DNA of 33,071 bases from Candidatus Neomarinimicrobiota bacterium (GTDB taxonomy: Bacteria > Fidelibacterota > UBA8477 > JABMPR01). The notes under the pieces were generated by a model, which made no database searches, was not told the DNA's origin, and saw only the letters and a list, made by a program, of their open reading frames with translations. Below are positions 1 through 33,071 of the stretch, piece by piece; within the stretch, counting starts at the first letter, position 1; the number at the start of each line of letters is the position of its first letter. The DNA lies in contig JAYEKW010000017.1 in the NCBI GenBank assembly GCA_034716895.1, positions 1-33,071 on the forward strand. Reading direction: 5' to 3'. The position numbers and the translations under genes are program-made.

Positions 1-24
1 GAGATTGAAATGGGTGCTGCATAG
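1..24 (+). CDS. 3' end of an unidentified plus-strand gene (partial)
   Basis: The first 24 bases can be read as seven sense codons (E-I-E-M-G-A-A) followed by a TAG stop at 22-24. A strong plus-strand intrinsic terminator begins ten bases later, which is what one expects after the last gene of a transcription unit entering from the left. Too little protein is visible to name it, and an open frame this short could be chance. The terminator is the main support. Confidence 0.3.
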   Translation, partial: EIEMGAA

Positions 25-33
25 TTCGTATAA

Positions 34-68
34 CCTTGCGAAGGCTTAAAGCCTTCGCAAGGTTTTTT
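34..68 (+). terminator. Rho-independent terminator, plus strand
   Basis: A perfect 12-bp stem (34-45 with 51-62) closes on a 5-base loop and is followed directly by six T residues (63-68). The T-run lies on the plus-strand 3' side, so it ends the transcript coming from the left, convergent with the FadL gene. Confidence 0.85.
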
Positions 69-92
69 AAATCCCTCGGGTTTCTATAATTG

Positions 93-120
93 AAAAAGGC
101 CGGGAAAACCCGACCTTTTT
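93..120 (-). terminator. Rho-independent terminator of the FadL-family gene
   Basis: A 12-bp stem (93-104 with 109-120) has a 4-base loop. The single non-Watson-Crick position is a G-U wobble on the minus strand but a C-A mismatch on the plus strand, so it folds better as minus-strand RNA. Its 3' arm ends in five U residues. It lies 20 bases after the stop of the porin gene. Confidence 0.8.
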
Positions 121-140
121 AATAAACAAACTATCAAGAA

Positions 141-1445
141 TTAGAAACTATGGGAATATCCCAGAGCAAAACCAACTGAAGTTTTACTATAGTATTCTTG
201 ATTCTTGGGAATGGGTGCATAATTCTGACCATCTTGATAAATAGTGTCAAACAATCCAATGCTGACATACTTTTTATCAGAAAGCAGGTACTTCCCACCG
301 ACTGCAACAGTATTTGAACTCAGACTATAGCTGAGGTCTTCTTGATAGGCATCAGTTGCGCCAGTTGCGGCGTAAAGGTAGCCACCACTAATAACCAGCG
401 ATTCGCTCAATCCATATTCACCACCAATACCAACTTCGAAGTTGTTATCTACCTTATCTTCTTTTCCATCCCAGTTCACAGCGGTGTTGAACCAATAGTC
501 AGCACTGATTTCAACTCGGGTCAACCCTTGCTGCCAACCGATTCCAATGGAAGCCTGGGCAGGAATATCAGAATTTGAGACGGCCCCGTCCGGGAACATG
601 TCGATGTCATCAGTTGTGGTTGAATTGGTCATTTCCAGGGCACCCATGGTCTCATAACGAAGAGAGACATTCAGAGCTTCAGACAGGTTTAAATTCAAGC
701 TACCAATATAGACCATCGCTGTGCCGGTCTTCTCGGCTTCAACAAACTTGTCAGCAAGCAAAGCACCTGCAATCGCTGTTGTGATATCCGTACCGGAGCT
801 CGTATTCAGGGTCAGATTCTCCAACCCTCCCTCATAAGTATTTTTAGCGCTGATGTAGCGTACCCCAAAACCAGCCTGGATCATATCACTTAGGGCATAG
901 GAAAAGTTTCCCTGAAAACCAAGATACAGTGATGAACCATTAAAGGCAGCATCAACAGAGTAACCATTTATTGTGCCTAAGGGCTCCAGAGCTGCATCAA
1001 GTAGACTTGCAGGTGTTCCCTGGGCAAATCCAGCTAAAGTCTTTTCAAAAGCTGGCAGACCATCAGGAAATTCAGCACTTCCACCACCACCAATGGGCTG
1101 AAAACTTCCAGAGAAAGCCATGGATCCCATTACATAAGCAACATGTAGATTGGGGAAAGCCGGTGCAAAGGTTGTTCCCTCAAAAGTATCTGAATTATAG
1201 GTTGGAAAATCAGCCACTACTGTTCTTGTTTGAAAAATGGTTTGGTTACTGAGATACAGATGCATACCCTCGTTCAGCAAAGTTACGGCAGCTGGATTAA
1301 AATATACAGCATCGATCTCGATGGATGCATTCCGGTTCATGGTCCGCATATATTCAGCTGACTGGTTACTATTGGTCACCATTCCTCCACCAAATACCTG
1401 GATCACAAACAGCAGCAGCAAACCACTGATCATCATCTTTTTCAT
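141..1445 (-). CDS. FadL/OmpP1-family outer-membrane transport protein
   Basis: The 434-residue product has a Sec signal peptide (basic start, hydrophobic core to about residue 19). It is followed by the N-terminal segment typical of FadL-type porins: NQSAEYMRTMNRNAS and then the FNPAA motif near residues 49-53. The rest alternates in short beta-strand-like stretches and ends in an aromatic residue (YSHSF), as expected for a Bam-assembled barrel. The family imports long-chain fatty acids and other hydrophobic compounds across the outer membrane; the substrate here is unknown. The start has an AGAGGAG-type ribosome binding site. It follows a small lipoprotein gene by 93 bases with a hairpin between, so the two are probably one transcript with partial termination. 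A good terminator lies downstream at 93-120. Confidence 0.85.
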   Translation of the reverse strand: MKKMMISGLLLLFVIQVFGGGMVTNSNQSAEYMRTMNRNASIEIDAVYFNPAAVTLLNEGMHLYLSNQTIFQTRTVVADFPTYNSDTFEGTTFAPAFPNLHVAYVMGSMAFSGSFQPIGGGGSAEFPDGLPAFEKTLAGFAQGTPASLLDAALEPLGTINGYSVDAAFNGSSLYLGFQGNFSYALSDMIQAGFGVRYISAKNTYEGGLENLTLNTSSGTDITTAIAGALLADKFVEAEKTGTAMVYIGSLNLNLSEALNVSLRYETMGALEMTNSTTTDDIDMFPDGAVSNSDIPAQASIGIGWQQGLTRVEISADYWFNTAVNWDGKEDKVDNNFEVGIGGEYGLSESLVISGGYLYAATGATDAYQEDLSYSLSSNTVAVGGKYLLSDKKYVSIGLFDTIYQDGQNYAPIPKNQEYYSKTSVGFALGYSHSF

Positions 1446-1467
1446 TTTGTTTCTCCTCTTAAATAAA

Positions 1468-1494
1468 CAAGCCGATCCACTTGGAATCGGCTTG
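1468..1494 (-). terminator. Intercistronic hairpin between lipoprotein and FadL genes
   Basis: Nine perfect base pairs (1468-1476 with 1486-1494) are extended on the minus strand by two G-C pairs after a one-base bulge, with a 4-base loop. It is followed by TTTATTT and then, within 23 bases, by the FadL start codon. This could be a leaky terminator or a stabilising/processing hairpin. The U-tract is interrupted, so termination is likely partial. Confidence 0.5.
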
Positions 1495-1538
1495 CATGGA
1501 TTTAACGATTGATATAGATAAACTTATTCGATGTCTAC

Positions 1539-2129
1539 CTATTGCTTGGTAAAACCAAGTGTGGTTGAGCTAGCATTATTCAGCGCAATACCGGGGAAAA
1601 ATACGATCGTTCCGCCCATATCAACTGGCAAGACAAAGGTATCGATCTCAGATGAAGCATAGACTAGTGTAAGCTCGGCCTCATCATCACTCAAGGTCAT
1701 CAAACCACCAAGATCATAAAAGGCACCGTCAATCAGCAAGGTTCCTGCTGTAACATCTTCGGTCCAAACACCAGCATCAGTAAGTGGTGTAATGACTGGG
1801 GCATACCCAAGTGTATCATTGCTGATCGGGAAGCTGCCATCAAGTGTAAAGGTACCATCTTCAAGCATGGCAACAGTACCATTAACGCCCATAGCTGAGA
1901 ATTCAGCCCAGGTCAAGCCACCGGAACCAACTGTATCACCAGGTGCATAGAAGGGAATTAAAGAAGAATCTACAGCAGTATAAACTGATGACTGTTCCAT
2001 ATTGCTGAAATCCCAGGCTCCAACCAGGGGATTAATTTCCGGATCATCTTCTGTGTCTTCACAACCAATGATGAAGAACAGGCCCAGGATAACCAGGACC
2101 ATAGGGGTAATTCTTAGTAACAATTTCAT
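1539..2129 (-). CDS. Small outer-membrane-type lipoprotein, unknown function
   Basis: The product is a predicted lipoprotein of 196 residues with a hydrophobic signal ending in FIIGC (lipid cysteine at residue 23) and an acidic linker (EDTEDDPE). Its mature part, starting LVGAWDFSNM, has repeated short strands and the G-x-W opening seen in lipocalin-like and META-like barrel lipoproteins; I cannot name the family. Two ATGs are available. The second (2129) sits eight bases after GGAG, while the first (2135) is only two bases away, so the second is chosen. It is followed on the same strand by the FadL gene, suggesting a shared envelope role. About 130 bases upstream of it are gene-free and I see no convincing promoter there. 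Confidence 0.7.
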   Translation of the reverse strand: MKLLLRITPMVLVILGLFFIIGCEDTEDDPEINPLVGAWDFSNMEQSSVYTAVDSSLIPFYAPGDTVGSGGLTWAEFSAMGVNGTVAMLEDGTFTLDGSFPISNDTLGYAPVITPLTDAGVWTEDVTAGTLLIDGAFYDLGGLMTLSDDEAELTLVYASSEIDTFVLPVDMGGTIVFFPGIALNNASSTTLGFTKQ

Positions 2130-2263
2130 AAACATGTCTCCTTTGTTTATTTGTTTTGTGAGTCTTATTACAATTATTTGACCAGCTAAGATAGTTCATG
2201 CACTTTAACAAACAAATTAAAAGTACGGTCTGACTTTCAGAGGCTTATGGGAATTTGATATTG

Positions 2264-2731
2264 TTAAAAGTTTACACTCCAATCAATCATTTGCATTTCG
2301 TATTCTTCAACGAGAAACGAGTTCAGTCCTTCTGATAATTGAACAATCGGTAAATCTGTATTTGCTAAATAATCATCAAGATTCGCAACAAATACTCCAG
2401 GATCTATTAATAAACCAACAATAACACCCATATACAGCCCTGGTTTCAATTGTGTATAGTATTCTCCAGTTGCAGAGAGAGGATCAGAATAATTCACTAA
2501 ATGTTTTCCAATGTTATCCTGATCATTGTAAGCCTCGGGCAACAATATTACCAAGGCTACAGCTTTAATTGAATCCGGTATCGTACCGTTGATCTGGATC
2601 TCACCCTGAATACCCGAAACAGCCTCCAGGTCACTTGGGCTATCACAAGCAGCAATCAGTCCAAGACCCAGTGCCAGAAGAATTGATAATATCCATGATA
2701 TTTTATTTTGACCTGTACCTAAGTGATTCAT
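2264..2731 (-). CDS. Small lipoprotein coupled to the upstream TonB receptor
   Basis: A longer open frame extends back to 2824, but it only overlaps the receptor gene. The sensible start is the ATG at 2731, giving 155 residues beginning MNHLGTGQNK, with a hydrophobic signal and lipobox LIAAC (lipid cysteine at 29). The receptor stop and this ATG are one base apart (TAAAATG), implying translational coupling and one operon. The mature domain begins IQGEIQINGTIPDS and looks like a small beta-sandwich, possibly transthyretin- or carboxypeptidase-regulatory-like; function is unknown. By analogy with other receptor-lipoprotein pairs it may be a surface or periplasmic accessory to ligand uptake, which is inference only. 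Confidence 0.75.
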   Translation of the reverse strand: MNHLGTGQNKISWILSILLALGLGLIAACDSPSDLEAVSGIQGEIQINGTIPDSIKAVALVILLPEAYNDQDNIGKHLVNYSDPLSATGEYYTQLKPGLYMGVIVGLLIDPGVFVANLDDYLANTDLPIVQLSEGLNSFLVEEYEMQMIDWSVNF

Positions 2732-2732
2732 T

Positions 2733-4949
2733 TTACAACTGCTTCTCCACCGTAAAAGTAAACACTCGCTCTTCTTCAATATTTCTTTCCAGTTGGGTAT
2801 AGTAGTACTGAAAAATGTTTTCAACCCGTAACAGGAAATGCCAATCTCCGTATGTTGAGCCTAATCCAGCGTTCCATATGTGGATTGGCACCCGTGTATC
2901 TTGTCCTGTAAGCATGTTTTCCTGAAAGAGTTCAACACTTTCCATGCGACTCAAATAGCGATATTCCACAGATGCATCCAACCCCCAATGATGCATCCCC
3001 AGGGTGCTGATCCAGTGATATCGATGACGATAGGATAAAGTATCCAACACATCTCCTGCTCCATCCAACTCCATGGGATCCAGAAGGGTAAAGGCTGACT
3101 GATAATCCATCAGATTATTAAAGGCGCTCACGCCAAGACTTATTTCCAGTCCCATAATTCTAGCGTCAGCTATATTCTGAAAATGGATTGTGGCCGTACT
3201 ATCAGGAATTGGTTCAATAAAATTTTCAAACCTGTTATGAAAGATTGCTGCATCAAATTTCAGGAGATCCAGAAATCCCATCTGACCAGCAAGCAGCGTC
3301 ATTCCAAATTCACGACTGATACTGGTTTCTGATACCAACCCTGGATTCGGTTCAACTGTAAAGATACTTCTGTGGGCTGAAGTGAACATTTCAGCTACTG
3401 TGGGTACCCGGAAACCCTTTCCAGAAGAAATTCGGAAGGCAGCCCAGGGTGATGGTTTCCAATTAAGGGCGAGCTGGGGTGAAAAAACCTCATCCTGATA
3501 CTTGCCATCGACCCTGTAAACCTCCCAGCGACTTCCAGTAGAAAGGGTAAATTGATGAATTTTTTTCTCGAACAAAAGAAAGGAGGCCAGTGAACTGCTA
3601 CTGTGCTGTCCAAAAATCTGAGCATCTACCCCATTCTGCTGCATGGTTACACCAAAAATACTTGTAAAATTGTCAGACCAGGTTTTACTGGATTGGATCT
3701 CTTCATAATAACGATTCTCGCTGGAGAAATCTGGATCTGCTCCAGACCCGACCCATGAATTCCAATAAGCACTTGCTTTGGCTTTGATAACTAACTCTGG
3801 AGAATACACATAATTATAATGACCATTCAGGATAGTTTTAGTCCCATCGGTCATATCTTTTTTAGAGCCTCTGGGTGCTTCAAAGGGGCTGGCTGAACTC
3901 TTCCAGATGGACATCAAGCCAGATCTATCATCAAGAACATTTAAAAAAACTGCAGCGGAGTGGGCGTTTCCGAAATTCAATTTGAGTTTACCGGAAACGT
4001 TCAAGGCTTCTTCCCAATTCAACTCCATAAATCCATCATCCCGGCGCTTCTGAACCCTGATCCAGGCAGCATGTGGGCCGATGCTTCGCGAATGGGATAT
4101 CTCGGTATTGTATAGCAGTCCGTGCGAATCTCGCCACTGCCATTGATCTATTCTGGGTTGACTGTAAACACCGATTTGGGTTGATATGCGGGTTTCCGGT
4201 TCAGGTGGTGCATTGCGGGTTATGATATTCACCACACCTCCCATGGCACTGGAACCATACATGGCTGATCCACCGGATTTGACTATTTCCACCCGATCCA
4301 CTTCTGAGCTGGGAATCGTTCCCCAGGTAATGTTGCCTGCAGCGCTGCCCAACATTGGAATTCCATCAACAAGGAGGAGTGATCGACTGCCAGCACCCAT
4401 GGTATAGCCTGATGTTCCTCTAATATTCAACTGTCCCTTGATGGTGGAGACACCTGATTCATACGATAAAATATCGATCATGTTGACGACTGCTTTTGAT
4501 TGAATTTCCCTGCGTCCAATAGCTGATACAGAGAAAGGCGATTCCAAAATATCCTGTTCCTTACGGCTGGAAGTCACCACAACCTGGGGAGAAGCCAGCA
4601 CATTTGATTTCAGTTTCACAACCAGACTGGCAGGAATATCAGGGAGAACAGCTACGTCCTTTACTGAATAGGGCGCGTAGCCCATCATTGAAAAAGTCAG
4701 ATTATAGGTTCCGGGTGGGAGATCATTTAGCTGAAAATAGCCTGAAACATTAGAAGTCGTACCCAGCAGACTGCCTTGGATTTGAATATTCACACCAGGT
4801 AATGGCATACGGGATCTTGCATCACTTACCTGGCCACTGATACTGATATTGCTTTGAGCAAAAACAGGATGAAACACACCTGTTACCAGAAGTATAGTGA
4901 GGAGAATCGACCAATAAGGTCGAGATAGAGTGGCTTTGGATAGAATCAT
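2733..4949 (-). CDS. TonB-dependent outer-membrane receptor with carboxypeptidase-regulatory N-domain
   Basis: The 738-residue product has a signal peptide (to about residue 32, VFAQ), then a CarboxypepD_reg-like beta-sandwich (about 35-115; GQVSDARSRMPLPGVNI). A plug domain follows (about 128-245; LNIRGTSGY, LLLVDGIPM, VDRVEIVKSGGSAMYGS, MGGVVNIIT) and then a long beta-barrel. These receptors import scarce ligands such as siderophores, cobalamin or glycans using the proton-motive force through TonB; the ligand cannot be told from sequence. Oddly the chain ends FTFTVEKQL rather than in the aromatic residue usual for barrels. The start codon has no Shine-Dalgarno sequence and lies ten bases from a -10 element, so it may be translated from a nearly leaderless mRNA. 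It is co-translated with the lipoprotein at 2264-2731. Confidence 0.92.
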   Translation of the reverse strand: MILSKATLSRPYWSILLTILLVTGVFHPVFAQSNISISGQVSDARSRMPLPGVNIQIQGSLLGTTSNVSGYFQLNDLPPGTYNLTFSMMGYAPYSVKDVAVLPDIPASLVVKLKSNVLASPQVVVTSSRKEQDILESPFSVSAIGRREIQSKAVVNMIDILSYESGVSTIKGQLNIRGTSGYTMGAGSRSLLLVDGIPMLGSAAGNITWGTIPSSEVDRVEIVKSGGSAMYGSSAMGGVVNIITRNAPPEPETRISTQIGVYSQPRIDQWQWRDSHGLLYNTEISHSRSIGPHAAWIRVQKRRDDGFMELNWEEALNVSGKLKLNFGNAHSAAVFLNVLDDRSGLMSIWKSSASPFEAPRGSKKDMTDGTKTILNGHYNYVYSPELVIKAKASAYWNSWVGSGADPDFSSENRYYEEIQSSKTWSDNFTSIFGVTMQQNGVDAQIFGQHSSSSLASFLLFEKKIHQFTLSTGSRWEVYRVDGKYQDEVFSPQLALNWKPSPWAAFRISSGKGFRVPTVAEMFTSAHRSIFTVEPNPGLVSETSISREFGMTLLAGQMGFLDLLKFDAAIFHNRFENFIEPIPDSTATIHFQNIADARIMGLEISLGVSAFNNLMDYQSAFTLLDPMELDGAGDVLDTLSYRHRYHWISTLGMHHWGLDASVEYRYLSRMESVELFQENMLTGQDTRVPIHIWNAGLGSTYGDWHFLLRVENIFQYYYTQLERNIEEERVFTFTVEKQL

Positions 4950-4959
4950 TAAGTTTGCG

Positions 4960-4987
4960 AATATAGGAGGGGGAGCAGGGCAATCAA
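4960..4987 (-). promoter_or_regulatory. Predicted sigma-70 promoter of the TonB receptor-lipoprotein operon
   Basis: On the minus strand TTGATT (4982-4987) is followed after 16 bases by TATATT (4960-4965). The downstream bases CGCAAACTTA lead straight to the ATG at 4949. A normal start site would leave a leader of only about 2-5 bases. The -10 and its flank (TATATTCGC) are identical to those of the rplU promoter in this window, which strengthens the call. No strong terminator for the preceding DUF58 gene is visible in 4988-5069. Confidence 0.6.
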
Positions 4988-5069
4988 TGTGAAAACGGAT
5001 ATGTCGTCTAACTATCTACTAAATTATAAACCCTGCTTGGCTCGCGATCGCTGAAAACAGGTTTGCTTG

Positions 5070-5966
5070 CTACCTGGCTGAATGGCGTTTATTCAAATAT
5101 GCCAGCAGGGCTATATCCAGGGGTTGATCTGTTGTTAGAGGAACATAGTCCACATGTTGTTCACGGCAGCGGGCTCCCAACTGAGTACGGAATTGTTCAA
5201 CTGCAGCCTGATAGTCTTTCTGGATATGCCAGGGCTCTGTGGCAATAATTTCACTTGATTCCATATCCTTGAATTTAGCCTGAGCATCAAAACCAAAATC
5301 CACTTCCCGGGGATCCAGAATATGAAAAACCAGAACCTCATGGCGGTCATGACGAAAATGTTTAAGCCCGTTCAGAATATTGTTCAGGTCATCCAACATA
5401 TCTGAAATAATGATCACCAGTCCCCTTCGATGAATCCGGTCTGCCAGATGGTGCAAACTATGACCAATGGCCGTTTCTTCTCCAGGTGTTACATTTTCCA
5501 GATGACCAAGAATATTATTTAACATTGAAGGCCGGGATGAAGGACGGATATGGGTCCGTATTTCAGTATCAAAAAGGGTTAGACCCACTGCATCCTGCTG
5601 GCGTAAAAGCAGGTAGGTCAAAGCTGCAGAAAGATAGCTGCCATACTGCAGTTTGGTGATATCTGATGATCCGTAAGCCATTGATCTCGACATGTCCAGC
5701 ATGAGATGAGCTTTCAGGTTGGTCTCTTCCTCAAACTGTTTTACATAAAAACGGTCGGTCTTGCCGTATAAGCGCCAATCCAGATAGCGCAGGTTATCAC
5801 CGGGGCCGTAAGCCCGATGCTCGGCAAACTCTACGGAAAAACCGTGATAGGGACTTTTGTGCAGTCCTACAATAAACCCCTCAACAACCATGCGTGCTCT
5901 GAGCTGCATATTAGCCAGGGTTGCCAGGGTTTGGGGGTTTAAATATTTCAGTTTGTCAGTGGCCAC
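5070..5966 (-). CDS. DUF58 / von Willebrand A-like protein, MoxR partner
   Basis: The 298-residue protein has no membrane segment. It shows the DUF58 signature H-R-A-Y-G-P-G-D-x-x-R-Y-L-D-W (residues 50-64) followed by a VWA-like Rossmann fold with a MIDAS-type DMSRSM motif (91-96), which would bind a divalent metal. DUF58 proteins are almost always encoded beside MoxR AAA+ ATPases and are thought to act with them as assembly or activation factors for envelope or metal-dependent protein complexes. The start is a GTG at 5966 with only a weak ribosome binding site, 56 bases after the moxR stop. The larger Bat-type gene sets that often follow are not present here: the next gene is a separate TonB receptor. 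Confidence 0.88.
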   Translation of the reverse strand: MATDKLKYLNPQTLATLANMQLRARMVVEGFIVGLHKSPYHGFSVEFAEHRAYGPGDNLRYLDWRLYGKTDRFYVKQFEEETNLKAHLMLDMSRSMAYGSSDITKLQYGSYLSAALTYLLLRQQDAVGLTLFDTEIRTHIRPSSRPSMLNNILGHLENVTPGEETAIGHSLHHLADRIHRRGLVIIISDMLDDLNNILNGLKHFRHDRHEVLVFHILDPREVDFGFDAQAKFKDMESSEIIATEPWHIQKDYQAAVEQFRTQLGARCREQHVDYVPLTTDQPLDIALLAYLNKRHSAR

Positions 5967-6022
5967 TTAACGACTTTCTTGTGGTTCTTAGTGTCTTCGT
6001 GAATTTGTGGCAATAATAATTA
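5967..6022. other. Possible degenerate intergenic repeat between moxR and DUF58 genes
   Basis: The spacer carries a stretch built from short related words (tcttgtggt, tcttagtgtc, ttcgtgaat, ttgtggc). I recognise the style from dispersed intergenic repeats in other bacterial genomes. There is no second copy in this window, so the call rests on resemblance alone. Confidence 0.2.
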
Positions 6023-7003
6023 TTACAGTAATTTTTTAATGATCTCATCTACTGTGACACCATCAGCTTCAGCATTGAAATTGGTCAGGACGCGGTGTCT
6101 CAATACTGGCAGAGCTACAGCCTTCACATCATCAATGGAAGGAGTGGGATTCCCAGACATGGCAGCCCGTGTTTTGGCACCCAGAATTAAATATTGAGAA
6201 GCCCGGGGACCAGCGCCCCAACCCACCCACTTATTGATGTAGTCCGGGGCATTATTATCATCAGGCCGAGTTCTGCTCACCAATTCTACTGCATAATTGA
6301 TAACATTATCAGCTACGGGCACACGCCTGATCAGATCCTGATAATCCATAATAGATTTTTGGTCCACGATCTTTTCTAATTTAACTATCGCGCCAGAGGT
6401 CGTTTGACTAACAATTCGGCGTTCCTCCTCCCGACTGGGATAGTCTACTTGCAGGGTAAACATGAACCGATCCAGTTGTGCTTCTGGTAGTGGATAAGTA
6501 CCCTCCTGCTCAATCGGGTTCTGGGTAGCCAGAACAAAGAAAGGCTCTTCCAGCACATAGCTTTTCACACCGGCGGTTACCCGATGTTCCTGCATGGCTT
6601 CCAGCAGGGCTGCCTGCGTTTTTGGAGGGGTCCGATTGATCTCATCGGCTAGGATGATATTGGCGAAAACCGGTCCTTTTACAAAACGAAATTTTCTTTT
6701 CCCGCTAGTGTGATCTTCTTCGATGATATCTGTTCCTGTGATATCTGAAGGCATAAGGTCAGGGGTAAACTGGATCCGTGAAAAACTCAGATCCAGAACT
6801 TCTGATAGGCTCTTGATCAGAAGCGTTTTAGCCAGGCCTGGAACGCCCACCAGTAGAGCATGACCGCGTGCTAACAAGGCAATCACCAGCTGTTCTATGA
6901 CAGCGTCCTGCCCTATAATTGCTTTTGATAATTCCTGTTTTAAACGGTCAAAAGCAGCTACCATTTCAGTTAGTTTTTGTACATCATTGTTTGGTTTGGT
7001 CAC
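6023..7003 (-). CDS. MoxR-family AAA+ ATPase
   Basis: The 326-residue cytosolic ATPase has Walker A GVPGLAKT (53-60), Walker B IILADE with the following INR (116-124), sensor-1 region ATQNP (159-163), and the MoxR hallmark QNPIEQEGTYPLPEAQLDRF spanning 161-180. The length is typical for the family. MoxR ATPases work as chaperone-like partners of DUF58/VWA proteins in maturation of envelope or enzyme complexes; the client here is unknown. The start is a GTG at 7003 with GGAGG four bases upstream; no better in-frame start exists. It is the first gene of a two-gene unit with the DUF58 gene. The 5' side is a gene-free 417-bp region with an inverted repeat. Confidence 0.95.
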   Translation of the reverse strand: MTKPNNDVQKLTEMVAAFDRLKQELSKAIIGQDAVIEQLVIALLARGHALLVGVPGLAKTLLIKSLSEVLDLSFSRIQFTPDLMPSDITGTDIIEEDHTSGKRKFRFVKGPVFANIILADEINRTPPKTQAALLEAMQEHRVTAGVKSYVLEEPFFVLATQNPIEQEGTYPLPEAQLDRFMFTLQVDYPSREEERRIVSQTTSGAIVKLEKIVDQKSIMDYQDLIRRVPVADNVINYAVELVSRTRPDDNNAPDYINKWVGWGAGPRASQYLILGAKTRAAMSGNPTPSIDDVKAVALPVLRHRVLTNFNAEADGVTVDEIIKKLL

Positions 7004-7060
7004 ACATCCTCCGGAACAGTATAGAATACAGTATTATTTACTACCTTATAAATGTTACTC

Positions 7061-7326
7061 TCTCGCAGAGCGCGCAGAGGCGCAAAGAGTTAAGTGTAGG
7101 CAGCATGATTTGCTCAGACACACTTGATGAATCGTGAACTGGTTGGTGTTCTTTTTATGCGTTTTTTTGTAGATACACCATTCTTTGTGATCTTGAAATA
7201 TTGATAATCTTTTCCTGAACTAACACTTTAGTTCACAACACTCATGAAATTTGGACTTTCTCAATCAATACTCTTCTCTGCGACATTTCGATGAACTCAA
7301 TACAACGCTCTGCGCGCTCTGCGAGA
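7061..7326. repeat. 266-bp element bounded by perfect 19-bp inverted repeats
   Basis: Bases 7061-7079 and 7308-7326 are perfect reverse complements (19 bp), with a weaker continuation outside (gtaa/ttac at one-base offset). Each arm is itself made of short repeated words (cgcagag, cgcgcagag, gcgcaaagag). The 228 bases between are AT-rich and hold no credible open frame. It fills most of the 417-bp gap between the rpmA terminator and moxR. It may be a MITE-like or REP-like element; no clear target duplication is visible. Confidence 0.55.
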
Positions 7327-7369
7327 TGTAATGCTTGAGAAGTTATTTGTTTACAAGTTCATTAAAATA

Positions 7370-7397
7370 AAAATCCCCCGATCACTCGAGGGATTTT
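7370..7397 (-). terminator. Rho-independent terminator of the rplU-rpmA operon
   Basis: A 12-bp minus-strand stem (7386-7397 with 7370-7381, one G-U pair) is closed by a GTGA tetraloop of the GNRA class. It is followed by a T-rich tract (TATTTTAA). It lies about 24 bases after the rpmA stop. Confidence 0.85.
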
Positions 7398-7420
7398 AAG
7401 AGTTGTATCAGATAACAGGA

Positions 7421-7678
7421 TTAAACTTCCGGGTAGATGCTTACCTGTTTTCTGGTGCGGTCTTTTCGTTCAAAGGTTACAAAACCATCAATCTTTGCGA
7501 AAAGCGTATCATCACCACCGATACCAACATTCTGGCCGGGGTGGATGGCTGTACCGCGTTGACGGATAATGATACTACCGGCAGAAACCCATTCGCCGCC
7601 ATAGGCTTTTGTGCCCAGACGTTTGGAATGACTCTCGCGACCGTTTTTGGAGCTACCAACACCTTTTTTATGAGCCAT
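7421..7678 (-). CDS. rpmA: 50S ribosomal protein L27
   Basis: The 85-residue protein starts [16 protein letters not shown] and contains the family motifs [10 protein letters not shown] and [10 protein letters not shown], full length for L27. L27 sits at the peptidyl-transferase centre of the large subunit, with its N-terminus near the tRNA acceptor ends. There is no extra N-terminal leader of the Firmicutes type that must be cleaved. It begins two bases after the rplU stop, and its Shine-Dalgarno AAAGGAG lies inside the last rplU codons, so the two are co-transcribed and probably coupled. The obg gene that often follows is absent here; a terminator follows instead. Confidence 0.97.
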
Positions 7679-7680
7679 GG

Positions 7681-8178
7681 TTACTCTCCTTTATCAGCTT
7701 TTTCAGCGGCCGGTTTAGCTGCAGCCTTTTTAACGGCTGGTTTTTTCGCAGCGGGTGCTTTCTTGGCTGCGGGCTTTTTGGCGGCTGTAGCCTTTTTTTC
7801 AACAGGCTTTTTCTCAGCTATTACTTCAGCATCGGCCTTGGCTACTTTTTTCTTGGCGGCTGGTTTTGCTGGTGCAATACCTTCCACTTTGATCTGTGTA
7901 AAACCCTGGCGATGTCCTTGTTTCTTCTGGTATCCCTTACGGCGTTTCTTTTTGAAAACGATGATCTTTTTGGCGCGGCCATGAGTAATGACTGTTCCAT
8001 CGATGGCGACATTGTCCAGTTCTGGAGTGCCGACTTCAAGATTTTTTCCGTCAGAGTAAGCCAATACGCGCTCGACATTAACCTTTTTACCAGGTTCAAT
8101 ATCGAGAGTCGGAACGTTCAGGACCATGCCAGGTTTCACCTTGAACTGTTTCCCTGCAATTTGAATAATCGCGTACAT
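7681..8178 (-). CDS. rplU: 50S ribosomal protein L21 with a long Ala/Lys/Pro-rich C-terminal tail
   Basis: The open frame extends to 8250, but the L21 start is the ATG at 8178 ([17 protein letters not shown]), preceded by AAAGGAG, and the predicted promoter lies between the two. Residues 1-101 are a complete L21 core, including [19 protein letters not shown], which contacts 23S rRNA. About 64 further residues (102-165) form a low-complexity tail of [10 protein letters not shown]-type repeats, resembling histone H1-like or AlgP-like tails and ending EKADKGE. L21 is normally about 103 residues, so the tail is unusual. The tail's base composition is skewed and repetitive, giving a long false open frame on the opposite strand. 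First gene of the rplU-rpmA operon. Confidence 0.95.
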
Positions 8179-8209
8179 TAGATTTCTCTCCTTTATTAAA
8201 AAGCCCGCG

Positions 8210-8238
8210 AATATAGCTGGCAACCCCGCGCCTGTCAA
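8210..8238 (-). promoter_or_regulatory. Sigma-70 promoter of rplU-rpmA
   Basis: A near-consensus promoter on the minus strand: TTGACA (8233-8238), exactly 17 bases, then TATATT (8210-8215). The discriminator after the -10 is GC-rich (CGCGGGC), the type linked to stringent control of ribosomal genes. The expected start near 8203 gives a leader of about 25 bases containing AAAGGAG before the ATG. Confidence 0.85.
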
Positions 8239-8241
8239 CGG

Positions 8242-8268
8242 ATTATCCAATGAAAAATATTGGATAAT
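8242..8268. promoter_or_regulatory. Perfect 10-bp inverted repeat abutting the rplU -35 element
   Basis: ATTATCCAAT (8242-8251) and ATTGGATAAT (8259-8268) are perfect reverse complements around a 7-base A-rich spacer. The site begins four bases upstream of the rplU -35 box and lies between the divergent rplU and HD-domain genes. Its position suits a protein-binding site better than an RNA structure, because it is outside the expected rplU transcript. A weak terminator is an alternative. Confidence 0.5.
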
Positions 8269-8366
8269 TTATTCAGTGATTGTTATCTGGTGTCGTTCCA
8301 TCATTCTGTGGGTTTCTTTAGGGTATTTAATCCTTCCAATGTCGGATACATATTGTAATATATGGT

Positions 8367-8957
8367 ATGCTTTCACAGCAACAATCCAGTGCTCTATTGG
8401 AAGAATATGCGAAGGGTGCGATTTGGAGCAAGCACTGCTTTGCTGTTGCCCAGGCTGCTTTGAGGGTGGGCTCAGTTCTAAATGAGTTTCGTTCTATCGA
8501 TCTGGAATTTCTATGGTCGGCAGCCCTCTTGCATGATATCGGACGCTATCGCACTCATGATCCTATCAAACATGGTGTTGAGGGTTATCATTTACTGACA
8601 AAGCTGGGACATCATCAGGAAGCCTTCGTCTGTGCATCCCATATATTATTTGGCTTAGATGCAGCGGAAGCAGAACTAGCAGGACTACCAGCCCGTGATT
8701 TCATTCCAAACTCAATTGAAGAACAACTGATCCCCCTGGTGGATTTCATGATTGAATTTGATGAGCCAACCACTTTAGATGAACGATTTGCATCCTTGCG
8801 GAAACGTAACAGCAACAATAGTTATTTCATGGATCGGCTTGATCGGGCAGAACATACAGCAAAAGCACTTTTGGTCCGACTGAATCGTGAAATTGGCCAG
8901 TCTATTGAAGGTATCGTTGCATCAAACAAAGATCGGATTGATGCTGACCTAAACTAA
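8367..8957 (+). CDS. HD-domain (HDIG) phosphohydrolase-like protein
   Basis: The 196-residue cytosolic protein has an HD-superfamily core: H23, the diagnostic LLHDIGRYRTHD (H56-D57), H69, H92 and D126 in the usual order for metal binding. Such proteins hydrolyse phosphomonoesters or phosphodiesters of nucleotides or similar substrates; the substrate cannot be assigned. The ATG at 8367 is the only in-frame ATG or GTG after the upstream stop at 8328-8330. It has no Shine-Dalgarno sequence, and AT-rich TAATAT lies a few bases before it, so a leaderless transcript is possible. Divergent from rplU and convergent with the esterase gene; no clear terminator lies between it and that gene. Confidence 0.82.
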   Translation: MLSQQQSSALLEEYAKGAIWSKHCFAVAQAALRVGSVLNEFRSIDLEFLWSAALLHDIGRYRTHDPIKHGVEGYHLLTKLGHHQEAFVCASHILFGLDAAEAELAGLPARDFIPNSIEEQLIPLVDFMIEFDEPTTLDERFASLRKRNSNNSYFMDRLDRAEHTAKALLVRLNREIGQSIEGIVASNKDRIDADLN

Positions 8958-8976
8958 GCATCCCCAACAGAAGCGC

Positions 8977-10944
8977 TTATTTTAAATAGGTCATCTTTAT
9001 AATCTGGGATGCGTCTTTTGTCTTGAAATGCGCAAAGTACACACCGGTACTGACCTGCTTACCTAAATCAGTTTTTCCACTCCATTGGATATTGTAGACT
9101 CCAGGTGGCTGCTCCCCATGAATAAGACTATTGATTTTTTGTCCCTTGATATCATAAATTGTGATTTCAATTGGAGCGGTCTCTGATAACTCATAACGAA
9201 TGGTTGTCTGTGGATTAAAGGGATTGGGGAAATTTGGATAGAGTTGAGTCTTTGTGGGCGTGAGAGCCATTCTTGATTTATCTATACCAACCATTTCCTG
9301 GCCATCAACCGTGGTGCCTGGAGAAAAGTGAGCCTCGCTAAGTGTTAGATGCTCAACAAATGGATCTTCAATGGAGTTATTCCCATCTGGAGAACGTGTA
9401 AGTGAATTATCGTTGTCAGGTATCGCCGCCGTTGAATTATAAAATTCCCAGGTAATATTGTCAACAACAGCGCTCACAGGCATCGTTACATTATCCACTG
9501 CGCCATAAGCCAGATAGATATCGTGCAACCCATCATCTGATTTTACAATCAAATAATCTCTGCTATTGTACAAACCATTACCAACAAACCCACCCGCTGA
9601 AAAGACCTTTGTTAACAGCGGATTAGCATCATACCCAATCACAGTGGAGACATCACCTCCACCAAAAATAACGACGAACTCATCTGGGTAGAGCAGATAA
9701 CTATTGGGAAATTGAAAGTTAATATCTTCATCATCACCGATCTCCCAACCGGTAAGGTTTACCGGATAATCTGAGATATTTAGTAATTCAATAAACTCAT
9801 CCTGCCAGGCATCCCGGATTCCATCACCATTCGCATCACCCCACCCGACGGTTATGTCTGGATCACACAATATTTCATTGATAACTATTTCCTGGGGCGG
9901 AGGCATATACGCTTCCTGATCACTCATTATATCATAAAGGCGACCAGCCACTCTACTGGCACCTCCAATATTTAAATGGACATAATCAGCCAAATCATTG
10001 TGGGCAATTAGATGGGAGCCTTCTATAAGAAAAATATTTGTGTCTCCATTGGCCTGATAAAGATCAATGATATTGCGAATCGCTTGTTGATAATCTCCCA
10101 TGGAATAAAAGCTACCCATGACACCGACAGTTTTGGTTGTAAAAGGGGTAATACAATAAATAGTTGTCGTTGCGTGGGATTCACGGATATTGTTAATCTG
10201 CTCCTGATAATTAGCAATAAACTGATCAAGATCATGAATCCTGTTCCAATCATTATACCCTTGAAAAATGGTGATTACATCAATATCAGTATCAGGAAAC
10301 ATGCCGCCTATGGGTGGGGATATCCTGGCCGCAGAAATGGCCAGATTAAATAACTCCCAACCAGCCTGCTCTGCCAAAATAAAAGGGAAGGTCCGATAAC
10401 TTGCCAGACCCTGTCCAACACCATGGGACACTGAATTTCCAATTGCGACATAGCGGGGCTTGTCAACCGGAATAATTTCCTCCAGAGCTTGATTGTCATC
10501 CAGCTCTAGACCTGTGAATCCCACATTATGAAAGCTGGGGAGTACAATCTCATAAGTAGTTAGCTGTGAAGAATTATTTGAGGTTATTTCAAAGGTGTTT
10601 GTTGTAAAATTGTCATACCACACGCCATCCTGATAAACACCAAAATCCATCCCCCTACTTTCTCCCCCCATTTCTACAAAACTGGCAATAATCATGTTAC
10701 TGCTGGTTCGAAATCGGATGATAATGCCTGCTTGAGTGCGGGCTGTTTCAGCAATAAAATCGCTACCCGGATCATTGATCACAGCTTCAGTTATTCTATG
10801 AAAAATAGCCACATTGGAATGGCGGTCAACATAGAAGACTCCATCATAAGCAATAAGACTATCGTCTGGAGCAATGAGGGTATTTGCTTGAATCGCGTTG
10901 GTATTGGCACTGACTAAAAGCAAAATAATAACTAACTTTTTCAT
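8977..10944 (-). CDS. T9SS-exported SGNH/GDSL esterase with lamin-tail domain
   Basis: The 655-residue secreted protein has a signal peptide (1-20) and an N-terminal beta-sandwich (about 30-155) like the domain preceding SGNH modules in carbohydrate esterases. The SGNH hydrolase (about 162-345) shows block I GNSVSHG (S171 nucleophile, N replacing the usual D of GDS), block III GYND (229-232) and block V DYVH (D320, H323). A lamin-tail domain follows (about 352-545; GDANGDG, QDEFIELLN, IFGGGDVS, DPFVEHLT), then a T9SS type-A-like sorting domain (about 570-655; YPNFPNPFNP, ending KMTYLK). It probably removes acyl or acetyl groups from an extracellular polymer or lipid; the substrate is unknown. 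The lamin-tail module is closely related to two copies in the protein at 22110-24719. Confidence 0.88.
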   Translation of the reverse strand: MKKLVIILLLVSANTNAIQANTLIAPDDSLIAYDGVFYVDRHSNVAIFHRITEAVINDPGSDFIAETARTQAGIIIRFRTSSNMIIASFVEMGGESRGMDFGVYQDGVWYDNFTTNTFEITSNNSSQLTTYEIVLPSFHNVGFTGLELDDNQALEEIIPVDKPRYVAIGNSVSHGVGQGLASYRTFPFILAEQAGWELFNLAISAARISPPIGGMFPDTDIDVITIFQGYNDWNRIHDLDQFIANYQEQINNIRESHATTTIYCITPFTTKTVGVMGSFYSMGDYQQAIRNIIDLYQANGDTNIFLIEGSHLIAHNDLADYVHLNIGGASRVAGRLYDIMSDQEAYMPPPQEIVINEILCDPDITVGWGDANGDGIRDAWQDEFIELLNISDYPVNLTGWEIGDDEDINFQFPNSYLLYPDEFVVIFGGGDVSTVIGYDANPLLTKVFSAGGFVGNGLYNSRDYLIVKSDDGLHDIYLAYGAVDNVTMPVSAVVDNITWEFYNSTAAIPDNDNSLTRSPDGNNSIEDPFVEHLTLSEAHFSPGTTVDGQEMVGIDKSRMALTPTKTQLYPNFPNPFNPQTTIRYELSETAPIEITIYDIKGQKINSLIHGEQPPGVYNIQWSGKTDLGKQVSTGVYFAHFKTKDASQIIKMTYLK

Positions 10945-11055
10945 TTTTCCATATCCCCTTATATATCAACACAATCGCAATAATCGTGACTAGGCACAAT
11001 CCATCTGCGAAGTAAATTCCTTTATTTTTTGGTACCGATTGATGCTCTTGATTGC

Positions 11056-11136
11056 CTTTCTGAGGCAACTATCGAAGAATCTCAGATGTTGGATAACCAA
11101 AGGAGATTCTTCACTTCGTTACACTCGTTCAGAAAG
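11056..11136. repeat. Nested inverted-repeat (cruciform) intergenic element after glpT-like gene
   Basis: An 8-bp outer pair (11056-11063 with 11129-11136), a perfect 10-bp inner pair (11074-11083 with 11103-11112) and a 4-bp tip (11089-11092 with 11097-11100) nest around an ATAA loop. Both arms carry words such as GAAGAATCTC, and one also has CTGAACGA, which I recognise from widespread dispersed intergenic repeats in bacteria. It begins 12 bases past the stop of the transporter gene, so its RNA could also serve as a 3' hairpin. The remaining bases to 10945 show nothing clear. Confidence 0.55.
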
Positions 11137-11147
11137 ACAAGTTTCCC

Positions 11148-12500
11148 TTAGGCTTTTGGTTTGATGTTCCATGTGAAAGCCAATAGAATGATACCCATAA
11201 CTGTTGCGCCCAGGATACTGAAAATTACAAAATTCCAACCCGTCTCCAGTCCATACAATTTACCATAATGATCAACCATCCAACCAAAGCCCTTGGCCTG
11301 TAATGACCGTCCTATGTATCCGAAAAGTCCGATAAATCCCGCTGCTGTGCCAACTGCTTTTTTCGAAGTGAGATCAAGGCCTGATACGGCCAAAAGCATG
11401 ACCGGTGGATAGATAAAGAACCCAATAACTACCAACATGGCCATATCAAAATTCAAGTTGCCCGGTGGATTTGCATAGAGACCATAAAAGGCGAAGAGGA
11501 TGGGAATCATGCATAAAAGACTTACCATTCCCCGGCGACCACCCAGACGATCAGACAGCCAGCCCATGATCAGGGTTGAGGGAATAGCTGCAAACTCAAT
11601 AAATACAATGGCAAAACCCCCTCCAAGCAGGGTTGCTCCCTTAACTTCCCTGAGGTACATGGGACCCCAGTCCAGCATGCTGTAACGGACGATATAAACA
11701 AAGAAATTGGCGAAGGCCACAATCCACAGAAGTTTATTCTTTAAAATATTATCAACAAAAAGTTCGCGAGTTGAAAGCTCTCTCTCGTGTTTGAGACCCT
11801 CTTTTTTTTCAAGCTCTGAATAATCATTTTTGTACGCTTCGATGGATGGCAAACCTAATGATTGGGGTGTATCACGTAACCGCCAGTAAAGATAAGCCGC
11901 ACCGAGTAATGCTATGGTTCCAGGAAAATAAAAGGCCGCTTGCCAGCCAAAACTAGAGGCCGCGTAAGCTGCAAGGATGCCCGCTAACCCACCACCAACA
12001 TTGGTAGCAACATTCCAGATGGCAAACATGGAACCCCGTTCTTTCAAACTATACCAATGCCCAAGGGAGCGACCACAAGGGGGCCAGCCCATTCCCTGGA
12101 TAAAACCATTCAATGACCATAAGGCCAGGTGAATCCAATATGTTTCCATGCCACCGAAGGCAAAATTTACCAGACCGGTAAGTAATAAACCGGTAGCCAT
12201 AAATTTCCTGGGATCAGAACGATCTGAAAGTGACCCCATGAGGAATTTTCCAATTCCATAAGAGATGGCAGAAAGGGCTAGAATGTTACCGATCATATTA
12301 TGATCGTATGTCAGGGCAGTTCCAATGTCCTTGCTAACTACGGATAGGTTGTTGCGCACGAGATAAAACATGACATAACCCATAAACGTGGATTCCATGG
12401 TGCTCCAGCGGTACCGGGTATAGGTCTTGGCTATCTGCTCCTCAGGTATTCGTTCGATATGGGGTGCCGGTGCGTAAAACTTCTTAATCCAATTCAGCAT
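11148..12500 (-). CDS. glpT: GlpT-type organophosphate:phosphate antiporter (MFS)
   Basis: The 450-residue, 12-helix major-facilitator protein opens with the GlpT-like PAPHIERIPEE. It carries family motifs GFIQGMGWPPCGRS (131-145), RDTPQSLGLPSIEAYKNDY (209-227) and GPVMLL-type GFFIYPPVMLLAV. The two substrate-phosphate arginines of E. coli GlpT (R45, R269) align with R49 (YLVRNN) and R272 (YIVRYSMLDWGP). The GlpT histidine H165 aligns with T166 (WNVATNVGGG), so the exact phospho-compound may differ; UhpT/UhpC-like substrates are possible. It exchanges an organophosphate, likely glycerol-3-phosphate, for phosphate at the inner membrane. It is downstream of a glycerophosphodiesterase, as in classical glpTQ loci, with its own AAGGA ribosome binding site after a 102-base gap. 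Confidence 0.85.
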   Translation of the reverse strand: MLNWIKKFYAPAPHIERIPEEQIAKTYTRYRWSTMESTFMGYVMFYLVRNNLSVVSKDIGTALTYDHNMIGNILALSAISYGIGKFLMGSLSDRSDPRKFMATGLLLTGLVNFAFGGMETYWIHLALWSLNGFIQGMGWPPCGRSLGHWYSLKERGSMFAIWNVATNVGGGLAGILAAYAASSFGWQAAFYFPGTIALLGAAYLYWRLRDTPQSLGLPSIEAYKNDYSELEKKEGLKHERELSTRELFVDNILKNKLLWIVAFANFFVYIVRYSMLDWGPMYLREVKGATLLGGGFAIVFIEFAAIPSTLIMGWLSDRLGGRRGMVSLLCMIPILFAFYGLYANPPGNLNFDMAMLVVIGFFIYPPVMLLAVSGLDLTSKKAVGTAAGFIGLFGYIGRSLQAKGFGWMVDHYGKLYGLETGWNFVIFSILGATVMGIILLAFTWNIKPKA

Positions 12501-12602
12501 GCTTTGATCCTTACTTTTGTTAGAACGAGACTACACATTTATATCTGTCTCAGTATGACTGATCGCATCTCATTCCCCTGAACTGTGACAGGTTCTGTTA
12601 AA

Positions 12603-13496
12603 TCATTTAATCTTTTTGTATATATACAACTCATGAATCTCGCGATCATAGCCGGGATAAAATTCCTGGGGCACTCCCTGAACGATGCGTGTGCCGCGAT
12701 TCATGAGGACTGATAATTTGCTTCCATCAGGAGCTAAGCAAAGTCCTTCTACTTCTCCAGCTCGCTTAAACTCATCTAACGTTTTTACAGTATTCATTTG
12801 CCTGAGGTTTGATTCATTTTGATCAGGAATAGTGATGGAGTAGATGTGATCGTGCTTTTCATGATCAGCATCACCATCATCAGCCGTCAGAAATAGTTGA
12901 TCCTGATATATCATGATCCCCTGAATCTGCGTAGGAACTGGATTGAGTTCAACCCGACCCACATAATTCCCTGATTCTAAATCGTATTGATAGAGGTATT
13001 GTCCATTCAACCAGTCCGCCAGCCAAATCGTTTTCCGGGGGCCATCAATGGCGATACCACAGACTTCAACCTGTCCAGAAGCGGGCTCCCAGGGGATAGA
13101 TCGTTTGTAAGTCAGCGTTTCTAGATCATAAATTACAATCTGGATATTCTCACCTCTTCCGTTGGTGAAGTTCTCAACACCTGTATACAATTCATGACCA
13201 TGAATCGCAATATCGCCGAGATGGTTGACCGGACCCTCCAAGTCAATGAAGGGCTCGAGATTACTCATCAATAACTCACCCTCTAGAGAATATTGATAGA
13301 GAGCCTTGCTACCACTTACAATATAGATTTGGCCGTTGGTGGCAACCCCCTGGCGTCCTTCAACTTCAAAAACAGTTTCCAGCTCATAACTAAAAACAGG
13401 AGTGTGTGCTACATCCTGATCTGATTTACAAGCGGATAAACCCAGGATGATAAGAACCAATAAAAGTGGCAACAGCCTCTTTGAAGAATTCTTCAT
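12603..13496 (-). CDS. Beta-propeller lipoprotein
   Basis: The 297-residue lipoprotein has signal peptide and lipobox GLSAC (lipid cysteine at 23). The mature part repeats strand-turn units with motifs such as GDIAIHGHELYTGVE, CGIAIDGPRKTIWLADW, IQGIMIYQDQLFLTADDG and EGLCLAPDGSKLSVL, consistent with a six-bladed propeller of the SdiA-regulated/NHL/SMP-30 kind. I cannot say whether it is enzymatic or a binding scaffold. Its ATG shares one base with the stop of the glycerophosphodiesterase gene (TAATG), so it is translationally coupled to it; the transporter gene follows. This suggests a periplasmic or surface role with phosphodiester breakdown. A histidine- and acid-rich loop (DDGDADHEKHDH) could bind metal. 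Confidence 0.75.
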   Translation of the reverse strand: MKNSSKRLLPLLLVLIILGLSACKSDQDVAHTPVFSYELETVFEVEGRQGVATNGQIYIVSGSKALYQYSLEGELLMSNLEPFIDLEGPVNHLGDIAIHGHELYTGVENFTNGRGENIQIVIYDLETLTYKRSIPWEPASGQVEVCGIAIDGPRKTIWLADWLNGQYLYQYDLESGNYVGRVELNPVPTQIQGIMIYQDQLFLTADDGDADHEKHDHIYSITIPDQNESNLRQMNTVKTLDEFKRAGEVEGLCLAPDGSKLSVLMNRGTRIVQGVPQEFYPGYDREIHELYIYKKIK

Positions 13497-14287
13497 TATT
13501 TTGTATTGAGAAATTCTCGCCAGCGATCAGGATAATTAGTGATAACATTATCAATTTTAAGATCCCGTAGGCGAATCATTTCTTCAGGTTTGTCTACTTT
13601 TCCCCAGACATGGACTTCTTTACCAGCTTTATGAGCCTTCTCCACAAATTCGGCTGTGACAATTTTATTCTTAACACTCAGTATATCTACATTGGCTGCA
13701 AAGACGTCAACATCCTTATCCTTAGGCATCTTTGAGAAAAGATAGCCAACTTTGTAGGCTGGATATAACTCACGAACCAGATCAATAGCAGCCCAATTAA
13801 AGGAAGTTATGATACATTGATCAACAAACTTCTTTTCCTCAAGCACCTGCATAACGTGCTCTGTGAGACCATCCTGATGTCCATTCATTTTGATCTCAAC
13901 GTTCAGGAGCATGCGGCCATTGACGGAGTCAATAATATCAGAGAATAACGGGATGGGCTCCCCGCGATAATCCTCATGCTTCCAGGCACCGGCTTCAAAT
14001 CCGGCAATACTATCATAGGGTAAATCCCAGACATTGGCAATAACAGCAGAAGTGCGTTCATAGGTTTTATCATGGTACAGGATTAATACGTCGTCTGAAG
14101 TTTCCTGAACATCCAGTTCAGCATAATCAGCACCCTGTTCGATGGCCAGTAAATAGGCTGACATCGTATTTTCAGGAGCAACTCCTGATGATCCACGATG
14201 AGCCGTGATAAATATTTCGTGTTGACTACTACAGGCTGTTATGATCACGATTACAGTTACTAGCAGTATTCCTTTTAGGATTTTCAT
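13496..14287 (-). CDS. Glycerophosphodiester phosphodiesterase lipoprotein
   Basis: The frame runs back to 14365, but the start at 14287 follows GGAGG and gives a proper lipoprotein signal (lipobox ITAC, C19), 263 residues long. GDPD motifs are intact: AHRGSSGVAPENT (H30, R31, E39), ELDVQ (E57, D59) and LYHD (H72), with the TIM-barrel end WGKVDKPEEM and ITNYPD. The enzyme hydrolyses glycerophosphodiesters to glycerol-3-phosphate and an alcohol using a metal ion; here it would be anchored in the periplasm or on the surface. It is followed, with a one-base overlap, by a propeller lipoprotein and then a GlpT-type transporter that could take up its product. The 146 bases upstream hold no clear terminator, so it may be the continuation of the preceding operon. 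Confidence 0.9.
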   Translation of the reverse strand: MKILKGILLVTVIVIITACSSQHEIFITAHRGSSGVAPENTMSAYLLAIEQGADYAELDVQETSDDVLILYHDKTYERTSAVIANVWDLPYDSIAGFEAGAWKHEDYRGEPIPLFSDIIDSVNGRMLLNVEIKMNGHQDGLTEHVMQVLEEKKFVDQCIITSFNWAAIDLVRELYPAYKVGYLFSKMPKDKDVDVFAANVDILSVKNKIVTAEFVEKAHKAGKEVHVWGKVDKPEEMIRLRDLKIDNVITNYPDRWREFLNTK

Positions 14288-14433
14288 ATTTCCTCCATTA
14301 GTTTTTTTGAGCTCCGAGGTCGCCGCGCCCTGCTTGCGAAGACACAACTTGCAAATATTGAACAATAGTTGGCACTACCTGTTTCAAGACGTAAACATTA
14401 TTATTCAACAACTTGAGGTTTTTTAAATTCAAA

Positions 14434-15975
14434 CTATTTCATCCCCCAGATTGGATCAGGAGTGGGGAAGGCACTACGCAAGTAGGGTAATCCTAATTTG
14501 AACAGATAGGCATCTGGCTGTCGTTTTCCTGTAGGCAGATCCACCTCAATCGACTTTAATAGTTGCTCATTTATGATGAGATCTATCTGTGACATTAGAC
14601 TATCAACCTGCTGATCCAAAGTCAGCTTTACTTTCAAATTAATGAGCTGTTGTTCCGCTTGTTTCCATCTGGCATCGCCATTTACGGTAGTGGGACCGAG
14701 ATGCTGAGCCACTTCATCTTCTGAGATTATAACTGCGGATTTCAATTCGCTGATATAATTCTGAACCAGTAGTTTTTCCGACCATTGCTGCAACTCATTC
14801 TGAATTTTTAGGTCTTGATCATAGCCTCTCGCCATAGCTTCCCTCTCCATAAAGTAATCACGTAAAGCAATGGCAATTTCACCGTTGAGTTCTTTGGCAA
14901 AACTCTGTTTGTCAGTGGCTTCAATATGAAAGGGCTTAAGCAAGACCTGGTCTAAAAGCTCTGCAACAGACAATGACCCACCGCTAAAACGGACGGCTGG
15001 ATCATGCCCATGTTCCTGAAGCAAGTTCAGAACATCCTGAGAAGGTAATTCCTGATTTTCAGCCTGGCTCTGAGGAAGTTGTTTTTGTTCATAAGGCAGA
15101 TTCACATACAATTCATAGAGTGCGTTAACCAGTAGGACAAAACTCTCGCCCGCCACTTCGATTTCAAGTGGATCCATAAATTCTTTCACAAAGCGACGTG
15201 CGTTCGCCAGCCGTTTTTTATACATGAGAATCTTGTGAAAACGATCATGATATTTGATGATATCACCTTCAGCAATAATCTCTTTAATCATTGCCACATT
15301 TTGGAAAATGATATAGGAATCCCCAAATGTGATGACTTCAGAGTACGCCTGCGGATGCAGTTTAAAAAGAATTTCATTCAGAGGAAGTTCGAGTTCGCCG
15401 GACTTAAGAAAGTCAGTACTATCCAGATAAGCCCTGGTCGTGAAATCTACAGGGTTATTCAATAAACTATCAAATTCGACACCAGCATCTAACTCCTCCA
15501 GACATTGAACTGCGAATTGCCTATCCTGGGTTACTAGATATTTAGCTTTAATGCTGAGGCTTGACTGAAGAATTGCATTCCGGATTTCGGTATCTGTGAC
15601 CTGGACTTTATCATGCACCTCTTCCTTGAACATGTGTTCTACCAATAGTTCCTGTTCTAATAACTTAAGCGCTTTCACGATGGCTGGATATTGTGTGTAA
15701 GAGCTATCATTTTTCAGCATCTCGGCGATGAGCTCTTCACGGATCATGGCATCCAAAAAGCTGCGTTTGGGTTGAGCTATTTTTTCTTTCAGTAACGATG
15801 GTCCAGCCTGATAACTGTTGGAAAACTCCTGAACCGTTATGGTGGCATCACCAATCCTGGCAAGGCCATTACTTTCAAGTGATTTGCTTGCCTGTTGCTC
15901 ACAACTGACCAGGATGATCATGAGGAATATCGGAATTGTCAAACGGCTTTTAATTGGGAAGGTCCTCTGCCTCAA
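14434..15975 (-). CDS. SurA/PrsA-like (parvulin-fold) lipoprotein chaperone
   Basis: The 513-residue lipoprotein has signal and lipobox ILVSC (C25). A SurA-N-like opening is visible (ARIGDATITVQEFSNSYQ, 39-56, then MIREELIAEMLKNDS). A PpiC/parvulin-like domain follows at about 142-232 (IKAKYLVTQDRQFAV, LPLNEILFKLHPQAYSEV). The catalytic histidine of parvulins (HILV) is replaced in KYLV, so it is probably a chaperone without isomerase activity. A long helical C-terminal region follows. The start codon is TTG at 15975, overlapping the TGA of the upstream phosphoesterase gene (TTGA); the next Met would destroy the signal peptide. Last of four overlap-coupled genes; it may help fold or export the co-encoded secreted proteins, which is inference. 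Confidence 0.75.
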   Translation of the reverse strand: MRQRTFPIKSRLTIPIFLMIILVSCEQQASKSLESNGLARIGDATITVQEFSNSYQAGPSLLKEKIAQPKRSFLDAMIREELIAEMLKNDSSYTQYPAIVKALKLLEQELLVEHMFKEEVHDKVQVTDTEIRNAILQSSLSIKAKYLVTQDRQFAVQCLEELDAGVEFDSLLNNPVDFTTRAYLDSTDFLKSGELELPLNEILFKLHPQAYSEVITFGDSYIIFQNVAMIKEIIAEGDIIKYHDRFHKILMYKKRLANARRFVKEFMDPLEIEVAGESFVLLVNALYELYVNLPYEQKQLPQSQAENQELPSQDVLNLLQEHGHDPAVRFSGGSLSVAELLDQVLLKPFHIEATDKQSFAKELNGEIAIALRDYFMEREAMARGYDQDLKIQNELQQWSEKLLVQNYISELKSAVIISEDEVAQHLGPTTVNGDARWKQAEQQLINLKVKLTLDQQVDSLMSQIDLIINEQLLKSIEVDLPTGKRQPDAYLFKLGLPYLRSAFPTPDPIWGMK

Positions 15976-18035
15976 TTCTGGAGTATGATTTGGGTTTGAG
16001 CTTGCTCAGTGCCAGTATTGACTTTACAAATGTAGTTACCATTCGGTACGATAAAGCCATCTGCATCATCTCCCACCCAATTCAGCCAATAGGTGCCAGC
16101 GGGGGCATAACGATCAACCAGGTATTTTATAATGTCCCCCTTATCATTATAAATACTGATATTAAATTCACCGTCCAGGGGAAGAGAGAGCTCAAAGATT
16201 ACAGGAACCCCTGGTGAGCCAGGTTCACTTTTTAAAGTCAGTTTCTTTGGAATTGATAAATCCTTATGACTATTACTAAACCTCTTATCAATGACAACCT
16301 GATCCATAACTCTTTGCTCTCTATCCCTAAAGCTGAGATCTAGGGTTGATCCATTTATATCAATCAAACAATAATGATAGCTAGTTCTTTGTTTTCTAAT
16401 ATCGGCCTGGTTGCGAACAGGGTGATCCTGAGGACCGCCACCACCACCGCTGATGATATGATAAATGCCATCTACATAACTTCGTTCATAGTCGTGAACA
16501 TGGCCGGAAAAATAAAAATCTACACCATACTTCTTGAAAAGAGGCCATATTTGGTCTTCATTTAATTTGTAGCGTACCTTAGACATTATCGGAATATGAG
16601 CTGTAACAAATAACCATTCGGCATTTTGGGCTGCAGGCGAACTCAGCTGCTTCTCAAGCCATTGGTGCTGAGAACTACCTGATGCTATATCAGGGAAAGC
16701 ACGATCGGTGTAGGCAGCTAGATTATTGTCAAAAAAGATGAAAAATGCGTTTCCATATTCAAAACTGTAGTATGTTTCATGCGGCTTGTCAGGAAAAGAA
16801 AAATACTTTGAAAAGTAGTGTGAGTAGGGTATTTGTTCCTGATCTGGGGATGTCGTGCCCAGGGTATTATTCTCATGATTGCCTACCGAAACATAAATAG
16901 GTGTCGAAGTCAGCAAGTCTTGTAATGGATCAAATAATTCAGTGTCCCAGTCTGGCCGGAGCCCGTTCATAACCACATCACCCGTATTGATTATAAAATC
17001 CGGAGTTTGTGCTGAAATTGCAGAGACAACTTCTGAATGGCGCAAGAAATTCGTACGATTATCACCATAGAGGGCAAAGCGAAAGGCTTGCTCCGTGGTT
17101 TTTGCAGTTCTAAATATATACCAATCACTCACCAATGAACCAGACGATACCCGGTAAGTATACTGTTGCCCCTGTTGCAAGTCAGGCAATACAACCTCGT
17201 GTATTTTGACCCTGTCATCCATCAATATGGTCTGAGTTTCTCCCCTGGATAGTCCATATTCAACTTGAGAATTCTGAGCTTGACTGCTGCCCCACATAAT
17301 TACTGCACTATCACCCAAAACATTCTGTAAATAAGGAACCCGATCAAAGTATAGTGACTTGTTTCTTGTGATCTTTAAGTTGTCATAAACGGTGATATCA
17401 TTGAAGAAGGAAGCATTGTTGTGATAGGTTGCAAAACCAACTTTTCCCCAACTAAGACTGGTATCTACAATTGAAAAATATTCCATTTGATCCAGGTAAA
17501 CCTTTATGGAATCCCCCCTAACATCAACACTAATATTGAAACGACATTCAGGCCACATCTCTTCGAGAAAGCCAATAGTCTCGAAAACGCCATCAACTCT
17601 TTTTTCAAGTCTAATTTTGGATATCTGAGATGAAAGGCTAAAGCGATAATAGTTTTCAGGATCCTGATAGCGGAATAAAACACCGATGTAATCGTCATCA
17701 GTCGATACCACATTTGCCGAAAGTGTATAGTCGGTCCAGTCAGCTTGTCCAGCCACCGCTTGAGTACCCAATTTGCCTTTGCCAATATTGCTCTGCTGAA
17801 TCAAATAGCCTGCTTCAACATACCAGTTTGATATTTCATGATCGGGATAGTCGTGGATTGTCCAACCTACCATATCACCATCTTCAAAATCATCACGCCA
17901 GATAACAGCCGAATTATTCGGTCCTAAACCTTGTTCAGGAGGAGAGCTTCCAACACCAACACAAGCTGCGAGAATAAACAGTAGGAAGCCAAGGAAACCC
18001 ACCACTTTGATTTGTTTCAGACGCATGGGGCTCAC
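15972..18035 (-). CDS. Lipoprotein calcineurin-like (purple acid phosphatase-type) phosphoesterase
   Basis: The 687-residue protein is a predicted lipoprotein (lipobox ILAAC, C25). Order: LamG-like beta-sandwich (about 47-218), Fn3-like PAP N-domain (about 232-310), and a metallophosphoesterase domain with GDNR (324-327), GDVV (352-355), GNHE (385-388), AHIP (479-482) and GHVH (511-514), so all five metal-binding blocks remain. The C-terminal domain has the beta-fold of T9SS tags but lacks the YPNPFN motif and ends QIILQN. It is a tandem paralogue of the next gene. It starts at GTG 18035 overlapping the upstream TGA (GTGA); an ATG three codons later (18026) is an alternative. Likely a phosphomonoesterase or diesterase acting at the periplasm or cell surface. 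Confidence 0.88.
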   Translation of the reverse strand: MSPMRLKQIKVVGFLGFLLFILAACVGVGSSPPEQGLGPNNSAVIWRDDFEDGDMVGWTIHDYPDHEISNWYVEAGYLIQQSNIGKGKLGTQAVAGQADWTDYTLSANVVSTDDDYIGVLFRYQDPENYYRFSLSSQISKIRLEKRVDGVFETIGFLEEMWPECRFNISVDVRGDSIKVYLDQMEYFSIVDTSLSWGKVGFATYHNNASFFNDITVYDNLKITRNKSLYFDRVPYLQNVLGDSAVIMWGSSQAQNSQVEYGLSRGETQTILMDDRVKIHEVVLPDLQQGQQYTYRVSSGSLVSDWYIFRTAKTTEQAFRFALYGDNRTNFLRHSEVVSAISAQTPDFIINTGDVVMNGLRPDWDTELFDPLQDLLTSTPIYVSVGNHENNTLGTTSPDQEQIPYSHYFSKYFSFPDKPHETYYSFEYGNAFFIFFDNNLAAYTDRAFPDIASGSSQHQWLEKQLSSPAAQNAEWLFVTAHIPIMSKVRYKLNEDQIWPLFKKYGVDFYFSGHVHDYERSYVDGIYHIISGGGGGPQDHPVRNQADIRKQRTSYHYCLIDINGSTLDLSFRDREQRVMDQVVIDKRFSNSHKDLSIPKKLTLKSEPGSPGVPVIFELSLPLDGEFNISIYNDKGDIIKYLVDRYAPAGTYWLNWVGDDADGFIVPNGNYICKVNTGTEQAQTQIILQN

Positions 18036-20041
18036 TTCAGATAACTGAGTTTGATCTGACTGCTACCAGACTCAGTTACAATTTGACAAGTATATACGCC
18101 GCTGGGAACCAATCTGCCGTTAGCATCATCACCATCCCAATGCAGCCAATAGGTGCCTGCTCGGGCAAATCCTTCTGCCAGGGTTGTCACCAGACGACCT
18201 GAGATATCATAGATTTTAAGGCTGTATTCTCCCTCAAGCGGCAAGGTGAATTGAATCATGGTAGAGGCATTAAACGGGTTGGGATAATTGTGCAATGTGA
18301 GTTGCTGTGGGTGGATCGGATCCTTGTCAGAAATGCTATCAGGATCTTTACTAATGACAAATTGATCCAATAAATTCTGGTCTTTATCCTTGATCTGAAA
18401 GCCCAGTACTGAATCATTCACTTCGATCATGCAATAATGATAGTTGCTGACCTGTTCGGTAATTTCAGGGATATCACGAACTCGATGGGACAATGGTCCA
18501 CCCGCTCCGCCACTGATTATGTGATGGAGACCTTCTGAAAACCCGCGTTCATAGTCATGAATATGACCAGCAAAGTAAATATCGACTTCATAGTCAAGGA
18601 GCAGCGGCAGGATGAAATCACGGTTCTGGTCGTAATTATTGTTGGTGCTGACTGAATAGATCGGGACATGCCCCAGGACAAACAGCCATTCTGCATTCTG
18701 AGCTTCAGCAGAGCCCAACTGTTCCTCAAGCCAGGAATATTGATCGCTTTCTTCATGGATGGCCGGGTAATTGGAGCTGGGGTAGGCGGCGATATTATTA
18801 TCTATAAATATGAAAAAGGTATTCCCGTACTCAAAAGAATAGTAATGTTCATGGTCTGGATCAGGGAAAGCAAAATATTCGCTGAAATAGGATGATTCTT
18901 TTTCATGATTTCCGATTGATACATAGATAGGCATATTTTTAATGAGGTCAGCCATTGGGTTGAAAAATTCAGTGTCCCAGTCTGCTCGGAGTCCGTACTG
19001 AACCACATCACCTACATTTATTAGAAAATCAGGGGTCTCTTCTGAGATTGCAGCTGAGATCTCGCCGTGACGCAGAAAGTTAGTCCGGTTATCTCCCAAT
19101 AAAGCAAAGCTGAAGGGGTCCTGGGGAAGTCTGGCAGAGATAAATTGAGCCCAATCGCTCACCTGGTTATTTGAGAACACCCGATAGACATATTCTTGAC
19201 CTCGGAGGAGATCCCTCAGGACTAATTCATGGTTCTTTTTGGGGGTGGTTGATCCGACCAATTCAGTTTCGGTGGTGGACAGTCCGTACTCTACAATAGA
19301 ATTCGTATACTGATTGGTGCGCCACATGACTGTGGCACTATCTCCCAGCACATTCTGCAGATAGGGACCTCTATTTATAACCAGGCTTTGATCGGGAGGC
19401 TCAACTTCCAGTCGATCATAGACAGAAATATCATCAAAGAAGGAACCATTGTTATTAATGGTTGCAAAACCAACGCGTCCTGACCCAAAGCTTGCATCGA
19501 TCAATTCAAAATACTGTACCTGATTCAGGTAAACTGAAATAGTATCATTCTGCACATCGATGGTGATATTGTAAGTACAAAGCGGCCACATCATGGTGAT
19601 CTGCTGCAGGGTTTGCAGGATGCCATCCTGGCGTTTTTCCAGGCGGATTCTGCCAGCTTGAGAAGAAAGCGTCATGCGATAGTAATTTCCGGCATTCTGG
19701 TAGCGAAACAACACACCAATGTAATCATCGTCGGTGGAGACCACATTGGCTGAAACGGTATAATTATCCCAGGTTGCCAATCCAGCCACTGCGTGTGTTC
19801 CCAATCCGCTTGATCCAATGTTACTGGTCTGGATCAAGTATCCGCCCTCAACAAACCAGTTGGATGATCCGGTTGCATCATCATAGAAAAGCCATCCATC
19901 GCTATCCCCATCTTCGAAATCATCGTTCCAGAGCAGGGTTTCCTGGCTAAAGACTGAGCTCCCCAAAGCAATCAGAAGTATAAAGAGCGGATAGAGGATT
20001 CGAAATGGGATAAAACGCTGCATCACTGGTATTCGTTTCAT
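18032..20041 (-). CDS. T9SS-exported calcineurin-like (purple acid phosphatase-type) phosphoesterase
   Basis: The 669-residue protein has a cleavable Sec signal (to about residue 32, no lipobox cysteine). It has a LamG-like domain (38-210), a Fn3-like domain (225-305) and a metallophosphoesterase core with GDNR (316-319), GDVV (344-347), GNHE (377-380), GHVP (457-460) and GHIH (492-495). A canonical sorting domain follows with YPNPFN (586-591), the YDISGR turn and the end KLSYLK. The family uses a dinuclear metal centre to hydrolyse phosphate esters; the substrate is unknown. It would be released or surface-attached through T9SS. It overlaps the upstream gene by ATGA and the downstream paralogue by GTGA, so it is in the middle of a coupled operon. 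Confidence 0.9.
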   Translation of the reverse strand: MKRIPVMQRFIPFRILYPLFILLIALGSSVFSQETLLWNDDFEDGDSDGWLFYDDATGSSNWFVEGGYLIQTSNIGSSGLGTHAVAGLATWDNYTVSANVVSTDDDYIGVLFRYQNAGNYYRMTLSSQAGRIRLEKRQDGILQTLQQITMMWPLCTYNITIDVQNDTISVYLNQVQYFELIDASFGSGRVGFATINNNGSFFDDISVYDRLEVEPPDQSLVINRGPYLQNVLGDSATVMWRTNQYTNSIVEYGLSTTETELVGSTTPKKNHELVLRDLLRGQEYVYRVFSNNQVSDWAQFISARLPQDPFSFALLGDNRTNFLRHGEISAAISEETPDFLINVGDVVQYGLRADWDTEFFNPMADLIKNMPIYVSIGNHEKESSYFSEYFAFPDPDHEHYYSFEYGNTFFIFIDNNIAAYPSSNYPAIHEESDQYSWLEEQLGSAEAQNAEWLFVLGHVPIYSVSTNNNYDQNRDFILPLLLDYEVDIYFAGHIHDYERGFSEGLHHIISGGAGGPLSHRVRDIPEITEQVSNYHYCMIEVNDSVLGFQIKDKDQNLLDQFVISKDPDSISDKDPIHPQQLTLHNYPNPFNASTMIQFTLPLEGEYSLKIYDISGRLVTTLAEGFARAGTYWLHWDGDDANGRLVPSGVYTCQIVTESGSSQIKLSYLK

Positions 20042-22008
20042 TTTAAATAGACAATCTTTCTAGAAAAGTTTGAGTGATCACTAAACCTGAAATTCAGCAG
20101 ATACACACCGCTGAAATTTACTTGAGGTGACCAGGCCAGCTGATGCTGACCCTGGCTGTGATGACTCTCTTTAATAATAGTTTCGATCTGACGTCCTTGA
20201 AGATCGAACACATCCAATGAAACCAATTGGTCTGATCCAAGAGTGTAATTAATGATGGTTGAATCGTTAAAGGGGTTGGGATATACGGAAAGCGTGAAGG
20301 CCTCTGGCAAGGCGTTTTTCTCAGAATCGTTCAAACCTGTACTGCTTGTATCAACATCACTAAAGAGAACATCAGGGCTGATTTCGAAAACAAAGGGGTA
20401 AAACTGGTTCCAGGGACTTGAGTCTCGCAATTGATATGCTCTTGCGCTTGATTCAGAGACATTGATCATATTATTGGCATCGTCAAACGTAATATCCTCT
20501 CCGCCTGAAGGAATTTCGAAAATTCGATCAGCTGTAATAAGTGTCGCAGGCTGGAGTGCTCCTTTCCGGTAACGATAAAGCAGGCTGTTATTAGTTCCAC
20601 CCCAGCTGGTGCATACAAATAAATATTTCTCACCACCATATTCTGTCCAGGCAGCCCCCTGATTGGTGTTAGGAATTTCATAGCGAACAGGCGTAGCAGC
20701 GATATTGATATTGCCGTTATCATAGACCGGATAGCCAAACATGAAAGCTCTGCCTGATGGGCGAGCGCCCCAACTTGCAACCCAGAGTGTATCATCAAAA
20801 TAATTCAGGTTTGAGGAGTATATGTTATAGGTATTTATCGGTTCCAGATCAAAATATTTTCCAGCAGTTGAGTCATAAGCCGGGACTTCACATTGATATA
20901 CAGAACCCTCGCTGCCCACATAAAGGTTACTTGCATAAAATGCCATGGCTGGTAAATGTCCGTAGGTGGGTCCTGCGGTAAATTGAAAACAGCGCCGAAC
21001 CTGGTAGCCTTTGTTAGGATCCATTTCAACAATTATGGAATTCTTTCCACCAATCGTACCGTTGATATCCTTATGGTACATGGCCAGGTACACCATATCA
21101 TTTTCTGTTGGATGCTGCTTATCCTCAAAGGTTGAAGCCATGCCCTGAGGAATGTAAAAATCATTTGAATAAGGTACAAAGACTGTGCGTTCCACTTCAG
21201 TTGGGTTAACCGTCACGACTTTTTCACTTCCCCGCTCCAGATAAAGAGGCATCCCAAAGTACTCACTTCCATCAAAGGGGGGACTGCTCTGGAGGTATGT
21301 CTCAGAACGCAGATAGTTATTCAAACTAATTCCCAGTATCTGCCCCTTGAATGATGGACCAAAGGTGCGTGGATCGCTGGAGCGACCAACCCTAACCTGT
21401 GACCTAATCAACGTAAATGCGGCCGGAACTGTCATCAGCTCACTTTGTTGAAAAACGGAAGTACCATCGACATACAGTTCAAACTCAATATAGCCATTTA
21501 TAATACGATTGATCCAGTAGAGATAGCTCCATGAAGCTGTATCTACTGGAACTGTGGCTGTCATGGTAAAAAGACTGTCCGAAAGATAACGGTGAATGTT
21601 TAGAAAACCGTCCTGGAGAAAAGTAGTGATGAAATGAACTCCGGCACTGTCCCCCCAACTAATGATGGTGCCATCCAGAGAATCAGGTTTGATCCACATC
21701 TCACCAGTTATAGTATGGTTTCCAAAAAAACTAATAATAGCTTCATTATCAGAAACCATGGCGGAGGAATCATTCAAAAAATGGGCACTCCGAGGTAAAC
21801 TCAAGCCCCATCCATCAGGTCCACGGGCAATTACTTCTGCTGGCTCGAGGTAATCATTGAACTCGAGACCACTCCAAGTTACCTGACTGTGGAAGGGAGA
21901 TTCAACGGGGAGTGATGCATCGAATCTGAACAGAGCATGATATTGAGCATACACGACGGTGCTACTCAATAAAATCAGGAATAAGCCTGAAATAATTTTG
22001 TGTCGCAT
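20038..22008 (-). CDS. T9SS-exported LamG / beta-propeller protein
   Basis: About 656 residues. Three in-frame Mets are available; the third (22008) has AGAGG six bases upstream while the first (22026) has none, so 22008 is chosen. It has a signal peptide (MRHKIISGLFLILL to VVYA) and a LamG/concanavalin-like domain (about 75-235; GEMWIKPDSLDG, VRVGRSSDPRTFGPSFKGQI). A region with propeller-like repeats follows (about 280-555; NSIIVEMDPNKGY, LPAMAFYASNLYVG, EDITFDDANNMINVSE), and a T9SS tail with YPNPFN ending KIVYLK. No catalytic motif is evident; it probably binds a polymer or phosphorylated ligand. First of four genes linked by 4-base overlaps, directly behind a strong hairpin (22036-22077). 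Confidence 0.8.
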   Translation of the reverse strand: MRHKIISGLFLILLSSTVVYAQYHALFRFDASLPVESPFHSQVTWSGLEFNDYLEPAEVIARGPDGWGLSLPRSAHFLNDSSAMVSDNEAIISFFGNHTITGEMWIKPDSLDGTIISWGDSAGVHFITTFLQDGFLNIHRYLSDSLFTMTATVPVDTASWSYLYWINRIINGYIEFELYVDGTSVFQQSELMTVPAAFTLIRSQVRVGRSSDPRTFGPSFKGQILGISLNNYLRSETYLQSSPPFDGSEYFGMPLYLERGSEKVVTVNPTEVERTVFVPYSNDFYIPQGMASTFEDKQHPTENDMVYLAMYHKDINGTIGGKNSIIVEMDPNKGYQVRRCFQFTAGPTYGHLPAMAFYASNLYVGSEGSVYQCEVPAYDSTAGKYFDLEPINTYNIYSSNLNYFDDTLWVASWGARPSGRAFMFGYPVYDNGNINIAATPVRYEIPNTNQGAAWTEYGGEKYLFVCTSWGGTNNSLLYRYRKGALQPATLITADRIFEIPSGGEDITFDDANNMINVSESSARAYQLRDSSPWNQFYPFVFEISPDVLFSDVDTSSTGLNDSEKNALPEAFTLSVYPNPFNDSTIINYTLGSDQLVSLDVFDLQGRQIETIIKESHHSQGQHQLAWSPQVNFSGVYLLNFRFSDHSNFSRKIVYLK

Positions 22009-22035
22009 TAGCATCCTCTGTTTCATTATTTTTAA

Positions 22036-22077
22036 AAGTGTGGTGAATGATTATAGAACCAATCATTCACCACACTT
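22036..22077 (-). terminator. Perfect 17-bp hairpin between lamin-tail gene and phosphoesterase operon
   Basis: Arms 22036-22052 and 22061-22077 are perfectly complementary (17 bp) around an 8-base loop. On the minus strand the stem runs into TTTTAAAAATA, giving a terminator-like tail. It lies 32 bases after the stop of the upstream gene and only 27 bases before the start of the next, leaving no room for another promoter. It is therefore a partial terminator, a processing site or a regulated attenuator. Confidence 0.8.
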
Positions 22078-22109
22078 GTTTTCTAAGCTGATTATTAACC
22101 CGGCTCAGA

Positions 22110-24719
22110 TTACTTCATCAAGATCATCTTCTTTGTTTCAGAGAAAGCAATTGAGTTAAGTGAATAGAGGTACATGCCTGAAGGAGCCATTGCGCCACTT
22201 CCAGTCAAGCCGTTCCAAGTCACTTCGTAATTTCCCGGCTTAAATCTCTGGTTTGCCAACTCAGCAACAACCTGTCCTTTGATATTGTAAATCGTCAAAG
22301 ACACATAGGTATGAGTTGGCACATCAAACCTAATAGTTGTGGAGGGGTTAAAGGGATTGGGGTAACAGTTCTCAAGCTTAAAGCTATTGGGCTGTACACC
22401 ACCCAGATCCACAGCTAAGAGGTCACAGATATTCATGTCACCATCACTGGATGAAGCCGGTGAATTTTCCAGCTCTGAAATTGTGAGATGTTCAACAAAA
22501 GCATCGATTATATCAGTGTTGCCATCTGGATATCTGGTGATGGAAGTATTGTGGCCACCATGTGCAGCAGATTCGACTCTCATGTTAAAATAAATATCCT
22601 GAGTGCTGGCGGACTGAGGTGCTCCCCGACCATAGTGACTGCCATAGTTAACATACATGGCATAGGATGTATCGGGCGAAATCAAAACCACACATTCACC
22701 AGCGTTGGGCAAACCATTTCCGATATCGTTCATGTGTGAACTATCAGACAGGAAGGCATGGGTCAGCATGGGATCAACATTCCAACCATCTGCAGGACCA
22801 ATTGAGAGATCACCACCACCAAAAACAGTTACAAACTCTCCACATCCCAGGGTATAGCCATCAGGAAATGTGAAACTGAATTGTTCATCATCTCCCAGCA
22901 TCCAGCCACTCATATCCACGGTTTCACTACTGACATTCAGGAGCTCGATATATTCATCCTGCTCAGCATGGCGGATCCAGTCCCGATTGGCATCACCATA
23001 GATCGGATCTGTGGAGGGATCAGCATTGATCTCGTTGATAATGATGGTCGGTGGCAATTGAAAAGCTGTCATAAAGGTGGCCGTAATCGTCTTCGATTTT
23101 GTCATGGCAATGTAAACCGGATTGATCTGAGCTACTTCGTCACCCTCCCAGCCGGAAAAGATAAAACCTTCAGCTGGTATTGCAGTCAGAGTCACAAAAT
23201 CCCCATAACCAAATTCGGTCTGGGTGGCACTGACTGAATCAAGCTCCACTGTACCAGAGCCAGCCGGGGTAGTCAGCAATGTCAGAGTAAAAGCTAACCG
23301 GTCAGCACCTTCCAGAGTCATTCCTGGAGAATAATTGCTTGTAGACACGGTCAGGTGTTCAACAAAAGGATCATCCAGCTCATAATTAGCATCTGGGGAA
23401 CGCGTCAGGGAATTATCATTAGCCCCATTTGCAGCAGTGCTCCGGGCAAACTCCCATACTGTTTCACCCACAACAGGATCTGTACCAGCACTAGTACCCC
23501 AGGCAACATAGGCATCATCCAGACCATTGGGCGACAGCAGTATAGCTGCATCACCGGCTTCATCAAAACCATCTCCAAGGCTACCACCAGCAGTAAATAC
23601 TCGGGTGAGCATGGGATCGCTATTATAGCCAGCAAAGCCACTCACATCGCCACCGCCAAAGATGGTCACAAACTCGAAGGAGTTGAGAATGTAACCATCG
23701 GGGAAGGTGAAATTCTGTAGTCCGGCATCGCCGGCAGTCCAACCTGTCAGGTCTACAGGATTTGAACTTAGATTAAGAAGCTCGATAAATTCATCTTGCA
23801 ACGCATCAGCTGTACCATCGCCATTGGCGTCACCATTGGCAACGTCTGCAGCTGGATCAGCCAAGACTTCGTTGATCATGATTTTAGGATCACGTTGCAC
23901 GATCACCCATTCAGGCATAGCTGGAACATCACCTTCATACCCGGCGATATCAGAGCCTCCTAAAATTCCATTAAAGCCAAAACCGGCTTCATCTGTTGCT
24001 ATCAATCCTTCACCATCATCAAAATGCCAAAGTGCGACAGTATAGCCATCAACTTCGAAAGGCTCATCGGCTGGAACAAAATTGGTAGTATAGCGAGCAG
24101 TGGCTGAGATTCGTACTTCATCAATTTGTCCCCGCCAGGTTTCATAGCGATCAAAATGATGATCCTGGGCTCCTGATCCGATAGTAATGATCTGATCACC
24201 GTTACTCACGGGTAAACAAATCTCACCCTCTGAATTTGGCTCCATATCCAGCTCCTGGACACCGTTAATAAACAAGCGCATGGAGTCGGCTACATCCCAG
24301 ACATAGGCCACATGAGTCCAGCGCGGTAACCAGATATTGGATTCAGTACGTAAGCTCTGGGTGGGATAATTGACTGCATCACCGCTCTGGACAAAGCAAA
24401 CCATATCACCTTGACCACGAATCCAATGCAAACCCATATCACCGACATAATTCCCTGAGATATTTTTGCAGAAAAGGTAGGTGTAGTCAGGCTCATGCGT
24501 ATCAGCCCGAAAGACTGAATCAGGCTTAAACCACATCTCTACTGTACCGGCATCCAGCTGGCCTGGCCATAATAGCGGGGTATCAGGAACAATCACACGA
24601 TCATGTTCCCACCAGGAAAAATGCAAAGCACCATTCCACTGGGCTTGTATGGTTATTGGAAAAACCAGAATTATCGCACTTATTGCGATTAGAATCATAC
24701 GTGTGGTTGATTTCATCAT
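22110..24719 (-). CDS. T9SS-exported LamG / double lamin-tail surface protein
   Basis: The 869-residue secreted protein has a signal peptide (to about residue 26), LamG-like domain (28-265; TVEMWFKPDSVF, GQIDEVRIS) and lamin-tail domain 1 (279-470). An InlB B-repeat-like module follows (478-550; TTPAGSGTVEL, IPAEGFIFSGWEGDE), then lamin-tail domain 2 (557-755) and a sorting domain with YPNPFN (786-791) ending KMILMK. No hydrolase module is present, so an adhesive or binding role is likely. From memory of the family, bacterial lamin-tail domains are often fused to secreted hydrolases including calcineurin-like phosphoesterases; here such enzymes follow in the same direction. AAGGAGG precedes two adjacent ATGs (24719 and 24716), the second slightly better spaced. 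The 123-base gap to the PorV-family gene shows no clear terminator. Confidence 0.87.
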   Translation of the reverse strand: MMKSTTRMILIAISAIILVFPITIQAQWNGALHFSWWEHDRVIVPDTPLLWPGQLDAGTVEMWFKPDSVFRADTHEPDYTYLFCKNISGNYVGDMGLHWIRGQGDMVCFVQSGDAVNYPTQSLRTESNIWLPRWTHVAYVWDVADSMRLFINGVQELDMEPNSEGEICLPVSNGDQIITIGSGAQDHHFDRYETWRGQIDEVRISATARYTTNFVPADEPFEVDGYTVALWHFDDGEGLIATDEAGFGFNGILGGSDIAGYEGDVPAMPEWVIVQRDPKIMINEVLADPAADVANGDANGDGTADALQDEFIELLNLSSNPVDLTGWTAGDAGLQNFTFPDGYILNSFEFVTIFGGGDVSGFAGYNSDPMLTRVFTAGGSLGDGFDEAGDAAILLSPNGLDDAYVAWGTSAGTDPVVGETVWEFARSTAANGANDNSLTRSPDANYELDDPFVEHLTVSTSNYSPGMTLEGADRLAFTLTLLTTPAGSGTVELDSVSATQTEFGYGDFVTLTAIPAEGFIFSGWEGDEVAQINPVYIAMTKSKTITATFMTAFQLPPTIIINEINADPSTDPIYGDANRDWIRHAEQDEYIELLNVSSETVDMSGWMLGDDEQFSFTFPDGYTLGCGEFVTVFGGGDLSIGPADGWNVDPMLTHAFLSDSSHMNDIGNGLPNAGECVVLISPDTSYAMYVNYGSHYGRGAPQSASTQDIYFNMRVESAAHGGHNTSITRYPDGNTDIIDAFVEHLTISELENSPASSSDGDMNICDLLAVDLGGVQPNSFKLENCYPNPFNPSTTIRFDVPTHTYVSLTIYNIKGQVVAELANQRFKPGNYEVTWNGLTGSGAMAPSGMYLYSLNSIAFSETKKMILMK

Positions 24720-24842
24720 CCCACCTCCTTGTGCTCGGTTAAAAATACCATCTCAAATTTATGACTGCCTTTTAGCCGACCCAATTCTCCCATGAGGGGA
24801 TGTGGTCTGCCATTTTGAAATTCAACAGGCAATGTCTCTTTC

Positions 24843-25916
24843 CTAGAAAAGTAAATCTATTGAAAAGCGCTGTACGTTACCCAAAAGGCCCCATTCAGAC
24901 CAGGCATAATTGAAACCGACTCGCATTGAGTTGCCTAATTTGGGAGTGATTCCAAAGCCTACTGATAAACCATTCTCACTACTGTCATCGAACAAAGAAT
25001 TATAGCCAACCCTCGCTACTAGTAACTGCCTGAAATCCCATTCCAAACCAAGATCCAATGATTCTACGCTATTGCTGGGGTGATTCAGGTCTGTTGCGAA
25101 GGTTAAATTATGACCATTAAGCATTGAAAGGGAATAAGCTAATCCAAACCGAAAAAGCAGGGGCAGGGGAAATTGATCCGTCTCCAGCATAATATTCAAA
25201 CGATCATTGGAGTAATGCGCTTCATCAGCATCGTAAGCTCGTCGAAGATCTCGACCACTCATCTGCATTTCAGAACCATAGTTGGCAATGGTAGTACCGA
25301 TCTGCAGACCTTCGATCCTGGTTTTATATAATACGCCAACATCTATTGCCATGGCATGGGCTGATTCATGCCAAAGCTGTTGTAATATGTATTTGGTTGT
25401 GATACCGAAGGAGAATTTATCAGTGATGGTGGCTGCCAGTGTTGCAGCCAGTGCCATATCAGAGGCAGCATAATATTCGCCTGTTCCATCTGGCAGCTGG
25501 ATGGTTCGAACCGGCTGTTTATCGGTATAATTCAAAACATTGATACTTAAACCAGCGGAAAATCTTCCAGAAAAAGGAATCACTGCCCCAAAATAATCAT
25601 GACTGGTACTAGCCAACCATTGGGTATGATTCACTGACAGGGAGATATTATTCAACTGGGTAATGCCAGCCGGATTCCAGTACAGAGCCGTTACATCATT
25701 GGCGATGGCGGTAAAAGCACCACCCATTGCCTGGGAATAGGCTCCCACTCCGATCTCCAGAAAAGCCGCCGCCGATGTTCCTACATTTGAAACCGCCTCA
25801 GTATAGGTCGGGTCTGCATAGGTTTCCTCACCCGTCTGGGAAAAAAGGGATACACTGAATACGCTCAATAACAGAATTAAGGCGCTTTTTAAATGATTCT
25901 TTTTCACTACCAACAT
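24843..25916 (-). CDS. PorV/PorQ-family outer-membrane protein (T9SS-associated)
   Basis: The 357-residue protein has a signal peptide (to about residue 27) and the family signature FLEIGVGAYSQAMGGAFTA followed by YWNPAGI (about residues 52-85). Amphipathic strands follow and it ends in an aromatic residue (IDLLF). PorV is the outer-membrane shuttle that carries T9SS cargo from the translocon to the attachment complex; PorQ-like members hold related roles. Family members are often encoded, as here, behind a TonB receptor and a large exported protein. A GGAG site seven bases before the ATG supports this start. No other T9SS machinery gene is in the window. Confidence 0.85.
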   Translation of the reverse strand: MLVVKKNHLKSALILLLSVFSVSLFSQTGEETYADPTYTEAVSNVGTSAAAFLEIGVGAYSQAMGGAFTAIANDVTALYWNPAGITQLNNISLSVNHTQWLASTSHDYFGAVIPFSGRFSAGLSINVLNYTDKQPVRTIQLPDGTGEYYAASDMALAATLAATITDKFSFGITTKYILQQLWHESAHAMAIDVGVLYKTRIEGLQIGTTIANYGSEMQMSGRDLRRAYDADEAHYSNDRLNIMLETDQFPLPLLFRFGLAYSLSMLNGHNLTFATDLNHPSNSVESLDLGLEWDFRQLLVARVGYNSLFDDSSENGLSVGFGITPKLGNSMRVGFNYAWSEWGLLGNVQRFSIDLLF

Positions 25917-25948
25917 GTATTGCTCCAGTACGAAATATTCGTTCTGAT

Positions 25949-28900
25949 CTATTTGATCAATGCAAATTTGCCCACTTTACTTCCAATTCCCTCGGCCTCG
26001 ACCTGGAAGATGTACATTCCAAAAGACACGGAAAGACCATCTCTGGAGATCAGGTCCCAACTTTCAGTCCCTTGAGTCATGGTACTTGAGTGCTCCAGGG
26101 TTCTCACCAGTTTACCACTCATGGTAAAAATTCGAATCGTACACTCCTGGGGTAGATTAACAAAATCGATCCGTCGTTCACCGCGACCACTGGCATAGAA
26201 AAGAGGTTTCTCCCAACTGGCTGTAACCACATAAGGATCAGGGACAACATAGATGTTATCCATATCGTCCGTAGCCTGCGGGGTAGACATTTTCGAGCCC
26301 GTTGTTGAGAACCTCAGCGTGTCATCAGAATTAAACGGTTTGGTAACAGTCAGAGAGAACACATCACCAGGTTGGGGAATAATAACATCCGTCATCGATG
26401 TGTCATCTCGGAAATAGAATTCCCAGGCTGTGTTAAACAAAAAGCCTTGGGCATTGAATACGATTACAATCCGGTCACCGCCATTGAGTGTACTGTCCTT
26501 GTGAATTGCTTCAGAGAATTCAAAATCCCACTGTTCATTCCGGGTTGTATTCCATACTTGAAAATTTACCGGTGTTCTTAGAAAAATAAGGGGATTATAG
26601 GAAGTGTCTGTGTTGGCTGTGTAAACCCTGATCTCAAAGTCCTCTGGTAGAGGTATGGATTTTGGCGACCACAACAACTCTGTTTCAATTTCTATATTCG
26701 AATTACCTACCAACCATTTGGTCTCGGCAACTTCTGCTGAATCATTGAAAAGATCAAACTGCATTCCTTTAATGATCTCACTACTTAACACAAATTCATC
26801 ATAAGGTGTTACATGGTGAATTAAAACGTCATCAGTCAAATCATGGATCGAAACACTGGCTGTATAGCGACCAAGGGTTGTGTCAGTAAAGGTGATCTCA
26901 TATTCATGGTCATCTGCAATACTGTCCGGGACCATAACGCTTACATCATAAGCTCCCGTTGCCAGGCCAATATGTTCAACATCACTGGTCTTACCGGGTA
27001 TGTAGCCAGCACTGGGAGCATTGGGAACAACGACTGCACAATTCCGATCTACAAATTTTATGTCTCCCCAGGAATCGGTCTGAATGATCTTGGTGCATTC
27101 AACTGGAGCGATGGAAGCGAGAAGATCAGCTTCAACAATACCTCTATCATAAAAGTCTTCATCATAGCCTTTGTCAAAAGAGCAAACAGCATAGTAATAA
27201 GTACGGCCATTCTGAACATCCAGATCCTCATAGAAATACTCAAGATCCGTGTTATCCCCTATATAAAAATGAGCACCTGTTCCAGTAATTTCCACGGGAT
27301 GCGGTCCTGCCAGATCATTGACCAGATCAAACTGGGCTAGAGGCTTCCAGAAAATGGGACTTCCATAGGCGTCGGTAATGGTCTTGATCTCGTTAAAGGA
27401 TGGATCAGTTGACCGATAAATCAGGTACCCTTCAAAGTCTTTTCCATAGATCGGATCGATGGAACGTTCAGCACTATGATCCCACTTTAAAATCACTTTC
27501 GCATCACCAGCCACAGCTGTCAACACGGGTTTCAAGGGTGGTTTTGCAAAATTGTAATCTGCATCATAGATCCGCTGCATGGTGCGTTTGTTTCGGAAAA
27601 TATCCTGTTCATCCGTCCCAAAAAGATTTGCAATGGCAAACTTACGCGTTTCGTCTTTGGGCAAACTGAAGTACCCGGAACCATACATAAAGGCCAGGTT
27701 TGCCGGATCTACATAAGTGAAAAGTCCGGGGGTCATCTGATTAAAGGTTCGGTCATCATATTTCAGGCTCTGGGGTTCCAACAGAATTACGCTGGTAAGA
27801 CCGATCTGATCTGATTCATCGTTGTCCTGTTTACCAAAATTTGGTTCACCCGGATCTGGTACACCATTGGCCTCTGATTGATCTGAATCCGGACCGGGAT
27901 AGTCCTGGTCGTAAGGCCCGATACCATCATTTCCCACATCATCCAGAATGGCTTCGCCCATATCCCAGATCCCATTGCCATTAAAATCTTCGTAGATGCG
28001 CCAATCGCCGTCTTCGTCACCACTCCAGTGATTTTTGGGATCACCATAATTTCCAATGGGACCAAAAATATATTCACCGCGATCATTGTCCTGCCGTTCG
28101 TCAATAAGACCATTTTCATCATCATCTATACCATTCAAGGGGTCGCCGGGACTCTCTAAAAAGGCATAGCCAAAATAGCCCAGACCGGGGATACCACGGT
28201 TGTCGATCCCGTCAAAATCCCAGCAATAGGTGATGTCATCAAATTGATCAAATCTGGCATAATCCGGGTTATCACTGGTCCCCCCCACCATGGCATCGAC
28301 GTACATGCCAAAAACGACTGTCTCTAAATTCTTGTCACTCACATTGGCAATATCATAGCGAACAATAAGGATATCCTCGGCTTCTACTGCAGCCCATTCA
28401 TAACCGCGCACCTTCACCTCAAAACCAAGACCTCGTCGACCATTGGGATATCCAGCGGAATCGACTGAGCTACCGATAAAAGGATAGTACTCAAATTCAT
28501 CATTATCCCGGTCATCCATGACATAATAACTTTCTTGATCTGCTCGGGTATAAGCACCGAATTCACCATTCCAGAGACCATCACGGGAGCCTTGATCTCC
28601 AGGATAATCATAGGGCCAGTTCAGGGGCCAGGTTTCCGCTTTATGGCTCATGGCCGGATATTCATCACTATTTTCAGCCCCCTTATTGAAGTAGCCATCC
28701 AATGGTTGCCAGTTCCAGAGATGGGTGCCATCCGGTGAAATATCGTGACTAACCGGGTGGGAATAGCTTTCCGAACAAATTTTGACCGGGTCTCCATTTA
28801 TATCCTCAACTTCAGCAGCGGCGATCATGATAAATTCAAAACCATAGACCATGCCTGAGCCTTTAGGCCATTCCATGCGAGGGTTCTCATAACGGTCACC

Positions 28901-29050
28901 CAGGTTCCCGTAATTTGAGTATCGGGTATAAACCAAATTTCCATCATGGATTCCGGTTCGACGATCTTCTGCTCCACCATACAGTAGGCTGACAGATAAA
29001 ACCTGCATCAAAATTATCCAAAAGGTCAGGGGGCGTAATTGACGTAACAT
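25949..29050 (-). CDS. Large exported fibronectin-type protein with T9SS-like tail
   Basis: The 1033-residue secreted protein has a signal peptide (to about residue 25) and an N-terminal half rich in aromatic and acidic residues. An Asp/Asn-rich segment (about 307-412) includes EF-hand- or thrombospondin-3-like loops such as GIDDDENGLIDE and DFNGNGIWDMGE that probably bind calcium. A fibronectin type III-like domain lies at about 504-635 (KVILKWDHSAERS, FEGYLIYRST). The C-terminal domain has the variant motif VVPDPYVV in place of YPNPFN, then MSGKLVRTLEH, and ends KFALIK. The function is unknown; the position between a TonB receptor and a PorV-family protein suggests a surface partner of the receptor. 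It starts 16 bases after the receptor stop with AGAGG upstream. Confidence 0.8.
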   Translation of the reverse strand: MLRQLRPLTFWIILMQVLSVSLLYGGAEDRRTGIHDGNLVYTRYSNYGNLGDRYENPRMEWPKGSGMVYGFEFIMIAAAEVEDINGDPVKICSESYSHPVSHDISPDGTHLWNWQPLDGYFNKGAENSDEYPAMSHKAETWPLNWPYDYPGDQGSRDGLWNGEFGAYTRADQESYYVMDDRDNDEFEYYPFIGSSVDSAGYPNGRRGLGFEVKVRGYEWAAVEAEDILIVRYDIANVSDKNLETVVFGMYVDAMVGGTSDNPDYARFDQFDDITYCWDFDGIDNRGIPGLGYFGYAFLESPGDPLNGIDDDENGLIDERQDNDRGEYIFGPIGNYGDPKNHWSGDEDGDWRIYEDFNGNGIWDMGEAILDDVGNDGIGPYDQDYPGPDSDQSEANGVPDPGEPNFGKQDNDESDQIGLTSVILLEPQSLKYDDRTFNQMTPGLFTYVDPANLAFMYGSGYFSLPKDETRKFAIANLFGTDEQDIFRNKRTMQRIYDADYNFAKPPLKPVLTAVAGDAKVILKWDHSAERSIDPIYGKDFEGYLIYRSTDPSFNEIKTITDAYGSPIFWKPLAQFDLVNDLAGPHPVEITGTGAHFYIGDNTDLEYFYEDLDVQNGRTYYYAVCSFDKGYDEDFYDRGIVEADLLASIAPVECTKIIQTDSWGDIKFVDRNCAVVVPNAPSAGYIPGKTSDVEHIGLATGAYDVSVMVPDSIADDHEYEITFTDTTLGRYTASVSIHDLTDDVLIHHVTPYDEFVLSSEIIKGMQFDLFNDSAEVAETKWLVGNSNIEIETELLWSPKSIPLPEDFEIRVYTANTDTSYNPLIFLRTPVNFQVWNTTRNEQWDFEFSEAIHKDSTLNGGDRIVIVFNAQGFLFNTAWEFYFRDDTSMTDVIIPQPGDVFSLTVTKPFNSDDTLRFSTTGSKMSTPQATDDMDNIYVVPDPYVVTASWEKPLFYASGRGERRIDFVNLPQECTIRIFTMSGKLVRTLEHSSTMTQGTESWDLISRDGLSVSFGMYIFQVEAEGIGSKVGKFALIK

Positions 29051-29066
29051 TTAGTTTCCTCTTAGC

Positions 29067-31775
29067 CTAAAACTTGACTTGAATACCTACTAGTACCCGG
29101 CGGGGCTCCGAATAGAAATCGGGCCTAAGATCCACTTCAGCGATGGTGAAATTAGGATTATGGGTTAACACTTCAGTGGCCGGGATAGTTCGATAAGGAG
29201 CCTCGGAATTCCCGGTACTTGAATACACATAGCGTTGATTCAATTGATCCGTAAGATTAAAGACCTTGCAGAAAAGCTTCACCTTAAAAGCACTGAGCTT
29301 AAGGGTCTTATGGATATTGAGATCAAAATTATGAGTCGTCGGCTTACGATCACTATTCTCAAATTGAGTATCAAGAGCAGAACCAGGACTGGATGGTGTA
29401 TAGGGTTGACCGGTAGCAAAACGACCGATGATTCCCATATTTATCCCTGAAGGTGTCTTCATGGAGAACGAAGCGTTCAAAGTGTGCGTTTGATCCCAAT
29501 CCAGGGGCAGAACCTGTTTTTCTGTTTCCTTGTTAGCGTTATAGGCATTGAATATAGCATTGGGATCAGAAGCATTTCCCTTGGCTAGCTGATAGGTATA
29601 ATCCACGCTAGCTGAGAAAAAGTTGGAGTATAGTTTATTCAATGTGAAGGTTACACCCCTGACATTGCCATAATCACGATTGATGTAGCGAGCATAGACT
29701 TTCTTGTCAATGGTACTGATGATCTCCTGGCTTAACAGGTTGCTGATATCCTTGTAATACATGGTCAGTTCAAGACCATACACATCTGTGAGCTGCTGCT
29801 GTAGACCAATTTCGTAACCGATAGTCTTCTCCGGCTTCAGATTCACATTGCCCATTTTTGTTTGGAGTCCACCCAGCTTAATTTCATATTCGTAATTATT
29901 GTAGATGGCATTAAAGCGGGGCAACTGGAAGAAGTGACCATAGGAGACGTGAATAACGCCACGATCGGAGATAGGATACGCCAAACCAAAGCGGGGACTC
30001 AACTGCTGCCGAGTCATACCGGGCTCCAGCTCAGAATCCAACCTGATCCCATTATCCGTGTCTGTTTCAGCTCTCAGATTAACGGGGATTAGCGCACTGG
30101 GGTCCCAGTAGTCAAATCTCAGACCCATATTGACGATTATATCTTCAGATTCAATGACACTCTGGAAATAGCCAGCTCCCTCAATCGGTTTAACTTCATA
30201 ATGGTTAAACCCGGATGTATTCTGGTCTGGTAAGCGTAGGATGGGTTCCTCGTATAGGGAGCCTTCCGCCACCGTCGTTAAGCTGTAGTAGTCCAGGTGA
30301 TGTCTCTTGATCTCTCCTCCGAACTGTATCTGTACGGTATGATTGATTTGAGAGATAAAATCCCCCTTGACAGACAGGGCTGACCGGGTGATGTCGTAGC
30401 GACCATTCTGGGTACCCCCAAAACTAAAACTTTGATCGGCGAAGGGACTTGATCGATATCTTTGATCAAGGGGATCTTCAAATAAATAAGCCTGTGTGTT
30501 TTTTGAATATTTGGAAAAATTTATGGTGTAAAAGGTGCTGTTGGACAGGACATGGTTAACGCTGAAAATATGATTGTAACTATCATCGTACCAGGTTCTG
30601 ACGCCATCCGGGGAAAAACGTCTGTAATCACTGTATGATCTACCTGTTCCAGTGGTGTAGAAAAGCGAATATCTCAATTTAAGCGAGGGTAAGACCTTGG
30701 TGGTGATCTTGGTGTAGACGGAGACCTTGGACCTGCCATCAATCGGGACAAAAGTGCCATCTCCTGTTTGAAGAGAATCGGGAACTGCAATGCCATAGGA
30801 TCGCTCATCCTGGGTTTGGGTCTTTTGGGCTTCGTTGATATAGTCCTGGATCGGTACAGTATCTTCGATCCTGACATTATTGCGGCCATAAAGCCAGCCA
30901 TCTGTTTCCCGGTAACGAACAGAACTGTAAAATGAGCCGTCTGGGAGAAAGAACAGGGGACCTTGAAAGCTGCTAGAAATATTTTTCTCATTTAAGCCGA
31001 CTGTGTTGAGATTCCAAAATATTTTGTCTGACGCAGAAACATGATCTCCTGTTGTAACTGAGATATTTCCTGAAAATTTCCGGGCACCCTCTTTGGTTAC
31101 AACATTGATGATACCTGACTGGGCTTGTCCGTATTCAGCATTGAATGTCCCGCTGATAACCTGGAGCTCCTGGACCCAGCTATTTTCCAGGCCAATGGAA
31201 CTGCCACCATTGTATTGATCCGTTACGGGAACTCCGTCGATAAGGTAGGCTATTTCGCCGCCTCGTCCACCTCGGATATGAAAGCCTCCGCCGGCATCCT
31301 GAACGACACCCGCCTGTAACTGGATCAGATCACTAACTTCCTGGACAGGCATGGAGGCAATTTTTTCGGCTGAAACGTAGGCTGTTGTATTTGTACGACT
31401 TTTCTCAACGACCACACGTTTGCTAACAACGATGACTTCTTCTCCCTCCAGCGTTTCCGGGATTATTTCAATATTAATGTTGGTAGTTAGGTCGACATTA
31501 ACAAAAACATCAGTTATACTGGTTTTTTGATAGCCGATATATGAGCATACCAGGGTATAGGTGCCTGGACGAACACCAATAATAAAATAGTCACCTTTAA
31601 GGTCGGTCATTGATCCCTGACCGATATCAGGGAGGTAAACATCTGCTCCGATTATCGCTTCACCGGTTTCCTGATCCGTAATTCGCCCCATGATTTTTCC
31701 GGTCGTCCCTGCAATAGCAAAAGCACTTAGGGTTATCAGAAGGAAAATGTGGTAAAATATCAGTTTGCTACGCAT
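29067..31775 (-). CDS. TonB-dependent receptor (Oar-like) with carboxypeptidase-regulatory N-domain
   Basis: The 902-residue outer-membrane receptor has a signal peptide (to about residue 22) and a CarboxypepD_reg-like domain (about 26-110; KIMGRITDQETGEAIIGADV, DYFIIGVRPGTYTL). A plug domain follows (about 130-245; GFHIRGGRGGEIAYLIDGVP, VISGTFNAEYGQAQSGIINVV), then a large barrel ending in an aromatic residue (VGIQVKF). It would take up an unknown large ligand, such as a glycan or peptide, with TonB energy. First gene of a three-gene operon. A divergent SorC/DeoR sugar-sensing regulator across a 415-bp gap suggests sugar-phosphate control, which is inference. AAGGA lies seven bases before the ATG. 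Confidence 0.92.
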   Translation of the reverse strand: MRSKLIFYHIFLLITLSAFAIAGTTGKIMGRITDQETGEAIIGADVYLPDIGQGSMTDLKGDYFIIGVRPGTYTLVCSYIGYQKTSITDVFVNVDLTTNINIEIIPETLEGEEVIVVSKRVVVEKSRTNTTAYVSAEKIASMPVQEVSDLIQLQAGVVQDAGGGFHIRGGRGGEIAYLIDGVPVTDQYNGGSSIGLENSWVQELQVISGTFNAEYGQAQSGIINVVTKEGARKFSGNISVTTGDHVSASDKIFWNLNTVGLNEKNISSSFQGPLFFLPDGSFYSSVRYRETDGWLYGRNNVRIEDTVPIQDYINEAQKTQTQDERSYGIAVPDSLQTGDGTFVPIDGRSKVSVYTKITTKVLPSLKLRYSLFYTTGTGRSYSDYRRFSPDGVRTWYDDSYNHIFSVNHVLSNSTFYTINFSKYSKNTQAYLFEDPLDQRYRSSPFADQSFSFGGTQNGRYDITRSALSVKGDFISQINHTVQIQFGGEIKRHHLDYYSLTTVAEGSLYEEPILRLPDQNTSGFNHYEVKPIEGAGYFQSVIESEDIIVNMGLRFDYWDPSALIPVNLRAETDTDNGIRLDSELEPGMTRQQLSPRFGLAYPISDRGVIHVSYGHFFQLPRFNAIYNNYEYEIKLGGLQTKMGNVNLKPEKTIGYEIGLQQQLTDVYGLELTMYYKDISNLLSQEIISTIDKKVYARYINRDYGNVRGVTFTLNKLYSNFFSASVDYTYQLAKGNASDPNAIFNAYNANKETEKQVLPLDWDQTHTLNASFSMKTPSGINMGIIGRFATGQPYTPSSPGSALDTQFENSDRKPTTHNFDLNIHKTLKLSAFKVKLFCKVFNLTDQLNQRYVYSSTGNSEAPYRTIPATEVLTHNPNFTIAEVDLRPDFYSEPRRVLVGIQVKF

Positions 31776-31828
31776 AGCTATTCCTTGTTTAAAAGCAGTT
31801 TAATTTGAAGTATCTAAACTAAGCTTTA

Positions 31829-31857
31829 TATATATTTTTGCATTCAGAAAGTTGCAA
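31829..31857 (-). promoter_or_regulatory. Candidate sigma-70 promoter for the TonB receptor / PorV operon
   Basis: On the minus strand TTGCAA (31852-31857), 17 bases, then TATATA (31829-31834), each matching four of six consensus positions. The predicted start would leave a leader of roughly 45-50 bases before the ATG at 31775, with AAGGA in place. A TTGACA further upstream (31902-31907) lacks a well-spaced -10. Confidence 0.45.
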
Positions 31858-31918
31858 CATTTAGCCTGATCGCCGATACTAACTGAGCACTGTTCCCTAT
31901 GTGTCAAGTGAAAAAATA

Positions 31919-31963
31919 AGCTGTTATGCATAATTATTCATAAATATTGATTCAGCTGTTATG
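31919..31963. promoter_or_regulatory. Direct repeat in the divergent regulatory region
   Basis: The 10-mer AGCTGTTATG occurs at 31919-31928 and again at 31954-31963, 35 bases start to start. The first copy runs into the palindrome TTATGCATAA (31924-31933). It lies between the divergent TonB operon and the SorC-type regulator, upstream of the candidate promoter, where a tetrameric SorC-family protein could bind. No experimental or comparative support is available. Confidence 0.35.
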
Positions 31964-31985
31964 TTGCACATTATAACCTCAAAAG

Positions 31986-32046
31986 TCAATAGCTATTATT
32001 GATCCCACATTAGCCAACAGTCACTTGCTTATTGAAGTGTTTCAAT
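31986..32046. promoter_or_regulatory. Two small palindromes upstream of the SorC-type regulator
   Basis: TCAATA-5-TATTGA (31986-32002) and ATTGAA-4-TTCAAT (32031-32046) are 6-bp inverted repeats with similar half-site sequence. A TATTGAT half-site also occurs at 31945-31951. They may be operators for autoregulation. The rest of the 415-bp gap (31776-32190) is AT-rich and shows nothing else clear. Confidence 0.3.
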
Positions 32047-32190
32047 ATTATTCTTCGTTTTAGAAAATTTAAAATAATTCTAACATTTAACACAAATTGC
32101 TGGATATTTATTCACGTATAGTGCATTTTGTAGTGCTCTACTGGCAGCATAGCTATCGGTGGGCGGTAACCAATCAGGAGGTCTATACAA

Positions 32191-33071
32191 ATGGCAAACA
32201 AGCAACCCACAAAAGAAGAATTACTCATCCTGGTAGCCTCTCTTTATTACGTAGAAAATCTTGGACAAGCAAAGGTAGCCCAGTTGGCTGGCATTTCTCA
32301 GGCCAATGTCTCACGCCTGCTTAGTGAAGCGCGCAAACGAAATATTGTTCAGATCAGCGTAAAACCATTTTCACCCAGAGATCATGATCTCGAGAAACAA
32401 TTGAAGAAGTCATTTAACCTGAATCATGTCATTGTGATCAATTCCAGTGCGCGTCGGAACCTTGTGCAACAGCGACAGGCCATCGGATATTTTTCCGCGC
32501 CTGATATAAGCAGCCTGATCAAATCCAGACATACTGTCTGTGTTGCCGCAGGTCGCCATATCCAAAGCTTGGTTGAAAATATGCAGCCAGGAGCCCCAGC
32601 CACCAATGTGATATTCGTCCAGGCAATGGGCCACATCAGTAATAATGTTCAGGGTGATGATGCCTTCGAGATTACACGTAAATTAGCAAAAAAATGGAAT
32701 GGAACTTCCTGCAGCATCCAGGCACCTGCCATCACAGCAGACATTGCAACCTTCAATGCTTTCACATCCCATAATCAGATTAGATCTGTACTAAACTATA
32801 TGGACAAGGTAGATCTCGCCATTGTCGGGGTGGGAATTAGCTCTGACTCCGTATTTTTAGATCGGGCGTTTATTGCTCCCTCTGACATGAAAGCTTTAAC
32901 TGCAAAAGGGGTTGTTGGTGAGATTTGTGGGCATTTTTATGATAACCAGGGTACTGAAGTCAACACCTCCTACAAGGATTTAGTAATCGGAATCTCCTTG
33001 CAACAACTACGCGATACATCAGATGTACTGGCTGTTGTCAGCAATGCGAACCGGGCTCCTGCTGTACAAGC
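32191..33071 (+). CDS. SorC/DeoR-type sugar-binding transcriptional regulator (3' end outside window)
   Basis: An open frame from the ATG at 32191 runs off the right end without a stop (293 codons visible). AGGAGG (32176-32181) lies nine bases upstream. The product starts MANKQPTKEELLILVASLYY. It has an N-terminal helix-turn-helix (about 25-50; QAKVAQLAGISQANVSRLLSEARKR is read here in parts: GQAKVAQLAG, then ISQANVSRLLSEA). A sugar-phosphate-sensing domain of the SorC/DeoR C-terminal type follows, with DLAIVGVGISSD near 219-230. Such regulators bind phosphorylated sugars and usually control adjacent carbohydrate genes. Divergent transcription from the TonB receptor operon makes that operon the obvious candidate target. 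Confidence 0.88.
   Translation, partial: MANKQPTKEELLILVASLYYVENLGQAKVAQLAGISQANVSRLLSEARKRNIVQISVKPFSPRDHDLEKQLKKSFNLNHVIVINSSARRNLVQQRQAIGYFSAPDISSLIKSRHTVCVAAGRHIQSLVENMQPGAPATNVIFVQAMGHISNNVQGDDAFEITRKLAKKWNGTSCSIQAPAITADIATFNAFTSHNQIRSVLNYMDKVDLAIVGVGISSDSVFLDRAFIAPSDMKALTAKGVVGEICGHFYDNQGTEVNTSYKDLVIGISLQQLRDTSDVLAVVSNANRAPAVQ

Follow-up and report, generated by a model that had tools for sequence, protein, structure and literature searches.

The window, a stretch of 33,071 nucleotides from a Neomarinimicrobiota MAG, carries three co-directional genes on its minus strand that encode a TonB-dependent receptor (T), a large secreted surface protein (M) and an outer-membrane barrel of the PorV/PorQ family (P) (Table 1). 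An initial annotation had spaced the three genes by 16 and 32 bases and had named the first a TonB receptor and the third a PorV-family protein, and all of this was upheld: the ORF coordinates give the same intergenic gaps, T has the Pfam domains CarbopepD_reg_2, Plug and TonB_dep_Rec_b-barrel, and P exceeds the cut-off of 90 bits for the family model NF033709 (PorV_fam; 181.5 bits). T does not meet the SusC/RagA model TIGR04056 (66.4 bits, cut-off 368.25). A search of the window against Rfam returned no match, and a promoter scan gave no signal above that of shuffled sequences.

The order of the operon genes listed in Table 1 is kept at loci L137 and L156. The LamG/lamin-tail gene also adjoins the trio at L137, L139, and L140, and the divergent regulator keeps its place at L137 and L138.

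Table 1. Genes and protein features of the locus, with coordinates in the window.
Feature	Coordinates	Strand	Details
Secreted GDSL esterase	8977..10944	-	LTD + type A CTD
GlpT-like glycerol-3-phosphate MFS transporter	11148..12500	-	TIGR00712 422.8 bits, below equivalog cut-off 632
Putative lipoprotein, function unknown	12603..13496	-	No family matched
GDPD (glycerophosphodiester phosphodiesterase), putative lipoprotein	13496..14365	-	PF03009 153.9 bits
Putative lipoprotein, distant PPIase/SurA-like	14434..15975	-	Weak evidence
Second metallophosphoesterase, same kind as next row	15972..18035	-	Weak tail
Secreted purple-acid-phosphatase-like metallophosphoesterase	18032..20041	-	Type A CTD
LamG-domain protein	20038..22026	-	Type A CTD
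Secreted LamG protein, next operon gene after the trio	22110..24719	-	LamG + two lamin-tail domains + type A CTD
P, PorV/PorQ-family outer-membrane barrel	24843..25916	-	357 aa; NF033709 181.5 bits
M, secreted surface protein	25949..29050	-	1033 aa; multi-copy family
Cassette-class T9SS CTD of M	25949..26278	-	About residues 925-1033; VVPDPYV...FVNLPQECTIRIFTMSGKLVRTLEH...GKFALIK
Asp/Asn-rich segment of M	27731..28153	-	About residues 300-440; EF-hand-like loops
T, TonB-dependent receptor	29067..31775	-	902 aa; signal peptide, CarboxypepD_reg-like domain, plug, barrel
SorC/DeoR-type regulator, divergent, runs off window	32191..33069	+	Sugar-binding domain; PF04198 174.5 bits

The surface protein M and its sorting signal

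M consists of an N-terminal domain of unknown fold, an Asp/Asn-rich segment, an Fn3-like domain and a cassette-class CTD. Consistent with the earlier claim that the middle protein lacks a known enzyme motif, M matched no Pfam family; it also matched no SusD family, and no recognisable binding domain was found in it. A PDB sequence search with M alone returned nothing useful, and an AlphaFold2 model from a six-sequence alignment was unusable (pLDDT 38). The fibronectin label of the initial annotation rests on conserved motifs of the W523/Y542/Y618/Y620 type and a single weak profile hit (E = 0.048) to an Fn3-like protein of solved structure, but it has no Pfam Fn3 match behind it.

The calcium loops that had been proposed for M are partly confirmed. 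Asp and Asn together make up 27% of the Asp/Asn-rich segment vs. 16% of the whole protein, and the segment contains the EF-hand-like loops DDDENGLIDE and DFNGNGIWDMGE. Across 58 M proteins such loops averaged 1.66 per protein, compared with 0.14 in shuffled sequences, yet 10 of the 58 had none; hence the loops are real but not universal. They can be ruled out as a defining trait, given the loop-free proteins and the absence of the aligned segment in the Calditrichota relatives L033 and L034.

The T9SS-like tail of M is real, but it is not an ordinary type A CTD, and the only named CTD match of the window's M is the PorZ C-terminus. The window's M matched neither type A CTD model, TIGR04183 or PF18962; known CTD models mostly miss M tails, and no type B CTD model was listed for M. 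The CTD scored 116.8 bits with a cassette model (leave-one-out) vs. 30.4 bits with a same-genome type A model, and cassette and type A CTDs separated completely by model scores. These scores, together with the matching of TIGR04183 by only one of 32 M proteins, rule out an ordinary type A CTD for M. Judged by such sequence models, M tails constitute a T9SS sorting-signal class distinct from ordinary type A tails and strictly tied to M, although this class might merely reflect shared descent of the M family. PorZ supplies the closest named CTD (10/32 M proteins vs. 1/32 for type A), and its solved structure, 5m11, was the best PDB match. The match of M to the PorZ equivalog NF052228 is confined to the tail and does not meet the cut-off (19.6 bits, cut-off 260). 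Moreover, the analogy to PorZ is suggestive only, because the PorZ CTD itself barely discriminates between the two classes, scoring 33 bits with the cassette model and 28 with the type A model.

The barrel P: shuttle or anchor

P falls below the cut-offs of both equivalog models, NF033710 for PorV (59.5 bits, cut-off 250) and NF033711 for PorQ (81.8 bits, cut-off 220), and it matched no PorP/SprF model. Separate canonical-PorV-like and PorQ-like genes exist in the same genome; the best PorV candidate, on contig C241, reaches 203 bits on NF033710, itself below the cut-off. P can be excluded as the canonical PorV of the cell, being under the cut-off where a better candidate exists. The AlphaFold2 model of P (pLDDT 65) has 14 long strands, and its top fold matches, 8gl6_F and 6h3i_F, are PorV-type chains of Flavobacterium johnsoniae T9SS complexes, with FadL/TodX channels also matching well. 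In this predicted structure P has a PorV-like fold. In an unresolved tree of P proteins, cassette barrels did not separate from canonical PorV/PorQ.

The initial annotation had described P as the module's own PorV-like shuttle. Membership of the PorV family stands, but the shuttle role is less secure: the PorQ model outscored the PorV model in 13 of 15 P proteins. P thus resembles PorQ more closely than PorV, the general shuttle, so a shuttle role is no likelier than one in surface anchoring. P could still be a cargo-specific shuttle only, drawing M from SprA and passing it on, after which PorU would cleave the CTD and join M to LPS in the same way as type A cargo. Such a role would agree with that of PorV, itself a shuttle (PMC5562754), with the cognate shuttles encoded beside cargo carrying type B CTDs (PMC12618676), and with the best structural match of P, which is to a T9SS complex that carries a cargo CTD. 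The higher PorQ scores, the uncleaved state of the nearest named CTD, that of PorZ, and the availability of a separate canonical-like PorV for general shuttling nonetheless make this rather unlikely in our judgment.

Copy number, gene linkage and the scarcity of SusD

Ten intact T-M-P cassettes were found in the window's genome in addition to truncated or rearranged copies, about ten to fifteen in total, which rules out a unique one-locus system. M genes were present in all 60 Neomarinimicrobiota genomes and all 40 Calditrichota genomes searched. Among 65 fully flanked M genes, drawn from Neomarinimicrobiota and three Calditrichota loci, T was directly upstream in every case and P was no more than two genes downstream in 64; recurring in 64/65 cases, the T-M-P order is more than chance. 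Widespread occurrence of M without receptor or barrel would have refuted the module as first proposed, and the opposite was seen. The idea of a distinct system survives in its SusCD-like uptake logic but not as something peculiar to this locus, given a many-copy cassette in at least two phyla.

Distances between T proteins correlated with those between P proteins, both within one genome (ten modules; r = 0.67, reached by 2 of 2000 shuffles) and for 58 modules (r = 0.86, reached by none of 2000). The correlation between CTD and P distances within one genome was weak (r = 0.23; 330 of 2000 shuffles were as high), and M and PorV copy numbers showed a modest partial correlation (0.31) once genome size was taken into account. 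Congruent trees would be expected from linkage alone, the domain content of M is unknown, and FadL/TodX channels fit P well, all of which could accommodate an ancestral operon that repeated whole-cassette duplication kept together, with M as an adhesin or coat protein, P as a FadL-like channel, and no joint complex. We consider this very improbable, as gene order is near-perfect across two phyla despite M proteins diverging down to 23-28% identity, and the CTD class stays strictly with M.

SusD is absent or nearly so in these bacteria. PF07980, the only model on which the genome-wide counts rest, had no match in the window's whole genome or in any of the 23 genomes of its order, 13 matches in total across 60 Neomarinimicrobiota genomes, and 0-3 per genome in Calditrichota. 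The 73 genes downstream of cassettes included nine ABC permeases, five solute-binding proteins, seven GH16 and other glycoside hydrolases; at C209, a PfkB kinase, ABC permeases and ADP-ribosylglycohydrolases follow the cassette. Hence the linkage to hydrolases, importers and a regulator that marks SusC/SusD systems is met, although the neighbor counts lack a matched control. The near-absence of SusD and the sugar importers and glycoside hydrolases that follow cassettes support the SusCD-like uptake logic that had been proposed. The same neighbors bear on a further possibility, that T is tied to the secretion of M. PopC secretion needs a TonB-dependent transporter (PMC6434023), and T immediately precedes M in 65/65 cases. 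Set against this, besides the importers and hydrolases, are the SprA and PorU sortase found in the same genome, which are there to export CTD proteins, and the many type A cargo genes without an adjoining TonB receptor; we regard a secretory role for T as improbable.

Proposed function and comparison with known systems

We think it somewhat probable that the trio is one of many tripartite outer-membrane nutrient importers that take the place of SusC/SusD, with P probably the surface anchor of an uncleaved M, and here in a phosphate-ester operon. T would be the energised import channel, both transport and its direction being inferred. M would be exported by Sec and then, again by inference, by the type IX secretion system, and would stay outside the cell to capture substrate over T in the manner of SusD, in a presumed M-T complex. 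As the dedicated outer-membrane barrel of M, P may take the M CTD from the SprA translocon and probably retains it uncleaved to anchor M at the surface, by analogy with PorQ and PorZ; M-P binding, anchoring and non-cleavage are likewise inferred. The copy in the window would head an operon for phosphate-ester substrates, an assignment inferred from its gene content: surface phosphatases and the esterase would trim these substrates for capture and import by T and M, GDPD would release glycerol-3-phosphate, the GlpT-like carrier would take it in, and the divergent sugar-sensing regulator would control the operon. There is no physical evidence for any interaction among T, M and P.

A broader proposition, which we would stop short of calling probable, is that two FCB phyla have assembled T9SS parts into a general replacement for SusCD, in which each importer has its own T9SS-exported substrate binder, whose sorting signal, of a further class, is read by a dedicated PorQ/PorV barrel that is also the permanent anchor, a protein barrel thus replacing lipid anchoring. 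Neomarinimicrobiota (SAR406/Fidelibacterota) are widespread marine bacteria that remain almost uncultured. A literature search, which left most subscription journals outside its reach, found neither a description of the cassette in Neomarinimicrobiota or Calditrichota nor an answer to how Neomarinimicrobiota, in which SusD is scarce or missing, import large organic molecules, and the Caldithrix abyssi genome paper does not mention T9SS, Por secretion or SusC/SusD. The cassette is a candidate answer. It can also be used as a marker, each copy probably marking one substrate operon, and it hints at another cargo/barrel pairing in type IX secretion.

Several known systems share parts of this arrangement. 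In Myxococcus xanthus, the TonB-dependent transporter Oar is functionally tied to the secreted protein PopC, but the process is export rather than import and no PorV-family partner is mentioned (PMC6434023). Type B CTD cargo and PorP/SprF-like shuttles of F. johnsoniae and P. gingivalis similarly pair a distinct CTD class with a dedicated barrel encoded directly downstream, several times per genome (PMC12618676, PMC9143113). The cassette barrel, however, belongs not to PorP/SprF but to the PorV/PorQ family, no type B model matches M, and the cassette unit includes a TonB receptor. The SusC/SusD (RagA/RagB) systems of Bacteroidota have in common with the cassette a TonB channel with an N-terminal carboxypeptidase-regulatory-like domain, an adjoining gene for a surface partner, many paralogues per genome, and a position at the head of operons with hydrolases and regulators. 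They differ in that the cassette partner M is a large T9SS-tailed protein, neither SusD nor a lipoprotein, that the cassette almost always includes a third gene, which encodes a PorV/PorQ-family barrel, and that T is far under the SusC model cut-off (66 vs. 368 bits). The cassette CTD and barrel most resemble the PorQ-PorZ and PorV-PorU pairs. Although M and P are below the PorZ, PorQ and PorV equivalog cut-offs, and each genome has ten or more cassette pairs, linked to TonB receptors and catabolic genes, the likeness is to a surface protein that keeps its CTD and is held by a PorV/PorQ barrel: PorZ and PorU retain their CTDs (PMC11285876), and barrel proteins hold both of them (PMC8545088).

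A receptor, putative surface-protein and barrel cassette

The initial annotation had grouped a TonB-dependent receptor (T), a large calcium-loop fibronectin protein (M) and a PorV-family protein (P) as one module, its genes spaced 16 and 32 bases apart, and the ORF coordinates, all on the minus strand, bear this spacing out. The Asp/Asn-rich segment ascribed to M is present and contains EF-hand-like loops, and the sole named match of its T9SS-like tail is the PorZ C-terminus; of the fibronectin assignment, Fn3-like motifs remain, with only weak profile support. A Pfam search placed M in no family. Its nearest named relatives are in Candidatus Neomarinimicrobiota metagenome-assembled genomes (83% identity, locus L031), followed by Calditrichota (35-37%). 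A second TonB-dependent receptor in the window, closer to heme/B12-type models, lacks an adjoining M or P.

Features of the window, of comparison loci (L) and of contigs (C) of the same genome
Feature	Location	Coordinates	Strand
T, TonB-dependent receptor	window	29067-31775	-
M, 1033 aa	window	25949-29050	-
P, PorV/PorQ family	window	24843-25916	-
Second TonB-dependent receptor	window	2733-4949	
Gap with inverted repeat	window	22027-22109	
Genes bordering gap	window	22110-24719; 20038-22026	
Hairpin in equivalent gap	L137	about 9120-9150	
Hairpin in equivalent gap	L140	about 9250-9290	
Extra genes near M and P	L114	4267-5250; 1922-3208	
Extra gene near M and P	L117	8915-10249	
M with CxxCH start	L110 (C166)	10968-14072	
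BamG-like PorV relative	L113 (C241)	3422-4600	
Divergent barrel and 537-aa protein	L124 (C217)	347-2949	

In this genome (3.45 Mb, 258 contigs, 95% complete), a census of ORFs surrounding M, PorV-family and TonB-plug matches recovered ten intact T-M-P units of identical gene order and direction: in the window and on contigs C166, C39, C155 (two in tandem), C157, C64, C209, C245 and C186; in C157 and C186 a single small gene or ORF separates M from P. Contig ends truncate three further cassettes (C133, C80, C93), and another two or three are rearranged (C7, C41, C226); in C41, P is encoded upstream of an adjacent T-M pair, in the same orientation. Additional genes, two of which encode TIG-domain proteins, sit next to or between M and P in C41/C157-type cassettes. 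The mature part of the C166 M starts CIRCHS, a c-type-cytochrome-like CxxCH that differs from the other M starts compared.

Conservation and co-inheritance

All 60 Neomarinimicrobiota genomes (median at least 16, fragments counted) and all 40 Calditrichota genomes contain M matches, the data being metagenome-assembled genomes. Sequence stretches of at most 20 kb surrounding M matches were selected from about 45 relatives on M alone, without regard to T or P; they held 82 M genes, 65 of them flanked on both sides. T was immediately upstream in 65/65, and P was at most two genes downstream in 64/65 (immediately in 52 of the 64), with intergenic gaps mostly of -4 to about +35 bases; the lone departure from this order is C41. 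Copy numbers of M and PorV-family genes rise together (Spearman 0.75; partial correlation 0.31 with genome size controlled; M counts are lower bounds), genome size accounting for part of the relationship. Direct tandem double cassettes (T-M-P-T-M; T about 1110-1190 aa, M about 1590 aa) occur in several genomes of the genus (L161, L163, L164, L166, L168-L170), the second P being visible where the stretch extends far enough.

Among the ten modules, pairwise distances of T correlated with those of P (r 0.67, matched by 2/2000 shuffles) and of the M body (0.66), rising to 0.86 and 0.91 over 58 modules. The correlation of M body with P disappeared once T was controlled; that of T with P remained at 0.57 with M body controlled. 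Such correlations show that the genes are inherited as a unit, not that their products touch, and linkage alone could suffice; a linked operon and nothing more is one rival reading.

Tail class and barrel

Two tail models built from this genome, scored by leave-one-out, separated 14 cassette tails (64-122 with the cassette model vs 15-41 with the other-tail model) from 23 other T9SS tails (6-35 vs 39-113). Over all loci, 75 cassette-class tails were restricted to M proteins or pieces thereof and 103 ordinary (type A) tails to non-M proteins, with no intermediates between the two classes. As M proteins are homologous throughout, their tails could be alike by common descent alone. Curated models fail to recognise most cassette tails: TIGR04183 matches 1/32 M proteins and the PorZ model 10/32, covering the tail in the window's M. 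In a profile search of the PDB, the cassette tail comes closest to that of PorZ (5m11); the PorZ tail itself scores only 33 bits with the cassette model vs 28 with type A.

The predicted structure of P has 14 long strands (pLDDT 65; signal and loops poor), and its best fold matches are PorV-type chains of F. johnsoniae T9SS complexes, followed by channels of the FadL type. The PorQ equivalog model beats the PorV model in 13/15 cassette barrels, none of which reaches either cut-off. The cassette barrels are additional, since the genome has its own PorV candidate (C241, 203 bits, cut-off 250) and PorQ-like gene (C19, 112 bits). New BAM complexes were described in Bacteroidota; a BamG-like PorV relative (112 bits, cut-off 250) was seen here outside that phylum. 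Near sprA, a divergent PorV/PorQ-family barrel adjoins a protein of 537 aa whose tail is PorZ-like, possibly the phylum's own PorQ/PorZ pair.

Uptake context and proposed mechanism

With PF07980 the only SusD family searched, SusD was found neither in this genome nor in any of the 23 genomes of its order; 60 relatives gave 13 hits in total and 40 Calditrichota genomes 0-3 each. The T9SS components SprA and PorU are present. Without a matched control, Pfam assignments of 73 genes directly 3′ of cassettes comprised 14 T9SS tails, 9 ABC permeases, 5 solute-binding proteins, 7 GH16, and GH3, GH9, GH53, GH94, glucoamylase and nucleoside-hydrolase families. The C209 cassette likewise has catabolic neighbours after it, genes for a PfkB kinase, for ABC permeases and for ADP-ribosylglycohydrolases.

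At the window, the same-strand run continues beyond the trio to 8977, encoding in order a LamG/lamin-tail-domain (LTD) protein, a LamG protein, two purple-acid-phosphatase-like enzymes, a lipoprotein, a glycerophosphodiester phosphodiesterase, another lipoprotein, a GlpT-like carrier (TIGR00712, 423 bits, under the cut-off of 632) and a GDSL esterase, with a SorC/DeoR-type regulator divergent from it. Regulator and gene order are conserved (48-91% identity) in L137 and in L156, its neighbour on the contig, and in part in L139 and L140, from a genome of a different family. We infer that this is an operon whose substrates are phosphate esters, glycerophosphodiesters or others. A perfect 17-bp inverted repeat lies just ahead of the LamG gene start; hairpins in the equivalent gaps of L137 and L140 differ greatly in sequence, so the stem is conserved and not the sequence, perhaps so that the T-M-P-LTD block and the phosphatase block are expressed separately.

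We propose a SusCD-like importer in which M would be exported through the T9SS, dock its tail in P, be retained on the surface and assemble over T, the assembled unit then importing substrate. T might instead have an Oar-like export role, for which there is precedent (PMC6434023). An earlier description of the cassette elsewhere in the literature cannot be excluded. P could be a pure shuttle; we propose it as an anchor because the P. gingivalis surface proteins PorZ and PorU retain their CTDs (PMC11285876) and are anchored via the barrels PorV and PorQ (PMC8545088). Dedicated cargo/barrel pairs do exist, since F. johnsoniae type B tails have cognate barrels encoded next to their cargo, as experimentally shown (PMC12618676).
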